A DNA stretch of 64,000 nucleotides from Calditrichota bacterium (GCA_008501735.1 QQUF01000043.1:1-64000); one strand, 5' to 3'. Numbered from the stretch's first letter, positions 1 through 64,000 are shown. Translations and numbers: made by a program. Notes: generated from the sequence alone by a model not told the origin.

Positions 1-939
1 AAAAGCATCGTGTCCAAAAACTGGATAATTAACTGAGACTGGAACTTTACAAACTTTTGAGATTGTCTTACAGTATTCTGGTAAAATTGTCAAATCATTG
101 TCAATCCAACCCATTAATTTTAGATTCACAAGCAAAATATCCAATTGAACGTTTCCTACTCTTTCACCGACTCCAAGCCCACAACCGTGAATTCTTGTTG
201 CTCCTGCACGAATTGCCATTAAAGCATTTGCAGTTCCAAGTCCTCTGTCTCTATGTCCGTGCCAATCAATACCAACATTTTCACCAGTTTCTTCAACAAC
301 TGATTTGACAAATTTCACTAAGCTGTAAGTACCTTCTGGAGTTGAATGTCCAACTGTATCGCTTATACAAATTCTTTTTGCACCGCATTCAATAGCAGTT
401 TGATAAAGTTTGCGGATATTTTCAGGATTTGCTCTTGTTGTGTCTTCTGTAACGTACATAATCGGTAGTTCATTTTTGACACCAAATTTCACAGCTTCTT
501 CTGTATGTTTTAACATTTTTTCGAGGGGCCAATTTTCTGCAAATTGGCGAATTGGGCTTGAACCAATAAAGGTACAAGTCTCAATTGGAATTCCAACTTT
601 TTGTTGAATTTTAACGATTGGCTCAATGTCTCGAATAACAGTTCTTGCGGCACAGTTTGGAGTAATGTTTAATTTTGAATCTCGAATTTCTTCACAAAGA
701 CTAGTTACGTGTTCGATTTGTCTTTCGCCTGCTCCTGGTAATCCAACATCAGCTGTATCAATTCCAACTTGATTCATTAAGTGCAATATTTCGATTTTTT
801 GCTCAATATTTGGATCGTGAACTGATGGAGATTGAATACCGTCTCTTAAAGTTTCATCGTCAAATTGAATCTTAAAATCTGGCTTGAAATTATCTTCTAC
901 TTTATTCCAATCGTAAATTAAATCATCGTGTTGTGACAT
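1..939 (-). CDS. LeuA-family synthase (2-isopropylmalate/homocitrate synthase-like), 3' end outside window
   Basis: The reading frame is open from an ATG at 939 to the window edge, giving 313 residues without a stop; the C-terminus is missing. The HMGL-like TIM barrel is clear: DETLRDG at residues 28-34 near the N-terminus, and HGHRDRG at 227-233, whose two histidines are expected metal ligands, followed by a glycine-rich GCGLGVGERVGN stretch. Enzymes of this family condense acetyl-CoA with a 2-oxoacid in leucine, lysine or isoleucine synthesis. The substrate cannot be read from this part, and the regulatory domain, if present, lies outside. 2-Isopropylmalate synthase is my first guess; homocitrate or citramalate synthase remain possible. 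Confidence 0.85.
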   Translation of the reverse strand, partial: MSQHDDLIYDWNKVEDNFKPDFKIQFDDETLRDGIQSPSVHDPNIEQKIEILHLMNQVGIDTADVGLPGAGERQIEHVTSLCEEIRDSKLNITPNCAARTVIRDIEPIVKIQQKVGIPIETCTFIGSSPIRQFAENWPLEKMLKHTEEAVKFGVKNELPIMYVTEDTTRANPENIRKLYQTAIECGAKRICISDTVGHSTPEGTYSLVKFVKSVVEETGENVGIDWHGHRDRGLGTANALMAIRAGATRIHGCGLGVGERVGNVQLDILLVNLKLMGWIDNDLTILPEYCKTISKVCKVPVSVNYPVFGHDAF

Positions 940-971
940 ATTTTTTTTCTTTACCTTATTTTTATAAAATC

Positions 972-1008
972 AAAAAAAAACTCCGTAAAGTAAATTTACG
1001 AAGTTTTT
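972..1008 (-). terminator. Rho-independent terminator of the crotonase gene
   Basis: An 11-bp stem with one mismatch (979-989 against 995-1005, loop of five) is followed on the minus strand by a run of T residues. It lies just beyond the stop of the minus-strand enoyl-CoA hydratase gene and before the LeuA-family gene, so the two are probably separate transcripts. Confidence 0.75.
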
Positions 1009-1023
1009 CAATATACGTAAAAA

Positions 1024-1872
1024 TTATTTATTTTTAAAGACAGCCTTTCGTTTCTCAAGAAATGCTTGCATTCCTTCTTTCATATCTTCTGTAGATGAAA
1101 TTAGACCGAAAAGATTTGATTCAAGACAAAGTGCTTCATTAATGTTTGATTCTAATCCACGAGTTACTGCTTCGATTGCGTACTGAATTGCAATTGGAGC
1201 TCTTTCGGTCATTTTTGAAGCCATTTTCATTGCTTCTTTCATAAGATTTTCACGAGTAACAGCTAAGTTTGGAACATTTTTTTTCTTGCCGTCTTTTTCG
1301 ATTTCCATTGTTTCGGTGTGATTTACAACTTTGTTTGCAAGACCGATTCTATAAGCTTCATCTGCGTTTACAAAATCTCCTGTGAGCATAATTTCCAAAG
1401 CACGACCTTTTCCAACAATTCTTGGAAGTCTTTGAGTTCCACCAAATCCCGGAATAATTCCGAGTCCAAGTTCAGGAAGTCCGAAAAGTGCGTTTGCAGC
1501 AGCAATTCTAATGTGACAAGCCATTGCGAGTTCACAACCTCCTCCAAGTGCAAATCCGTTAATTGCAGCGATTACAGGTTTTGAACAATTCTCGATTTTT
1601 AAAGCAACAGATTGACCGTTCCAAGAAGTGTCTTTGCCTTCTGCTGGTCCCATTAAAGCGAGTTCGTTAATGTCTGCACCAGCAACAAAAGATTTTTCGC
1701 CGCTTCCGATTAAAATTAAAGCTCTTACGTTTTTGTCTTTTTCAGCTTGAGTAACAGCATCGCCGATTTCGTGAATTGTAGCTTGGTTCAAAGCATTCAA
1801 AACATTTGGTCTGTTAATTGTGATGACACAAATATTGTCTTTTACTTCATAAATTAAATTTTCAAATGACAT
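1024..1872 (-). CDS. Enoyl-CoA hydratase/isomerase (crotonase family)
   Basis: A 282-residue crotonase-fold enzyme expected to add water across 2-enoyl-CoA in fatty-acid or butyrate-type metabolism. AGADI (64-68) and the glycine-rich GFALGGGCELAMA segment form the oxyanion hole. The two catalytic glutamates are E114 and E134 (FGLPELGLGIIPGFGGTQ), as in true hydratases. An insertion at about 184-208 (lysine-rich, EIEKDGKKKN) makes it slightly longer than the usual 255-265 residues. The next gene upstream on the same strand is a 3-hydroxyacyl-CoA dehydrogenase, so the pair covers consecutive steps. Crotonyl-CoA hydratase is the likeliest activity, but chain-length preference cannot be read from sequence. 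Confidence 0.92.
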   Translation of the reverse strand: MSFENLIYEVKDNICVITINRPNVLNALNQATIHEIGDAVTQAEKDKNVRALILIGSGEKSFVAGADINELALMGPAEGKDTSWNGQSVALKIENCSKPVIAAINGFALGGGCELAMACHIRIAAANALFGLPELGLGIIPGFGGTQRLPRIVGKGRALEIMLTGDFVNADEAYRIGLANKVVNHTETMEIEKDGKKKNVPNLAVTRENLMKEAMKMASKMTERAPIAIQYAIEAVTRGLESNINEALCLESNLFGLISSTEDMKEGMQAFLEKRKAVFKNK

Positions 1873-1894
1873 TTTTTATCTCCGTTTTGTAAAA

Positions 1895-1967
1895 CTGAGA
1901 GCCTCACGAAAAGTGAGAATCTCAGATAAAATTACTTATGAGATTCTGACTCAAAGTCAGGCTCTCA
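1895..1967. repeat. Inverted pair of REP-like hairpins (copy 1)
   Basis: Two imperfect palindromes lie head to head between the dehydrogenase and hydratase genes, at 1895-1925 and 1939-1967. Each folds into a short hairpin whose stem is interrupted at the same height by an asymmetric internal loop, a GC on one arm facing AA/TT on the other. A second pair of the same design is at 34041-34108. The arrangement resembles REP/BIME elements, though no transposase of that class is visible in the window. Confidence 0.7.
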
Positions 1968-1978
1968 CTGAAATTAAC

Positions 1979-2866
1979 TTAAATTCCCAAATCCATTGCA
2001 ACTGGATTCCTTGGGTCAGTGTAATCGTAAAATCCTTTTCCTGTTTTTCTCCCGTGGAAACCTGCTAAGTGCATTTTTTTCAAAAGAGGAGGACAAGCGT
2101 ATTCAATTGTTTTATACTCTTGGAACATAATCTCAGCAATTTTGTAAGTTGTATCAATTCCAACAAAGTCAAGCAAAGTAAGTGGTCCCATTGGGTGTCC
2201 GCAACCTAACATCATTCCTTTGTCGATGTCTTCTGTTGAAGCGACTCCAGTTTCGAGAGCACGAATTGCACTAAGTAAGAAAGGAACTAAAAGCAAGTTC
2301 ACAACAAAACCTGAATTGTCTTTTGTAGCGATTGGTTTTTTACCGAGAGCTTTTCCGAATTCAAAAGCAATGTCGAAAGTTTCTTTTGAAGTAGTTACAG
2401 AGCGAACAACTTCAACTAATTTCATAAGTGGAACAGGGTTGAAGAAGTGAAGTCCAACAACTTTGTCTGGTCTTGAAGTCGCAGCAGCCATTTCAGCAAT
2501 TGTGAGAGAAGAAGTGTTTGAGGCAAAAATTGTATGGTCGCCACAAATTTTGTCTAAATGAGAAAACATTTCGTTTTTGATTTTTATGTCTTCAATAACA
2601 ACTTCGATAATTAAATCACAGTCTTTTAAATCATCAAGGCTTGTTGTTCCGTGAAGTCTGTTTTGAATTTCAGTTTTTTGGTCGGCAGTGATTTTGCCTT
2701 TTTCAGCGAATTTTGAAAGTGATTTTTCGATTCCTGCAAAACCTTTGTCAAGATACTTTTGGTCAACTTCTCTGACGTAAGTTTCAAATCCAGCTGAGGC
2801 ACAAACTTGGGCAATTCCCGAGCCCATTAATCCGCAACCTAAAACACCTACTTTTTTAATTTGCAT
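1979..2866 (-). CDS. 3-hydroxybutyryl-CoA dehydrogenase (3-hydroxyacyl-CoA dehydrogenase family)
   Basis: The frame extends upstream to 2926, but I place the start at the ATG at 2866, which has a GGAG about 8 bases upstream and puts the Rossmann strand directly at the N-terminus. This gives 295 residues, normal for the family. The NAD-binding GxGxxG is GCGLMG (10-15) and the catalytic histidine is H140 in HFFNPVP. The C-terminal helical dimerisation domain includes NSGFVVN and HPMGPLTLLDFVG. It oxidises (S)-3-hydroxyacyl-CoA to the 3-oxo compound with NAD. With the adjacent crotonase it forms a two-step module for butyrate synthesis or short-chain acyl-CoA oxidation. Confidence 0.93.
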   Translation of the reverse strand: MQIKKVGVLGCGLMGSGIAQVCASAGFETYVREVDQKYLDKGFAGIEKSLSKFAEKGKITADQKTEIQNRLHGTTSLDDLKDCDLIIEVVIEDIKIKNEMFSHLDKICGDHTIFASNTSSLTIAEMAAATSRPDKVVGLHFFNPVPLMKLVEVVRSVTTSKETFDIAFEFGKALGKKPIATKDNSGFVVNLLLVPFLLSAIRALETGVASTEDIDKGMMLGCGHPMGPLTLLDFVGIDTTYKIAEIMFQEYKTIEYACPPLLKKMHLAGFHGRKTGKGFYDYTDPRNPVAMDLGI

Positions 2867-3057
2867 AAAAAATACTCCATAATTATTTATTAAATAAATG
2901 GTTAGAAGTCCAAATGAGTGCTTCAAACCTTAAAAAAATTTGCCTAAAAATAATTCCAAATTGGATTTTTTCCAAGCTACTTTAAAACATTTAGTTGGAA
3001 TGTGAAAAGTGAGTTTTTAAGAGATGTATTTTTTTACCTTTTTGTGATAAAAAAAGA

Positions 3058-3103
3058 ATTGTAGGGAACAAACTGTAGGGAACAAAAATTTTTGTTCCCT
3101 ACA
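3058..3103 (-). terminator. Perfect 30-bp palindrome downstream of the oligopeptidase gene
   Basis: Positions 3074-3103 form an uninterrupted 30-bp palindrome, and an extra half-copy of the same arm lies just beside it at 3059-3072. It starts 10 bases beyond the stop of the minus-strand peptidase gene. On the minus strand a T-rich run follows the half-copy, so a terminator role is likely. The duplicated arm is unusual for a plain terminator. Confidence 0.6.
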
Positions 3104-3113
3104 ATAAAATATT

Positions 3114-4817
3114 CTACAAATAATCTTGAGATTTGAGCCAAGATTCAGCTTCAGTAACAATTTTTTCCAAACAACCTTCGTTAAAAGGTGATTCCAAATT
3201 TGCCAATTCAACTAATTCCAAGAAAGATTTACTTCCACCTGCTTTGCAAAGTCGTTTGTAATCTTCAAAAGCCGATTCCATATTTTCTTGACTTTTTTTC
3301 CAAAACTGTAATGCACAAGTTTGTGCCAAAACGTAATCAATGTAATAAAATGGAGTAGAGTAAATGTGTCCTTGGGACTGCCAAACTCCACCATTCTCTA
3401 CAAAAGGCATTTCTTCGTACTTTCTCCAAGGCAAGTATTTTGCTTCCATTTCTTGCCATTTTTGTTTTCGTTCTTGTGGCGTGAGATTTGGCTCTGAGTA
3501 AATTATGTGCTGAAATTCGTCAACAGCTGTTCCGTAACAGTAAAAGAAAATCGAACCGATTATATGAAGAAGTTTGAATTTTTGTGTGTCTTCTTTAAAG
3601 AAATATTTCATCCAATCCCAAGTGATAAATTCCATTGACATTGAGTGAATTTCTGCGGCTTCCATTGTCGGGAAACTGTAATCAATTAATTCCTCATTTT
3701 GCATTGCTGAAAAAGCCTGAAATGCGTGTCCAGCTTCGTGAGTCAAAACTGTAACATCGTGGTCAGTTCCGTTGAAATTTGCAAAAATGAAAGGAACTCT
3801 TTCGTCAATTAATCTTGTGCAAAATCCGCCGCCTGCTTTTTTAGGCAAAGTTTTCAAATTCATCAAGTTTCTTTCAACCATCATATTAAAGAAAGCAGAA
3901 GTTTCAGGAGAAAGTTCGTTGTACATTTTTTGAGCTTGTTCAACAATCCAATCGTGTTCGCCTTTTGGAGTCGGATTTCCACTTAAAAATTGGATTGACT
4001 CATCGCTAAAAGTCAAAGTATCAAGTTGCAAATTATCCTTTTGGATTTCTCTTAATTTTTTAGCTAAAGGAACTGCGAATTCAATTACTCCCTTTCTGAA
4101 AATCTCAACTTTTGCAGGGTTGTAATCTGTTCTATGGAGTCTTTTGTAACCTAATTCGATGAAATTTTCAAAGCCAAGTTTGTGAGCGATTTCAGTTCTG
4201 ACTTTGACTAAGTCATCATAAATTCTATCAAATTGTTCAGAATTATCATTGAAGAATTTCCATTTTGCTTGATGGGCTTTTTTTCGAGTTGCTGCATCTT
4301 TTGCCTGAGTGAAAGCACCAATGCTTGAAAGATTGTAAACTTTTCCGTCAAACTTAATTTCGGCTGAGGCTTTGAGCGAACTGTACTCAACTTTGAGAGC
4401 ATTTTCTTTTTGGATTAACTCTGTAACTTCTGAACTAACAGTTTGGCTTTCAGCTTCTAAATATCTGAAAATTTGTTTCCCCCATTTTTGCTCCAAATCT
4501 TTTCTGAATGGAGAATTCAAAAGTTCAGTTGAAAATTTTTTGTTTAGTTCTGAAAAAAGTGGTTTGTTGTGGTCAATGAAATTTTGCTCAGTTTTAGAAT
4601 CTTCATCAGCGGTGTTAATGTCATATTTTATCATTGCCAAATTTTCAGCCATATCAAATACAGATTTTAAAGAATTCCATTCTGCAACTAAAGAATTTTG
4701 TTCCTCTAAAGAATTCGTTGATTTGAATTTTGTTGTTAGATTTGTGTAATTATTTTTTAGTTCCTCAATGTTTGGTCTTTTATAAACCAAGTCTTCGAAT
4801 TTGTTAATTTCGGGCAT
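3114..4817 (-). CDS. M3 family oligoendopeptidase (PepF-like zinc metallopeptidase)
   Basis: A 567-residue cytoplasmic peptidase with no signal sequence. The zinc-binding HExxH is HEAGH at residues 360-364. The third ligand is expected in the EAAEIHSMSMEF segment about 25-30 residues later. The mostly helical N-terminal half and overall length match thimet-oligopeptidase-like M3 enzymes of the PepF/M3B branch, which cut short peptides during protein turnover. The gene starts 26 bases after the inositol-phosphatase-like gene on the same strand and is probably the last cistron of that operon. Confidence 0.93.
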   Translation of the reverse strand: MPEINKFEDLVYKRPNIEELKNNYTNLTTKFKSTNSLEEQNSLVAEWNSLKSVFDMAENLAMIKYDINTADEDSKTEQNFIDHNKPLFSELNKKFSTELLNSPFRKDLEQKWGKQIFRYLEAESQTVSSEVTELIQKENALKVEYSSLKASAEIKFDGKVYNLSSIGAFTQAKDAATRKKAHQAKWKFFNDNSEQFDRIYDDLVKVRTEIAHKLGFENFIELGYKRLHRTDYNPAKVEIFRKGVIEFAVPLAKKLREIQKDNLQLDTLTFSDESIQFLSGNPTPKGEHDWIVEQAQKMYNELSPETSAFFNMMVERNLMNLKTLPKKAGGGFCTRLIDERVPFIFANFNGTDHDVTVLTHEAGHAFQAFSAMQNEELIDYSFPTMEAAEIHSMSMEFITWDWMKYFFKEDTQKFKLLHIIGSIFFYCYGTAVDEFQHIIYSEPNLTPQERKQKWQEMEAKYLPWRKYEEMPFVENGGVWQSQGHIYSTPFYYIDYVLAQTCALQFWKKSQENMESAFEDYKRLCKAGGSKSFLELVELANLESPFNEGCLEKIVTEAESWLKSQDYL

Positions 4818-4843
4818 TTTTCTATTCTTTCATTTTTTAATAA

Positions 4844-5629
4844 TTAATCTTTTTTGTGTAATTCAATAATTTCTTTTACAAGTTTTGAGTTGCCAGCGTA
4901 AAGTCCTGTTTCTGTTACAACTTGCTTCTGATTATACTTTATTTTATCACCATTATGCAAGGTAAGAATTCCACCTGCTTCTTGCAATATTGCTTCTGCA
5001 CCGCAAATGTCCCACTCGGACTTTTGGTTCAAACTCACTGTCAAGTCGTGAGTTCCTTCTGCGACTTTTACGATTTTGTAAGCTGTACTTCCAAGAGTTT
5101 CTATTTCCTGTACTTCATTTTCGTAAGTTTTATAATTGCCGCGTTTGTATTCGTTGATGCTAATTGAAACCTTTGATTCTTTTAGTTTTGCAGTTTGGCT
5201 CACGAAAATTCTTTTGCTGTTTAGGTAAGCTCCTTGGTCTTTGATTGACCAGTAAAGTTCTTTTGTAACTGGATTGTAAATCACTCCAACAATTGGTTTC
5301 CCATTTCTGACCAAACCAATGCAAATTGTAAACTGAGGAATTCCTTGAATAAATTCTTTCGTTCCGTCGATTGGGTCAACAATCCACACAAATTCTTTGT
5401 CAAATCTTTTAGGGTTGTCTGTTGTTTCTTCTGAAAGCCAGCCAAAACCACGATTTTCTCGCATCAAAAATCTTTTTAAAGCTCCATCGATTGCTATGTC
5501 GGCAGTTGTAACGGGATTTCCATAACTTTTGTCTCTGATTTCGTATTTTGATTTGAAGTAAGCAAGTGCAATTTTTCCGCTTCTGATTGCTGAATATTTC
5601 GCAGTTTCCGCAAGTTTTGAATAATTCAT
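4844..5629 (-). CDS. Inositol monophosphatase family enzyme, probably 3'(2'),5'-bisphosphate nucleotidase (CysQ-like)
   Basis: A 261-residue Mg-dependent phosphatase. Metal-binding residues are visible in order: E67-E68 (LSEETT), DPIDGT (85-90) and the late WDICGAE motif. The DPIDGTKEFI form, with Lys-Glu-Phe after DGT, is typical of CysQ/BPNT enzymes rather than myo-inositol-1-phosphatases, so hydrolysis of 3'-phosphoadenosine 5'-phosphate is the preferred role. The start codon directly abuts the stop codon of the CsaA-like gene (zero spacing), which argues for translational coupling. Substrate assignment is inference from the motif. Confidence 0.85.
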   Translation of the reverse strand: MNYSKLAETAKYSAIRSGKIALAYFKSKYEIRDKSYGNPVTTADIAIDGALKRFLMRENRGFGWLSEETTDNPKRFDKEFVWIVDPIDGTKEFIQGIPQFTICIGLVRNGKPIVGVIYNPVTKELYWSIKDQGAYLNSKRIFVSQTAKLKESKVSISINEYKRGNYKTYENEVQEIETLGSTAYKIVKVAEGTHDLTVSLNQKSEWDICGAEAILQEAGGILTLHNGDKIKYNQKQVVTETGLYAGNSKLVKEIIELHKKD

Positions 5630-5965
5630 TTAATAAACTTTTTCACCTAATTGAATTTCTTTGTCAACTTTGAGAAGTGTAACAAAACCATTTTCGTCGT
5701 TAATTCCAAGAACTAAAACTTCGGATTTGAAACCTGCGATTCTTCTTGGCGGGAAATTCGTAACTCCAAGAATCTGTTTACCGACCAAATCTTCAATTTT
5801 ATAATTTTCTGTGATTTGAGCACTTGAGTTTTTGATTCCAACTTTTTCTCCAAAATCGATTTTCAATTTGTAAGCAGTTTTTTTTGCTTCGGGAAATTCT
5901 TTTGCTTCCAAAATTTTACCGACACGAATGTCAAGTTTTAGGAAATCTTCGATTGTCGCTTGCAT
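5630..5965 (-). CDS. csaA: CsaA-like tRNA-binding-domain protein
   Basis: A 111-residue protein consisting of one OB-fold tRNA-binding domain (DIRVGKILEA near the N-terminus, then VGKQILGVTNFPPR and SEVLVLG). This matches the dimeric CsaA family, implicated in export chaperoning and tRNA binding, rather than the C-terminal domain of MetG, since no synthetase part is attached. It lies only 5 bases after the amylase stop and touches the CysQ-like gene, so all three are probably one transcript. Confidence 0.88.
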   Translation of the reverse strand: MQATIEDFLKLDIRVGKILEAKEFPEAKKTAYKLKIDFGEKVGIKNSSAQITENYKIEDLVGKQILGVTNFPPRRIAGFKSEVLVLGINDENGFVTLLKVDKEIQLGEKVY

Positions 5966-5970
5966 AATTT

Positions 5971-8355
5971 TTAGTTTGTCAAAATTTCAAATGAATTTGG
6001 TTGTAAGTCAATTTCCAGATTTCTAAGTTCACTTGCTTTTTCACGTCCCATAAATCCGTAAACAGAGCCAAAATTAGAGTTTAAAGGAACGCCTTTGAAC
6101 CTTTCAGGAACTTTGATTCTGATTTTACGACTTTTAGAATCTTTGTTAAAAGCAACAATTGAAATTTGGTCAAAGTAAGTCCTCGCAAAAACAAAAGTTT
6201 TGTCCGAACACTCCAAAATTTCTAAATCGCCGTAAATCAATTCAAGGTTTTCTTTACGAAGTTTTGTGATTTTTTTGGCAATTTCTTTGGTTTGTTGTTC
6301 TTCTTTCGTGAGATTTTTAAAACGCATTTGTCGTCTGTTGTCAGGGTCGCCAGCTCCAGCCATTCCGAATTCGTCTCCGTAATAAATCACAGGAATTCCC
6401 GGAATTGTGAAGGCAAAAGCCGTAAGTTGCGAGAGTTTTTTGTAACCAACTTTATCTTCGACTTTAATGTTTCGCTCCCAACCTGCTTCTTGTGAATCCT
6501 CGTCAAATTTCAAAGCTCCACTTGCGTAAGAAATAAATCTTGGAATGTCGTGATTTCCTGTAATATTTCCCATTAAAGAATGGCTTCCGTAGAAAGTCAA
6601 ACTTTCGTTTAACGAATTTTTGAGCCTTGAAAATGATTCGTTTTCAAGTGCAAAAACAGCTCTTGCATCGAAGTAAAGATTAAAATCAAACTGTCCGTCA
6701 AGCAATCCCGAATTTACGTAACTTCCGATAAGTTCACGACTTCCGAAAGTCTCGCCGATTTGGAAAAGATTTCGATTTTGTGGAATGCTTACTTCCTTCT
6801 TAATTTTTTTGGTCATTTCTCTCCAAAAGCTAATCGGAATGTGTTTCGTCGCATCGTGTCTGAAACCGTCAATTCCGTAAGTTTGAATCCAGTAAAGTGC
6901 CGAATCTGTCATCACCTCGGTAACTTTTGGGTTTGAGTAGTCAAGGCTTGGTAGGAAAGTGTCGAACCAAGTTGTTAGCCTTTGTTCGTCCCAAATTCTA
7001 ATATTTTTCTTGCCGTTTGGAAGGTCAAGTTTCGTCGCCCAATTTGGATTGTTTTGAAAAATCGGGTGTTCCTCGTGAACGTGATTTGAAACAAAGTCCA
7101 AAATCAAATTCATATTTTGAGAGTGAACAGTTTCAACTAATTTTTTCATTGAATTTGAGTCGCCGAATCGGTGGTCAACTTTTGACGAAGAAATGGGCCA
7201 ATAACCGTGATAACCCGAAAATTTTCTGTGTGGTTCAGGATACTCAACGTGAGCTTGAAGCGGATTTTGAGAAATCGGAGAAATCCAAACCGTAGAAATA
7301 TTTAGGTCTTTGAAGTAACCTTCTTTCGCCTTTTGTGTAATTCCGTCCAAATCTCCACCAAAATAATTTGCTTTTGGGTGAACTTCCGAGTCAACAACAG
7401 GCTCATCATTTTCTTTGTTGCCATTAAAAAATCTGTCAACTAACAAAAAGTAAAGAATCGTCGCCTCTTTGTCTCGACGCGTAATTTCAGATGAGGTTTT
7501 GAGAGTGTGTCCTTTGCTTAGTGGAATCAAAATGTCGTTTGAAGTTCCGTTTTTGTTTGAGGCGAAAACTCTGAGGAAAGAGCGGTCTAAAATTGTTGAC
7601 TCTCTTGGAATTGGGATTTCAATTTGGTTTAAATTTTGTGTAAAATTGGTAAGTTCAAAATTCTGCCAAAAGACTAAAACCTTGTCTAAATCCTGACTTT
7701 GCTCAAGAATAATTTTTCCATCTTTGGCTTCTTTTGTGAAAATTTTGGGAGCAGAGTCTTTTTTTTCACCAACTTGCAAAACTGAGTTGAAACCGCCGAT
7801 GTTGTTGTCCGCAGAATCAGGATTTGCAGGGTCAAGAAACCACTTTCCATCTGCTACAATTTGATAGTGATAATTTCCCGGGTCGAGCAAAAGTTTGGTT
7901 TCCCAAATTCCACCTTTATTTTGCATAGGAGAATTTTTTGGCGACCAATTGTTGAAAGCTCCTGCAACTTGCACAGTTTCGTAATTTTTACCTTTTGAGT
8001 CGAATGTAATTTTGTGAGAAATTTTACGAGATTTTTTCAAAAGTAAAGAATAAGGGATTCCGTCAACCCAAACTTTTGCGGTTGAAATTAAAGGAATTTC
8101 ACTACCATTTTCTTGTAAAGTCAGAATCTTTTTGTCTTTTGTAATTTCTTTTGAAAGTGAGTTTGGAATTTGAATTGAATCGATTTTGCTAACATCGGTA
8201 AAAAAATCTTCAAGATGAATTTCAGTTTCATTGGGATTCAAGGTAATAGGAGTTGCAAGACCAAAGATTCCATTTTCCATTTCTTGAGAAATTTCTTTTT
8301 CATTGCAAGAGGAAAATGTTGTAATTAGAATTAGAAAAAGTAAGATTAATTTCAT
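5971..8355 (-). CDS. GH13 alpha-amylase-family lipoprotein with AMPK-type glycogen-binding domain
   Basis: A 794-residue surface or periplasmic glycoside hydrolase. The N-terminus is a lipoprotein signal peptide with a Cys after TTFSS. An AMPK/CBM48-like module follows at about 105-200 (VQVAGAFNNWSP, then YHYQIVADGKW), as in cyclomaltodextrinase/neopullulanase-type enzymes. All four GH13 motifs are present: DFVSNH (420-425), GFRHD with nucleophile D501, GETFG with acid/base E535 and GNHD with D603. It should cleave alpha-1,4-glucans or maltooligosaccharides. It is first in a tight minus-strand run with csaA and the cysQ-like gene. A TonB receptor and a secreted protein with similar binding modules lie across the divergent promoter region. 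Confidence 0.93.
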   Translation of the reverse strand: MKLILLFLILITTFSSCNEKEISQEMENGIFGLATPITLNPNETEIHLEDFFTDVSKIDSIQIPNSLSKEITKDKKILTLQENGSEIPLISTAKVWVDGIPYSLLLKKSRKISHKITFDSKGKNYETVQVAGAFNNWSPKNSPMQNKGGIWETKLLLDPGNYHYQIVADGKWFLDPANPDSADNNIGGFNSVLQVGEKKDSAPKIFTKEAKDGKIILEQSQDLDKVLVFWQNFELTNFTQNLNQIEIPIPRESTILDRSFLRVFASNKNGTSNDILIPLSKGHTLKTSSEITRRDKEATILYFLLVDRFFNGNKENDEPVVDSEVHPKANYFGGDLDGITQKAKEGYFKDLNISTVWISPISQNPLQAHVEYPEPHRKFSGYHGYWPISSSKVDHRFGDSNSMKKLVETVHSQNMNLILDFVSNHVHEEHPIFQNNPNWATKLDLPNGKKNIRIWDEQRLTTWFDTFLPSLDYSNPKVTEVMTDSALYWIQTYGIDGFRHDATKHIPISFWREMTKKIKKEVSIPQNRNLFQIGETFGSRELIGSYVNSGLLDGQFDFNLYFDARAVFALENESFSRLKNSLNESLTFYGSHSLMGNITGNHDIPRFISYASGALKFDEDSQEAGWERNIKVEDKVGYKKLSQLTAFAFTIPGIPVIYYGDEFGMAGAGDPDNRRQMRFKNLTKEEQQTKEIAKKITKLRKENLELIYGDLEILECSDKTFVFARTYFDQISIVAFNKDSKSRKIRIKVPERFKGVPLNSNFGSVYGFMGREKASELRNLEIDLQPNSFEILTN

Positions 8356-8458
8356 TGAAGTTTAAATACCTAATTTTGTTGTGATTACCATAAACAATGG
8401 CTTACATTCCGAAAATTTTTTGAAAGTAACTATTTCAAAGTAAAAGAAAAGCAATTTT

Positions 8459-10105
8459 TTGAAGTCTCTTAAATATTTTTTCATAATTTTAGCATTAAGT
8501 TTTCAGTTTTGTTCTGAAGATAAAAGTTCCCCACACAAAGATTTTATCTTCGAGTCGAATTACGGCAAAGTTTCTACTAAAGCATTCGATGAACTTTACA
8601 CAACCTTCATTGCAAAATCTCCTTTTCAAGATACTTACGAATCTAAAGTTGAATTCTTAAGGCAAATTTATCTCAACAAGGGAATTGCCGAAAAAGCAAA
8701 GAATGAAAATACTCAGCTTACAGTACAAGATTCTGTTACTCTTGAATTCTACAAAATGAAATTGCTTACAGAGTTACTTTGGAAAAAGGAAATTGACGAG
8801 AAATTGCCCGAGCCAACTGAAACAGAAATTCGTGACACTTACAAACGAATGCATACAAAGCTCAAAGTTGGTAATATTTTTTCAACCCAAAAAGCTATCG
8901 TGGATTCAATTTCTGAAAAGATTAAAAGCGGTCAATTTACCTTCGAGGAAGCAGCAAAAGAGCATTACAAAAATTTAGATTCTACAATCGCTGCAAATGC
9001 TGGATTTGACAAATATTTTACTTTTGGTGAAATGGACTACGACTTTGAAGAAGTTGCTTACAAGCTCAAAAAAGATGAAGTTTCAGATGTTTTTCGTTCA
9101 TCTTACGGTTTTCATTTACTCAAATTAAAAAGTATCAAAGAAGATGCTTTCTTACAGGAATCGGATTTTCAACAACGGAGAGGCGACGTGGCAAATTCAT
9201 TCAAAAATCGTAGAAATAAAAATGAAACTGATAAATTTGTGAAAAAGCAGTTTGTTGAAAATGATGTGAGAGTTAAAACTAAAGTTCTTTTAAATCTTCG
9301 CGAGTATTTAAAACCTTATTTAAAAGGTGAGATTAATCCTGAAAGTTTACGTTTGAACTTGGGAATTGAGCAAGAGAATTCATTGATTTCTAAAAATGAT
9401 GTCTTGGCAAGTTTTGGTGGACAGGAACTTTCAGTTGAGGAATTTATGTTTTATTTACCGAACCTTTCACACAGAATTTTGAAAAGTAATTTTTTGAATA
9501 CCGTTGAAACTGTAATCGAATACAGAGTGCTTTCCAAAATGGCTATTGAAAAAGGTTTTGGTGATAACTTTGTTTTAAATGAAAAAGTTGAAATTGAAAA
9601 AGAACGAATGTTAAAGAATCGATTTTTTCAAAATGAATTTGCAAAAATTGACACGTCGAAAGAAGTTCTTGAAAACTTTTTTGAAAAAAATAAACATTTG
9701 TTTTCAAAAAATAATGATTTTGACTTTGTTCGTTTTACTTCTAAAAAAAGTTTGAACAAAGAACAGCTTGAAGACGAAAAGTTCTTATTTCGTAATAAAA
9801 ATCAAATAAAAATTGATACATTAAAATCCACTGGAATTAACCGCATTCCACTAATTCGCGATTCTGGTAAAGTGATTACTTTTAATGTCGGTGATTTTAT
9901 TGGTGAATTCTTTGACAAAGAGAAAAAAAAATATGTGAACTTTAAAGTACAAGCTCGAAACGAGATAACATTTCAAGAAAGTTATAAAGTTGTTAAGGAT
10001 TTGTTCTTTGAAATGCAGCTAAAAGATAAAAAAACGACGATTGAGCGTTTTACAGTGGCAAATGGTGAGCTAAAATTTTCTAAACAAAAGTTAGAAAAAC
10101 TTTAG
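8459..10105 (+). CDS. PpiC/SurA-like peptidyl-prolyl isomerase lipoprotein
   Basis: A 548-residue lipoprotein starting at a TTG; the signal peptide ends in LSFQFC, whose Cys would be lipidated. A parvulin-type domain lies at about 130-235, with GFDKYFTFGEMD and the closing SSYGFHLLKL strand typical of the family. The flanking helical regions resemble the chaperone parts of SurA/PrsA. The likely job is folding of exported or outer-membrane proteins. It sits just upstream of the TonB receptor and PorV-like genes on the same strand, which fits a role in assembling them. No ATG precedes the signal peptide, so the TTG start is the best choice. Confidence 0.85.
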   Translation: MKSLKYFFIILALSFQFCSEDKSSPHKDFIFESNYGKVSTKAFDELYTTFIAKSPFQDTYESKVEFLRQIYLNKGIAEKAKNENTQLTVQDSVTLEFYKMKLLTELLWKKEIDEKLPEPTETEIRDTYKRMHTKLKVGNIFSTQKAIVDSISEKIKSGQFTFEEAAKEHYKNLDSTIAANAGFDKYFTFGEMDYDFEEVAYKLKKDEVSDVFRSSYGFHLLKLKSIKEDAFLQESDFQQRRGDVANSFKNRRNKNETDKFVKKQFVENDVRVKTKVLLNLREYLKPYLKGEINPESLRLNLGIEQENSLISKNDVLASFGGQELSVEEFMFYLPNLSHRILKSNFLNTVETVIEYRVLSKMAIEKGFGDNFVLNEKVEIEKERMLKNRFFQNEFAKIDTSKEVLENFFEKNKHLFSKNNDFDFVRFTSKKSLNKEQLEDEKFLFRNKNQIKIDTLKSTGINRIPLIRDSGKVITFNVGDFIGEFFDKEKKKYVNFKVQARNEITFQESYKVVKDLFFEMQLKDKKTTIERFTVANGELKFSKQKLEKL

Positions 10106-10198
10106 GAATTTTTTATCAAAACATTTAAATTTGGCTTAGTTTTTGAATGAATTATTGTTACACGTAAGTAGTTTTGTAAACACAAACAGGAAAAATAA

Positions 10199-13150
10199 AT
10201 GAATAAACACTTATTAAGTTTTCTATTTCTCTTTAGTGTCTTATCGTTGTCCTTTGCAGGAACAACAGGTAAAATCTCCGGAAAAGTCATTGATAAATCC
10301 ACTGGAGAAGGCATAATTGGTGGAATTGTTCTTCTAGAAGGAACAACTTTTGGTGCTTCTACAGACGTTGAAGGGAATTATTTTATCCTTAGTGTGCCTC
10401 CTGGAAGTTATAATTTAAAAGCAAGTTCGATTGGTTATTCTGATGTCAAAATTGAAGGAATTAAAGTTTCAATTGACGTTACAACAAAACAAGACATCGC
10501 AATTTCAGAAGAGTCATTGCAAGTTGAAGAGGTTATAATTGTTGCTGAACAAGAACTTGTTCAAAAAGGTGTAACAGCAACAACTTCTTACCTTGATGCT
10601 GAATCAATCGAAAGTTCGCCTGTTGACGGAATTAGTGAACTTATTGAAATCGAAGCAGGAATTACAAAAGACTCTGGAGGTGGAATTCACATTCGTGGTG
10701 GAAGAACAGGAGAAGTTGCTTACTTGATTGATGGAGTTTCTGTTACAGACGTTTTCGACGGCGGACAAGCAGTTGAGCTTGAAGCAGGTTCAATTCAAGA
10801 ACTTCAAGTAATTACTGGAGCTTTTAACGCTGAGTACGGAAGAGCTCAATCAGGAGTTATCAACTCTGTCGCAAAAGTTGGTGGAAGTGATTACAACGGA
10901 GGTTTGCAAATTTTTACTGGTGATTATTTGACTGCTAACGATGATGTTTGGCAAAATGTTGATGATGTTACTCCTTTAGATAATTATTCAATTCAAGCAA
11001 ATATTGAAGGTCCAATTGTTCCTGGAAAAGTTACTTTTTATGCAAATGCTCGCTACAAAAAAGATGAAGGTTTTCTTTATGGGAAAAATACTTACAACCC
11101 TTGGGATGTTACTGTAAATGTTGATGAATTAAAAGATGCTGCAACAGGTAATGGAGCTCTTTTAAGAACAATTGATGAAAATGGTAATTTGGTTTCTCCC
11201 GATTCCGCTGGTTTAATTCCTGATACAACTGAGTCAGGTCTTTACTACATTGGGCAAAGTGGTGAAAATAAATTTGTCTCAATGAACAAAGGCGAAGATG
11301 TTTTTGTCTTAGGGAAACTTCAATGGGTAATTACTGGAAAAAGTAATCTTTCTTTCACAGGAATTTATGATTCTCAGAATTTTAATGATTGGGGTTCAGA
11401 TTATCTTTTAAATGCAGATGCAAGACCTACAAAAAAAGGTCACGGATTCACAAATATTCTTACTTACAATAATGCATTAAGTAATAGCACAATTCTGAAC
11501 ATTAAATTTTCTGCAATCAATAAAGTTTTTGATGAATACAATTACAAAGACCTTGACGACGACAGACATCTTTTCAATTATATGGTTAAACAAAGGTTTA
11601 AAGATAATTTCTTCACTGGAGGTGTCCCAAATAAAATCTTTGCAAGAGATACTAAGACCTTCAATTTTAAAAGTGATTTGGAATCGCAAATTAATAAGAA
11701 TCACTTAATCAAATTCGGCGGTGAGTTCACAACTCACGAAATTGATTATGATAATATTGAAACTGTTCCAAATTCACCTAATGGAAATTTATACAATGGG
11801 TTTGTGTGGGCAAATGAAGATGTTTCTGAATTTTATTGGGTTTTTGATACAGATGCGAGACAAGTAAATGATTTTTTAGAATCAGGTCGTGAATTCATCG
11901 ACCCAATTGCTCCAGGTTACGTTGACCAACTTCTCAGAAAAGATATTTGGAGAGATAAATACAACGTTAAGCCTCGTGAGTATTCCGCATTTATCCAAGA
12001 CAAAATCGAATACAATTTTATGACAATTAATGTCGGTCTCAGAATGGATATTTTTGACCCGAACAAAAAAGTTCCTAAAAATTTTAATGATGCAAATTTG
12101 GTAACTCAAGTTAGTTTTGATAGTGCTGACGTTGCTGACGGAAAAGCAAATTTATTGCTTGACCAAAAGACAGGCTTAATTCTACAAGACAATAGAGATG
12201 TCGAGTACAAAGATGCTTCTAAAAAAATTAATTTTAGCCCAAGACTTGGTGTTAGTTTTCCTGTCTCTAAAAATGGTTATATGAGTTTTTCTTACGGTCA
12301 TTTTGTTCAAACCCCAAGATTTTCAGACCTTTATTTAAATAGCTCTTATCGACCTGACAGAGATTTTATCGACGGAGCTTCTGAAACTATTGGAAATCCT
12401 GACCTTGAATTTGAAAAAACTGTTAGCTACGAAATTGGCTTCAAACAAGGAATTGGTGATAATTTAGCAGTCGGTTTGAACTTGTTTTACAGAGATGTAA
12501 AAAATCTCAAGGCAACTGATGATGTAGCAAATTCAGATGATACTCAAACTTACCAAGTCAACACAAACTCTGATTACGGAAACACAAAAGGGGTTCTTGT
12601 TAATTTTGAAAATCGTTTCGGCGATAACATCTTTGCAAGTATTGATTACACCTATTTGGTAACAACTGGAAGATTTACAAACGCAGATTACACTTACCCA
12701 CAAACTTCAAGTTTAGATTGGGACCAAACTCACACATTAAACTTTTTCGTAAGTTACGAACAATCTAGAGCTTGGGGTTCAAGTCTTATCGGCTCTTATG
12801 GTTCTGGTTATCCTTACGAACCACCAAGAAGAGAAGGAAATTCTATCGTTTTGAAAAATACTGAAAGAAAGCCTTCAACTCTTAACTTGGATTTTGAGGT
12901 TCATAAATATTTAAGAATTGGTAATTTGAATGCTACAGTTTTTGCAAAAGTTTTTAATCTTTTGGACACAAAAATTATCAAGAATGTTTTTTCTGATACG
13001 GGTGAACCGAACAGCACAGAAATTGATACAATTGACAGAGAAAATCACGACGAAGTTGTGAACTCAATTGATGAATACAGATTGAGAGAAGTTCCAACTC
13101 ATTACGAGCCACCAAGAAGAGTTCAATTTGGTGTAAAAATCAATTTCTAA
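10199..13150 (+). CDS. TonB-dependent receptor with carboxypeptidase-regulatory-like N-terminal domain
   Basis: A 983-residue outer-membrane receptor. A signal peptide ending near Ala20 is followed by a beta-sandwich domain (about 24-105) of the CarboxypepD_reg type seen in SusC/RagA proteins. Then come a TonB plug (about 115-215, with IRGGRTGEVAYLIDGV and GAFNAEYGRAQSGVIN) and a long beta-barrel ending in an aromatic C-terminal strand (QFGVKINF). No SusD partner follows; the neighbours are an exported 1238-residue protein and a PorV-like protein. The substrate is unknown. The nearby amylase and carbohydrate-binding-like repeats suggest oligosaccharides, but this is inferred from context. Confidence 0.92.
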   Translation: MNKHLLSFLFLFSVLSLSFAGTTGKISGKVIDKSTGEGIIGGIVLLEGTTFGASTDVEGNYFILSVPPGSYNLKASSIGYSDVKIEGIKVSIDVTTKQDIAISEESLQVEEVIIVAEQELVQKGVTATTSYLDAESIESSPVDGISELIEIEAGITKDSGGGIHIRGGRTGEVAYLIDGVSVTDVFDGGQAVELEAGSIQELQVITGAFNAEYGRAQSGVINSVAKVGGSDYNGGLQIFTGDYLTANDDVWQNVDDVTPLDNYSIQANIEGPIVPGKVTFYANARYKKDEGFLYGKNTYNPWDVTVNVDELKDAATGNGALLRTIDENGNLVSPDSAGLIPDTTESGLYYIGQSGENKFVSMNKGEDVFVLGKLQWVITGKSNLSFTGIYDSQNFNDWGSDYLLNADARPTKKGHGFTNILTYNNALSNSTILNIKFSAINKVFDEYNYKDLDDDRHLFNYMVKQRFKDNFFTGGVPNKIFARDTKTFNFKSDLESQINKNHLIKFGGEFTTHEIDYDNIETVPNSPNGNLYNGFVWANEDVSEFYWVFDTDARQVNDFLESGREFIDPIAPGYVDQLLRKDIWRDKYNVKPREYSAFIQDKIEYNFMTINVGLRMDIFDPNKKVPKNFNDANLVTQVSFDSADVADGKANLLLDQKTGLILQDNRDVEYKDASKKINFSPRLGVSFPVSKNGYMSFSYGHFVQTPRFSDLYLNSSYRPDRDFIDGASETIGNPDLEFEKTVSYEIGFKQGIGDNLAVGLNLFYRDVKNLKATDDVANSDDTQTYQVNTNSDYGNTKGVLVNFENRFGDNIFASIDYTYLVTTGRFTNADYTYPQTSSLDWDQTHTLNFFVSYEQSRAWGSSLIGSYGSGYPYEPPRREGNSIVLKNTERKPSTLNLDFEVHKYLRIGNLNATVFAKVFNLLDTKIIKNVFSDTGEPNSTEIDTIDRENHDEVVNSIDEYRLREVPTHYEPPRRVQFGVKINF

Positions 13151-13181
13151 ATGAAAATGAAAATTAGATTAGGTTTTTTAA

Positions 13182-16100
13182 ATGAATAAAAAAATATTAC
13201 TAAGTAGTTTAATTGTCTTGAGTTTTGGAATTGACTCTTATGCTCAAGATTTGGAACCTCCAGGAAATACTGATAATTTTGCCGCAAACGTTCACTCAGG
13301 AAACAAAGTTTCAACCAAATATTATAACAATGGTTTGGTTGGAAGAAATAGAGGTGAAGGTTTGGAAGTTTCAGGAATTTGGCCATCAGGAACTCCAAAT
13401 TCATATTTTGGAGATGTTGCTCCAGCAATCGGAGTAGAGTATGAGCCTTTTTATGAAGAAAACGGTCAATTAATTTATGGAACAAAAGGAATAAACGTTC
13501 CTGTTTCAAAAGGTCCAAGAATTGGAAGTTATCCAGAAGGTGGATTCTCAGCTTTGAGTGGTTATTTGAATACTTCAAAATCAGATTCTTTATCAATTGC
13601 AATGAGCCACTTGCCCGAAACTTATCCACAAGGTCCTTGGCCAGACCAACCAACTTGGGTTGATATTAATGGAAATACTCAATGGAATGGATTTTTTGGA
13701 CGTGATGTAAAAAATGCAGACCAAGAATCTTATTTTGTCTTTGATGATAATTTAGATGCAAGACCGAATGCTGAAGTTGACATTAATGGAACAATGGGCA
13801 AATACTTACCAAACCCTACAGAAGAGCCTGAAAGAAAAGGTCTTGGAATGTTGGTTCGAACAAGAGGGTTGCAATGGGCTCAAAGACTCGCACAAGACAA
13901 CATTTTTTGGCTTTATGAGATTACAAATACTTCTGAACACGATTGGGATAGAACTGTTTTTGGAATGGTTGTTGGAACTCTCGTTGGTGGTGAAGGTGAC
14001 TCAAATGACGATTTAGCTGAGTTCAGACTTGGTGAAGAAATTACTTATTCAGAAGATGTTGACGATGACACTGATGCTCCTTGGGTGAATGTAAGTTCAA
14101 CAAGAAAAATTGGAGTTGTTGGTTACGCATTTCTTGAAGCTCCTGGAAACCCAGTTGACGGAATTGACAATGATGGAGATAGTGTTGACCCAAACACTCC
14201 AACTTTTACAATCGCAGATTTTGACACAAATACTTTTACAGCTTGTGAAAAGTTAGTCGGAGACGGAAATGGAAATGTGGTTTTAATTACAGAAATTGGA
14301 CAAGGTCAGGACAAAACTTTAAGCCGAGAAATTATCACACTTCCACAAACTGGTGAGATTCAAGTTGTAACTCACGGTGAAACTTTTACAATTTCAAGAA
14401 ATACAATTGCTTGTGAAATTGCAAACGACCAATTGGACAACGATTTTGACGGTTTGATTGACGAGTCTTTCGAGATACATTTTGACAAAAGAATTTTTAG
14501 TGGAGAAACTCCTTCGAAATACATCAATTACTTCACAGGAGAAGGTTTAAGTGATTTGTTGGTTGATGAAAGAAGAGACGATGACATTGACAATGACGGA
14601 GATTGGACAAATGACGACGATGTTGGAACAGATGGTTTAGGTCCTGCTGACCCAGGTTATCCTGGACCGGATTTTGGTGAAAGTGACGGAATTCCAACTT
14701 CTGGAGAGCCTCATTTTGATAAAACTGACATCACAGAATCTGACCAAATTGGTTTAACGAGTTTTGACCTTTTTAAATCAAGTGATATTTTTATGTCTCA
14801 AGCCCAAGCACTTTGGGACGCAATGGAACCAGGATTTTTCGATGAAAATGTTGGTGTTCCTGATGATTGGGATTTTCTTTACGGAGCTGGTTTTGCACCG
14901 TTAAACTCAAAAAGAATTAACAGATTTTCAGTTTCTTTGCTTTACGGAGAAACTCCTGCTGACATTAGAAGAAACAAAGATGTAGTACAGAGAATTTATG
15001 ACGAAAATTATCAATTTGCTCAAGCTCCAATAAAGCCAACTCTTTGGGCTTATCCGGGAAATGGGAAAGTTACACTTTATTGGGATAGAGTTTCGGAAGA
15101 ATCTTACGACTCTTTTTTTGAAACTAACGACTTTCAAGGTTACAAACTTTACCGTTCAACAGACCCGAACTTTAGAGATGTTTTTACAGGAACTGATGCT
15201 TTTGGCTCAAAAACTTTCAACATTCCGATTGCTCAATGGGATAAAATTGACGGAACTGAAGGAGTTTCACCTTACGTGGATAACACAGGAACAGGCTTTT
15301 ATCTTGGAGATGACACAGGTTTGACTCACTCTTTTGTTGATTCAGGTTTAGTAAATGGAATCACTTATTATTACGCACTAACTGCTTACGATGTTGGAGG
15401 CGAAGTTGAAGGTTTGGTAATCCCACCAACAGAGAATTCAATTTCTATTAGTGCAATTGATGGTGTAATTATTACTCTTGACAAAAACACAGTTGTTGTA
15501 ACTCCAAACCAACCAAGTCCAGGTTTTGAAGAAGCAGAAATTAGCGAATTAGTTCATACTCAAGGAACTTCTTCAGCAGAAGTGATTGCAAAGGTTTTGA
15601 ACAGTTTCCAATACACAGAAGACAGAACTTACAGATTTGAATTTTACTCTTGGGAATCTGATGAACTTGATAATGATTTGGACTGGAAAAGATGGGTGGA
15701 TTTAAATGCAAATGACGTTTATGATTTCGGAGTTGACCAAGCCTTTGATGACATCGGTTCTGACGGAAACGAAAGTACTTTTGATGCTGACGGAACTCAA
15801 GGAAATGGGAGACCAGATTCAGGTGAACCAAATATTGATGAAAATGACCCTGATGAATCTGATTTAAAGGCGTATTTTACAACTTCTGCTTTTTCTGTTT
15901 ATGAAATTAATGGAAATGAAATTGATACAATTTTTTACAAAAATACAGATGTTCCGAATATTCTTGAAAGCACAGAAAATAAAGTTGATTTCATTAATGG
16001 AATGGAATTTTACGTTAGAAATCCAAGTCAAGTTGATTATGACCCAATTGCATCAGGTTGGGAAATTCCTTACGATTCAAGTATGACGATTAGTGCTTCT

Positions 16101-16898
16101 TTGTTCCTTAGCGGAGGTTTGCTTGGAACAAGACTTTCTTATGACTACTCAATTGAATTTGGCGTTAAAGATTCTTCGATTGCTTTTGGTGCGACAATTC
16201 AATCAAAAGAAACGAACTTCAAAATTCGAAACATAGATTTAGGTACAGACGCAGAATTCATTTTCATCGAAAATGTTGATACACTCTACACAAGTTCTGG
16301 AGAAATTGATTATGCAAAAAGTAATTTAGAGGGTGAATTTGATAATGGCGACAGAATTATTTTGCAAGATGTAAATCCAGTAAATGGAGCAACTGAGTTA
16401 TCTTGGTTTTTTAAATCATTCTTAAGTGCGACAAAAGAAATTAGACCTGAAGTTGGGGAAAAATGGTTTTTTAAAACTAAAAAACCTCTTCACGGAGGAG
16501 GTGCAAGTAGAGTTGATGTTGGCGATGTTTATGAAATCACAATCAAAAAATCTGATGTCGATTCGGAAATTGCCAAAAATAGTTTAGATGCAATCAAAGT
16601 TGTTCCAAATCCATACGTAGCAAATTCGATTTTTGATAAACCACATATTGAAAGAAGTATTGGTCGTGAAAGACGAATTCGTTTTACTCATCTTCCCAAA
16701 AAAGCGACAATTAGGATTTTTAATCTTCGAGGTGAATTAGTTCAAACATTGAATCACGATTCGACAGCCGAAGATGGTGACCAAGAGTGGAATTTAAGAA
16801 ATAGAAACAACCAAGATGTTGCTTTCGGGCTTTACTTTTATCACGTTGATGCTCCTGGTGTTGGTGAGAAAAAAGGTAAGTTCGCTCTAATCAAATAA
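13182..16898 (+). CDS. Large exported protein with fibronectin-III-like region and non-canonical C-terminal sorting-like domain
   Basis: A 1238-residue protein with a signal peptide (cleavage near SYAQ, about residue 22). Aspartate-rich stretches such as DDDIDNDGDWTNDDD (about 465-480), also seen near 325 and 875, resemble calcium-binding thrombospondin-3 or dockerin loops. A fibronectin-III-like segment lies around 615-740 (YKLYRST, then ITYYYALTAYD). The last 90 residues (VVPNPYVANS, then IRIFNLRGELVQTL and GLYFYHV) have the FlgD-like/T9SS C-terminal plan, but with VPNPY instead of NYPNPFNP. It sits between the TonB receptor and the PorV-like gene and probably functions with them at the cell surface. 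No enzymatic domain was recognised. Confidence 0.75.
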   Translation: MNKKILLSSLIVLSFGIDSYAQDLEPPGNTDNFAANVHSGNKVSTKYYNNGLVGRNRGEGLEVSGIWPSGTPNSYFGDVAPAIGVEYEPFYEENGQLIYGTKGINVPVSKGPRIGSYPEGGFSALSGYLNTSKSDSLSIAMSHLPETYPQGPWPDQPTWVDINGNTQWNGFFGRDVKNADQESYFVFDDNLDARPNAEVDINGTMGKYLPNPTEEPERKGLGMLVRTRGLQWAQRLAQDNIFWLYEITNTSEHDWDRTVFGMVVGTLVGGEGDSNDDLAEFRLGEEITYSEDVDDDTDAPWVNVSSTRKIGVVGYAFLEAPGNPVDGIDNDGDSVDPNTPTFTIADFDTNTFTACEKLVGDGNGNVVLITEIGQGQDKTLSREIITLPQTGEIQVVTHGETFTISRNTIACEIANDQLDNDFDGLIDESFEIHFDKRIFSGETPSKYINYFTGEGLSDLLVDERRDDDIDNDGDWTNDDDVGTDGLGPADPGYPGPDFGESDGIPTSGEPHFDKTDITESDQIGLTSFDLFKSSDIFMSQAQALWDAMEPGFFDENVGVPDDWDFLYGAGFAPLNSKRINRFSVSLLYGETPADIRRNKDVVQRIYDENYQFAQAPIKPTLWAYPGNGKVTLYWDRVSEESYDSFFETNDFQGYKLYRSTDPNFRDVFTGTDAFGSKTFNIPIAQWDKIDGTEGVSPYVDNTGTGFYLGDDTGLTHSFVDSGLVNGITYYYALTAYDVGGEVEGLVIPPTENSISISAIDGVIITLDKNTVVVTPNQPSPGFEEAEISELVHTQGTSSAEVIAKVLNSFQYTEDRTYRFEFYSWESDELDNDLDWKRWVDLNANDVYDFGVDQAFDDIGSDGNESTFDADGTQGNGRPDSGEPNIDENDPDESDLKAYFTTSAFSVYEINGNEIDTIFYKNTDVPNILESTENKVDFINGMEFYVRNPSQVDYDPIASGWEIPYDSSMTISASLFLSGGLLGTRLSYDYSIEFGVKDSSIAFGATIQSKETNFKIRNIDLGTDAEFIFIENVDTLYTSSGEIDYAKSNLEGEFDNGDRIILQDVNPVNGATELSWFFKSFLSATKEIRPEVGEKWFFKTKKPLHGGGASRVDVGDVYEITIKKSDVDSEIAKNSLDAIKVVPNPYVANSIFDKPHIERSIGRERRIRFTHLPKKATIRIFNLRGELVQTLNHDSTAEDGDQEWNLRNRNNQDVAFGLYFYHVDAPGVGEKKGKFALIK

Positions 16899-16911
16899 GG
16901 AATTTCAAAAT

Positions 16912-17934
16912 ATGAATAAAGTTATTAAAACATTAGTCGGTGGATTAATCTTAAGTTTTGGAGCTACAAACTTGTTTGCACAGAGTAACGTCGGTACAAC
17001 TGCGGCAACATTTTTAACAATTGACCCAAGTCCAAGAGCTGTTGGAATGGGCGGAGCTTTTTCCGCAATTTCTGACGACGCTTCTGCTCCTTATTGGAAT
17101 GTTGCGGGAATAGCGAGTTTCAAACAAGCTCAATTTCAAGTAACTAAGATTAATTATCTCGTCGGAACAGATTTAGTTTACGCTTCTGGAGCAGTTCCAA
17201 TGGGAGAAAAAGGAGTCATTGGAGTTTCATTACTGACTTTTGATTCTGGCGACATCGAAATTACAACTCATCAAGAACAAGAAGGTACTGGAAAAACTTT
17301 TAAAGTTAAAGACAGTGCATTTGCTATAAATTATGGTTACATAATTACAAACAGATTTCAATTTGGAGTAACTGCAAAATTTATTTCAACTGAAATTGCT
17401 GCAACAGAGGCTTCAACTTTTGCATTGGACTTTGGCGGAAAATTTACTGCTGATTTTTTAAATTTAAGATTAGGATTTGTGATTAACAATTTCGGTGGAA
17501 AAATGCAACTTACAGGTAATGACTTAACAAGACCATTTGATGGTTATGAAAATTCCACTGGTCACGACGAGTTCGTTCCTGTAAATTATCAAACAGGTGA
17601 ATTTGACATTCCACTTTTATTTAGATTTGGAATTGCAATTGACCCTTTAAAAACTGAATGGAATCGGTTAACAGTTTCTTCTGATGCACTTCATCCAAAT
17701 GACCAAGATGTTAGTGTTAGTTTTGGTTCAGAATATGCTTTTCGTGAAATGTTTTTCGCAAGAGCAGGTTACAACTCACTTTTCGAAGGTGATACAGAAG
17801 AAGGATTTACATTTGGTTTCGGTGTAAAATATAAGGTTGCCAAAAGTGCAACTTTTGCTTTAGATTATGCTTTTAAGGATTACGGTTTACTCGGTAATTC
17901 TACTTTTTGGAATATTTCACTAATCTTTAATTAA
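16912..17934 (+). CDS. PorV/PorQ-family outer-membrane protein
   Basis: A 340-residue protein with a signal peptide ending at about LFAQ. The characteristic start of the PorV/PorQ (UPF0164) family follows: FLTIDPSPRAVGMGGAFSA, then a short ASAPYWNVAGIA segment. The rest alternates short beta strands to a final aromatic strand, as expected for a FadL-like barrel. In T9SS, PorV shuttles cargo proteins to the sortase at the outer membrane. It is the third gene of the TonB-secreted protein-PorV-cargo run and starts 13 bases after the previous stop. It may be a cassette-specific paralogue rather than the main PorV. Confidence 0.85.
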   Translation: MNKVIKTLVGGLILSFGATNLFAQSNVGTTAATFLTIDPSPRAVGMGGAFSAISDDASAPYWNVAGIASFKQAQFQVTKINYLVGTDLVYASGAVPMGEKGVIGVSLLTFDSGDIEITTHQEQEGTGKTFKVKDSAFAINYGYIITNRFQFGVTAKFISTEIAATEASTFALDFGGKFTADFLNLRLGFVINNFGGKMQLTGNDLTRPFDGYENSTGHDEFVPVNYQTGEFDIPLLFRFGIAIDPLKTEWNRLTVSSDALHPNDQDVSVSFGSEYAFREMFFARAGYNSLFEGDTEEGFTFGFGVKYKVAKSATFALDYAFKDYGLLGNSTFWNISLIFN

Positions 17935-17949
17935 ACAAAGGAGATAATA

Positions 17950-19377
17950 ATGTTCTCTTTATTAAAAAAAACTGGAGTAGCTGGACTTTCAGTACTCGCA
18001 TTATCAGCTAGCGTTTATGCTGCTGATGTAACATTTTCTGTTGATATGAGTGTCCAACAAACACTTGGAAATTTTGACCCTGCAAACGATTTGGTCGTTG
18101 TTAGAGGTGATATGAATGCTTGGGGAGGAAATGCTGAGCAATTAATGGATCCTGATAATGATATGATCTATGAAGGGACTTTCACTATTGATGAAGTTGC
18201 TTTACCAATGCCTGAATACAAATTTGTAAATGTTGTTGGTGGAACAGCAGATTCTTGGGAAACAGTTGCAAATAGAACTGTTGATATTTCTGGTGGTGGA
18301 ACAGTTGTAATTCCAACAGTATTTTTTGATGATAATGCTGGTGGTGGAGTTGACGCAGATATTACATTTCAATGTGATATGAGTGTTCAAACTTCTGTTG
18401 GTAACTTTAACCCTGCAAATGGTGACAAAATCGTTGTAAGAGGTTCTTTCAATGGTTGGGGTGGAGCAGCTGATGAACTTTTTGAAGATGTTCTCACTGG
18501 AATCCACACAGCAACCGCTACAATTAATGCAACAGCTGGAACAACAGTAGAGTACAAATTCGTTCACTTAGTACCAGATGGAGCAGGTGGATTTGTTGAT
18601 GGTTGGGAATCAGTTCAAAATAGAACTTTTGTTTTTGACGGAAATGCTCAAACATTACCTGTAGTTTATTTTGATGATATTACTCCTAATGATATTATTA
18701 CTCAAGCAGTTACAGTTACTTTTCAAGTTGATGTAACAAATGCAATGGATTTTAACGGAGGAACTCCAATTCCTTTCCAAAGTATTGATAATGTTTACAT
18801 TGCTGGTTTCTTTAATAACTGGCCTTGGGACGCTTTTACTGATCCAGATTGGGAAATGCACGATGACGGAGTTGCTCCTGATATGGTTGCAGGTGATATG
18901 ATTTACACAACTAATATTACTTTTGACCAAGGTTCTGGAAAAGAACAACAATATAAATTCTCAGTAAATGGTCCTGACAACGAAACAGGAATTGGTGATA
19001 ACCACATTATCTTAATTGATGATACAAATCCAACAATGGTTAACGCTGTTGATATGTTTGGTGTTGTTGTAGATGTTGAAGAAAATTCAAATCCTGGTGT
19101 AATTGAAACAAGCATTCTTGCTTCAAATTACCCAAACCCTTTTAACCCAACAACTTCAATTGAATTTAAAGCTGACCAAGTTGCTCCAGCTCAAATCTCA
19201 ATTTTCAATGTTTTAGGTCAAGAAATCAATTCATTTGATTTAGGCGTTACTAATAGTGGAAATGTAGTTTGGAACGGTACTGACTTTAACAACACTCCTG
19301 TAAGTTCAGGAATTTACTTCTACCAAGTAAACGTTGGAAAAGCTCAAAAAATCGGAAAAATGACACTTCTCAAATAA
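17950..19377 (+). CDS. T9SS type A cargo with three glycan-binding-like repeats
   Basis: A 475-residue secreted protein with a GGAG ribosome binding site and a signal peptide to about Ala24. Three related domains follow, at about 25-125, 135-245 and 255-375. Each starts with a (V/I)TF-(S/Q)-(V/C)DM/DV strand, has a G-(D/S/F)-x-N-x-W motif (RGDMNAWGG, RGSFNGWGG, AGFFNNWPW), and continues with a YKF strand. This is the plan of starch/glycogen-binding modules (CBM20/CBM48-like). The C-terminal 80 residues are a clear sorting domain (NYPNPFNPTTSIEF, then GIYFYQV and KMTLLK). No catalytic domain is present, so a surface binding protein is likely. The carbohydrate assignment is inference. Confidence 0.85.
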   Translation: MFSLLKKTGVAGLSVLALSASVYAADVTFSVDMSVQQTLGNFDPANDLVVVRGDMNAWGGNAEQLMDPDNDMIYEGTFTIDEVALPMPEYKFVNVVGGTADSWETVANRTVDISGGGTVVIPTVFFDDNAGGGVDADITFQCDMSVQTSVGNFNPANGDKIVVRGSFNGWGGAADELFEDVLTGIHTATATINATAGTTVEYKFVHLVPDGAGGFVDGWESVQNRTFVFDGNAQTLPVVYFDDITPNDIITQAVTVTFQVDVTNAMDFNGGTPIPFQSIDNVYIAGFFNNWPWDAFTDPDWEMHDDGVAPDMVAGDMIYTTNITFDQGSGKEQQYKFSVNGPDNETGIGDNHIILIDDTNPTMVNAVDMFGVVVDVEENSNPGVIETSILASNYPNPFNPTTSIEFKADQVAPAQISIFNVLGQEINSFDLGVTNSGNVVWNGTDFNNTPVSSGIYFYQVNVGKAQKIGKMTLLK

Positions 19378-19396
19378 TTTTGAAAAGTTAAATTTC

Positions 19397-19433
19397 AAGG
19401 CGGAAATCTTTTTATGGTTTTCCGCCTTTTTTT
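19397..19433 (+). terminator. Rho-independent terminator closing the TonB/PorV cassette
   Basis: A perfect 10-bp stem, AAGGCGGAAA (19397-19406) against TTTCCGCCTT (19419-19428), is followed by a T run to 19433. It lies 20 bases beyond the stop of the last cassette gene. Confidence 0.9.
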
Positions 19434-19534
19434 GTTTTAATCAAAATTAATTTTATAAATAATTTTCGGAAATAAATGGTTTGCAATGTAGCTTGTTTTA
19501 TTGCTTTTGTTAGAAAATGAATTGACAAATAAGA

Positions 19535-21031
19535 TTACTTAGTTGACATTTCCTCTAATCTTTTTGTAGAATTTTGACACCAATGACAATTATCTTCAGG
19601 TTTTAACTCCAAGGACTTCTCAAAACATAATGTAGCATTTTTTATATCTTTATATAAAAAATATGCTTCACCTAAGGAATCCCATAAGTTCCCGTCATCA
19701 GGAAATAAATTTACATTTAGTTTTAATAACTCTATACCCCAATTAAAGTTCATTTTTTGGGATATTTGTTTAAAACCAATTCTGTTAAGGATTGCTTTGT
19801 CAGTTATTAGGTTTCCTGTTTTTTCTTTAATATATTGCGGAAGATTATTTGTATCTCTATATGAGTTTTCATTCATAAAATCAAATACTAATTCATAACT
19901 ATTTTTCGGTATCGTTAGAGCTTGATACGTGCTATCCAAAAGCATAGAAGTAATTTCCCAAGCAACATTTTCAGATTGGTGATTTAAAACGACATTTGAT
20001 AAAAATATGATAACAATATCATCTTCAATTAATCTAACAAAATCTGCAAAATATATTCCATTACTACCATTATGTGCCACAATCTTTGTGCTTTTTGAAG
20101 AATTAAATATCGCCCAACCATATCCATAAAATGATGTTTCTGATTCATTCTCTGGAACGTAAGCAGTTTCTAATAATATTTTAGCTTTCGCACTAATAAT
20201 TGTATTTTTCTTAAGAGCCAAATGCCAAGTATATAAATCCTCAACTGAAGAATAAATATCACCTTTTCCAATACTATTCCAATGATTATTACCTTGAGGT
20301 AAATACTCTTGTGTTGTTCCCCAATCTTTCCATTCTCCATCAGTGTAATTGAAGTAATATCCATTTGCAAACAATTCTTTATTGCAATTTATATTCTTAT
20401 AACCTGTGTGATTCATTTGCAAAGGTCTCCAAAGATTTTCTTTTAGAAAAGATTCATAACCTAATTGAGTAACCTCCTCAATAATAATGGCTAAAAAGAT
20501 GTAATTTGCATTTGCATAAGTATGCCTTGTACCAGGAGGAAATAATAATTCAGAGTTGAAGAACTTTTCCAAAAATTGTTCTTCACTTGATATATCATAT
20601 CTAAATCCTTCTGTTTGATGAGATATTCCAGATGTATGTGTGAGTAACTGATGAATAGTGATTTGTTTCTTATCACTTGGTGCTTGCGGGAAATACTTTT
20701 CAACTTTGTCAGAGATGCTAAGTTTTCCGAGTTCTACAAGTTTTAGAATTGCTGTAGCAGTGAATTGTTTAGAAACAGAGCCAATATTGAAAATCGTTGA
20801 AGGAGTGTTAGGTATTTTTTTGTTTTTATTAGCCCAACCGTATCCTTTTGCCAATAAAATTTCACCATCTTTTGCCACCAAAACACTACCTGAAAAACCA
20901 TTCTGAACACTGCTATCTAAGTAATTACTAATTCGATTTTGAATATTTGCATCTTTGATTTCTTGTTGTGCTTCTAAATCAGAAGAAATGAAGAAAATTA
21001 AACTCAAAATGATTGGAAATATTTTTTTCAT
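19535..21031 (-). CDS. Secreted serine hydrolase (beta-lactamase class C/PBP4* family) with C-terminal TPR
   Basis: The frame opens at 21073, but the ATG at 21031 is followed directly by a good signal peptide (KKIFPIILSLIFFISS), so I start there, giving 498 residues. The catalytic SxxK is S85-V-S-K88, followed by a YAN motif (YANANY) and HNGS as the KTG-equivalent. A C-terminal extension (about 430-495) contains tetratricopeptide repeats (WDSLGEAYFLYKDIKNA, then CFEKSLELKPED). Members act as D-amino-acid peptidases or esterases; the substrate cannot be predicted. It reads convergently with the upstream cassette. Confidence 0.88.
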   Translation of the reverse strand: MKKIFPIILSLIFFISSDLEAQQEIKDANIQNRISNYLDSSVQNGFSGSVLVAKDGEILLAKGYGWANKNKKIPNTPSTIFNIGSVSKQFTATAILKLVELGKLSISDKVEKYFPQAPSDKKQITIHQLLTHTSGISHQTEGFRYDISSEEQFLEKFFNSELLFPPGTRHTYANANYIFLAIIIEEVTQLGYESFLKENLWRPLQMNHTGYKNINCNKELFANGYYFNYTDGEWKDWGTTQEYLPQGNNHWNSIGKGDIYSSVEDLYTWHLALKKNTIISAKAKILLETAYVPENESETSFYGYGWAIFNSSKSTKIVAHNGSNGIYFADFVRLIEDDIVIIFLSNVVLNHQSENVAWEITSMLLDSTYQALTIPKNSYELVFDFMNENSYRDTNNLPQYIKEKTGNLITDKAILNRIGFKQISQKMNFNWGIELLKLNVNLFPDDGNLWDSLGEAYFLYKDIKNATLCFEKSLELKPEDNCHWCQNSTKRLEEMSTK

Positions 21032-21165
21032 ATTCTTAATAAACGAAAAATTTATAAGTTTTAACAAATTCATTTCCTCGTGCTTTTAAAGTTAACATTT
21101 GGCTAATTTTACCACTTTCTAAAGAATTGTTTTAGTAAGTTTTATATTTCTTTTTTTGCATAAAA

Positions 21166-21194
21166 AAAGGACTGCTAAATTTAAGCAATCCTTT
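21166..21194 (-). terminator. Terminator of the NmrA-like gene
   Basis: An imperfect stem (AAAGGA and TGCT paired with AGCA and TCCTTT around a short loop) is followed on the minus strand by seven T residues. It lies 14 bases beyond the stop of the minus-strand NmrA-like gene. Confidence 0.75.
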
Positions 21195-21207
21195 ATAATA
21201 ACTTTTT

Positions 21208-22050
21208 TTAAATACTTTGGGGAATCATTTGATTCCAAACACCCGTTAAAGCTGTTTTTTTCACAAATTCACTAAAGTCAGTAGCTTTTCTTCCAAGCAC
21301 CTTTTCAATGTCATTTGAAATAACCTGATTTTCGGAATTACCCAAAACTTCTTTAAATAAGTAACCAAAGAGCCAAATATAATTTTCAGGTAAACCAGCA
21401 GTTCTCATTCCAGTTTTAAACTCTTCAACTGAAATCGGTTGGAAATGGATTTCCTTATTAGTTACTCTTGAGATTTCTTCTATAACTTCTTTAAAGGTTA
21501 GTCTCCTTGGACCTGTAACAGTAATAGTTTGACCATTGTAAGAATCATCTAAAAGGACTTTTACAACTACGTCAGCAATGTCGTCTGCGTCAACAAATGG
21601 GATTTTTGCTTCTGACATCGGTAATGCAACGTTACCTGCAAGAATTGGGTCAAGCAAAAAACTTTCACTGAAATTCTGATTGAACCAAGAAGCTCTGACG
21701 AGTGTGTAATTTAAACCAGAATTTGCTACGATTTCTTCACAAGCTTCTGCCTCTTTTTCTCCTTTTCCTGAGAGTAGAACTACTTTTTCCACTCCTTCTT
21801 TGAGTGCAATTTCAGTAAGTTCTGAAATCGCTTTTTTTGCACCGGGAACTGCAAGGTCTGGATAATAAGTAATGTAAACTCTATCCATTCCTTTTAGAGA
21901 TTTTGAGTAAGTTGAAGGGTTATCCCAGTCAAATGAAGGAGTATTATTTCTACTTCCGATTCTTACATTTTGATTTAGTTTAGTTAGGTTTTCGGCAACT
22001 CGACGACCAGTTTTTCCAGTTCCGCCTATTACTAAGATGTTGTCTTGCAT
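21208..22050 (-). CDS. NmrA-like NAD(P)-binding oxidoreductase
   Basis: A 280-residue atypical short-chain dehydrogenase. The N-terminal GGTGKTGRRV (9-18) is the NAD(P)-binding glycine motif. VVLLSGKGEKEAE replaces the active-site Tyr-Lys region of classical SDRs, and LVRASWFNQNF is typical of NmrA/QOR2-like proteins. These act as quinone reductases or NADP sensors; no substrate can be named. An AraC-type regulator lies 105 bases upstream on the same strand and is a plausible controller. A second member of the family (57429-58283) follows a MarR-regulated efflux operon. Confidence 0.87.
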   Translation of the reverse strand: MQDNILVIGGTGKTGRRVAENLTKLNQNVRIGSRNNTPSFDWDNPSTYSKSLKGMDRVYITYYPDLAVPGAKKAISELTEIALKEGVEKVVLLSGKGEKEAEACEEIVANSGLNYTLVRASWFNQNFSESFLLDPILAGNVALPMSEAKIPFVDADDIADVVVKVLLDDSYNGQTITVTGPRRLTFKEVIEEISRVTNKEIHFQPISVEEFKTGMRTAGLPENYIWLFGYLFKEVLGNSENQVISNDIEKVLGRKATDFSEFVKKTALTGVWNQMIPQSI

Positions 22051-22155
22051 TTTTTCTACCTTGTTAATTTATAAATTAGTTAATTATTAAATTCAGTAGA
22101 AAATAAGGAAAGGTGTTTATGAATGCTTGACTATTCAAGCCAATTTTATGACAGT

Positions 22156-23163
22156 TTAAGCCAAAGAGGAGTTTTTATTTTGTTTTCGGTAATCTGCTGG
22201 CGATTTACCAACCCAACGTTTGAAAGCACGACTAAAAGCACTTTGCTCAGAAAAACCTGTTTCAAAAGCAATTTCAGTAATTCCCATTTTGGAGTTTTTA
22301 AGAAGTTCTTTGGAGACTTCTTCTTGTGTCTTTTTTATTAAATCTCTGAATGAAAGATTACTTTCAGACAATCTGCGAGTGAGTGTACGATTACTCATTC
22401 CGATAAGTTGTCCAATTTGGTTAATGCTTGGAATTCCGCTTGGAAGTGCATCTTTAATCAAATTTTCAACATCAGAAACTATTTTGTTTGTACTTAATTC
22501 AATTCCATTTGTTTCTTCTTCTACTCTTTCAACGAGGAATTTATTGATACTTTCATCTGCTTTAGCGGTTCTCATCTCCAAGTCTTGCGTTTTGTAAGCA
22601 ATGTAGTTTTGAGCCTGATTAAATAAAATCGGACATTTAAATGCTTGAATGTAACTTTCATCTTTTTTCGGAGGAGAATGTTTGAAAGAGACTTCAACAG
22701 GAGCAATATTTGATTCGGTCATTGCTTGGAGTACAACAACCGTAGCGGAAAAAGTTGCTTCATTTGATAATTCTACACCTCTTCGATTTGCTTCGCGATA
22801 CAAATAGATATAAGAAATTTCTTCACCTTTTTCAACTTTGAATAAATAGGTATTTGAGAGTAACTTAAAATACCTTTCACACCTATCAAAAATTTCTCCT
22901 ACCCAAGAACAAGTTCTCCAAGATAAACCAAGCACTCCATAATCTTCTATTTTCATTTGCTGACCCAATCTTACTGAAAACCCTGAACCTAATTTTTCGT
23001 CTAATTTCTCGTGAAGTTCAAAGAAATGAGATGCAGGAACAGCTTGAATATTTTCGATTGAATCAATTGGAGTTGGCAAATTCTCAAAATAATCTCGTGT
23101 AAGACCTTCAGACAGAGCATAATCTATCATTTTTCGATATAAGTTAATGGAGATGTATTTCAT
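22156..23163 (-). CDS. AraC family transcriptional regulator
   Basis: A 335-residue regulator with a strong GGAGG site just upstream of its ATG. The first 200 residues match the arabinose-binding-like N-terminal domain of OruR/ArgR-type AraC proteins. The C-terminal ~100 residues contain the double helix-turn-helix (SINQIGQLIGMSNRTLTRRL, then GITEIAFETGFSEQSAFSRA and FKRWVGKSPADYRK). It is upstream of, and co-directional with, the NmrA-like gene, suggesting it senses a small molecule and controls that oxidoreductase. The ligand is unknown. Confidence 0.92.
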   Translation of the reverse strand: MKYISINLYRKMIDYALSEGLTRDYFENLPTPIDSIENIQAVPASHFFELHEKLDEKLGSGFSVRLGQQMKIEDYGVLGLSWRTCSWVGEIFDRCERYFKLLSNTYLFKVEKGEEISYIYLYREANRRGVELSNEATFSATVVVLQAMTESNIAPVEVSFKHSPPKKDESYIQAFKCPILFNQAQNYIAYKTQDLEMRTAKADESINKFLVERVEEETNGIELSTNKIVSDVENLIKDALPSGIPSINQIGQLIGMSNRTLTRRLSESNLSFRDLIKKTQEEVSKELLKNSKMGITEIAFETGFSEQSAFSRAFKRWVGKSPADYRKQNKNSSLA

Positions 23164-23240
23164 AAAAGAACCTCCGAGTCATTCAATTCTTAATTAAAGC
23201 CAAAATTTTTAATAGCCTTTTTTATTCTAAATTAGGATTT

Positions 23241-24734
23241 TTATTCTCTAATTTTTACCATCTTGACTTCATCAATGTAGTTTGTGAAATTTGGGTCTTC
23301 TAATTCATTAAGAGATTGTAATACATCCGAAATCCTATCAATTGATTTTCGCATTGAAAAAGCTATTTTTTCAAGTCTTTGAGGATTGAGATTACTTTCT
23401 ATTTCAGATTGCAATAATCCTACATTACCTAAAAGTACAGTAAGCGGTTGGCTGATTTCATGGTTTGCTGTTACCACCGTTGCTAGATACATTGATTTTC
23501 TTTCAGCATCAACCAACTTATTTTGAGTGCTCACCAACTTTTCATTCATATTTACAAGTTCAATATTTTTCAAACGATAAAGTTCAGTCTCAAACTTCGC
23601 TTGCATTCCTGCAATTGATTTTTCCTTATCATTTGTAAAAATAATCTCTCTCAAGTCGGCAAACTTCTTTTGAAAAATAAATGCTTTTTCATAATCCTTA
23701 GTTTTATAAAATAGATTTGAAAGTGATTTGTAAATTTCAATTAATTCAGGTTTAACATCAATTTCGACGGCAATTTCCATTGCCTCTTTCAAACCATTAA
23801 TTGCTTGAGTCAGGTTGCCTTCTTTTTCGTTAATTTCGGTTAAATCTCTTATTGCTCTAACTAGTTCATACTTTGTATTGGTTTCTCTTGTAACCTGAAT
23901 AACATTTTCAAAATAATTTCTGGCTTTAGCGAGATTACCTAATTGTGAGTAAATTTCACCTAAATTAATAAGTGTGTGTGAAATTCCTCTTTGGTCATTT
24001 AGTTGAATTTTTAATTTTAAAGCTGTTTCAAAACAATCTATAGATTCTTGGAACTTCTCTTGGTGTCTAAAAATTACGCCAATATTATTTGAAGCAAAAG
24101 ATTCAAGGAAAATATCAGATATATCTCGAGCCATTTTTCTCGTTCTTTGGAAAAAGTCCAAGGCTCTTTCAAAATTATCAGCTTGAAAATAAGAGATACC
24201 AATATTGTTAAGTGAAGAAGCTATCAAAAATTTATCACCTAATTTTTCATTTAACTCTAATGCTTTAAAATTTGCTTTCATTGTTCCGTCAAAATTTCCT
24301 AAATCATAGTAGCATTTTCCAATTGCGTGCAAACATTTTGAAATTCCTTGACTGTAATTTAGCCTTTTAAAAATTTTATATGCTTTAAAATGATTTTCCA
24401 ATGCAGTATGATATTTTGCACTTACGCTGTTAATTACGCCTTTTTGGAAAATCGCTTTTCCGAGCTCCAATTTCATTTTATTTTCAGAAGCTACGGAAAT
24501 AGAAGCTAAATTATATTTTAAAGATTCTTCAAGTTCCGTTAGCCGTGCAAGAGCAATCGAAGTTTTGTGCAAAGCATTAAAATGTAGTTTCGGGAAGTTT
24601 GTAATTTCTTCAAATTCTAATGCCTTTTTAGAAAATTCAAGACATTTTTTAGGAGAGTTTCTTAATTCTTCTTCTGCAAAATCAATATTTTTTTTACACT
24701 CTTCAAGTGCATAATTTTGAGGTATTTTAGGCAT
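23241..24734 (-). CDS. TPR protein ending in a histidine-kinase dimerisation (DHp) domain without ATPase domain
   Basis: A 497-residue cytoplasmic protein. Residues about 40-380 are tandem tetratricopeptide repeats (for example ALENHFKAYKIFKRLNYSQG and ALDFFQRTRKMARDI). A coiled-coil linker at about 385-415 leads to ANHEISQPLTVLLGN with H425, which looks exactly like the phosphoacceptor helix of HisKA domains. The protein ends about 70 residues later, so the HATPase domain is absent and there is no following frame that encodes one. It could be phosphorylated in trans, or act as a dimerising scaffold. It is transcribed divergently from the permease gene. Confidence 0.8.
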   Translation of the reverse strand: MPKIPQNYALEECKKNIDFAEEELRNSPKKCLEFSKKALEFEEITNFPKLHFNALHKTSIALARLTELEESLKYNLASISVASENKMKLELGKAIFQKGVINSVSAKYHTALENHFKAYKIFKRLNYSQGISKCLHAIGKCYYDLGNFDGTMKANFKALELNEKLGDKFLIASSLNNIGISYFQADNFERALDFFQRTRKMARDISDIFLESFASNNIGVIFRHQEKFQESIDCFETALKLKIQLNDQRGISHTLINLGEIYSQLGNLAKARNYFENVIQVTRETNTKYELVRAIRDLTEINEKEGNLTQAINGLKEAMEIAVEIDVKPELIEIYKSLSNLFYKTKDYEKAFIFQKKFADLREIIFTNDKEKSIAGMQAKFETELYRLKNIELVNMNEKLVSTQNKLVDAERKSMYLATVVTANHEISQPLTVLLGNVGLLQSEIESNLNPQRLEKIAFSMRKSIDRISDVLQSLNELEDPNFTNYIDEVKMVKIRE

Positions 24735-24861
24735 ATTTGAATTTCTTGAATTTTGAATTGGTTAATAAAAATAAGGTTTTCTTTAACGAAAGAAAAGATT
24801 TTTAAAAAATCTTAATTTCGTTAACTTCTGAATCTCAAAAATAAAATTAAATGAAAATTTG

Positions 24862-25869
24862 ATGTTTCTCTATTTCTTAAAAAGAATCTTCGCACTTTTA
24901 CCTACTTTAATCGGGATTTCAACTTTAGTTTTTCTAATGATTCAAATGATTCCAGGAGACCCAGCTAGGGTAATGCTTGGCGAAAGAGCAACACCAGAAG
25001 CAATAGAAAATTTGAGAAAAGATTTAGGCTTAGACGAACCTGTTTATTACCAGTATTTTACTTTTATCAAAAATTTAGCAAAAGGCGATTTAGGACGTTC
25101 TTTCAAATCGAGAGAAGAAGTAACGACAGAACTTAAGAATTACTTTCCTGCAACAATGGAGTTAGCTTTTACAAGTCTTTTGATTGCAACTTTTCTCGGT
25201 GTTTTGGCAGGAATTTCGTCAGCTGTAAATCGCAAAACATTCTTAGATTATTTTAGTATGATTTCAGCACTTGTTGGAGTTTCTATGCCTGTCTTTTGGT
25301 TAGGTTTAGTTTTGATTCTGATTTTTGCTGTAAATTTTGATTTCTTACCAATCTCTGGTCGAATTTCTACCGAATTTATTTTTACACCAATAACAAATTT
25401 TTATCTAATTGACACACTTTTATTGGGAAACTTATCTGCTTTTTGGGACGCTCTAAAGCACTTAATTTTACCCGCAATTACTTTAGCAACAATTCCTTTA
25501 GCAATAATTGCAAGACTGACTCGCTCAAGTATGCTTGAAGTTTTGAGCAAAGATTTTGTCAGGACTGCAAGGGCAAAAGGTTTGAAAGAAAAAATTGTCG
25601 TTTTCAAACACGCACTGAAAAATGCTTTAATCCCAATTGTTACAGTAATTGGGATTCAGTTTGGGCTTTTGCTCGGAGGAGCGATTTTAACTGAAACAAT
25701 TTTTGCTTGGCCTGGAATTGGAAGATGGGTTTTGAACTCTGTTCTTGCTCGTGATTTTCTTTCTGTTCAAGGTGGAGCGATTGCCATTGCTACTGCTTTT
25801 GTCCTCATAAATTTATTCGTCGATTTGATTTACTTTTACCTCAACCCGAAACTAAGGTCTAATTTATAA
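24862..25869 (+). CDS. ABC transporter permease, DppB/OppB type
   Basis: A 335-residue inner-membrane permease. A TTG lies directly before the ATG at 24862; I use the ATG. The N-terminus (LPTLIGISTLVFLMIQMIPG, then DPARVMLGERATPE) is typical of DppB-type peptide/nickel permeases. The EAA loop is seen as FVRTARAKGLKEKIVVFKHALKN, followed by a C-terminal membrane pair. It should form the channel of a peptide importer with a DppC partner, an ATPase and a binding protein, but none is adjacent: the next gene is engB. The missing partners must be elsewhere. Confidence 0.93.
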   Translation: MFLYFLKRIFALLPTLIGISTLVFLMIQMIPGDPARVMLGERATPEAIENLRKDLGLDEPVYYQYFTFIKNLAKGDLGRSFKSREEVTTELKNYFPATMELAFTSLLIATFLGVLAGISSAVNRKTFLDYFSMISALVGVSMPVFWLGLVLILIFAVNFDFLPISGRISTEFIFTPITNFYLIDTLLLGNLSAFWDALKHLILPAITLATIPLAIIARLTRSSMLEVLSKDFVRTARAKGLKEKIVVFKHALKNALIPIVTVIGIQFGLLLGGAILTETIFAWPGIGRWVLNSVLARDFLSVQGGAIAIATAFVLINLFVDLIYFYLNPKLRSNL

Positions 25870-26439
25870 ATGAAAATTCATCACTCAAAATTCATCAAAA
25901 GTGTTTACTCAAAAAAAGAATTTATCGAAGATCCACTTCCACAAATTGCTTTTTCAGGAAGGTCAAACGTTGGAAAATCTTCTCTCATAAACAGTATCGT
26001 CGGAATGAAAGAACTTGCAAAAATCAGTTCAAAACCTGGTAAAACTCGTTGCATTAATTATTTTAACATTGATGAAAAGTTTTATCTCGTCGATTTACCC
26101 GGTTATGGTTACGCAAGAGTTTCGGGGAAAATGCAGAACACTTGGGGGAAGTTGATTACCGATTATTATACAGAAAGCAAAAACCTAAAATTTGTAATTC
26201 AATTGATTGATTCAAGATTAACTCCACAAAAATCAGATGTTGAGATGTTTAATTGGCTTTTGGACAATGAAATTAGTGTTTTGCCTGTTTTTACAAAAGT
26301 TGATAAACTGAATCAAAGTTTAAGAACAAAGAATTTCAAAATTTTTAAAAAGACATTTGGTTTGGAAGAAATTTTAGGAACTTCGAGTAAAACAAAAGAG
26401 GGAATTTCTGACCTTTTGTATTCTTTAGAAATTGAATAA
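25870..26439 (+). CDS. engB: Ribosome biogenesis GTPase EngB (YsxC/YihA)
   Basis: A 189-residue Era/Obg-type GTPase of the normal length for EngB. G1 is GRSNVGKS (30-37), G3 is DLPGYG (75-80) and G4 is TKVDK (142-146). The KPGKTRCINYF segment is the G2/switch region. It is needed for late assembly of the large ribosomal subunit. The start codon immediately follows the stop of the DppB-like gene, so the two are probably cotranscribed although functionally unrelated. Confidence 0.96.
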   Translation: MKIHHSKFIKSVYSKKEFIEDPLPQIAFSGRSNVGKSSLINSIVGMKELAKISSKPGKTRCINYFNIDEKFYLVDLPGYGYARVSGKMQNTWGKLITDYYTESKNLKFVIQLIDSRLTPQKSDVEMFNWLLDNEISVLPVFTKVDKLNQSLRTKNFKIFKKTFGLEEILGTSSKTKEGISDLLYSLEIE

Positions 26440-26507
26440 ATTTTGAATCCGAAAGTTAATTCCTGCGTTACGTTTTGGTATCAAATTTTAAACTGAAAGA
26501 AAAGAAA

Positions 26508-28289
26508 ATGCGATTTAAAAATATACTTTTGTTACTTCTATTAGCTTTTATTTTCACAGAAGTTAATGGGCAAGTGAGTGAAAAACAAAAGTTGGTATTA
26601 GCTCGAAATTATGTAAGGTCAAAAAGATTTGCAGATGCAGCTAAAATTTATACAGATTTACAAAAAAATAATCCGAAAAACAGAATTTACTACAACGGCT
26701 TAAAGGAATCTTTAGTTGCTTTAAATGACATTGAGCCTTTGTTAGAAATCGTAAATTCAGAACTCGCAAAAAATCCAAACGACATTTTTTATAATGCAGA
26801 GTTAGGTGACATCTTTTTTAAAATGGAACGAAAAGATGATGCACAAAAAGTTTGGAAAAATTTGATTCTCAAACAGCCAAAGAGTCAAGCAATTTACCGT
26901 ACGGTTTCAAATTTACAATTTGGCAACAGACTTTACGACGAAGGAATCGAAACTTTAAAATTCGCACGAGAACAGATTGGTGTTCCAGATTTGTTTGCTT
27001 TAAATATTGCAAGTATTTACTTTACAAAGCTTGCTTACCCAGATGCAATTGAGGAATACATTCTTTACATTAGTAATTCACAAAACCGTTTTGCGTCAGT
27101 TGCAAACCAGCTTTTGAAAATTCCAAGCTCTGAACAAGTTCTGAAAAAGATAGACGAAGGAATCAAAAAAACAGGAGAGAATAAAGTTTTACTAGAAATT
27201 AAATCTGCATTTTTATTTAAAGAAAAACGTTACGCAGAAGTTCTTGAAGTTTACAAAATTTTGGATTCAAAATCAGAAGAGAAGGGTAGATTACTTTTAA
27301 ATTTTGCTTCAGATTTATTCGCAGAAAGTGAGTTTGAACTAACCCAAAATGCCTTACAGTTCGCTTTAAAAACTGTAAAAAACCAAAACACGAAAGCTGA
27401 AATTTTAATTTTACTTGCACAAACAAAAGAGAAATTAGGGATTTATGAGAACGAAAAAGAAGGCGAAAAAATAATCACAGGTGCGATTTCAGATTACGAG
27501 GAAATTACAAAATTTGGTAACTCTTGGAAAGATGAAGCTAATTTTAGATTGGGAAATATTTATTTAAATAAATACAATCAAAGCGAAAAAGCACTTTCTT
27601 ACTTTTTACCGATTTTGCGAAATCGTAGGGCAAAGAACTTTTGGGACGTTTTGGCATTGACTTGTGAGTGTTACATTTTGCAGGGAGATTTGGATAGAGC
27701 GAGACAACTTTACAAATCAAATATTCCTTTAATGCCTGACAAAAACAGAAAACAAAAGTTGATTTTCAAACTTACAGAATTAGAGTTTTTTGCTTCAAAC
27801 ATTGACAGTGCCAGAGTTTTTCTAAATCAAGGAATTACAATGGGATTGCAAAATGATTATACTAATGAGTTGATTAGCCTTGGTTTTGTAATCAATGTTG
27901 AAGACACAAAATCTTTGTCAATTTTTGCAAGTGCATCTTTACAAAAGTTCCAAAAAAGTTATGAAAAGGCAGAGGAGAATTTTGAAAAAGTCATTCAATC
28001 TTCAAAAGAGGAAAAGTTAAAGGAAGAATCTTTTTGGCAACTCGGACAAATGGCTTTTGAGCAAGAGAATTACTTAGAGGCAATAAAAATTTACAGTGAT
28101 TTACAAACGAAACTTCCAGAAAGTGGTTTCGGTCCACAATCTCAATTTGAAATCGCAAAAATCTACGAAGAAAATCTCAACGACAAAATCACAGCAATAA
28201 AAGAATACGAAAATTTCCTCATAAATTATTCAGACAGCGTTTTAGTTTTTGAAGTCCGAAAAAGAATCCGAGCTTTAGCAGGAGTCTAA
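26508..28289 (+). CDS. Exported tetratricopeptide-repeat protein
   Basis: The frame is open from a TTG at 26475, but the ATG at 26508 begins a clean signal peptide (LLLLLLAFIFTEVNGQ) and has a purine-rich leader, so I start there, giving 593 residues. The mature part is almost entirely TPR-like helical pairs, including KRFADAAKIYTDLQKNNPKN near the N-terminus and ENYLEAIKIYSDLQTKLPES near the C-terminus. The last region resembles YbgF/BamD-type TPR units. A periplasmic scaffold or assembly role is plausible, but the sequence gives no specific function. Confidence 0.82.
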   Translation: MRFKNILLLLLLAFIFTEVNGQVSEKQKLVLARNYVRSKRFADAAKIYTDLQKNNPKNRIYYNGLKESLVALNDIEPLLEIVNSELAKNPNDIFYNAELGDIFFKMERKDDAQKVWKNLILKQPKSQAIYRTVSNLQFGNRLYDEGIETLKFAREQIGVPDLFALNIASIYFTKLAYPDAIEEYILYISNSQNRFASVANQLLKIPSSEQVLKKIDEGIKKTGENKVLLEIKSAFLFKEKRYAEVLEVYKILDSKSEEKGRLLLNFASDLFAESEFELTQNALQFALKTVKNQNTKAEILILLAQTKEKLGIYENEKEGEKIITGAISDYEEITKFGNSWKDEANFRLGNIYLNKYNQSEKALSYFLPILRNRRAKNFWDVLALTCECYILQGDLDRARQLYKSNIPLMPDKNRKQKLIFKLTELEFFASNIDSARVFLNQGITMGLQNDYTNELISLGFVINVEDTKSLSIFASASLQKFQKSYEKAEENFEKVIQSSKEEKLKEESFWQLGQMAFEQENYLEAIKIYSDLQTKLPESGFGPQSQFEIAKIYEENLNDKITAIKEYENFLINYSDSVLVFEVRKRIRALAGV

Positions 28290-28325
28290 GAAGTTTAAAA
28301 TTCAGAAGCAAAAGTAGGAGCTAAA

Positions 28326-29777
28326 ATGAGAATCACCAAACAACTTTTCTTAAACACAATTTCCTGCACAACTCTTGGTTGGAATTCTAAAAAGAGCAGA
28401 GAACAAGGCGAGGAATTAAGCCTTGATGCTCAATTTAGAATTGATGAAGGAAACCAAATCGGAGAATTGGCGAGAAAATCTTTCCCAAGTGGAAAATTGA
28501 TTTCGGAACTAAGGTCTGAAATAGCTTCTCTTGAAACAAAAGAAGTTATGCAAAGCTCCGACATTAAGAACATCTTTGAAGCAACATTCATTCACGAAAA
28601 CTTTGTTACTAAAGCCGATGTTTTAACCCGAAATGAAAACGGAACTTGGGATTTAATCGAAGTTAAATCCAGTGTAAATGACAAAGATGAATTTATTGAC
28701 GATATGGCTTACACCACAATGATTATTGAAAATTGTGGCGTAAAAATTGACAAGACTTTTCTTTACTTGGTTTCCAAAGATTTCAGACTTGGAATGCCTT
28801 TGGAAAAACTATTTGTTGGAATTGAACACACCGAAGAAGTCAAAGAAAGAGTCCAAGAGTTCAAAGCAGTTGCCGACAGTGTTGTAAAGGTTTTAGAAAC
28901 AGAAAACAAACCTTTGAACCCAATCGAATTTAAGTGTAAAAAATGTGATTTCTTTGCCGATTGTTCAGGGCATAAAATCAAGAAGCACATTTTTTCTTTA
29001 CCAAGACTTTCACAGAAAAAATATTCAGACCTTAAAGAGTTGGGAGTTGATTTAATCAAAGATGTTCCCGATTCTTACAAGCTAACTGCTAACCAACAAA
29101 TTGTTAGAGATTCCACAAAAACAAACAAGGTTTTGATTCAAAACGGACTTGCACAAAGTTTGGAACAAATTACTTTTCCTGCTTACTACTTAGATTTTGA
29201 AACCACAAAAACGGCTTTTCCTGTTTTCCCTGAAACTGCACCTCACACACAAATCTTAACTCAATTTTCAATTCACAAATGTGGTTCGCTTGGTAAAGTG
29301 GAAAATCATTTTGATTACTTAGTAGAAACGGACAAAGATTATCAAGAGGAACTAACTGAAAGGCTGATTCAAGCACTTGGAACAGAAGGAAGTATTGTCG
29401 TTTACACAAATTTTGAAAAAACTCAAATCAATGGTTTAATCAAAAAATTTCCGCAGTTTACCGCAGAGCTTGAAAACATCATTTCTCGTTTGGTGGACTT
29501 GGAAAAAATTATCGAAAAGGGAATTTACCACCCGAAATTTTATGGAAGCTTTTCAATCAAAAATACTCTTCCTGCTTTTGTTCCCGAAATGACTTACGAA
29601 GGAATGGCAATTGGAAACGGCACAAATGCAATGTGCGTTTTTGCAATGATGCTTCAAGGGAGATTTCCTAAGGATAAAATTGAGGAAACTCGAAAAGATT
29701 TATTAGATTATTGCAAACTGGATACCTTAGCGATGGTTAAACTTCACGAAGAAATTTACAACTTGGTCAATCCCTAA
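28326..29777 (+). CDS. DUF2779 protein: Cas4/RecB-like nuclease fused to a DEDDy-type exonuclease domain
   Basis: An intact 483-residue protein. The N-terminal half has the RecB/Cas4 nuclease plan: EGNQIGE (41-47), an Asp at 98 and EVK at 112-114, with cysteines at 14, 204, 207 and 213. That one-plus-three spacing is like the iron-sulfur cluster of Cas4/AddB. The C-terminal half looks like a 3'-5' exonuclease: YLDFET (288-293), YTNFEKTQ (360-367) and DYCKLDT (461-467). It is the first gene of the accessory region and sits directly on the remnant of hsdM; its TAA stop is followed in frame by hsdM coding sequence. A role in nucleic-acid defence is plausible but unproven. Confidence 0.8.
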   Translation: MRITKQLFLNTISCTTLGWNSKKSREQGEELSLDAQFRIDEGNQIGELARKSFPSGKLISELRSEIASLETKEVMQSSDIKNIFEATFIHENFVTKADVLTRNENGTWDLIEVKSSVNDKDEFIDDMAYTTMIIENCGVKIDKTFLYLVSKDFRLGMPLEKLFVGIEHTEEVKERVQEFKAVADSVVKVLETENKPLNPIEFKCKKCDFFADCSGHKIKKHIFSLPRLSQKKYSDLKELGVDLIKDVPDSYKLTANQQIVRDSTKTNKVLIQNGLAQSLEQITFPAYYLDFETTKTAFPVFPETAPHTQILTQFSIHKCGSLGKVENHFDYLVETDKDYQEELTERLIQALGTEGSIVVYTNFEKTQINGLIKKFPQFTAELENIISRLVDLEKIIEKGIYHPKFYGSFSIKNTLPAFVPEMTYEGMAIGNGTNAMCVFAMMLQGRFPKDKIEETRKDLLDYCKLDTLAMVKLHEEIYNLVNP

Positions 29778-30322
29778 ACTTTTTACGTTTGGATTGTTAC
29801 CAACAAAAAGCCGAAAAGAAGAGAAGGCAAAGTTCAACTTGTGAATGCAGTTAGCTTTTACAAAAAAATGCGTAAAAGTCTTGGCAGTAAAAGGAATTTC
29901 ATTACCGATGAGCAAATCCAAGGAATTACTCAAATCTACACTGGATTTGGAGAAAATGAGTTTTGTAAAATCTTTGACAATGATGATTTTGGTTACACGA
30001 AAGTAACTGTTGAAAGACCTTTGGTAAAATAGACGGCAAAACAGTTACTGACAAAAAAGGAAATCCGAAACCTGATTCAAAGTTAAGAGATTACGAAAAG
30101 ATTCCTCTCAAACAAGACGTTGAGGAATACTTTGAAAAGGAAGTTTTGCCTCACGTGAAAGATGCTTGGCTTGACAGAGCAAAAGACAAAATCGGTTACG
30201 AGATTAATTTCACGAAGTATTTTTACAAATACAAGCCTTTGCGTTCACTTGAAGAAATCAAAGCGGATATTTTGGAAGTCGAGGAGCAAACCGAAGGACT
30301 TTTAAAGGAAATCTTAGAATGA
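29778..30322 (+). pseudogene. hsdM: Type I restriction methyltransferase hsdM, C-terminal remnant
   Basis: Only the tail of the N6-adenine methyltransferase survives. Reading starts at 29778, immediately after and in frame with the DUF2779 stop, with VWIVTNKKPKRREGKVQLVN and the family's C-terminal segment KIFDNDDFGYTKVTVERPL. The frame closes at 30032. A second frame continues from about 30024 to the TGA at 30322 (DKKGNPKPDSKLRDYEKIPL, then FTKYFYKYKPLRSLEEIKAD). The roughly 100 residues that normally separate these two segments are missing, so there is an internal deletion with a frame change. The catalytic NPPF part is gone; no methylation activity is expected. Confidence 0.85.
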
Positions 30323-30363
30323 ATTTAGTTACATTTTTAATTTATCTTTGAAGGGACGTTTTT

Positions 30364-30606
30364 ACATCTCCCTAAATCCCTCTTCAAAGAGGGACTTTAA
30401 ATGTTGCGACTTTCTAATTTCTTCTTTGAATTAGTGGAGAACATCTTCCTAAATTTCTTTTCAAAGAGGGACTTTAAATGTTTGGACTTTCTAATTTCTT
30501 CTTTGAAGGAGTTGTAAACATCTCCCTAAATCCCTCTTCAAAGAGGGACTTTAAATTCTGTGAACTTTCTAATTCCTCCTTTGAAGGAGGTTAGGAGGAT
30601 GTAAAA
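30364..30606. repeat. 77-bp tandem repeat array built of hairpin modules
   Basis: Three units begin with the same ACATCT word at 30364, 30441 and 30518, so the period is 77 bp. Each unit has a palindromic core (CCCTCTT-CA-AAGAGGG in units 1 and 3; degraded in 2) followed by an inverted, diverged module with CTTCTTTGAAGGAG. The array ends in CCTCCTTTGAAGGAGG and GGAGGATGTAAA, the inverse of its start, so it is bounded by TTTACATC and GATGTAAA. The same modules recur at 31956-32050 and 32513-32558. This stretch fills the gap between the hsdM remnant and hsdS and contains no gene. Confidence 0.9.
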
Positions 30607-30641
30607 CACCCAAACGACAAAATAAAATGAAAAACTAAAGT

Positions 30642-31928
30642 ATGAAAAAATATCCAAATTACAAAGATTCAGGCGTTGAATGGCTTGGCGAAATTCCCGA
30701 ACATTGGGAAGCGAAAAAGTTGAAGTTTTCAGATTTAGTAATTATGGGACAATCACCTGATTCTAAGGACTACAACACTGAAAAGAAAGGTTTTCCCTTT
30801 TTACAAGGAAATGCTGATTTTCAGGAAGTTTTTCCAAGTCCAAGAATTTGGTGTGAAAATGTTAGAAAGATGGCAAATGAAAACGATATTTTACTTTCTG
30901 TTAGAGCACCAATCGGAGCGGTAAACATTGCAAATGAAATTTATGGAATTGGTCGTGGGTTAAGTGCAATTCGTTCAAAGAACTCATTTCAAAATATCTT
31001 TATTACTTGATTTTATCTTCGGAAGATGAGCTAAATAGCTTAGGAACTGGTTCAACTTACAAAGCTATTTCAGTTAGTATTGTTGAAAATACTTCAATTT
31101 CTCAACCACCACTTTCCGAACAAGAAGCAATCGCAAACTACCTTGACGAAAAGACGGCGAAAATTGATTTGTTGGTTGAGTTGAAGAAAAAACAAATCGA
31201 ATTGCTCAAAGAACAACGCACAGCACTAATTAACCAAGCAAGTTACCAAAGGTTTAAATCCAAACGCAAAAATGAAAGATTCAGGCATTGAATGGCTCGG
31301 CGAAATCCCCGAACATTGGGAAAAAGTTAAAGTGAGTCACTACATTTATTTACGACATGGATTTCAATTTAGAGATTATGATTTTACAGACTTTGGGTGT
31401 AAAATTATTAAAATTTCTCAACTTCTACCCTCAGGGAAATTGGATTTAGAAAATTGCGATACAATTGATTCAAATAGAATTTCAAACTTTGAGGAAATTG
31501 TAATTAGGAATGGTGATGTTTTAATGGCTTTGACTGGAGGAACAATCGGAAAAGTTGTTAAGGCAAATGGAGTAAAAGAAATTATTTTACAAAATTATCG
31601 TGTCGGGAATTTCTTCCCTAAGGATATTAATTTAATTTCAAAAGAATTTATTTTTTGGATAATGAAATCAGAATTACTTTTTGCACAAATTAATTTTGCA
31701 CAAAGAGAAACTGGGCAACCGAACATTGGGAAAGAAGATTTTCGCGATATGTTTTTTGCTCTTCCATCACCTCCAGAACAAGAAACGATTGCGAATTACC
31801 TTGACGAAAAGACAGCGAAAACTGACGATTCAATTTCCAAAGCAGAAAGCCAAATTGAATTTTTGAAAGAATATAGAACGGCTTTGATTTCCGAAGCAGT
31901 TACAGGCAAAATTGATGTTAGGGGTTGA
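30642..31928 (+). pseudogene. hsdS: Type I restriction specificity subunit hsdS, two frameshifts
   Basis: Both halves of a specificity subunit are present: each starts with KDSG(V/I)EWLGEIPEHWE, the second near 31272, and ends in a helix with EQE(A/T)IANYLDEKTAK. The frame breaks at about 31000, where restoring one T would give NIFYYLILSSEDEL, and at about 31240, where one extra A separates NQA from VTKGLNPNAK. With both corrected, a single full-length HsdS results. As it stands only the second half (31272-31928, 218 residues) is an intact frame, and it could yield a half-subunit. With hsdM and hsdR destroyed, function is unlikely. Confidence 0.88.
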
Positions 31929-31955
31929 TAGACCAAATCTTTCTTGCAAGGAACG

Positions 31956-32050
31956 TTTTACATCCTCCTAACCTCCTTCAAAGGAGGAATTTAAGAACGA
32001 GCAACGAGTTAAAGTCCCTCTTTGAAGAGGGATTTAGGGAGATGTAAAAA
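31956..32050. repeat. Repeat-family element between hsdS and the DUF559 gene
   Basis: Two hairpin modules face each other. The left (about 31956-31995) begins TTTTACATCCTCC and has core CCTCCTTCAAAGGAGG. The right (about 32009-32050) has core CCCTCTTTGAAGAGGG and ends GGGAGATGTAAAA. The outer ends are inverted copies of each other, giving a miniature-element shape. Immediately downstream is the leader CACCAAAAGGACAAAATAA, which recurs in similar form before hsdS and the Schlafen gene. Confidence 0.88.
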
Positions 32051-32080
32051 ACGCTTAACTTCACCAAAAGGACAAAATAA

Positions 32081-32458
32081 TTGGCACGTAATAAAATTAT
32101 TCCTTACAAAAGTCATTTGAAAGATTACGCAAGACATTTAAGGAAAAACAGCACTTTACCAGAAATTATTCTTTGGAAGCAAATCAAGGGAAAAGCTCTT
32201 GGAGTTGAATTTCATAGACAAGTTCCTATTGATAATTTTATTGTAGATTTTTATTGCCACGAATTAATGTTAGCGATTGAGATTGATGGAAGTAGCCACG
32301 ATAATAAATATGAATACGATTACAGAAGGGAAACAAAATTACAGGATTTAGGAGTAAAATTTATTAGGTTTAACAATTCAGATGTTATGAATAATTTGAT
32401 AGGTGTTTTTAACGCATTGCAAAAAAGAGTTGAAGAAATTCAAAGAGAAAATTCTTAA
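32081..32458 (+). CDS. DUF559 family (Vsr-like) endonuclease
   Basis: A 125-residue intact protein starting at TTG, the first codon after the GGACAAAATAA leader. The PD-(D/E)XK-like core is visible: FHRQVPIDNFIVDFYC (44-59) with D56, then EID (67-69) and a histidine at 73 (DGSSHD), and a final IRFNNSDV strand. The family resembles very-short-patch repair endonucleases and is usually found as stand-alone genes. It is flanked on both sides by members of the same hairpin repeat family and, with DUF2779, is one of only two intact genes in this degraded locus. A nicking or homing-like role is speculative. Confidence 0.88.
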   Translation: MARNKIIPYKSHLKDYARHLRKNSTLPEIILWKQIKGKALGVEFHRQVPIDNFIVDFYCHELMLAIEIDGSSHDNKYEYDYRRETKLQDLGVKFIRFNNSDVMNNLIGVFNALQKRVEEIQRENS

Positions 32459-32512
32459 CAAAAAATCCTTCTTTTTAATTTTCTCTCAAAAGAGTAAAAT
32501 CAAATTTGTAAG

Positions 32513-32558
32513 CAGTTAAAAAGTCCCCTCTTTGAAGAGGGATTTAGAGAGATGTAAA
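32513..32558. repeat. Repeat-family half element between the DUF559 and Schlafen-like genes
   Basis: One right-hand module with core CCCTCTTTGAAGAGGG ends in AGAGAGATGTAAAA. The facing left module is not clearly preserved; the AT-rich stretch 32461-32512 may be its remains. A CACCAAAAGACAAAAATT leader follows before the next start codon. Confidence 0.8.
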
Positions 32559-32595
32559 AAAGATTACAAAATCACCAAAAGACAAAAATTAGAAA

Positions 32596-34030
32596 ATGAA
32601 CACAAACGAAATTCTAAAAATTATCGAACAAGGCGAAAGCAAAAAAGTTGAGTTCAAAGAATCACGCTCAAAACCTAGTAACGATGTTTTTGACTCCGTT
32701 TGTGCTTTCCTTAATGGCTTTGGTGGACATTTATTTCTTGGTGTTTGTGATGACGGAACAATTTGCGGAATCGAGCCGAAAGCTAAAAATCAAATCCTAA
32801 ACGACTTTGTAACTTTGGCTAACAATCCACAAAAACTAAACCCGACTTTTTATTTCTCACCGGAAGTTTTTGAGATTGAAGGTAAAACGGTGATTTACAT
32901 TCCGATTTCCAAAAGTACACAAGTTCACCGTTCAAAAGGCAAATATTTTGTCAGAAATTCAGACGGTGATTTTGACATCACAAACTATTCTTCACAAGTC
33001 GCAAATCTTTACTTAAAAAAGAATTCAAATCACACGGAAAACACTGTTTATCCTTTTTAAAAATCTCTGATTTCAGAAGCAATTTAATTGAACGTGCTCG
33101 AAGACTTACAAAGCACAATTCACCAAAGAACCGTTGGTTTGAAATGGACGATTTGGAAGTAATGTGAAGTGCTAAACTTTTGGTGAAAAATCCAGAGACA
33201 GGCGAAGAAAATTTTACACTCGCCTCAGTAATGCTTTTGGGAAAAGATTGCACGATTCACAGCATAATTTCACACCACAAAACCGATGCGATTTTGAGAC
33301 GTGAAAACACAATGCGTTACGATGACAGAGAGTACATTGACAGGAATTTGATTGAGAGCTTTGAAAGATTAATGGATTTTGCAAGGAAGCATTTGCCCGA
33401 TAAATTTCACCTCGAAGGAGTTCAAAGAATTAGCATTCGAGATAAAATATTTAGAGAGGTTTTTCAAACCTCCTGATTCATCGTGAGTTCTTTCATTCTT
33501 TTCCTGCAAAATTTGTAATTGAAAAAGGCAGAATTTTTACTGAAAACTTCAACATTCCTCACACAGAAGGAAAAATTAATCCAAAGTCTTTCATTCTCTT
33601 TTCCAAAAATCCGAAAATTGCTTCATTTTTTAAAGAAATCGGTTTTGCTGACGAACTTGGTTCCGGAGTTCGGAACTTGTTCAAGTATTGCAAAATTTAT
33701 TTCGGACAAAACCCGGAACTAATCGAAGATGAAATTTTTAGATTTAATCTTAAATTCCCTCAAGTTACCACGCAAGTTATCACGCAAGTTACCACGCAAG
33801 TTGAAGACAAAAGAATTAAAGGAATTCTCAAGTTTTGCAAAACACCTAAAAGCAGAGATGAGATTCAAAACCACGTTGGAATTAAGAACAGAGAGCATTT
33901 TAGGAAAAGCATTTTAAAACCTTTGCTTGAAAAAGGATTGTTAGGAATGACAATTCCCGACAAGCCGAGAAGTTCAAAGCAAAAATATTTTACTGCAACC
34001 GTGCAAGTTAGTGACCAAGTCGAAAGTTAA
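32596..34030 (+). pseudogene. Schlafen/AlbA_2-type ATP-binding protein, broken by two frameshifts and a stop
   Basis: The N-terminal 155 codons are intact and encode an AlbA_2 (Schlafen) domain (GESKKVEFKES, then CAFLNGFGGHLFLGVCDDG). Near 33052 one T appears lost from a T run. The shifted frame continues (ISDFRSNLIERARRL), hits an in-frame TGA at about 33165, resumes (KNPETGEENF, then DREYIDRNLIESFERLMDFA), and shifts again near 33462. The last part (NLLIHREFF, then ADELGSGVRNLF) is the HATPase_c_4 region and ends in a winged helix after a QVTTQVITQVTTQV linker. Such proteins are frequent passengers in type I restriction loci. Confidence 0.85.
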
Positions 34031-34040
34031 AGTAAATTAA

Positions 34041-34108
34041 GTCAGAGCCTCACTTTTAGTGAGAATCTGACAGAGTTGTGAGGCTCTGACTTTCAGTGAG
34101 ATTCTCAC
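34041..34108. repeat. Inverted pair of REP-like hairpins (copy 2)
   Basis: Palindromes at 34041-34071 and 34078-34108 share the GAGCCTCAC/GTGAGAATCT words and the GC-versus-AA internal loop with the pair at 1895-1967, although the second unit has one stem mismatch. It lies between the broken Schlafen-like gene and the hsdR stub. Confidence 0.75.
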
Positions 34109-34133
34109 TAAGAATCTAATTTTAGAAGACAAA

Positions 34134-34286
34134 ATGAGCTATACAGAAAAAGATTTTGAAACACACATTGAAGAACATTTGTTGAATTCAGGTTATCAAA
34201 AAAATGTTTCCAAAGAGTTCGACAAAGATTTGATTTTTATTCCGGCAAGAGTCGAAGAGTTGAAAGATTCTGTTAGAATTAGTTAG
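34134..34286 (+). pseudogene. hsdR: Type I restriction endonuclease hsdR, N-terminal stub
   Basis: A 50-codon frame begins MSYTEKDFETHIEEHLLNSG and continues to DKDLIFIP, the conserved beginning of HsdR. After about 37 residues the match ends, and an unrelated RVEELKDSVRIS runs to a TAG. The remaining ~950 residues, including nuclease and helicase domains, are absent. A GACAAA leader precedes the ATG. This is the right-hand end of the dead restriction locus. Confidence 0.75.
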
Positions 34287-34368
34287 TTGTGTAAACTTAT
34301 CGAACCAAAACTAAAAGTTGGAAAATCTGCTTTTAACCTTTTGAAAGGCAGATTCTGGCAGGGGAAAT

Positions 34369-34400
34369 AAAAAAAGCTGTTCAAAAGAACAACTTTTTTT
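34369..34400 (-). terminator. Terminator downstream of tRNA-Arg
   Basis: A 12-bp stem with loop of four has one mismatch on the plus strand that becomes a G-U pair on the minus strand, followed there by a T run. It ends 8 bases from the tRNA 3' end, so it terminates the tRNA transcript. Confidence 0.8.
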
Positions 34401-34407
34401 ATAAAAA

Positions 34408-34481
34408 TACACCCGTCGAGATTTGAACTCAAAACCTTCTGATTCGTAGTCAGATGCTCTATCCAATTGAGCTACGGGTGC
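34408..34481 (-). tRNA. tRNA-Arg(ACG)
   Basis: A 74-nt cloverleaf reads on the minus strand. The acceptor GCACCCG pairs with CGGGTGT (last pair G-U) and the discriminator is A. The D arm is GCTC-AATTGGATA-GAGC, the anticodon stem TCTGA/TCAGA encloses CTACGAA with anticodon ACG, and the T arm contains GTTCAAATC. CCA is not encoded. Its 3' end points at the restriction remnant, the usual orientation for islands integrated at tRNA genes. I saw no second copy of the 3' end in the window. Confidence 0.95.
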
Positions 34482-34554
34482 AAAATTGAGTCGGAATTTA
34501 ACTCTGTTTGTAATTTTTCCCAAATAAAAAATCTAACTAAAAATACTTTTTTAA

Positions 34555-34575
34555 TTTGAAAATATATTTTTCAAA
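34555..34575. promoter_or_regulatory. AT-rich palindrome upstream of glutamate dehydrogenase
   Basis: TTTGAAAA and TTTTCAAA flank a 5-base centre about 80 bases before the start codon of the dehydrogenase gene. It could be an operator, but such palindromes arise easily in AT-rich sequence. Confidence 0.3.
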
Positions 34576-34656
34576 CAAATGTTTAATTCTGTAAATTAGC
34601 ATTCCTCAATAGGATTTTGTAATCACTGAACTTTAAAAATTAGGAGAAAGCCATTT

Positions 34657-35826
34657 ATGGCAAATCTTAACTTGGGAACTCTCCCGACAAATCTTCCCGA
34701 AGAATTGGGACCTGAAAAAATTTTAATTGTTAGTAATCCAAAAACTGGAATGCTTGGTTATTTGGTTATTTACAACTCTGCTCGCGGAATCGGAAAAGGT
34801 GGAGTTAGAATGGCATCAAACCTTACTCTTGAAACAGTAATGCTTCTTGCAAAAACTATGACTTTTAAAAATGCGATGGCAGGTTTGCCTTTCGGTGGAG
34901 CAAAAGGTGGAATTGTTGCTGACCCAAACGACCCAAATCGTGAAGCAATTATTCGTTCTTACGCAAAAGAACTAAGAAATATTATTCCTAACGAGTATGT
35001 CTTTGGGCTTGATATGGGACTTTCAGAATCTGACGCAGCTTTAGTTGTTGATGAACTTGGAAACAACAGACTTGCTTCAACTGGTAAACCAAAATATATG
35101 GGCGGAATTCCTTACGACGAAGAAGGTTTAGCAGGGCTTGGAGTTGTTGAAGGAATGCAAAATTCTTGTCAATTTATTCAGGGATTAACAATGCCTTCTT
35201 CGACAATTTCCATTCAAGGTTATGGAGCAATGGGAAAAGCTGTTGCAAAATATTCTACTAATCGAGGTGCAAAAATAGTTGCGGTTTCAAATATGGTTCG
35301 TGGTGAATCAGCAAAAGCAATTTACAATCCTAAAGGAATTGACCTTGAAAAGTTGAATTCGTTAGTTACTGATGCTTCAAAAAGTGTAACACTTTACAAA
35401 GATGCAGAAGTTCTTGAAGGTGGTGAGGAATTATTCTTAGATTGTGATTTTGTTGTTCCCTCGGCTGCGGGTGGTGTGATTACAAAAGAAAATGTTCACA
35501 GAATTCAAGCAAAAGTTTTGGCTGAAGCAGCAAACAATCCTGTAACTCCTGAAGCTCAAAAAATGCTTGACCCAAATAACACTCTTTACCTTCCAGATTT
35601 TGTAATTAATAGTGGTGGAGTAATTGCCGCCTACGTTGAATACATTAATGGAACTCTCGACCAAGCAGTTGAAAGAATCAGAAAAACAGTGCCATACAAC
35701 GTCGAAAGAGTTTTAAAAGAGGCAATTGATAATAAAGTAAAAACTATAAGCGAAATTAGAGATATTGCGGAAAGAATTGCAAAAGATAGAGTTGTAAAAG
35801 CTATGAAAGCTAAAGGCAGAATATAA
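34657..35826 (+). CDS. Glu/Leu/Phe/Val dehydrogenase (glutamate dehydrogenase family)
   Basis: A 389-residue enzyme with an AGGAG site upstream of its ATG. The family signature PFGGAKGGI contains the catalytic lysine K83, and KTMTFKNAMAGL supplies the substrate-binding lysine. The Rossmann domain has IQGYGAMGKAVA (GxGxxG). Reversible oxidative deamination of glutamate or a branched-chain amino acid is expected. The length is slightly shorter than typical GDH (about 410-450), so leucine/valine dehydrogenase activity cannot be excluded. It follows tRNA-Arg divergently and is a single-gene unit. Confidence 0.93.
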   Translation: MANLNLGTLPTNLPEELGPEKILIVSNPKTGMLGYLVIYNSARGIGKGGVRMASNLTLETVMLLAKTMTFKNAMAGLPFGGAKGGIVADPNDPNREAIIRSYAKELRNIIPNEYVFGLDMGLSESDAALVVDELGNNRLASTGKPKYMGGIPYDEEGLAGLGVVEGMQNSCQFIQGLTMPSSTISIQGYGAMGKAVAKYSTNRGAKIVAVSNMVRGESAKAIYNPKGIDLEKLNSLVTDASKSVTLYKDAEVLEGGEELFLDCDFVVPSAAGGVITKENVHRIQAKVLAEAANNPVTPEAQKMLDPNNTLYLPDFVINSGGVIAAYVEYINGTLDQAVERIRKTVPYNVERVLKEAIDNKVKTISEIRDIAERIAKDRVVKAMKAKGRI

Positions 35827-35855
35827 TTTTTGAATATTTGGTAGTAATAGTTTTT

Positions 35856-36737
35856 TTAATTTTTACTACCTTTTTGTGAAATTGGCTCTTCCCAATTCAC
35901 GTTGAATTCTCCAAATCCTAATTCGATTTTAAGGTAAAGGATAAAGTCATTTCTGTCAAAACCAATGTTTCGGTAAAGACTTGGTCCTACTTTTTCAAAC
36001 TTCTCATAATTTTTGTCAGTAAAAATTGACGCTTCTTCTTTAATCTCAACTGAAATTCCTTTTTGGAGAAATATTTCTATTTCCGAAAAACCTGCTGTGA
36101 TTTCGGCTTTCGCTGATTTGCTTATATGATTGCCTGTAAATTGAAAAATATATTCTCCGACTCCACCTTCAAAGTATAATTCTTCAAAGTTTGTATTTAG
36201 AATATCATAAAAACTAATCTCACCAACACCACTTTCTATAAATATTTTTTGCAAAGAACTTTGAGATTGTTTCCCGCATTTTAAAACAACTTCGCCAATC
36301 CCATTTTCGAGGGTAAAATTTGTTAATCTCAAATCTGCCAAATCGAAATCGGCTTCTGCTGCTCCCAAACTAAAGTTTAAATCAAATTTTAAATCGTCAG
36401 TTAGAAATATTCTCCAATGATTTTCATCAAAATCACTAGAATTTAAAATACTCATCTTTTTATTAATCGGGAAAAGTCTAAAGTAACCGATAGAATCTTC
36501 CAAAATTTCATAAGTCATTTTGGGTCTTTGAGTTTCAGTAGAAAATGAGATTTCTGCTTCTAAAATATCTTTGATTTCATCAGATTCAATTTCTAATTTA
36601 CCGCTACTGAACTCTAAGTTCACATTAACGATTTTTTCAGAACTTCGAGGAATTGAAATATTTGAAGAACTTCCACCACCAGCAAAAACCGCTTGTGTAA
36701 GGCTTAAGAGGAAGCTCAAAATGCAAAGAGGAAGCAT
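35856..36737 (-). CDS. Exported toast-rack-like (DUF2154-like) protein
   Basis: A 293-residue protein with a signal peptide (LCILSFLLSLTQAVFA). The mature part is beta-rich with repeated short strands (LEFSSGKLEIES, FSLGAAEADFDLADLRL, LENGIGEVVLK, VESGVGEISFYD-like units), the right-handed 'toast-rack' arrangement of LiaF-type proteins. No membrane segment follows the signal peptide. It starts 4 bases after the stop of an ECF sigma factor on the same strand, so the two are one unit. It may take part in the sigma factor's envelope-stress response, though no classical anti-sigma domain is visible. Confidence 0.65.
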   Translation of the reverse strand: MLPLCILSFLLSLTQAVFAGGGSSSNISIPRSSEKIVNVNLEFSSGKLEIESDEIKDILEAEISFSTETQRPKMTYEILEDSIGYFRLFPINKKMSILNSSDFDENHWRIFLTDDLKFDLNFSLGAAEADFDLADLRLTNFTLENGIGEVVLKCGKQSQSSLQKIFIESGVGEISFYDILNTNFEELYFEGGVGEYIFQFTGNHISKSAKAEITAGFSEIEIFLQKGISVEIKEEASIFTDKNYEKFEKVGPSLYRNIGFDRNDFILYLKIELGFGEFNVNWEEPISQKGSKN

Positions 36738-36741
36738 TTGC

Positions 36742-37332
36742 TTAGTTTAAAATTTTATTTTTGAGTGCAACTTTGAGCATTTCTCTTGCTCGGAAAATTC
36801 GGGCTTTTACTGTTCCAATCGGAATATTAAGGAGTAGTGCAATTTCTTCGTAAGATTTGTCTTCTTGATGTCTAAGAACAATTGCTTCGTGATATTTCTT
36901 AGGCAAATCATCGATTGCTAGTTGGATTAAATTTGAACGCTCTTTTTGAATAATTTCACGTTCTGGAGTAACTGCTTCGGTATCTTCGTATTCTCGTTGC
37001 CTTTCGCCGTCTTTACCTTCGATTGGATTTTCCATCGAGTAGGTTTGTAACTTTTTTTTGCGGATAAAATCAATGCAATTATTTCGTGCAATTTTGTAAA
37101 GCCAAGTAGAAAATGCGTGTTCGGGGTTGTAAGATTCTAAAGCTCGAAAAGCTTTTAGAAAGGTTTCTTGGACTAAATCTTCAGCTTGGATTGGGTCGTA
37201 AACCATCTTTTTTAGCATTAAAAAAAGCCCATCTTTGTAACGGTTTACAATAATCTCGTAGGCTTTTTGGTCACCTTTAAGTGCCTTTTCAATTTCTAAT
37301 TTGATTTCTTCTGAATTTAGAAGTTTTTCCAA
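36742..37332 (-). CDS. ECF-type RNA polymerase sigma factor (sigma-70 family)
   Basis: A 196-residue sigma factor with only regions 2 and 4. Region 2 is seen in AEDLVQETFLKAFRALESYN and FSTWLYKIARNNCIDFIRKK; region 4 in LPKKYHEAIVLRHQEDKSYE and IPIGTVKARIFRAREML. The long acidic linker between them fits RpoE/SigW-type ECF factors. It should direct transcription of an envelope or stress regulon. The gene immediately downstream encodes an exported beta-rich protein, replacing the usual anti-sigma position. Confidence 0.95.
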   Translation of the reverse strand: MEKLLNSEEIKLEIEKALKGDQKAYEIIVNRYKDGLFLMLKKMVYDPIQAEDLVQETFLKAFRALESYNPEHAFSTWLYKIARNNCIDFIRKKKLQTYSMENPIEGKDGERQREYEDTEAVTPEREIIQKERSNLIQLAIDDLPKKYHEAIVLRHQEDKSYEEIALLLNIPIGTVKARIFRAREMLKVALKNKILN

Positions 37333-37349
37333 ACTGTTTTCCGAAAAAT

Positions 37350-37817
37350 TTAGTTTAGTGCTTTTGAAGCAACTTGAACAGCTTCAATGATTTTTGTGTA
37401 ACCAGTACAACGGCAAAGATTTCCTGACAAAGCATCTTTGATTTCATCAACTGATGGATTTGTATTTTGGTCTAATAAATTTTTAGAAGTAATTAAAAAG
37501 CCAGGTGTACAAAATCCACATTGAGCTCCACCGCAATCATCAAATGCTTTTTGAACAGGATGAGGTTCACCATTTTTGGCTAAGCCTTCAACTGTAACAA
37601 TTTTCTTACCTTGACTTGAAACTGCCAAAGTCAAGCAAGATTGAATTGGAATGTCATCAATTAAAACCATACAAGAACCGCAATCACCTACATCACAACC
37701 TTGTTTCGTTCCTGTAAAATTGCATTCCTCTCGGATTGCTTCTAGTAAAGTTCTGTTGTCTCTAACAGCAATTTCATAGTCATTGCCGTTCACATTTAGA
37801 GTAATTATTTTTTTCAC
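37350..37817 (-). CDS. (2Fe-2S)-binding small subunit of a molybdenum hydroxylase (CoxS/XdhC-like), orphan
   Basis: The frame opens at a TTG at 37853, but I prefer the GTG at 37817, with AAGG about 10 bases upstream and KKIITLNVNG following directly; 155 residues. Both clusters are complete: plant-ferredoxin-type C41, C46, C49, C61 (GCDVGDCGSC) and the helical-domain C100, C103, C135, C137 (CGFCTPG, then NLCRCTGY). Such subunits carry electrons for xanthine, aldehyde or CO dehydrogenases. Neither the molybdopterin nor the FAD subunit is adjacent: a sigma factor lies downstream and hemL diverges upstream. Confidence 0.92.
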   Translation of the reverse strand: MKKIITLNVNGNDYEIAVRDNRTLLEAIREECNFTGTKQGCDVGDCGSCMVLIDDIPIQSCLTLAVSSQGKKIVTVEGLAKNGEPHPVQKAFDDCGGAQCGFCTPGFLITSKNLLDQNTNPSVDEIKDALSGNLCRCTGYTKIIEAVQVASKALN

Positions 37818-37951
37818 TTTTAGATTAACCTTATTTAAATCTTTAACGCACAAAGATAAAAAACTTTTGCTAGAATTTTAATTAATTTAATATTGATTGG
37901 GTGTAAAGTGAAAACAACAAAATTGAAGTCAGTTTTCCTTAGTAAGAAAAA

Positions 37952-37994
37952 AAATATTTGTTAAATTTGCGGGTCGAAAAAATAACAAATATTT
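37952..37994 (+). promoter_or_regulatory. Inverted repeat in the hemL upstream region, possible promoter overlap
   Basis: Two perfect 12-bp arms (AAATATTTGTTA at 37952-37963 and TAACAAATATTT at 37983-37994) enclose 19 bases just before the hemL start at 38013. The enclosed TAAATTTG (37962-37969) matches the Bacteroidetes -7 box TAnnTTTG, but I see no convincing -33 element. It could be an operator or a leader hairpin. Confidence 0.4.
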
Positions 37995-38012
37995 GAAAGA
38001 ATAATTCAAAAA

Positions 38013-39308
38013 ATGAAAAGAGAAAATTCAAACAAATCTTATAAAAAAGCTCTCGAACTCTTTCCAAGAGGAGTTAATTCACCAGTTAGAGCATTTCAAG
38101 CAGTTTATGGTTATCCAATTTTTATTGTTCGTGGAGAAGGTTCGAGAACTTGGGACGCAGACGGAAATGAATTCATTGACTTTTGTTGTTCTTGGGGACC
38201 TTTAATTCTTGGACACAACAACAAATATGTTCGTGAAAAAATTATTGAAACTACTCTTAATGGAACTTCTTTCGGCACTCCAACGATGCAGGAAAATGAG
38301 CTTGGGGAATTGATTTTAAAGAATAACTCAAAAATTGAAAAAATCCGATTTGTAAATTCTGGAACAGAAGCAGTAATGTCTGCTGTAAGACTTGCAAGAG
38401 GGTACACTGGAAGAGATAAAATTTTAAAATTTTCAGGTTGTTACCACGGACACGTTGACCATCTTTTGGTTAAAGCTGGTTCGGGTTTGGCAACTTTTGG
38501 AGAATCTTCTTCGGCTGGTGTTCCACAAAGTTTTGCGAAAGAAACAATCGTTTGTGAACTTAATAACAAGGAAGCAGTTGAAAAGGCATTTGAAGAATTT
38601 GGCAACGAAATAGCTTGTATTTTAATTGAACCGATTCCTGCAAATAACGGATTGCTTATTCAAGACAAAGAATTTTTGGAATTTTTGAGAGGGATTACAA
38701 CTAAAAATGGCTCATTGTTAATTTTTGATGAAGTTATTTCAGGCTTCAGAATTGGATTTGAAGGAGCTTCGGGTTATTTCGGAATTCAGCCTGATATTTT
38801 GACTTATGGAAAAATAATTGGTGGTGGAATGCCAGTTGGTGCTTATGGAGCAAGTCGCGAAATTATGTCTTTTATAGCTCCTGAAGGACCTGTTTACCAA
38901 GCTGGAACTCTTTCTGGCAATCCTGTTGCAATGGCTGCTGGTTCAGCTCAAGTTACACAATGTCTTGAAGAAGGCTTTTATGAGAAACTTGAAAAAAAGA
39001 CTCACAAATTTGTAAATGAAATTAATGACTTTGCAAAAGCTAATGATTTTAATGTTAAAGTCTTTTCTGTAGGCTCAATTTTTTGGTTTGCTTTTACGGA
39101 CTTAGAGAAAGTTCAGAAGGCTGAAGAGATTGACCTTCAAAGTATGGAAATTTATAAAATTTTTCACAATGAACTTCTTGAACGTGGAATTTACTTTGCA
39201 CCTTCTGGCTACGAAGTCGGATTTATTTCAGCAGCACACACGGAAGAAGATTTGAAAATCACAGTTAATGCAGTTAAAGAGAGTTTAGAAGTTGCACTCA
39301 AAAACTAA
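38013..39308 (+). CDS. hemL: Glutamate-1-semialdehyde 2,1-aminomutase
   Basis: A 431-residue class III aminotransferase that makes 5-aminolevulinate, the first haem precursor in the C5 pathway. It begins with ALFPRGVNSPVRAF, the family's gating region, and carries FDEVISGFR and the PLP lysine K267 in TYGKIIGGGMPVGAYG. Length and motifs match HemL. It overlaps the ferrochelatase gene by 17 bases, so the first and last enzymes of haem synthesis are translationally linked here. The other hem genes are not in the window. Confidence 0.96.
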   Translation: MKRENSNKSYKKALELFPRGVNSPVRAFQAVYGYPIFIVRGEGSRTWDADGNEFIDFCCSWGPLILGHNNKYVREKIIETTLNGTSFGTPTMQENELGELILKNNSKIEKIRFVNSGTEAVMSAVRLARGYTGRDKILKFSGCYHGHVDHLLVKAGSGLATFGESSSAGVPQSFAKETIVCELNNKEAVEKAFEEFGNEIACILIEPIPANNGLLIQDKEFLEFLRGITTKNGSLLIFDEVISGFRIGFEGASGYFGIQPDILTYGKIIGGGMPVGAYGASREIMSFIAPEGPVYQAGTLSGNPVAMAAGSAQVTQCLEEGFYEKLEKKTHKFVNEINDFAKANDFNVKVFSVGSIFWFAFTDLEKVQKAEEIDLQSMEIYKIFHNELLERGIYFAPSGYEVGFISAAHTEEDLKITVNAVKESLEVALKN

Positions 39309-40314
39309 AACAGGGATTCTATTAGTAAATCTAGGAACTCCTGATTCACCGTCAACAGCAGACGTTAGAAAATATTTACGCGAATTTCTTTTAGACCCAA
39401 GAGTAATTGACATTAATCCAATCGGTAGATTCTTACTTGTAAACTTAATAATTGCTCCGTTTCGTTCCCCAAAAAGTGCAAAACTTTACAAAGAAATTTG
39501 GTCAGAAAAAGGCTCGCCACTTTTGTTTTATGGAATTGAAGTTAAAAATCTTCTACAAAAAGAATTAGGTGATGATTTTGTAGTTGAACTTGGAATGCGT
39601 TATCAAAGCCCATCTTTGGAAGAAGCAGTTCAGAAATTTAAAAGTCATTCTTTTGACAAAGTAATAATTTTACCACTTTTTCCACAGTATGCTTCTGCTT
39701 CAACAGGTTCAGTTTATGAAAAAATTATGAAGATTACATCAAAATGGGAGTTCTTTCCAAGTATCGAATTCATTAGTGATTTTCACCAAAATGAGCAATT
39801 TTTAGATGCTTTTGCAAATCTTGGCAAAAAATATTTAAAAGCAGAAGAATACGACCACATTTTATTTAGTTTTCACGGGCTTCCAGAACGCCAAATTCAG
39901 AAAACAGATTGTTCAAATTTGTGTTTAGTTTCAAAGGATTGTTGCGAAAGTTACAATGAAAAAAACCGATTTTGTTACAAGGCATCTTCGTTTGAAACTG
40001 CAAGGCAAATTGCCAAAAGATTGAATTTAAAGGCTGATGATTACACAATTTCTTTCCAGTCAAGATTGGGTAGAGAAGAGTGGATTAAACCTTACACAAC
40101 TGATACTTTGAAAGATTTTGCCACAAGAGGTATTAAAAAAGTTTTAGTCTTTTGTCCAGCTTTTATTTGCGATTGCTTGGAAACAGTTTATGAAGTCAGT
40201 GTTGAGCTGAACGAAGAATTTCGTCAAAATGGTGGTGACAAAGTTCAACTTGTTGAGGGATTAAACTCAAATCCTGATTGGATTAAAGCGATAAGAAGTA
40301 TTTTGCAAGTTTAG
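39292..40314 (+). CDS. hemH: Ferrochelatase
   Basis: A 340-residue enzyme inserting Fe2+ into protoporphyrin IX. It starts at a TTG inside the end of hemL; no ATG is available before the conserved GILLVNLGTPDSP. The catalytic histidine is H195 (FSFHGLPER) and E297 lies in the conserved CLETVYE segment. A cysteine-rich stretch at C207, C211, C217, C218 and C228 follows the catalytic loop, possibly an internal 2Fe-2S site as known for some bacterial ferrochelatases. Cotranslation with hemL is likely. Confidence 0.95.
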   Translation: MHSKTKTGILLVNLGTPDSPSTADVRKYLREFLLDPRVIDINPIGRFLLVNLIIAPFRSPKSAKLYKEIWSEKGSPLLFYGIEVKNLLQKELGDDFVVELGMRYQSPSLEEAVQKFKSHSFDKVIILPLFPQYASASTGSVYEKIMKITSKWEFFPSIEFISDFHQNEQFLDAFANLGKKYLKAEEYDHILFSFHGLPERQIQKTDCSNLCLVSKDCCESYNEKNRFCYKASSFETARQIAKRLNLKADDYTISFQSRLGREEWIKPYTTDTLKDFATRGIKKVLVFCPAFICDCLETVYEVSVELNEEFRQNGGDKVQLVEGLNSNPDWIKAIRSILQV

Positions 40315-40316
40315 TT

Positions 40317-41987
40317 CTATTCGATTGAAGAAACAAAAATTGGGTTTGTCATAAAAACAAAGAATTTTTGTTCTCCTTTGCCAATTATTACTCTGTAAAA
40401 AGATTTTTGTCGGTGGGTGTATTCAGCATCTTCGATTTCAAAATAATTTTCACCTTTTTCTAAGATTCGTTCTTCAAGAATCTTTCCATCTTTTATAAAA
40501 AATAATGTGAGCTTTTCTTTCATTTTTTCATCAATATCAAAATCAAGTCTAAAAACAGGGTTTTCACCTTTTTCTAAACTTAAAGTTTCACCAATTATTT
40601 TTTTGAAATCCTTTGAATTTTTTACTGAAAACTCGTTAAAACTTAAGTAAGTATGAGCAAAATTTCTGAAATTCACCATTCTTCCTTTGCGGATAGCTTT
40701 TAGAACTCCCTTTTTATCTCTTTCGTGAGTGTAAAGCAGTGTAAGAGATTCTGCGATATTTTTGGGATCGCCTCCGTCAAAATCTAATTCTGAAATTGAC
40801 CAAGTCGGGTTTTCTTGATTAGAGAGGCAAAATTGTTTGAGTTGTTGGTCCCAAATTCCACCAATTGAACCAGTCCTTTTTGCCCCTTCCCAAAATGTTG
40901 CGAAACCTGTCCAACCAGTAGTTTGTGCTAGAGAATTTGAATAATCTTTAGTTTGCATTCTGACATTCATTCCAAGAGTTTTCCCTAAATCTAAATTATT
41001 ACTTTTCTCAGGATGAGCCCAAAAAACCATTCCACCTTTTGCATTGACGTAATCAATTAATTCTTGGTAAGGTTTCTCACCAGAATCTTCATATTGGTCA
41101 TAAATCGGAGCAACAAAGTAAGGAAAATTATTCAAAATATAAATTACTGATAATACTATGATGATAGAACCTTCTCTTTTGAAACCTCGTTTCTTATCGT
41201 GCAGGACTCCATACTTTCGAACTTGGGTATTAATTACTGTTCTAAAAATTTTGACGCCAAACCAAAGAGTTATAAAGGGAATAATATTTAGTAAATACCA
41301 GAATGAAAAATTGTTTTTATAACCACTTTTAATTGAAGGTAAGTTTGCATAATCTTCTGCTGTCTCTAAACCTAAAACCAATAAATGTTTATGGAAATTC
41401 ATTATTTTAAAAGTCAAACTTTCCCAATCAATTTCCCAAAAATAGTAAGGAATGACTTCTGAACCGTGCAGTAAAATTAAATTACCGTAATGATTTCTAA
41501 GTGAATTAATTCTTGAAATATATTCTTCTTCACCAAGAGTTGAGATGGAATTTTTTTCTTGAGAAAATGAAAAATTTCTTAGAAAGGGAAGCCCGTATTC
41601 AATTTTCATATTGTCGTGGTCGGTGAAAATCCCAATATCAATTTTATTCTCATTTAAAATATCTGCTAATTCTCTTAAAGAATAGTCACCACCACTTATT
41701 TGAGAATCAAGATGAATTGCTGCAAGTAAATTATGATATTCAGAATAGGGGTTACTGTCTTTATTCGGAAATTTTTTGATGATTTTTTTGTCTTCTTTAA
41801 TAACACCAATATTCAATGAGTCAGACTTTGACTGTTTTTTCTTTTGGCTTTTAGTTTTACTTTCTTCTTCTTTCATCACTTTCAAAAAATCTTCTAAAGT
41901 AGAATTTTTGGATTGATCTTGCGAAAATACCTGAAATGGAAAATAAAGTGCTAAAAATATTACTAAAAATTTAGAGAAAAGAGTCAT
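40317..41987 (-). CDS. Membrane-associated PHP-domain-like phosphoesterase
   Basis: A 556-residue protein with a signal peptide or anchor (LVIFLALYFPFQVFSQ) and two membrane segments around 225-245 and 275-300. PHP-like motifs surround them: AIHLDSQISGG (91-100), FTDHD (121-125), LLHGSEV and later VFWAHPEKS. The first motif reads H92-L-D94 instead of the usual HxH, so one metal ligand is changed. The nearest family is predicted metal-dependent phosphoesterases. It overlaps the glycosyltransferase gene by 17 bases, suggesting a shared envelope or polysaccharide task. Confidence 0.65.
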   Translation of the reverse strand: MTLFSKFLVIFLALYFPFQVFSQDQSKNSTLEDFLKVMKEEESKTKSQKKKQSKSDSLNIGVIKEDKKIIKKFPNKDSNPYSEYHNLLAAIHLDSQISGGDYSLRELADILNENKIDIGIFTDHDNMKIEYGLPFLRNFSFSQEKNSISTLGEEEYISRINSLRNHYGNLILLHGSEVIPYYFWEIDWESLTFKIMNFHKHLLVLGLETAEDYANLPSIKSGYKNNFSFWYLLNIIPFITLWFGVKIFRTVINTQVRKYGVLHDKKRGFKREGSIIIVLSVIYILNNFPYFVAPIYDQYEDSGEKPYQELIDYVNAKGGMVFWAHPEKSNNLDLGKTLGMNVRMQTKDYSNSLAQTTGWTGFATFWEGAKRTGSIGGIWDQQLKQFCLSNQENPTWSISELDFDGGDPKNIAESLTLLYTHERDKKGVLKAIRKGRMVNFRNFAHTYLSFNEFSVKNSKDFKKIIGETLSLEKGENPVFRLDFDIDEKMKEKLTLFFIKDGKILEERILEKGENYFEIEDAEYTHRQKSFYRVIIGKGEQKFFVFMTNPIFVSSIE

Positions 41988-43110
41988 AAATACTTTTTAC
42001 CTTGTCAATCATCAATTGCATTTCAAAATCTTCTGCTCGACGTTTGCCATTACTAATTAAATTTTCTTTTAAGTCATTTTGAGAAACCAATTTAAGAATA
42101 TTTTCAGATAATTCACTAATATTTTCAGAGCTAAAAAGTAAGCCACTTTTACCATATTCAACGACTTCAGGAACTCCACCAACTTCTGAAGCAACAATCG
42201 GAATTCCTGATACCATTGCTTCAACAAGGACTCTTCCAAGACCTTCGTTTCTAGAGGTAAGAACAAAAACATCTAAAGCTTTGAAAATTTGTGGAATGTC
42301 GTTTCTCATTCCTGTAAAAATCACTTTATCCGAAATTCCTAAATTCTTAGCTAAAGTGTGAACTTGTTCTCGTAATTCGCCGTCTCCAACAACCATAAAT
42401 TTTACGTTATCAGCTTTCTCCGAAACTTGTTTTGCACCTTTAAGAAAAATGTCACAACCTTTAATTTCTGTAAGTCTTCCAACAAAACCAACCAAAAATT
42501 CAGACTCGTTTACTCCAAATTCTGTACGAATTTCAGATTTCGTACAATTTTTGAAATCGTCCAAAAATATGCCACAGTAAACTGTTTCAAATTTTTCGGG
42601 TTTATCAATTTTTTCTTTAATGTGGTCGCTTCGCCCCTCATCTGTAAGATTCAAAATCTTATGCGACGTTTTAGCAAAAAATTTCTCAATTAAAATAAAA
42701 AACTTAGTCGTAAATCTGTCAAAGTAACCATAAAAAATGTGTCCGTGTGGAGAATGAACTCGAACAGGAATTCTTGCTAAAAAACCTGCGAGACGACCAA
42801 CAATCCCAGCTTTTGAAGTATGAGTGTGAAGAATTTGCGGTTTCTGTTTTTTGAGAATTTTATAAAGTTTGAAAGTCGCAACCAAATCTTTTAGTGGGTT
42901 TACTTCCCGAATCATTTCAGGAATGCAATGAGTTTTGATTCCAGTTTTTTGTTCAAAATCTTTGAATGAAGAGTGAAATGAAGAAGTTAAACCATAAATT
43001 AATTCGACATCAAGACCTTGTTTTTTCAACCCTTCGACTAAATCTAAAGTAACTCCAGCAGAACCACCTTCGTCTAATCTTGTTATGATGTGAATGTTTT
43101 TTATTGGCAT
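41971..43110 (-). CDS. Family 4 glycosyltransferase
   Basis: A 379-residue GT-B enzyme. The N-terminus (IITRLDEGGSAGVTLDLVEG) and PQILHTHTSKAGIVGRLAG are typical acceptor-domain features. The donor domain has LVGFVGRLTEIKGCD and SRNEGLGRVLVEAMVSGIPI followed by EVGGVPEV, the EX7E region. A lipid-linked or capsule oligosaccharide acceptor is possible, but the sugar is not predictable. It is followed with overlap by the PHP-like gene. Confidence 0.92.
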   Translation of the reverse strand: MPIKNIHIITRLDEGGSAGVTLDLVEGLKKQGLDVELIYGLTSSFHSSFKDFEQKTGIKTHCIPEMIREVNPLKDLVATFKLYKILKKQKPQILHTHTSKAGIVGRLAGFLARIPVRVHSPHGHIFYGYFDRFTTKFFILIEKFFAKTSHKILNLTDEGRSDHIKEKIDKPEKFETVYCGIFLDDFKNCTKSEIRTEFGVNESEFLVGFVGRLTEIKGCDIFLKGAKQVSEKADNVKFMVVGDGELREQVHTLAKNLGISDKVIFTGMRNDIPQIFKALDVFVLTSRNEGLGRVLVEAMVSGIPIVASEVGGVPEVVEYGKSGLLFSSENISELSENILKLVSQNDLKENLISNGKRRAEDFEMQLMIDKVKSIYDSFL

Positions 43111-43214
43111 TAAAAGTCTAAAGGTTTAGTTTGAAAATTTGGAGAAGTTAAAATAAAAAATCATTTTAATTCCAAAAAAAATTACGTCGGGAAACTTAGA
43201 ACAACTTTTTACGG

Positions 43215-44189
43215 TCAAAAATCAATTTTAAAAAGCTGCCCTTTGTGGTCACTGAACCCGAAATTAATTGTTTCATAATTTTGAAATCTAACTTTCTCGT
43301 TACCTAGAGTGTGGTCAATTCCCCAAACAGGAAAAGCTCTTGGAAATGTTAGGTGAAACCCAATTCCAACTTCCGAATGAGCATTTCGCATTCCACTCAA
43401 ATTTAAATTTGAAGAGTAAAAAGGTGCGTTAAAGTCTCCTGAAATCAAAATTGGCAGTTCATTTTTTGAAGAAATCCATTTGTTCAAAAGTTCACTTTCT
43501 TTTAAATGCCAATCTGCTTTGTCGCTTGCTTTTTCGATTAAATCACTCAAACTACTTTTTTTGTCAAGGTAGAAAGCCTTCGTTGTGTGAACATTCACGA
43601 GCCAAATTTCTCTTTCCTGAATTTCAATTTTTAAAGCAAAAGTTCTGTAGCCAGTTATTGCTGTTTCTATAAAAGACTCTTTAGTGAGCAATGATTTTCT
43701 GATTCCAATAACTGATGAAAAAGGGCTATAGTTTTTATGCTCAAACTCTTCGTTTTCATTCATAGCATAAAATTTATAATCTGAAAGAACATCTGAAAAA
43801 GTTCTACGGTCTCTTTTTTTGACTTCTTGTAAGATTAGAAAATCTACTTTGTTTTTTTTACAAAATGTTTTGAACTCGGAAAGTTTTTCTTTTGTGTTGT
43901 GAATATTAAAACTTAAAACTGTGAACCCATTTTCACTTTCTATTGAGTTTCCAAAATTTAAACCAATAAAATAAATATTGATAAAAAAGAAGAATATAGA
44001 GATTATTGACACTAAACTTTTCTTTTGGAAACCAAAGTAACCAAAAATCAGAATTGATAAAAATGCCAAAATAAATCTTGGAGGATAACTAAAAATTAGC
44101 GAAGATTTTGCAAATTCTTCGAAAACGAAAAGAGGTGAAATTGAAAATATTATGAGAACCCAAAGTAAAATTTTAAAGAAAATTTTCAA
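43215..44189 (-). CDS. Membrane-anchored endonuclease/exonuclease/phosphatase-family protein
   Basis: A 324-residue protein with three hydrophobic N-terminal segments (up to about residue 80) and then an EEP domain: LSFNIHN, LILQEVKKRD with the metal-binding Glu, NVHTTK, LISGDFNAPFYSS, and a final SDHKG with the catalytic His. This plan is common for Bacteroidetes/FCB inner-membrane EEP proteins, thought to act on phospholipid headgroups or nucleic acids outside the cytoplasm. It starts 9 bases after the helical-repeat gene and is likely cotranscribed with it. Confidence 0.88.
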   Translation of the reverse strand: MKIFFKILLWVLIIFSISPLFVFEEFAKSSLIFSYPPRFILAFLSILIFGYFGFQKKSLVSIISIFFFFINIYFIGLNFGNSIESENGFTVLSFNIHNTKEKLSEFKTFCKKNKVDFLILQEVKKRDRRTFSDVLSDYKFYAMNENEEFEHKNYSPFSSVIGIRKSLLTKESFIETAITGYRTFALKIEIQEREIWLVNVHTTKAFYLDKKSSLSDLIEKASDKADWHLKESELLNKWISSKNELPILISGDFNAPFYSSNLNLSGMRNAHSEVGIGFHLTFPRAFPVWGIDHTLGNEKVRFQNYETINFGFSDHKGQLFKIDF

Positions 44190-44198
44190 ATGGTTAAC

Positions 44199-45185
44199 CT
44201 AATCTTCTTGAATTTCATTTTTGATATTTCTACAAATCTTGAGCTCAAGAACAGCACCTTTTAAATCCCCATTTTGGAATTCATTTTTAGCTTTATTAAA
44301 GTGAGTTTTTATTCTTTTGAGAATTCGCATTTTTCGTTTGGAAGGGTTTGTTTTAATTTTTTCTTGTAATAAATTAATTCGGTTATGGGCAACTAAGAGA
44401 AGATTTTCGACAAATTCAGTGGATAAATTGTCTTCTCCAAACTCTTCGTTAAAGTTTGTTTTAAGGGTTTTTCTAACAGATTCTGAAAGCTCAACAGCTT
44501 TATGAAAATCTTTTGCACTGAAATTTTGCCAAGCATTATCCTGTAAATTTTTTGCTGTGTTATAGTTTTCAATTGAAATGAAACCTTTGGCTTTTCTAAG
44601 GAAACTATCTGTGATTTTTATGAAGTTAAAAGCATCTGTTTCGGTTAAGTCTGCGTTATTAATCTTCGCCATTTTATAAGCAGTTTGTGCTAAATAATTT
44701 GCTTTGTCAGTATGAGTTTTTGCTCTTAAAAAATTTACATTTCTCATTTCAATTCTTGCTGAGTCCAACTTCTCATTTGCAAGAATGAATGTGTTAATTG
44801 ATTCGAAATTTTGTGCTTTGCGAACGTCAGGTCTTATTTTCTCCAAAAAATTTTCTGTTTGAAAAAAATTTTTAACGGTTTTTGAAGTACTAGCTCCATA
44901 AGTTGAATCAAGCAGATTAAAAATTGATTGCTTGGCTTCAAAAGTGCTTTTTAGTGCAATTCCAAATTTATTTCTTAATTGCATTTCACGTGCTTTTTTT
45001 AGACTATTCTTGGCACTTTCAAGATTTCCATTTTCAATTAAAGTTTTTTTCTGAAATTCTAAAATTTGAATTAGGTTTTCTGTTCTTTCTATCTCTTTGA
45101 GAAGTAAAGGATTAGAATAGGCGATTTGATTCAGATATAAAATAGCAATAAATAGTTTGAATAGAGTTTTTGCAATGTGTTTCAT
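44199..45185 (-). CDS. Exported helical-repeat protein of unknown function
   Basis: A TTG lies 9 bases upstream, but I start at the ATG at 45185, giving 328 residues. A signal peptide (FKLFIAILYLNQIAYS) precedes a wholly helical, lysine-rich sequence with a recurrent Asn-x-x-(K/R)-A pattern (NFLRAKTHTDKANYLAQTA, then NYNTAKNLQDNAWQNF), like degenerate TPR pairs. No family was recognised. It precedes the EEP-domain gene at 9 bases. Confidence 0.6.
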   Translation of the reverse strand: MKHIAKTLFKLFIAILYLNQIAYSNPLLLKEIERTENLIQILEFQKKTLIENGNLESAKNSLKKAREMQLRNKFGIALKSTFEAKQSIFNLLDSTYGASTSKTVKNFFQTENFLEKIRPDVRKAQNFESINTFILANEKLDSARIEMRNVNFLRAKTHTDKANYLAQTAYKMAKINNADLTETDAFNFIKITDSFLRKAKGFISIENYNTAKNLQDNAWQNFSAKDFHKAVELSESVRKTLKTNFNEEFGEDNLSTEFVENLLLVAHNRINLLQEKIKTNPSKRKMRILKRIKTHFNKAKNEFQNGDLKGAVLELKICRNIKNEIQED

Positions 45186-45221
45186 TTGGTACAAAAAATT
45201 AAAATTAGTGTACTTGTGGGG

Positions 45222-46943
45222 TCATTCGGACAAAATTAATCTTTTAAATTCTTTGTTAATCGTGCCAAATGCAACTTTTGAGAATAAATAATTTACATCG
45301 TCAATTTTTATGCCTAAATCTTTTCCACGCTCAATCGAACTTTTTGTAAACTCAAATTCATTAGGAGTTTTTGTTTCAAAAGTTAATTTTTCTAAGATAC
45401 TTTCTAATCTCAAATCACTTTTAGAGTTATCTAATTTTATTTTGTTTTCATTTAAATGTAAAGGTTTAAAATCTTTAGTCTCAATGACTTGGTAATTTCG
45501 CAAATATTTCATTTCAAAATTTTTTGCTTCTTCTTTGGTAACAAAAACAAACTTTCCTTTTGCACACCTAAATCCTTTAGCTTTTATTTCTTTCCAAAGT
45601 TCCCTTTCTTCAATTTCATAAATCAAAAGATTTGTTGCAAGTCTGACAGAATCTTTTCTTTTACTTAACCTATTAATCTCTACTCGAAAAATTTCGGGAA
45701 TGTCAAAAAACACGTCTTTTAATAAAATTTCAATTTGAGAGAGTGAAATGCCATTCTCAGTCAGAGAGAGAATTTTTTTGGGGTTCAACTTAAAAGTATT
45801 TTCCTTAAACAAATCACCAAACAAATTTGAAACAAAGATTGTTTTAAAGCTCTTTAATTCGTCAAATTTTACGATTGATTCCCTAATGAAATTATAGCTT
45901 TTGTTTGTATCGGAAGAGTAATTTCCAAGTAATTCGTTTGTGATTGAAAACTTTTGATTTTTGGAGTTAATGGAAACGAAACCGAGTTTTACAAAATCTT
46001 CAACAATGATTTTGGTTAAAAATGAAATCCGTTTTGAATTAAATCGAAAATTATTATTTAGGGTAAATGCATCAGAAAAATGAATTAGAAACCCTTCAGT
46101 TTTTTGAGAAATTTCTTCTAAAAATAGTTCTTGTCTCTCATTAAAAATATTTCTCACAGCGTTAAGAATTAACTTTGACCAATTTTCAAAATCTTTTGGG
46201 TGGTAAAATGGGAAGTAGATTGGTATGAAAGTTTTTATCCAACTGTTATAACAATCTTTGTGAACTTCTTTGAAATTATTTGAAACTAAATTTGAGAAAT
46301 CTTTAATCAATGACTCAGAAGTTAGGTTCTCAAAAATTCTTTTATAGAAAGTTTCAACCTCTGAAGAATTTGCAAGGCTGTGTTTCTTTAATATAAAATT
46401 TGAAAGAGCATTTTTGATTGGCAAACACTCTCCGAATGGAATTTCTTCTTTTGAAAATGTTGAAATTCGTTTTGATATGTTTGGAATAATTTTGTGATTT
46501 ATTAATGGAGATAATTTGAGTTTGAAGTTAAAATTCAAATTTGGTAGGGTAGAGTTTTCATCAATTTTTTCTAATATTCCAACGTTAACTAATTTAAAAA
46601 TTGATAAGGTTGAAAATGCATTTTGTTTCACCAAAATTTCTAAAGCATCTAAAAATGAAATTTGAGTTCTGAATGTTAATTCATACAAAATACTTTTTTC
46701 AGGAATTGTTAGCCTATGAAAAAAAATTGATATTTTTTTGTCATTTTTTAGAATGCTTACTATTTCTTTTATGGCTTGAACTTTGTTAAAAGAATTTCTC
46801 GTCTCATTTGAAAGGAGAAAAATTGCATACTTTAAATCTGAGAGGTTTAGTTTTTCAAGGTATTCATAACTCTTGTTTACATCTAATTCAGAACTTCCTG
46901 TTTTACTAATGCGGTTAAGTTCTTTGATGGATAAGGTATTCAT
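45222..46943 (-). CDS. Unknown protein, possibly helicase-associated (XPB/Ssl2 N-terminal-like)
   Basis: A 573-residue, lysine- and phenylalanine-rich cytoplasmic protein without signal or membrane segments. The N-terminus (NLSDLKYAIFLLSNETRN) and the late block (LTENGISLSQIEILLKDVFF, then RDSVRLATNLLIYEIEERE-like residues and CAKGKFVFVTKEEAKNFE) recall the helicase-associated winged-helix regions found before XPB-type helicases. No helicase motifs occur. Its start overlaps the stop of the 70-residue gene by four bases (ATGA), so the two are coupled. The family guess is weak. Confidence 0.45.
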   Translation of the reverse strand: MNTLSIKELNRISKTGSSELDVNKSYEYLEKLNLSDLKYAIFLLSNETRNSFNKVQAIKEIVSILKNDKKISIFFHRLTIPEKSILYELTFRTQISFLDALEILVKQNAFSTLSIFKLVNVGILEKIDENSTLPNLNFNFKLKLSPLINHKIIPNISKRISTFSKEEIPFGECLPIKNALSNFILKKHSLANSSEVETFYKRIFENLTSESLIKDFSNLVSNNFKEVHKDCYNSWIKTFIPIYFPFYHPKDFENWSKLILNAVRNIFNERQELFLEEISQKTEGFLIHFSDAFTLNNNFRFNSKRISFLTKIIVEDFVKLGFVSINSKNQKFSITNELLGNYSSDTNKSYNFIRESIVKFDELKSFKTIFVSNLFGDLFKENTFKLNPKKILSLTENGISLSQIEILLKDVFFDIPEIFRVEINRLSKRKDSVRLATNLLIYEIEERELWKEIKAKGFRCAKGKFVFVTKEEAKNFEMKYLRNYQVIETKDFKPLHLNENKIKLDNSKSDLRLESILEKLTFETKTPNEFEFTKSSIERGKDLGIKIDDVNYLFSKVAFGTINKEFKRLILSE

Positions 46944-47152
46944 TTTACCTCGAAATTATTTAGAGAGTAACCAAAATCATTGAGAGCTTTTTGGACTTGC
47001 TCCAAATTATTTGGAGAGATTAAAGCAATTTTATCCGAAAGTTTTGAAACAATTAGCCACTGCAAGCCACAAACCTTAAGCAAATGTTCCATAAGCTCAC
47101 TTGATTCGAATTCCAAAATTGCTAAGTCTGAATGTTTTTTTATATAATTCAT
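46940..47152 (-). CDS. Small protein coupled to the helicase-associated-like gene
   Basis: A 70-residue frame beginning MNYIKKHSDLAILEFESSEL with a compact mixed alpha/beta composition (LLKVCGLQWLIVSKLSDKIA, then a C-terminal helix LEQVQKALNDFGYS). The TGA overlaps the ATG of the 573-residue gene, strong evidence that it is translated. No family was recognised; in intact systems such a piece could be the N-terminal domain of a larger helicase-associated protein. Confidence 0.5.
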   Translation of the reverse strand: MNYIKKHSDLAILEFESSELMEHLLKVCGLQWLIVSKLSDKIALISPNNLEQVQKALNDFGYSLNNFEVK

Positions 47153-47154
47153 AA

Positions 47155-47193
47155 AAACAAAAAACTCCTCACAAGAAAACTTGCGAGGAGTTT
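47155..47193 (-). terminator. Terminator of the 933-residue T9SS cargo gene
   Basis: A 14-bp stem with loop of four (AAACTCCTC...GAGGAGTTT) has a G-U pair on the minus strand and a T-rich tail there. It separates the cargo gene from the downstream coupled pair. Confidence 0.85.
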
Positions 47194-47214
47194 AAAATTA
47201 AAGCCTCTTTTAAA

Positions 47215-50016
47215 TTACTTCAAAAGAACCATTTTTTTAGTTTGAACACCATTTTGAGTTGAGAATCTTGAGAAATAGATTCCACTTGCAACTTTGTTTC
47301 CATTGTTATCAGTTGCGTCCCAAGTAACATTTTGGTTTCCAGCGTTTACTGTTCCGTTTACTAAAGTTTTAACAAGTTGCCCGTTAATGTTAAAAACTGA
47401 CAATGTAACTTCTTGACGGTTAGCAACTGTAAACTCAATATTTGTAGTTGGGTTGAATGGGTTAGGGAAGTTTCCAACTAACTCGAATTCAGCAGGAACA
47501 TTTGTTCTGTCATTAACATCTACAATTTGAACGTCAACACTTGCAGGTGTAAATTGACTATCACCTTCGTCATAAACTGCAACAATTTTGTAGTGAACAG
47601 TTGCAACACCATTTGTTGGGTTTGCAAAGTTTTGCTCTGGAGCATTATCAATAAAAGAGTAAACATCTTGACCGTTTACAAAAGGAATTGATTCAGCACC
47701 AGCAACAATATTGTTGCTATTTGGTACGAAGTTAGGAAGTTCACCTGAATGAATTTTAAAAGTCTGTAAAGCATCAATACCAAAAATAGCAGCTGGTTTT
47801 GGAGCTTTTACAGAATTTAAAGTAATTGAAGAGTTGCTAACTCTTTGAGCACTTAAAGAAGAAATATCTCCATTTGGACTCATAGTGAAAACTTCGTTAT
47901 CATTTTGAGCAAAAGCAGCATTTGGAGTTGGTCCAGCAATACAATCAACTAATCTGTAGTTTGCTCTAACTTGTGGAATGTTTCCACCAATACTAGTAGT
48001 TGGATCTAAAGTGCTAATATCAGTCCAAGCACCTTGATTAATTCTAACCCAGTGATTTGTTGGTAAGAAAACAGTTCCGATTGCAGCAGATTGGTCATCA
48101 AAACCAATTGCAAAGTGACCAGCAACAGTTGAAGTAACTCTTGCAATTGCAACAAAATAATCACCAGGGTTAACAGCAACAGGTTGTTGTAAATCAAGAG
48201 TTTTCCAAACTCCTACATCGGCAGCAACAACATTGAATGTTTGTGATTGTCCGCCAATTACTGGAGTTGAAGAAGGAGTATTTGAAAAAGGATTCCAAGT
48301 ATAAGTTAAGAAGCTATAAGCATCTCCAACATAAGAAGTAGCTGTATTTGCAAAAAACAAAGAGATTGAATTTACATAAATTACACTGTTAGTTGTATTT
48401 TGGAATTTATTTCCACCTTCAATTGTATTTGCACCAGCTCCGATTCCACCTTCAGAAACATTGTCGTCCCAAGAAAGTGAATCAGTTAAAGCTACTCCAG
48501 GAGTTGTCCATTTTAATTCAGTTTGGTCAGTTGCACCTTGATTTGGCAAACAAGCTAAGAAGCCACCAACAGGTTGAGTAATTGCAACTCCATTTCCATA
48601 AATTAATGCTTGTTTATAAGGATTTTCATCATTTGTATGAACTCTTATGACTATAAAATAAGGAATTCCAGAAGTGTTTTCAGAAGTTGGAGTAAATTCA
48701 ATATCAACTACTAAATCATTTCCTGGAGAAACAGTTGCAGCAGGAGTTGCATTTGTGATGTTGAACATTGCAGGAGTAGAACCACCAAAAGGTTCAACAG
48801 AGATACTGTCAACTTGTAAATCAGCTTGTCCGGTATTAGAAATTGTTAAATTAAGAGTTGAAGTTGTATTTGTAACTACATCTCCGAAGTCATAAAACAT
48901 ATAGTCAAATTCTCCACCACCTAAAGCAGCAGGAGCTTCGAAAACATCAACTCCGTTTTCACCGTCAATTTCCATATTTGGTTGAAGGCTTGTAGAAGCA
49001 CCTTCAAACGCATAAAGATTTGCACCTGTGAAAGTTGCTGGGTCAATTCCGATTGCAAAATAAGACTCAGTTATGTTTCCAGCGTTGTCAACATCTTTTC
49101 TAATACAGTTGTTGAAAAATCTTCCATCAACAGTTGAAGCCCAAGTAATTCCAGCAACTGGAGTATTTCCACCAAGGAAAGTTCCAGAGTTATCTAAAAC
49201 AAAAATGTCAGTTGCATTGAGTCCTGAAGCATTTCCACCAACATCGTGAATTGTACTTGAAACTGGGTCATAACCAAATCCACCAGCAAAATCATCAGAA
49301 GTATAAGATGATTGGACTAAAACATTTCCAGTAGCATCAAATTTTACAAACTCAGAGTTTACAACTTCTTTTGCCCACCAATCGCCATTGTCATATGCGA
49401 TTCCGTTAAAAGCAACTCCATTTGCACCGCCCAAATTTGTAATGTCAGGTGTGATTGAAGAAGTCACAGTCGCTGAAGCGATGTTATAAACGTGAACCTC
49501 TGGATTTGGAATAAATTCGATTTGGATTCCAGTTGCACTGACCGCAAAATTAAAACCTTTCATAAAAAGAAGGTTTCCATTTCCATCAGAAGTCAAACCA
49601 GTGATACTGTCAATTCCAGCAACAGTAAAGTTTCCGTTTGGTTGAAAAAATGTTTGAGGAACTGGAGCAGCAGGGTTGTAAGTGTAACGAAAAACTGTTA
49701 AATTTCCCGCAGATGCTCTGTGGTTCGCTACATAAACCGTATCTCCAATAGCTGTAATTCCAAAAGGAGTTGCAGCAGTTGCTGGAGAAATAGCAATTGA
49801 ACCAACTAAGTCACCAGGGTTGTTATCAAGGAGATTTTGGTTGATTCCACCAGCAATCTCGTTGCTAGTTTTACCTGTTGAGATTGTACCTTCTAATCGA
49901 TTTAATTCGATTCTGTCGGCAAATCTCTCCATTGAAAATTGTTGCTCTGCAAAAGCAGTTCCAGCAATAGCCAAACCAGCAAAAAGAGCTACAAAGTTTT
50001 GTTTTTGAATTTTCAT
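47215..50016 (-). CDS. T9SS type A cargo with choice-of-anchor D-like domain
   Basis: I start at the ATG at 50016, which follows GGGAGG and begins a signal peptide (VALFAGLAIAGTAFA); 933 residues. The first ~350 residues have repeated beta motifs with LTSDGNGNLLFMKG and FGYDPVSSTIHDVGG, as in beta-propellers. An ASPM/HYDIN-like 'choice-of-anchor D' domain (about 375-480, with FGDVVTNTTSTLNLTISNTG) and a region with Fn3 character follow. The end is a standard sorting domain (VGNFPNPFNPTTNIEF, GIYFSRFST, KMVLLK). It should be exported to the cell surface. The ligand is unknown. Confidence 0.88.
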   Translation of the reverse strand: MKIQKQNFVALFAGLAIAGTAFAEQQFSMERFADRIELNRLEGTISTGKTSNEIAGGINQNLLDNNPGDLVGSIAISPATAATPFGITAIGDTVYVANHRASAGNLTVFRYTYNPAAPVPQTFFQPNGNFTVAGIDSITGLTSDGNGNLLFMKGFNFAVSATGIQIEFIPNPEVHVYNIASATVTSSITPDITNLGGANGVAFNGIAYDNGDWWAKEVVNSEFVKFDATGNVLVQSSYTSDDFAGGFGYDPVSSTIHDVGGNASGLNATDIFVLDNSGTFLGGNTPVAGITWASTVDGRFFNNCIRKDVDNAGNITESYFAIGIDPATFTGANLYAFEGASTSLQPNMEIDGENGVDVFEAPAALGGGEFDYMFYDFGDVVTNTTSTLNLTISNTGQADLQVDSISVEPFGGSTPAMFNITNATPAATVSPGNDLVVDIEFTPTSENTSGIPYFIVIRVHTNDENPYKQALIYGNGVAITQPVGGFLACLPNQGATDQTELKWTTPGVALTDSLSWDDNVSEGGIGAGANTIEGGNKFQNTTNSVIYVNSISLFFANTATSYVGDAYSFLTYTWNPFSNTPSSTPVIGGQSQTFNVVAADVGVWKTLDLQQPVAVNPGDYFVAIARVTSTVAGHFAIGFDDQSAAIGTVFLPTNHWVRINQGAWTDISTLDPTTSIGGNIPQVRANYRLVDCIAGPTPNAAFAQNDNEVFTMSPNGDISSLSAQRVSNSSITLNSVKAPKPAAIFGIDALQTFKIHSGELPNFVPNSNNIVAGAESIPFVNGQDVYSFIDNAPEQNFANPTNGVATVHYKIVAVYDEGDSQFTPASVDVQIVDVNDRTNVPAEFELVGNFPNPFNPTTNIEFTVANRQEVTLSVFNINGQLVKTLVNGTVNAGNQNVTWDATDNNGNKVASGIYFSRFSTQNGVQTKKMVLLK

Positions 50017-50034
50017 ACTTGAAAATCCTCCCAA

Positions 50035-50537
50035 ATTAAGTTAAAGGTTAGTAAGTTTTGACTCTTCGTAAAAATTCATCAAAAAACTTATCTTTTTAAA
50101 ATTCATAAATTTAATTATTTATTCCATAAAATAGAATTCGTAAACAACGAAAATAAGTAATAAATGATTCATTTAAAAGTTATTTTTATGACTTAAAAAT
50201 AGGTAGATAATTTTGGAGTTTCGAGCATTTAAAACTTAATTACTTGAGTAGCAACATTTTACGATTTAATGAAAGATTGCCAACATTAAGTTTGTAAAAA
50301 TAAATTCCACTTGAAACAGAGTTTCCAAAATTATCAATTCCATTTCAATTAAAAAATATATTTTATTATCTAAATCTTAAATTCAATCATTTGGGAAATT
50401 CTAATTCCAAAGCAATTCTTCTTCCTATCCGATAAGTTAGAAAGCCAAACTTATCGGTTCTTTAGGCAAAAAATATTTTCCTCCTTAAAATCCAAACAAT
50501 TCACAAAACTTCAATCAAAATTTTAAGGAGTAACAAA
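50035..50537. other. 503-bp intergenic region holding only a decayed sorting domain
   Basis: Apart from the sorting-domain remnant at 50240-50347, I see only AT-rich sequence. It separates the minus-strand T9SS cargo from the plus-strand lipoprotein/efflux block and must contain promoters for both directions, but none could be assigned. Confidence 0.6.
50240..50347 (-). pseudogene. Remnant of a T9SS C-terminal sorting domain
   Basis: On the minus strand 35 codons read NGIDNFGNSVSSGIYFYKLN and end KMLLLK-stop, matching the last third of a type A sorting domain, such as those ending at 19377, 47215 and 58821. The codon before it, normally TGG (WNG), is TGA at 50345-50347, and nothing recognisable precedes it. 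It has no start and is a relic of a lost cargo gene. Confidence 0.8.
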
Positions 50538-50984
50538 ATGTTTACTCAATCATTTCTCGGAATTTCACTCATTGCACTAATCGGACTCGTCTTTTCAGGT
50601 TGTTCTGATAGAAAAGGGAAGTTCTTCACACAATCCACAAAAGGCGACTTTGCTGTCAAACTCATTTCGTACGAGCTTGGTTTAAATGAAGAACAAAAGT
50701 CAGAACTTGACAAAATCGTTGATGAACTTTTGGCAATGGAATTCGAACACGAAAATTCCCACAAGAAAGTTAAAACTCAAATTATTGCCCAACTTGAAAA
50801 AGAGAACCCAAACGAGGCAGACTTAAACTTTCTCTTCGAAACTCAAGAAAAAGAATTTTCTGCAATGCGTAAATCTGTAATTTCCAAATTTGTAAGTTTT
50901 CATAAAATTTTGAATTCAGAGCAGAAATTGAAATTCAATGAACTTTTTCAAAAATATGGAAATGACAATTCGTACCATCACTAA
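50538..50984 (+). CDS. Spy/CpxP-like periplasmic lipoprotein
   Basis: A 148-residue lipoprotein with AAGGAG before the ATG and a lipobox ending LVFSGC. The mature part is helical and contains two LTxxQ-like motifs (LGLNEEQKSELDKIV and ILNSEQKLKFNELF) and a terminal NDNSYHH that could bind metal. This fits Spy/CpxP or the heavy-metal-sensor CnrX/ZraP group. It sits upstream of, and co-directional with, a MarR-efflux operon, so a stress or metal link is possible. A terminator follows it. Confidence 0.75.
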   Translation: MFTQSFLGISLIALIGLVFSGCSDRKGKFFTQSTKGDFAVKLISYELGLNEEQKSELDKIVDELLAMEFEHENSHKKVKTQIIAQLEKENPNEADLNFLFETQEKEFSAMRKSVISKFVSFHKILNSEQKLKFNELFQKYGNDNSYHH

Positions 50985-50986
50985 AC

Positions 50987-51028
50987 AAAATTCGTAATGA
51001 ACAAAGACTTTTGTTCATTACGAATTTT
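50987..51028 (+). terminator. Long-stem terminator after the Spy-like gene
   Basis: A perfect 19-bp stem (50987-51005 and 51010-51028, loop GACT) starts two bases after the stop codon. It ends in TTTT, and the AT-rich sequence after it is otherwise featureless. Confidence 0.8.
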
Positions 51029-51151
51029 AATATTTGTAGAAACAACTATTGTTTTTTAAATAATTTACTTTCTAATTAAAATAAATGCTTTAAATTCGAC
51101 TAAATTTTGCTAACCAAAGTGGTAAGTCAATTTTAAAATTTGGAGAACAAA

Positions 51152-51646
51152 ATGCAAGTTCCTCTTGGAAGGCGGTTTGCAATACTTTTTAGAAAAGTCA
51201 AAAACGCGATTTCTGAAAAATTACCAGAAGCTGTTGGTAGAGATTTTCCTATACTTGGAGTCTTGGCATTGTTAGATAAACCTTTGCAGCAAAATGAATT
51301 AGCTGAAAATTGTTTTTGCGATACACCAACTCTTGTTAAAGTTTTAGATAAATTTGAGAAATTAGAATTCTTAAAAAGAAAAAAAAGTGAAACTGATAGA
51401 CGAGTAAATCTTGTTCACATTACTGAAAAGGGCAAAAAATTAATGCCTGAAATATTTTGTGGTGTCTCAGAAGTTGAACAAATGATTTTTAATGATTTTA
51501 CAAAAGATGAGAAAGAAACATTTTTGAATTTACTTACAAAAATTGAAGTCAATCTGAAAGACTTCGAGCCAAAAACTGATAAATATATTGAAGAAAAAAT
51601 GGAAAAATTAAAACAACTAAACTTAAAGGCTACTAAAAGATGCTGA
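51152..51646 (+). CDS. MarR family transcriptional regulator
   Basis: Start at the ATG at 51152, after GGAG; 164 residues. The winged helix is clear: LDKPLQQNELAENCFCDTPT, then LVKVLDKFEKLEFLKRKKSE and the wing DRRVNLVHITEKGK. The two cysteines in the recognition region (NCFCD) might be redox-sensitive, as in OhrR/MexR-like MarR proteins. It is the first gene of the adaptor-RND-TolC operon, overlapping the adaptor start by seven bases, so it probably represses its own efflux genes. Confidence 0.92.
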   Translation: MQVPLGRRFAILFRKVKNAISEKLPEAVGRDFPILGVLALLDKPLQQNELAENCFCDTPTLVKVLDKFEKLEFLKRKKSETDRRVNLVHITEKGKKLMPEIFCGVSEVEQMIFNDFTKDEKETFLNLLTKIEVNLKDFEPKTDKYIEEKMEKLKQLNLKATKRC

Positions 51647-52785
51647 AACAAATTTGGGATAGAAAAACAATTGTTTACGGAATTCTAATTATTGTTTTTT
51701 CAATTGTAGGAATGAATTTTCTTGCAAATATGAAAAAAACTCCTCCTAGAAAAGCATTTGAAATTCCACCAAAACTTGTCGAAACTGTGAAAGTGAATTT
51801 GTCAAATAATTTTCCAAAAGTTGAGGCTTTTGGTAGAGCAACTTCAACTGAACCTGTAATGCTAATTGCAGAAGTTGGTGGAAAAATTGAAAAAGGAAAA
51901 GTTGACTTAAAAGAAGGTGCAAGGTTCAAAAAAGGTGATTTGATTTTTAAGGTTGATGAAAGACAAACAAAATATGATTTGCTTAGCAAAAGAAATGACT
52001 TGTTGAATTCTATTTCACAAATGCTTCCTGAGTTGCAACTTGACTTGCCTAAATCTTACAGTAATTGGCAAAAGTATTTTGATAATTTTGATTTAAATGC
52101 TGAAACTTCTGAATTACCTAAAACTCAAAACCCAAAAGAAACAATCTTTTTAGTTCGATACGGAGTTTTGAAAAATTTTTACGCAGTTAAAAAATTAGAA
52201 ATTTTATTTGAAAAACATTTTTTCAAAGCAGAGTTCGATGGTGAAATTTCTGAAGTTTTTACGAATACTTTTTCAACTGCAAGAGTTGGCTCTCAAATTG
52301 CAAAGATAATCCGTTCGGATAAATTTGAATTGGAAGTTCCTTTGAGCACTGAAGAAATTATTTGGGTTGAGAGAAATCAAGAAGTGGAAATTTTCGATTC
52401 GCGAGGTTCAGTTTTTTTGACAAGCGGTAAAATTAAAAGAGTTTCTAAAAAAGTGAATTTGAATGAGCAAACAATTAATGTTTTTCTTGAAGTTAGAAAT
52501 CCGAATGAACTAAATATTTTTCAAGGCGATTTTTTGCTTGCGAAGTTCAAGGGAAAGCCAATTGAAAACTCGTTTGAAATTCCAAGAAAAGCAATTTACA
52601 ATGATAAATTTGTTTATCTCGTAAATGAAAATAAACTTCAAAAACGTGAAGTCGAAATTGCCAAGTTTAATAAAGGAACTGCAATAATTTCAAATGGGCT
52701 TGAGGGAAATGAAATTTTATTGACGGAAGCTTTACAAAATGCATACGAAAATTTTCCTGTGAGATTGGCAAAGGGTTCTGAATAA
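51640..52785 (+). CDS. RND efflux periplasmic adaptor (membrane fusion protein)
   Basis: A 381-residue HlyD/MFP-type adaptor with an N-terminal membrane anchor (IVYGILIIVFSIVGMNFLA). The lipoyl-like region (LIAEVGGKIEKGKVDLKEGA, then FKKGDLIFKVDER) returns after a helical hairpin (FKAEFDGEISEVF), and is followed by beta-barrel and membrane-proximal domains. The hairpin contains an unusual proline-rich stretch (LPKTQNPKETIF). It should bridge the RND pump and the TolC-like channel; its stop shares a base with the RND start. Confidence 0.9.
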   Translation: MLKQIWDRKTIVYGILIIVFSIVGMNFLANMKKTPPRKAFEIPPKLVETVKVNLSNNFPKVEAFGRATSTEPVMLIAEVGGKIEKGKVDLKEGARFKKGDLIFKVDERQTKYDLLSKRNDLLNSISQMLPELQLDLPKSYSNWQKYFDNFDLNAETSELPKTQNPKETIFLVRYGVLKNFYAVKKLEILFEKHFFKAEFDGEISEVFTNTFSTARVGSQIAKIIRSDKFELEVPLSTEEIIWVERNQEVEIFDSRGSVFLTSGKIKRVSKKVNLNEQTINVFLEVRNPNELNIFQGDFLLAKFKGKPIENSFEIPRKAIYNDKFVYLVNENKLQKREVEIAKFNKGTAIISNGLEGNEILLTEALQNAYENFPVRLAKGSE

Positions 52786-55700
52786 TGATTAGAAAAATAA
52801 CTGCTTTCCTTGTAAAGTATCCAATCTTAGTAAATATGATTATGATTTCGATTTTTGTATTCGGAACTCTTGGGTTTATGAATATGAAAAGTTCATCATT
52901 TCCTGAACTTCCTGCGGACAAGATTTTTGTTAATGTAACTTTCCCTGGAGCTTCACCAACAGAAGTTGAAGAAGGCGTAATTTTAAAAATCGAAGACAAT
53001 CTTGAAGGAATCGAAGGAATCGACAGAATTACTTCTTCTTCGAGTGAGAATTATGGTTCAATTACAATCGAATGCTTAAAAGATTATGACATTGATGACA
53101 TTTTATCCGATGTAAAGAATGCTGTTGACCGAATTTCTTCTTTCCCAGAAGATGCAGAAGAACCAAGAATTTACAAACAACCAGAAACTTCTCGTGTTAT
53201 GACGATTATGCTTTTCGGTGATGTGAACTTACAGGCTTTAAAAAATCAAGCAGAAAGTATGCGAGATGAATTTTTAGCTTTTGATGAAATCTCACAAGTC
53301 GAAATAGGGGGAATTCCTTCACCAGAAATTTCAATCGAAGTTAGTGATGAGTCTCTTAGAAAATACAATTTGACATTTGATGAAATCGCAAATCGAGTAA
53401 GACTTGCAAATCAAAACCTTACAGGTGGAAAAATCAAAACCACTGAAGAAGAATTACTCATCCGTTCAAACAACAGAAAATACGACGCTGACTCTTATAA
53501 AAAAATTGTAATTAGAGCAGAAAAAAATGGAGGAGTTGTTTTACTCGAAGAAGTTGCAACAGTTCTTGACGGTTTTGAAGAAATTCCAGACAAAGTATTC
53601 TTCAATGGGAAACAAGCTGTAAGCATCACGATTCAAAAAACTCGAAAAGAGAATGTTTTAACGATTAACGATTTTATTAAAGATTATTGTCAATCATTTA
53701 ACGAAGCTGACGGAGCTTTTGAAGTTTCGATAATTGATGACTCAACAATTAATCTGACACAAAGGATTGACATATTAATTGAAAATGGGATTGTAGGGTT
53801 AATTCTGATTTTAATAGTTTTGACGATTTTTATTAATCTTAGACTTTCATTTTGGGTTGCTCTCGGGATTCCAATTTCTTTTGCAGGAATGTTCATTGTT
53901 ATAAGTTTAGCAGGAATGACAATCAATTTAATTTCTTTGTTTGGAATGATAATTGTTGTTGGAATTCTGGTTGATGACGCAATTGTAATCGGTGAAAATA
54001 TTTACAAATACATTGAGCTTGGTGAAGACCCTGTAGAAGCTGCTATCAAAGGAACTACAGAAATGTTTCCTGCGATTTTTACTTCGATTTTGACTACAAT
54101 TATTGCATTTACACCTCTTTTCTTTTTAGAAGCAACAATTGGAAAATTTATTTGGAATATTGCCGCGGCTGTAATTGCGGCTTTGATTTTTTCTTTGATT
54201 GAATCAATCTTGATTTTGCCTTCTCATATTGCTCATATGAAACACACAAAAAAGGTTAAGATAAATCCAATTCGTGCCAAAATTGAAAAAGCGATTGAGT
54301 TTTTTACTATGCAATTGTACGCACCGACTCTTAGATTTTTTATGAAAAATAAGTGGTTCGGTTTTTGTATTCCTGTAGCTGGGTTCTTTCTAACAATTGG
54401 ATTAATGCGTGGAGGGTTGATAGGTTTTTCATTTTTTCCAAACATTGACGGAGATGTGATTCCAGTAAGAATCACTTTGGCAAGTGGAGAACGAGAAAGT
54501 AAAACTCTAGAAATTCTTAACCGAATCGAAACAGCTGTTTGGGAATTGAACAACGAAATTAAAGAAGAAAGAGCTGACGGATTAGACGTTGTCCTAAGTA
54601 TTAAAAAGGAAATTGGGACAACAGGAACTGCAGGAAGAGGACCTGGAAGAAGTTCTTCAAGTAATAGTACTTCGGGAAATTTGGGTTATTTACAAATTCA
54701 GCTTTTGGACAACGAAGCGAGAAATATGAGCAGCTTTCTTGTCGCCAATCGAATTAAAGAAAGAGTTGGCGAGATTCCAGAAGCGATTGAATCAACTTTT
54801 GGGCAAGAGGCAATCTTTGGAAAACCTGTTTCGATTAGTATTCTTGGAAATGACTACGATGAACTCGAAAAAACCAAAGAGCTTTTTAGAGAAGAACTTT
54901 CACAGTTTGCTTCATTAAAGAATATTTCAGACAACAGTAAACCTGGAGCAAAAGAAATAAAAGTTGAGTTGAAACCACTTGCATACAATTTAGGATTGAC
55001 GAGTGGAGCGGTCGCAAGACAAATTCGACAAGGTTTTTTAGGGCAAGAAATACAACGAATTCAGCGTGGTAGAGACGAGTTAAAAATCTGGGTTAGATTT
55101 GAAGAAAGAGACAGAAAGAAAATCGAAACTTTAGAAAATATGCGAATCCGAACACCTCAAGGTAGTGAAGTTCCATTTTCAGAAATTGCGACTTATACTC
55201 TTGAAAGAGGAATTGTTTCGATTGGGCACATTGATAAAATGCGAGAAATTAAAGTTGAAGCGGAACTTGTAAATCCGAATGAAGAAATTCCACCAATCTT
55301 AGCAAGTATCGAAGAAACTGTATTTCCTAAAATATTATCCCAAACTCAAGGAATCAAAGTAAGATTTGAAGGACAATCTCGTGAACAAGCGAAGATTCAA
55401 AAATCGGCACAGAAGGCATTCCCATTAGCTTTAATCACGATAGTTTTAATAATTATCACTGTCTTTCGTTCTTCTTTACAAGCTGGAATTATTTTTGTGA
55501 TGATTCCACTTGGAATTATCGGAGCAATTTTAGGACACGGAATTCATAATGTTCCTGTGAATATTTTATCATTTTTTGGAATCATTGCTTTAACTGGAAT
55601 TGTGATTAATGATGCGATTGTTTTTGTTGACGTAATTAATAGGAATTTGAGGAATGGAATGTCACTTTTTGATTCTGTTTTTGATGGAGGAATTTCACGA

Positions 55701-55997
55701 TTAAGACCAATACTTTTAACAACATTAACTACAGTTTCTGGGTTAGCACCTTTGATTTTGGAAAAATCTCTTCAAGCACAATTTTTAATTCCGATGGCTA
55801 TCTCAATTGCTTACGGACTTTTAATTGGAACAATTCTGATTCTAATTGAAATTCCTGTTCTGTTCTTAATTATTAACCGAATTCGACAAGTTTGGTTTTG
55901 GGTTCTGAATGGCGAATGGCCAAAACCTGAATTTGTAGAACCTGCTGTAAAAGAAATCGCTTTTGAAAAAGCTCACAAAGGAGGAACAAATGCTTAG
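52785..55997 (+). CDS. RND efflux permease (AcrB/AcrD/AcrF family)
   Basis: A 1070-residue pump with the usual two halves, each with an N-terminal membrane helix, a large periplasmic loop and five to six further helices. The proton-relay aspartates D397-D398 (GILVDDAIVIGENI) and the second-half TGIVINDAIVFVDVIN are present. The N-terminus (LVKYPILVNMIMISIFVFGT) and FPGASPTEVEEGV are typical. Substrates may be drugs, solvents or lipids. It is flanked by its adaptor and its TolC-like channel. Confidence 0.95.
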   Translation: MIRKITAFLVKYPILVNMIMISIFVFGTLGFMNMKSSSFPELPADKIFVNVTFPGASPTEVEEGVILKIEDNLEGIEGIDRITSSSSENYGSITIECLKDYDIDDILSDVKNAVDRISSFPEDAEEPRIYKQPETSRVMTIMLFGDVNLQALKNQAESMRDEFLAFDEISQVEIGGIPSPEISIEVSDESLRKYNLTFDEIANRVRLANQNLTGGKIKTTEEELLIRSNNRKYDADSYKKIVIRAEKNGGVVLLEEVATVLDGFEEIPDKVFFNGKQAVSITIQKTRKENVLTINDFIKDYCQSFNEADGAFEVSIIDDSTINLTQRIDILIENGIVGLILILIVLTIFINLRLSFWVALGIPISFAGMFIVISLAGMTINLISLFGMIIVVGILVDDAIVIGENIYKYIELGEDPVEAAIKGTTEMFPAIFTSILTTIIAFTPLFFLEATIGKFIWNIAAAVIAALIFSLIESILILPSHIAHMKHTKKVKINPIRAKIEKAIEFFTMQLYAPTLRFFMKNKWFGFCIPVAGFFLTIGLMRGGLIGFSFFPNIDGDVIPVRITLASGERESKTLEILNRIETAVWELNNEIKEERADGLDVVLSIKKEIGTTGTAGRGPGRSSSSNSTSGNLGYLQIQLLDNEARNMSSFLVANRIKERVGEIPEAIESTFGQEAIFGKPVSISILGNDYDELEKTKELFREELSQFASLKNISDNSKPGAKEIKVELKPLAYNLGLTSGAVARQIRQGFLGQEIQRIQRGRDELKIWVRFEERDRKKIETLENMRIRTPQGSEVPFSEIATYTLERGIVSIGHIDKMREIKVEAELVNPNEEIPPILASIEETVFPKILSQTQGIKVRFEGQSREQAKIQKSAQKAFPLALITIVLIIITVFRSSLQAGIIFVMIPLGIIGAILGHGIHNVPVNILSFFGIIALTGIVINDAIVFVDVINRNLRNGMSLFDSVFDGGISRLRPILLTTLTTVSGLAPLILEKSLQAQFLIPMAISIAYGLLIGTILILIEIPVLFLIINRIRQVWFWVLNGEWPKPEFVEPAVKEIAFEKAHKGGTNA

Positions 55998-57315
55998 TCA
56001 AATAAATTTTTTTGTAATTATTTCAATTTGCATTTTAGGAATTGCTGATTTTCAAAAAGCCTTTTCGCAAGAAATTCTAACTCTTAAAGAAGCTGTAAAA
56101 ATTGGCTTGGAAAATAATTTACAAATCAAAATTGTCGAAAACCAAAAAGCAATTTCTGAAAACAACAATTCTTATGGAAACGCTGGATTTTTACCAAAAC
56201 TTGATGCGAGTTTTTCGGCTCAAAAAGTTTTTCCTTCAACAACAACCAAAATTGGGCAAGTTGAATCAAAAAATGATAATTCAACTACTTCTTTGAGTGG
56301 TGAAGTCAGTTTAAATTGGACAATTTTTGATGGCTTTGGAATGTTTGCAAGGAAAAGTAAATTTTCATCTTTAGAAAAAGCAAACGAGGAAAATCTCAAA
56401 AACACAGTTCAAGAAATCTCACTTGGGATTTTGCAAAGCTACTTTAATGTTGTTTTGCAAAGCAACTTGTTAAAGATTTTCGAAGAATCTGTGAAAATTT
56501 CCGAAGACCGATTTTTAACTGCAAAAAGGCGAAATGAATTAGGGCAGATTTCCAAATTTGACCTTTACAATGCGGAAATATCATTGAATTTGGACAAGTC
56601 TAAATTGTTACAACAAAAGACAAATTTCACAACTTCAAAAAATAATTTACAGATTTTACTCAATAAAGATTTTGCAAAGTCTTTTGAAACACAAAATGAA
56701 ATTTCGTTTGGAAAGAGGCTTTATAATTTGGAAGAAACCACAACCTTAGCTTTTGAAAAAAATTCTGAGCTTAAGGTTGCTAAAGAAAATATAAATGGCT
56801 CGAAGTCAGACATTACTTCCTCAAAATCAAATTTTTATCCAAGAGTTTCTGCTTTTGGAAAGTTGACTTCAAGTGATAGAGAATCTGTTTTTAACGGGCA
56901 AATTTCTGAAACAAAAGGAGAAGATTTTACTTTAGGTCTTACAGCTTCTGTGAATCTTTGGAACGGAAATTCAGACAAAATTAAAGTTCAAAATTCAAAG
57001 ATTGCAAAAAGAAATGCTGAGCTAAGTTTGGTGAACCTTGAAAATCAGATTCGACAAAATGCTGAAACTTTGCTTGAAAGGTTCAAAAATGAAATTGATA
57101 TTATAAAAATTCAGGAAGAAAATTTTCAAGCTGCAAAAGCAAACTTGGATTTACAAAAGAAAAACTTTGAAGTCGGAAATATCAATTCACTCCAATTTCG
57201 TGATGCTCAAGTTTCATTTATAAATGCAGAAACAAATTTAATTACTGCAAAATACCAAGCAAAAATCAGCGAATTAGAGATTCAAAAATTAATCGGCGAA
57301 ATTTTGTTAGACTAA
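55990..57315 (+). CDS. TolC family outer-membrane channel
   Basis: A TTG-led frame opens at 55963, but the ATG at 55990 follows AAAGGAGG directly and begins the signal peptide (FFVIISICILGIADFQKAFS); 441 residues. It overlaps the RND gene by eight bases. The two internal halves show the outer-membrane-efflux pattern (LTLKEAVKIGLENNLQIKIV, then the repeat LEETTTLAFEKNSELKVAKE) with long coiled-coil helices. It closes the tripartite pump operon. Confidence 0.92.
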   Translation: MLSQINFFVIISICILGIADFQKAFSQEILTLKEAVKIGLENNLQIKIVENQKAISENNNSYGNAGFLPKLDASFSAQKVFPSTTTKIGQVESKNDNSTTSLSGEVSLNWTIFDGFGMFARKSKFSSLEKANEENLKNTVQEISLGILQSYFNVVLQSNLLKIFEESVKISEDRFLTAKRRNELGQISKFDLYNAEISLNLDKSKLLQQKTNFTTSKNNLQILLNKDFAKSFETQNEISFGKRLYNLEETTTLAFEKNSELKVAKENINGSKSDITSSKSNFYPRVSAFGKLTSSDRESVFNGQISETKGEDFTLGLTASVNLWNGNSDKIKVQNSKIAKRNAELSLVNLENQIRQNAETLLERFKNEIDIIKIQEENFQAAKANLDLQKKNFEVGNINSLQFRDAQVSFINAETNLITAKYQAKISELEIQKLIGEILLD

Positions 57316-57428
57316 CATTTTCAGTAACTTAAGTTTTAGACTTGTATTGCGTTTTAAAATTAAATTTATTAACTTCTGCACCTTTTGGACAGAAATAAAG
57401 TTTTTACTTTCAAAATTTAGGATAAAAA

Positions 57429-58283
57429 ATGAACGATAAAATGATTTTGGTTTCAGGTGCAACTGGTAAACAAGGTGGAGCAGTTGCTCGCCAATTATTA
57501 AAAGATGGTTGGAAAGTGAGAGCATTGACAAGAGATGCTTCACAGCCTGCTGCAAAAGAGTTAGAAGAACTTGGTGCTGAAATTTTTCAAGGAGATATGA
57601 CAAATCTTAATTCCTTAGAAAAAGCAATGGAAAAAGTTTACGGCGTTTTTAGCGTTCAGCAATTTTGGGAAGATGGACTTGACGGTGAGTTAGAGCAAGG
57701 AAAAACTATGGCTAACGTTGCCAAAGCCAACAGAATTGAACATTTTGTTTACACAAGTGTTTCAGGAGCTGAAAAGAAAACAGGTGTTCCACATTTTGAT
57801 ACAAAATGGGATATTGAAGACCATATTAAAAGAATCGGATTAAGTGAAAATACTACGGTTGTAAGACCAGTGTTTTTTATGGAAAACTTTTTGGTCGGAG
57901 ATTGGTTTGAAGGTGTTAAAAATGGACGACTTGTTATGGCAATGACACCTAAAAAGCCAATTCAATTAATTTCAGTTGAAGATATTGGGATAATTGTTGG
58001 AAAAATTTTTGCGAACCCAAAAGAGTTTAAAGGAAAATCTTTTGACATTGCAGGCGATTCTAAAAATTGTAAAGAATTAGCAGATGCATTTTCAAAGAAA
58101 ACAGGAAAAGATGTAGAATTTGTTGTTTTACCAATGGAGCAACTTAGAAGTATGAATGAAGATTTTGCTTTAATGTTTGAATGGTTTAACAAAGAAGGTT
58201 ATTCTGTCAACATCAAAAAAGTAAAAGAAATTCATTCTAAAGTTAAGTCTTTCAAAGTTTGGCTTAAAACTCAAGAATTTTAA
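57429..58283 (+). CDS. NmrA/HSCARG-type NAD(P)-binding protein
   Basis: A 284-residue atypical SDR with GATGKQGG (10-17) for nucleotide binding and FVYTSVSGAEKKTG in the active-site region. A C-terminal part follows like the human NADPH sensor HSCARG and fungal NmrA. It has no obvious catalytic Tyr-x3-Lys pair, so a redox-sensing or quinone-reductase role is possible. It lies 113 bases after the TolC-like gene and 2 bases before a GNAT acetyltransferase. Confidence 0.88.
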   Translation: MNDKMILVSGATGKQGGAVARQLLKDGWKVRALTRDASQPAAKELEELGAEIFQGDMTNLNSLEKAMEKVYGVFSVQQFWEDGLDGELEQGKTMANVAKANRIEHFVYTSVSGAEKKTGVPHFDTKWDIEDHIKRIGLSENTTVVRPVFFMENFLVGDWFEGVKNGRLVMAMTPKKPIQLISVEDIGIIVGKIFANPKEFKGKSFDIAGDSKNCKELADAFSKKTGKDVEFVVLPMEQLRSMNEDFALMFEWFNKEGYSVNIKKVKEIHSKVKSFKVWLKTQEF

Positions 58284-58285
58284 AT

Positions 58286-58771
58286 TTGATAAATTCAGAA
58301 TTTGAAATAAAATTTGCCAAAGCAAAAGATATTCCGATAATCTTAAATTTTATCAAAGATTTAGCGAAATATGAAAAGTTGGAAAATGAAGTTGTTGCAA
58401 CAGAACAATCTTTACACGACACACTTTTTGGTAAAAAAACTTTTGCGGAAGTTTTGATAGCAAGTGAGAGTGGAGTTGAAGTTGGTTTTGCACTTTTCTT
58501 TCACAATTATTCAACTTTTCTCGGAAAACCTGGAATTTATCTAGAAGACTTATTCGTTAAAGAGGAGTTCAGAGGTAAGGGCTATGGCAAAGCACTTTTG
58601 ACAAAGTTAGCTAAAATTACAGTTGAGCGAAATTGTGGAAGGTTAGAGTGGTCAGTCCTTGATTGGAATGAGCCTTCAATAAAATTTTATAAAAAACTCG
58701 GGGCTGTTCCGATGGAAGGTTGGACAGTTTTCAGAGTTGATAAAGATTCTCTGCTAAACTTAGCGAAATAA
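58286..58771 (+). CDS. GNAT family N-acetyltransferase
   Basis: A 161-residue acetyltransferase starting at TTG, 2 bases after the NmrA-like stop. The acetyl-CoA loop is RGKGYG (96-101), preceded by YLEDLFVKEEF and followed by WNEPSIKFYKKLGAV. The pattern is closest to diamine/spermidine acetyltransferases. It ends at a shared bidirectional terminator. Confidence 0.93.
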   Translation: MINSEFEIKFAKAKDIPIILNFIKDLAKYEKLENEVVATEQSLHDTLFGKKTFAEVLIASESGVEVGFALFFHNYSTFLGKPGIYLEDLFVKEEFRGKGYGKALLTKLAKITVERNCGRLEWSVLDWNEPSIKFYKKLGAVPMEGWTVFRVDKDSLLNLAK

Positions 58772-58804
58772 AAAAAGCCGATTCAAAACGAATCGGCTTT
58801 TTTT
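58771..58804. terminator. Bidirectional terminator between GNAT and T9SS cargo genes
   Basis: A perfect stem (AAAAGCCGATTC with GAATCGGCTTTT) has an A run on one side and a T run on the other, lying between convergent genes. Confidence 0.9.
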
Positions 58805-58820
58805 ATAAAAGAAATTTTGT

Positions 58821-60266
58821 CTATTTCAAAAGAAGCATTTTGCTTACTTGAGTTTCATTTCCAGTAGTGATTTTGTAAAAATAAACACCAGAAGGAACTA
58901 AAGAATTATTTTCGTCTGTTCCATTCCAAGAAATTTGATTTGAGCCTTCTTTTGCAATTTCATTTTCTGCAAGAACTTTTACTGATTGCCCAAGAACGTT
59001 GAAAATTTCGATACTGAATTTCGCCTGTTCAGGAACTGAAAATTCAATAGTTGTTTCAGGGTTGAATGGGTTAGGGAAGTTACCTAACAAAGTAAAATCC
59101 TTTGGAAGTGGTGAAAAAACTATAAAAATTGTTGCAGGTTTATCCTTATGTTTTGTCTCTTTTCCATTAAAATCAACGTCGGCGACAATATATGAATAAT
59201 TTGTATGTGAGGCTAACCCCTGATTATCGTAGAAAAAATAATCATTTCCAAAAGGGGTACTTCCTTGACCTTTTAGAGTTTTGTCAGTCCTAAAGTCAGC
59301 AATCATTTCATAAGCCTTAGCTTCAAATTTTCTTCGATAAATTCTAAACCCAGCATTGTTATGTTCTGTTTCTGTTCTCCAATCTAATCTGACATTGTTT
59401 CCTTGTTGACGAGCAGTGAACGAACTTAATTCAACGGGAAGGGAATGATCTCCTGTTGTATGAAAAGGACCACCTGAATTAGGATTTGAACTAAAATCTG
59501 CATCATCTCCTAAGTTAGAACCTCCAGGATCTCCAGGAATTGTTTCATTAGATGAGAATCCAGTCGAGTTTGTAATTAAAACAAACATATTTACAGTTTG
59601 AGAATTATCAATACCTGGCATTGCATCATAATCAAAACGAACTTCAATTCCTTGGTCTGCTCCACCACCGTTATTATAAGCAATTTGGATACCATTAGCA
59701 GAAATACCCGAAGTAGTAGTATTAGGAATGTTTGAAGCAGTTCCAGATTGGTTGCAACTTAAACCTGAACCATTATTTAAGAATCCAGAATCAATAATCG
59801 GGTCTCCAGAACCACCAGTTCCAAATCTTGCTGCATCAACGAAAAATTGTGTAGTTCCATTACCTTCATTAAAAGCGAAAGCGTAATCAACTTCAAAGTC
59901 CATTCTGCAACCACTTCCAGATGTATTAGTAAAACCACTTCCACCAAATACTCCAGAAGCTCCACTTTCTCCTACAGGATTTCCGCTGTCATTTCCATCA
60001 TAACCTGAGAAATCAAAAAATAATACAATATTATCGTTTGAACCTAAATCACAAGGAATACCAATGTACATATGAGTTAAATCTGCGAAATAATTAATTT
60101 CATCAATATTGTTACCTGAACCAAATCCATCTCTTCCACTTGTGTAACTTGCGATTACAGTGTAATCGCCATCACTTGAGTCTCCATCAATTGTTGGAGT
60201 TGCAAAGAGATTACTAAATATTGTTATTGAGCTAAGAGCTAATAATGCTGGTAAATTTTTTTTCAT
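58821..60266 (-). CDS. T9SS type A cargo protein
   Basis: Start at the ATG at 60266, after GGAGAAAA, giving a signal peptide (LPALLALSSITIFSNLFA); 481 residues. The N-terminal half (about 30-270) is glycine/asparagine-rich with beta character (YIGIPCDLGSNDNIVLFFDF, then YDAMPGIDNS). A PVELSSFTARQQGNNVRLDW joining segment with HNNAGFRIYRRK follows, as in many FCB cargo proteins. The end is the sorting domain (LGNFPNPFNPETTIEF, GVYFYKI, KMLLLK). No enzymatic domain was recognised. Confidence 0.85.
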   Translation of the reverse strand: MKKNLPALLALSSITIFSNLFATPTIDGDSSDGDYTVIASYTSGRDGFGSGNNIDEINYFADLTHMYIGIPCDLGSNDNIVLFFDFSGYDGNDSGNPVGESGASGVFGGSGFTNTSGSGCRMDFEVDYAFAFNEGNGTTQFFVDAARFGTGGSGDPIIDSGFLNNGSGLSCNQSGTASNIPNTTTSGISANGIQIAYNNGGGADQGIEVRFDYDAMPGIDNSQTVNMFVLITNSTGFSSNETIPGDPGGSNLGDDADFSSNPNSGGPFHTTGDHSLPVELSSFTARQQGNNVRLDWRTETEHNNAGFRIYRRKFEAKAYEMIADFRTDKTLKGQGSTPFGNDYFFYDNQGLASHTNYSYIVADVDFNGKETKHKDKPATIFIVFSPLPKDFTLLGNFPNPFNPETTIEFSVPEQAKFSIEIFNVLGQSVKVLAENEIAKEGSNQISWNGTDENNSLVPSGVYFYKITTGNETQVSKMLLLK

Positions 60267-60380
60267 TGTTACATTTTCTCCAAGATTAGAGTTAATAAAG
60301 AAAAACATAATTGTAAAATTTATTTATTTTTCGTAAAGAAGTAAATGAAAAATTGACTAACATCACATAATTATTATATT

Positions 60381-61481
60381 TTAGACATTAAAACGGAAAA
60401 GAATTACATCACCATCTTTTACAATGTAAGTCTTTCCTTCTTTTCGCATCACACCAGCTTCGTTTGCTGCTTGTCTTGAACCTTGTTTTACAAATTCTTC
60501 GTAACCGATTGTTTCAGCTGCAATAAATCCTCTTTCAAAATCTGTGTGAATTACTCCAGCTGCTTGTGGAGCTGTATCGCCAACGTGAATTGTCCAAGCA
60601 CGAACTTCTTGAACTCCTGCAGTAAAATAAGTTCTAAGCCCTAAAGTTTCATAACCTTGACGGATTAATTTGTTCAAACCTGATTCTGTTAGTCCGTAAC
60701 TTGAAAGAAATTCTAATTTCTCCTCTTCATCCATTACAGAAATTTCAGATTCGATTGCTCCAGAAATTACCACTGTTTCAGAATTTTCCGTGTTAGCAAA
60801 TTCGCGAACTTGATTAACCATTTCATTATCTTTTCCGTCTGGCAAATCTTCTTCACTAACATTTGTTACGTAAATTACAGGCTTTAGAGTAATTAGCATT
60901 AAAGGAGCTAAGTCTTTGAGTTCGCTGTCGTTTAAGTCTAAACTTCTAACTGCTTTTCCGTTGTCTAAACATTCTTTTACTTTTTGGAAAACTTCAACTT
61001 GTCTTTTAGCTTCTTTGTCGCCAGACTTCGTGAGTTTTCCAACTCTGTAAATATTTTTCTCAACTGTATCCAAATCTTTTAAACAAAGTTCAGTGTTGAT
61101 GACTTCAATGTCGTCAATTGGATTAATTTTTCCATCAACGTGAGTAATGTTTGAATCTTCAAAACATCTTACAACGTGAACAATTACATCAACTGCTTTG
61201 ATGTGTCCCAAAAATTGATTTCCAAGTCCCTCGCCTTGTGAGGCACCTTTTACAAGACCTGCAATGTCAACGAATTCGATTACGGCAGGAACTGTTTTTT
61301 TAGGCTGAACTAATTCTTCAAGTGTTTTTAATCTGTCGTCAGGAACTTCAACGATTCCTACATTTGGCTCGATTGTGCAGAAAGGATAATTTGCAGCTTC
61401 TGCTTCTGCTGCTGTCAAAGCATTAAAAATTGTTGATTTACCAACATTTGGAAGTCCGACGATTCCGCATTTGAAACCCAT
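60381..61481 (-). CDS. ychF: Redox-regulated ATPase YchF
   Basis: A 366-residue Obg-family protein that prefers ATP. The P-loop GLPNVGKS is at 9-16, [10 protein letters not shown] gives G3, and [10 protein letters not shown] stands in place of the NKxD guanine motif, as expected for YchF. A coiled-coil domain and the C-terminal TGS domain ([20 protein letters not shown]) follow. CGGAGAAATAA precedes the ATG. It is implicated in stress and translation control. Confidence 0.97.
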
Positions 61482-61538
61482 TTATTTCTCCGAAAGTTTT
61501 AAGTTCATCTTGTTTTTGCGGTCTGAATTTACAATGAA

Positions 61539-61570
61539 AATTAAGAATTAAGAATTAAGAATTAAGAATT
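61539..61570. repeat. Tandem AATTAAG heptamer tract
   Basis: Four and a half direct copies of AATTAAG lie in the divergent region between ychF and the dihydrouridine synthase gene. Copy number at such tracts commonly varies. Confidence 0.9.
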
Positions 61571-61650
61571 TTTCAAATTGTCCAAAACTCTTTGTTAAAT
61601 TTGTTACCCAAAATTTATAACTTCTTAAAAAAAGTTTTTCAAATCGATTA

Positions 61651-62631
61651 ATGAAAATAGATTTATTCAAAAGTAAGCCAATATTTCTTGCTCCGATGGA
61701 AGGAGTTTCAAATTCAGTTTTTCGTAGAGTAATTGCAAAAAATGGTGGAATTGACTGCGTTTGTACAGAATTTATCAGGATTACAGGGAAACCTGGAAGC
61801 CGAAGTAAGCTCACAAAAGACCTTGAGAAAATTGATGGAATTTATCTTTCCGTTCAACTAATGGGAAACGAGCCTGAATTTTTCCCTGAAACTGCAAATA
61901 TTTTACTCGAAGAAGGTGCTGATTTAATAGACTTAAATTTAGGCTGTCCTTCTAAAAGAGTAAATAAACATGGCTCAGGAGCTGCTTTGCTTGGAGATTT
62001 ACCAAGACTAACGAAAATTGTAAGAGGAATTAGAAATGGAATTCCAAACCACACTTTTTCTGTAAAAATGAGAGCAGGTATTAGTGGAACTGAAAATTTA
62101 TTTGAAATTTTGGAAATCTTAGAAGGTGAGGGAATTGACTTTTTGACGATTCACCCAAGAACTCAAAAACAATCTTACACAGGAAAAGCGAACAAAGAAA
62201 TTATTGCCCAAGTCAAAGATTTTGTGAAAATTCCAGTTGTCGGAAATGGAGACATTTGCACTTCCGAAGAGGCAAAGGCAATGTTTGAAAAAACAAACTG
62301 CGACGGAATTATGATTGGTCGTGGAGCAATGAAAAATCCTCTTATTTTTAGAGAAGCTAAAGAGTTTTTTGACAATGGAGTTTACCAAAAATCAAATGAC
62401 TTTGAAAAATTAGAAATTCTTAAAAATTATGCGAATGAACTTGTCGAATACGGTTTCTCAGAACGGGGAACAATTGGAAGAGTGAAAGAGTTTTCGGGAT
62501 TTTTATGTCAAGGAATTGGAAACGGAATAGATTTAAAACAAAGGATTTTAAGGTCGCAAAGCCTTGAAGAAATATTTGAAATCTATGACAAGAATTTTGA
62601 ATTTCGAGAGTTTACTTTACAGAATCAGTAA
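61651..62631 (+). CDS. tRNA-dihydrouridine synthase
   Basis: A 326-residue FMN-dependent TIM-barrel enzyme reducing uridines in tRNA D-loops. FLAPMEGVSNSVFR starts the barrel; the catalytic cysteine is C99 (DLNLGCPSKRVNKHGSGAAL), with FSVKMRAGISG, TIHPRTQKQSYTG and GIMIGRGAMKNP for FMN. It is DusB-like in length, but the subgroup is uncertain. It is a single-gene unit. Confidence 0.95.
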   Translation: MKIDLFKSKPIFLAPMEGVSNSVFRRVIAKNGGIDCVCTEFIRITGKPGSRSKLTKDLEKIDGIYLSVQLMGNEPEFFPETANILLEEGADLIDLNLGCPSKRVNKHGSGAALLGDLPRLTKIVRGIRNGIPNHTFSVKMRAGISGTENLFEILEILEGEGIDFLTIHPRTQKQSYTGKANKEIIAQVKDFVKIPVVGNGDICTSEEAKAMFEKTNCDGIMIGRGAMKNPLIFREAKEFFDNGVYQKSNDFEKLEILKNYANELVEYGFSERGTIGRVKEFSGFLCQGIGNGIDLKQRILRSQSLEEIFEIYDKNFEFREFTLQNQ

Positions 62632-62673
62632 TAAATTAATTAGATTTGGCGAGTTAAATTTTGGATTGGAAAA

Positions 62674-62784
62674 ATGGAATTAATTGATTTTTTAATAGAA
62701 TTATTTTTAGAAAATATTGAGATTTTAGCAAAAGCCTTATTGGAATTTCTTTTTAAATTAATCGCATTGATTTTGGGTAAATAA
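62674..62784 (+). CDS. Possible small hydrophobic peptide (36 aa)
   Basis: An ATG after TTGGATTGGAAAA opens a 36-codon frame, MELIDFLIELFLENIEILAK and onward to LIALILGK, ending at TAA. It is almost wholly an amphipathic/hydrophobic helix with regularly spaced acidic residues. It lies between dus and the convergent EamA gene. It could be a genuine membrane peptide or chance; length and composition alone cannot decide. Confidence 0.35.
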   Translation: MELIDFLIELFLENIEILAKALLEFLFKLIALILGK

Positions 62785-62786
62785 TT

Positions 62787-63740
62787 TTAAGTTTTAGAAG
62801 GAGCAATTTTAACAGGAACTGCATTTTTATTTTTTGAAAGAGAAATTGCCATTGAGCCTAAAACAACCATTAAGGCACCAAGGACTACCAAAAAATCAAA
62901 CGATTCTTTGTGAATCATTTCTGGGAAATAATTATTTGTTAAAGCGACAAAAATAAAAGTCATAATTGGAGTAATTGCTAAAACAGCACTTACTTTTGTT
63001 GCTTCCCAATGAGCTAACGCTTCTGCGAAACTTCCATAAGCGAGCAAAGTGTTTAATGCACAGAAAATCAGAATCCAAATTTCAACATCATTAAGAGCAG
63101 AGATCGACGATGGTTCTATGAAAGGAGAAAGTGATAAAGTACAACCGATGTAAATTATCATCATAATATTTTGTGAACTCAAATCTTTCAAAAGCCTTTT
63201 TTGTGCGATTGCATAAAAAGCCCAAGTTAAAGCTGCTAAAACAATAATTAAAGTTCCAAAAAAATAGTCGTCGAAGTTATAGAAGAACTCGAATAGTTTT
63301 TTGTTGAAAAATAGAATGAAGCCCAAATTTAGAATACCAAAACCAATCCATTGTTTTACGTTAAACCTTTCCTTGAAAAAATACATCGAACCAAGTGAGA
63401 AAAAGAGTGGAGCAGTTTGAATAATTACTTGAGTGTGAGCAGGTTCAATAAATCTCAAACCAATCAAATAAAGAATGTAATTAGCATTTAAGCCAACAGT
63501 TGCAACGATTAGAAGTAAAATTACATTTTTGGTGAAATTACTTTTGGAAGGAAGTCTTTTCCTAACACCAAGAACGATTAAAAGAAAAATGGAAGCACTC
63601 AAGAATCTGTACCAAGTAATAGTGTAAGGATCCATTACTTGAATCAGAACTTTCTGTGCGATTGGTAAAGCTCCCCAAAAAACAACTGTGTTGATTGCTA
63701 ATAAAAATCCTAATAAAGGACGTTGGTTTTGGGGCATCAA
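62787..63740 (-). CDS. EamA/DMT family transporter
   Basis: A 317-residue inner-membrane protein with ten predicted helices in two EamA repeats. Recognisable parts are LGFLLAINTVVFWGALPIAQ, YTITWYRFLSASIFLLI and the second-repeat LAYGSFAEALAHWEATKVSA. Members export metabolites or amino acids. The start codon is 2 bases after the stop of nuoN. Confidence 0.92.
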   Translation of the reverse strand: MMPQNQRPLLGFLLAINTVVFWGALPIAQKVLIQVMDPYTITWYRFLSASIFLLIVLGVRKRLPSKSNFTKNVILLLIVATVGLNANYILYLIGLRFIEPAHTQVIIQTAPLFFSLGSMYFFKERFNVKQWIGFGILNLGFILFFNKKLFEFFYNFDDYFFGTLIIVLAALTWAFYAIAQKRLLKDLSSQNIMMIIYIGCTLSLSPFIEPSSISALNDVEIWILIFCALNTLLAYGSFAEALAHWEATKVSAVLAITPIMTFIFVALTNNYFPEMIHKESFDFLVVLGALMVVLGSMAISLSKNKNAVPVKIAPSKT

Positions 63741-63741
63741 A

Positions 63742-64000
63742 TCAGATTTGGAAAAGGAAGTGCATTACTTGTGATGGGAAAATACCAATGAGAATTGTTC
63801 CGATAAATGAAAGAAGTAAAGCAAGTTTTAAACTTGGACTTGCATCGTTTACTTCTACTTCGTTTGGCTCTTTCATCCACATCAAGACGATTGGAGAAAG
63901 ATAGTAGTAAACACCAACAACAGCATTTAAAACACCAATAATAGCTAAAGTGTTTGCACCAGATTTTATCAAAGAAGTAAAGATAAAATATTTTCCAAAA
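63742..64000 (-). CDS. nuoN: NADH-quinone oxidoreductase subunit N (nuoN), C-terminal end
   Basis: The frame is open across the window edge and gives the last 85 residues: FGKYFIFTSLIKSGANTLAI, then GVLNAVVGVYYYLSPIVLMW and a final helix. The Gly-Lys-Phe/Tyr, VLN and YYYL features are the conserved C-terminal helices of subunit N, a proton-pumping antiporter-like subunit of complex I. The 5' part and presumably the rest of the nuo operon lie beyond the right edge. Confidence 0.88.
   Translation of the reverse strand, partial: FGKYFIFTSLIKSGANTLAIIGVLNAVVGVYYYLSPIVLMWMKEPNEVEVNDASPSLKLALLLSFIGTILIGIFPSQVMHFLFQI

What the first reader, a model, noticed from the sequence alone, without database searches (positions are those of the whole stretch)
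5971..19377. Possible SusD-less alpha-glucan system using TonB and T9SS parts
A lipoprotein GH13 amylase with an AMPK-type glycogen module is divergent from a block encoding a PPIase, a SusC-like receptor, a 1238-aa exported protein, a PorV-like protein and a T9SS cargo with three CBM20/48-like repeats. The arrangement suggests surface capture and uptake of starch-like glycans without SusD. TonB-large exported protein-PorV cassettes also seem to recur in FCB genomes for other purposes, so the link to glycans depends on the repeats.
Basis: inference. Interest (0 to 1): 0.65.

Follow-up and report, generated by a model that had tools for sequence, protein, structure and literature searches.

The report
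SusD-less starch-uptake operon using T9SS parts
A bacterial operon appears to catch and import starch-like sugars with a TonB-powered channel and a giant, previously unnamed exported protein in place of the usual SusD lid; the same channel, giant protein and PorV-type barrel recur in dozens of uncultured bacterial genomes beside different sugar-digesting enzymes.

Summary
In detail: a GH13 lipoprotein with an AMPK-type glycogen module is divergent from a tight block PPIase–TonB receptor–1238-aa protein ("BIG")–PorV-family barrel–T9SS cargo, closed by a terminator. The cargo has two CBM20 repeats with an intact binding site 1 and a divergent third repeat. Comparative genomics supports the alpha-glucan reading more strongly than the window alone. 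BIG belongs to a large family with no Pfam domain and no PDB relative. Almost every BIG lies in a receptor–BIG–PorV unit. In the window's BIG clade (27 members) all 21 loci that can be judged have the CBM20-like cargo next, often with LacI, GH13, a T9SS-exported GH13, a glycan phosphorylase or a sugar symporter. Other BIG clades sit with GH94, GH29/GH43 or GH1/CBM9, so the unit looks like a general glycan-uptake cassette whose enzymes follow the BIG clade. SusD was not found in six relevant genomes or in any cassette. That BIG acts as the SusD-like lid or capture partner is inference; both structure predictions failed. I judge it a new variant of a known kind (TonB/PUL glycan uptake), with an uncharacterised protein family at its core.

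The parts
5971..8355 (-). GH13 lipoprotein amylase with AMPK-type glycogen-binding module (SusG-like role)
   Evidence: Pfam Alpha-amylase 1.5e-48, AMPK1_CBM 4e-12; triad D501/E535/D603; lipobox-like SSC at the N-terminus; divergent neighbour of PPIase-receptor also in G001
8356..8458 (.). 103-bp divergent intergenic region between amylase and block (probable promoters)
   Evidence: promoter function not tested
8459..10105 (+). Parvulin-type PPIase lipoprotein, PrsA/SurA-like, TTG start
   Evidence: Rotamase 1.3e-13; orthologue beside receptor in G001; PPIase genes recur in other BIG cassettes
10199..13150 (+). SusC-like TonB-dependent receptor with CarboxypepD_reg N-terminal extension
   Evidence: orthologues next to BIG
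13182..16898 (+). BIG: 1238-aa exported protein; conserved W/D-rich N-terminal region, Fn3-like region about 620-745, T9SS-like tail
   Evidence: weak CHU_C only; family alignments A1, A3; no PDB relative; no other Pfam in 31 members
16912..17934 (+). PorV/PorQ-family outer-membrane barrel (proposed dedicated carrier/anchor)
   Evidence: PF19572 8.1e-11; NF033709 204.6 bits
17950..19377 (+). T9SS cargo: CBM20 repeat 1 (residues 25-130), CBM20 repeat 2 (136-247), divergent repeat 3 (252-372), T9SS type A sorting tail (394-471) (SusE/F-like role)
   Evidence: PF00686 6.2e-7, PF18962 4.6e-8; TIGR04183 33.1 bits, cut-off 23; repeat alignment A6 and PDB CBM20 matches
19398..19430 (+). Intrinsic-terminator-like stem (GGCGGAAA...TTTCCGCC) and T run closing the block
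   Evidence: sequence read

Best explanation
This is an alpha-glucan (starch/glycogen/maltodextrin) capture and uptake locus that works like a Sus system without SusD. Proposed working: the GH13 lipoprotein cuts the glucan; the T9SS-exported CBM20 cargo holds starch or glycogen at the surface (SusE/F-like); oligosaccharides enter through the TonB receptor. The 1238-aa BIG protein is exported, is kept at the outer membrane by the neighbouring PorV-type barrel, and sits with the receptor as its extracellular capture partner in the place SusD has elsewhere. Shown: the gene set, domains, intact CBM20 and GH13 residues, absence of SusD, T9SS presence, recurrence of the receptor-BIG-PorV unit, and its alpha-glucan neighbours across phyla. 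Inferred: surface location, export of BIG, glycan transport, and BIG as lid. I put about 0.85 on the alpha-glucan link, about 0.7 on uptake through this receptor, and about 0.4 on BIG being a physical lid.
For: Cargo repeats match CBM20 of glucoamylase, STBD1 and CGTases; nearly all PDB matches are starch-binding proteins. 17 of 25 related cargos match Pfam CBM_20, others CBM53, CBM48, AMPK1_CBM. BIG clade of 27 (SH-aLRT 99): 21 of 21 assessable loci have the cargo after PorV. Full locus in G053, another phylum: LacI-GH13-receptor-BIG-PorV-cargo-T9SS GH13-SSF symporter; similar in L116 (with a glycan phosphorylase) and L120. In G001 the receptor and PPIase again lie divergent from the amylase. 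Receptor directly upstream of BIG in 41 of 44 loci, PorV downstream in 38 of 43; the three upstream exceptions are a split locus and two with PorV in between. BIG distances track receptor distances best (r 0.947, against 0.855 for BIG-PorV). SusD absent in all six genomes tested; BIG in 77 of 82 genomes of the G053 phylum, SusD in 30 of 82 and never on the contig of the fetched alpha-glucan cassettes. SprA present in 5 of 6.
Against: No binding, expression or transport data. The receptor fails the SusC/RagA family cut-off (64.2 against 368 bits). The BIG tail is only a sub-threshold T9SS signal. Both structure predictions failed (pLDDT 33 and 28), so no lid geometry could be tested. In G001 the BIG-PorV-cargo and receptor-PPIase-amylase parts lie on different contigs. 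No LacI regulator is next to the window block. Receptor-exported protein-PorV cassettes without visible glycan genes exist in the same genome (C28, C11). Operon partners co-evolve anyway, so the distance correlation is weak evidence for contact.
Confidence: 0.7

Rival explanations
1. BIG is not a lid but a glycan-active enzyme or a stand-alone surface glycan-binding protein of an undescribed family; the receptor works alone or with another partner.
For: Many invariant Asp/Glu/Trp residues in the N-terminal half; BIG clades follow the enzymes of the locus; no known fold to say otherwise.
Against: BIG sits with the receptor across loci with GH13, GH94, GH29/43 and GH1, which suits an uptake partner better than one enzyme activity; closest tracking is with the receptor.
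Confidence: 0.3
2. The receptor-BIG-PorV unit is a general envelope or adhesion module and its neighbourhood with amylases is incidental; the receptor imports something else.
For: Similar receptor-large protein-PorV cassettes in the same genome have no glycan genes nearby (C28, C11); some paralogous units have no recognised enzyme neighbour (L145, L148, L152).
Against: 21 of 21 assessable clade members keep the CBM20-like cargo, with LacI in 16 of 27 and GH13 in 9 of 27 loci across many families.
Confidence: 0.12
3. The amylase is a separate unit that only happens to be divergent from the block.
For: Opposite strand; in several clade loci no GH13 lies within about 8 kb.
Against: The divergent arrangement with PPIase-receptor is kept in G001, GH13 is next to the receptor in G053, and GH13 is about 12 kb from the block in G059.
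Confidence: 0.1
4. The system only senses or adheres to starch granules (TonB transducer plus adhesin) and does not import.
For: T9SS-exported CBM proteins can serve adhesion; no transport data.
Against: Relatives encode SSF symporters, LacI regulators and a glycan phosphorylase in the same locus, which fit uptake and catabolism.
Confidence: 0.08

Closest known systems
Starch utilization system (SusCD and SusEFG) of Bacteroides and outer-membrane utilisomes (PMC7618045)
   Same: TonB receptor with N-terminal extension, surface glucan-binding protein with several CBMs, surface GH13 lipoprotein, one locus per glycan, paralogous expansion with other enzymes
   Different: No SusD; receptor fails the SusC/RagA model; binding protein is a T9SS cargo, not a lipoprotein; BIG and a PorV-type barrel are added; LacI regulators in relatives
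BtuB-BtuG vitamin B12 uptake (PMC10404256)
   Same: Precedent for a TonB receptor with a stable surface lid that is not SusD
   Different: BtuG is a lipoprotein for a small molecule; BIG is about 1200 aa, T9SS-type, glycan-associated, with no detectable sequence relation to a solved protein
T9SS type B substrate with dedicated PorP/SprF shuttle (PMC12618676, PMC9143113)
   Same: Large T9SS substrate encoded next to its own outer-membrane barrel, which carries it out and can hold it at the surface
   Different: Barrel here is PorV/PorQ family rather than PorP/SprF; linked to a TonB receptor and glycan genes
T9SS translocon carrier PorV (PMC10994853)
   Same: Family of the barrel; PorV binds the substrate tail and pulls it out of SprA
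   Different: The window protein is below the PorV equivalog cut-off and lies in a nutrient operon
Chitin utilization locus of Flavobacterium johnsoniae (PMC5127042)
   Same: T9SS export combined with TonB glycan uptake in one locus (own knowledge; the paper was listed, not read in detail)
   Different: Uses SusCD pairs

Membership tests
Sus-type polysaccharide utilization locus | SusC/RagA family receptor (TIGR04056) | tested here: not met
   64.2 bits against cut-off 368.25
Sus-type polysaccharide utilization locus | SusD gene beside the receptor | tested here: not met
   No SusD_RagB in the genome; no SusD among the block's proteins; other SusD Pfam models not searched genome-wide
Sus-type polysaccharide utilization locus | Surface amylase and glucan-binding proteins in the locus | tested here: met
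   GH13 with AMPK1_CBM; cargo with CBM20 repeats; surface location itself not shown
Sus-type polysaccharide utilization locus | TonB-dependent transport of the glycan | not testable with these tools
   needs uptake assay
T9SS substrate (cargo 17950-19377) | T9SS type A sorting domain | tested here: met
   PF18962 33.7 bits (cut-off 27), TIGR04183 33.1 (cut-off 23)
T9SS substrate (BIG) | T9SS sorting domain | tested here: inconclusive
   CHU_C 18.8 bits, cut-off 27; 14 of 31 family members match CHU_C at 0.01; conserved tail in alignment
T9SS organism | SprA translocon in the genome | tested here: met
   SprA_N 6.8e-38 in G000
PorV/PorQ family (NF033709) | Score over curated cut-off | tested here: met
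   204.6 bits, cut-off 90
T9SS PorV proper (NF033710) | Score over equivalog cut-off | tested here: not met
   90.7 bits, cut-off 250
CBM20 (cargo repeats 1 and 2) | Pfam CBM_20 over cut-off and site 1 residues W, K, W, E, N | tested here: met
   29.6 bits, cut-off 23.3; residues at 58/91/103/104/108 and 170/203/219/220/224; aligned with solved CBM20s
CBM20 (cargo repeat 3) | Site 1 W-E-x3-N-R | tested here: not met
   Motif absent; instead invariant W291, W293, D343, N344, E345 in 25 relatives
GH13 | Pfam Alpha-amylase and catalytic triad | tested here: met
   166.6 bits; D501, E535, D603

The most novel reading that the evidence does not exclude
A whole uptake paradigm: in uncultured phyla that share T9SS, an expanded family of about 1200-aa T9SS-exported proteins, each with its own PorV-type anchor, replaces SusD as the partner of TonB glycan receptors, with many copies per genome tuned to different glycans.
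Probability: 0.4. Interest if true: 0.88.

Novelty: new variant of a known kind. Interest (0 to 1): 0.7.

Why it matters
SusCD is the textbook route for glycan uptake in Bacteroidota. A parallel arrangement that couples TonB receptors to T9SS-exported giants and PorV-type barrels would explain how uncultured, T9SS-bearing phyla eat polysaccharides with few or no SusD genes, gives a role to a large protein family with no Pfam domain, and offers a genomic marker (receptor-BIG-PorV) for finding their glycan loci.

Tried and rejected
A profile of 31 BIG sequences found no solved relative. Literature searches for a SusD-less TonB/PorV glycan system found none; the library lacks most subscription papers. 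Naming the phylum failed: the one named relative is 'bacterium isolate SJ803'. Considered and dropped: that the amylase adjacency is chance (kept in G001 and G053).

Full report
What is there. The window is a 64-kb piece of contig C7 of a 4.14-Mb genome. The five plus-strand genes are separated by 93, 31, 13 and 15 bases and followed by a terminator-like stem and T run, so they are probably one transcription unit. The GH13 gene is divergent across 103 bases. It keeps the catalytic triad, carries an AMPK1_CBM module and begins like a lipoprotein.

The cargo. Pfam finds one CBM_20 stretch and a T9SS tail. I aligned repeats 1 and 2 with those of relatives and searched solved structures with the profile: the matches are almost all starch-binding CBM20 domains (STBD1, glucoamylases, many CGTases; best E 0.0034, so modest one by one but consistent), and the W-E-x3-N-R motif aligns with theirs. 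Both repeats hold the residues of CBM20 site 1 (W58/K91/W103/E104/N108; W170/K203/W219/E220/N224; site assignment from own knowledge of glucoamylase). Repeat 3 lacks that motif but is the most conserved unit among 25 related cargos, with invariant W291, W293, D343, N344, E345. Of those 25, 17 match CBM_20 (best 8.1e-20) and others CBM53, CBM48, AMPK1_CBM or the glucan water dikinase domain.

The 1238-aa protein (BIG). It has no Pfam domain but a weak T9SS tail and no relative of known structure. It has an Fn3-like stretch and several Asp-rich D-x-D-G-D loops by eye. Relatives exist in the same family (71% identity) and in other phyla (about 35-42%). In the phylum of G053, 77 of 82 genomes hold BIG relatives at E <= 1e-40, with up to 19 matching stretches per genome. 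Four of five genomes in the phylum of G059 do as well.

The unit. In loci fetched around high-scoring BIG genes, a TonB receptor lies directly upstream in 41 of 44 and a PorV-family barrel downstream in 38 of 43; most exceptions are split loci, contig-limited or have the order receptor-PorV-BIG. BIG distances follow receptor distances (r 0.947) more closely than PorV distances (0.855); since all are operon partners this shows common descent, not contact.

The link with alpha-glucans. On a tree of 47 BIG proteins the window falls in a clade of 27 with SH-aLRT 99 (quick LG+G4 tree, some long branches). In 21 loci of that clade the sequence after PorV can be judged, and in all 21 the cargo of the window's kind follows (in L116 it is broken into two frames and in L125 cut by the contig end). 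LacI genes lie upstream in 16 of 27; GH13 genes are found in 9 of 27 loci although most stretches are 20 kb or less and several are cut by contig ends. Examples: G053 has LacI, GH13, receptor, BIG, PorV, cargo, T9SS-exported GH13 and SSF symporter in a row; L116 adds a glycan phosphorylase, L120 has GH13 with AMPK1_CBM, a T9SS GH13 and an SSF symporter. G059, outside the clade of 27, has receptor-BIG-PorV-cargo and a GH13 about 12 kb away. The loci were picked by BIG score, not at random, and clade members are related, so these counts are not independent events.

Other BIG clades. They sit with a GH94 phosphorylase (L151), a fucosidase with GH43 similarity (L146), a large GH13 with glucodextranase-like module (L143), and in G033 with LacI and proteins that look like GH1 and CBM9 by reading. 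PPIase genes of the window's kind recur in L138, L142, L143, L144, L149 and L150. This is the pattern of a general glycan cassette whose enzymes change with the clade.

SusD. PF07980 has no match in the window genome or five other genomes with cassette parts, while the Bacteroides control rings. In the G053 phylum 30 of 82 genomes have some SusD, one to five copies, on contigs other than those of the fetched alpha-glucan cassettes. The receptor is far below the SusC/RagA cut-off. SprA is present, so T9SS export is possible.

Mechanism. Precedents: PorV binds the substrate tail and draws it out of SprA (PMC10994853); substrates paired with their own neighbouring barrel depend on it for secretion (PMC12618676) and may stay bound to it (PMC9143113); TonB receptors can use a lid that is not SusD (BtuG, PMC10404256); and Sus components form one complex (PMC7618045). 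I therefore propose that BIG is exported, held by its PorV-type barrel and works as the receptor's capture partner, with the CBM20 cargo as SusE/F-like glucan holder and the GH13 lipoprotein as surface amylase. The PPIase may help fold these outer-membrane proteins. Export, location, contact and transport are inferred. Structure prediction, the obvious test, failed for lack of alignment depth.

Known or new. I found no description of such a system in the held papers, which is not proof of absence. As a kind it is TonB-dependent, PUL-like glycan uptake; it is not a Sus system by membership because two defining features were tested and not met. I call it a new variant of a known kind, with an undescribed protein family at its centre.

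Noticed in passing
window 23241-24734 (-); L060 10516-11844: A TPR protein with a HisKA-like end lies downstream of the block; in G001 a related protein (29% identity) sits between the PPIase and the receptor, hinting at a regulatory link.
   Followed up: partly
G000:C28 (L029 6520-13663), G000:C11 (L031 5576-12698): Two more receptor-large exported protein-PorV cassettes in the same genome without recognisable glycan genes nearby; their substrates are unknown.
   Followed up: partly
L024 8975-15188 and L060 7465-15982 (G001): The orthologous system is split: BIG-PorV-cargo on one contig, receptor-PPIase-amylase on another.
   Followed up: yes
L077 6923-9979 (G000:C1) and L064 616-5106 (G001:C21): A second alpha-glucan set: T9SS-tailed GH13 of about 1020 aa, in G001 next to another CBM20-like protein with no tail found.
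   Followed up: partly
window 30642-31928 (+): Pieces resembling a type I restriction specificity subunit (one with Methylase_S) next to a DUF2779/Cas4-like protein and an AlbA_2 protein; looks like a remnant or odd defence region.
   Followed up: no
window 47215-50034 (-) and 58821-60308 (-): Two further T9SS-tailed exported proteins of unknown function.
   Followed up: no
window 18703-19065 (cargo repeat 3): The non-CBM20 repeat has the strongest conservation of the cargo (W291, W293, D343, N344, E345 invariant in 25 relatives): possibly a new glucan-binding site or a BIG/receptor contact.
   Followed up: partly
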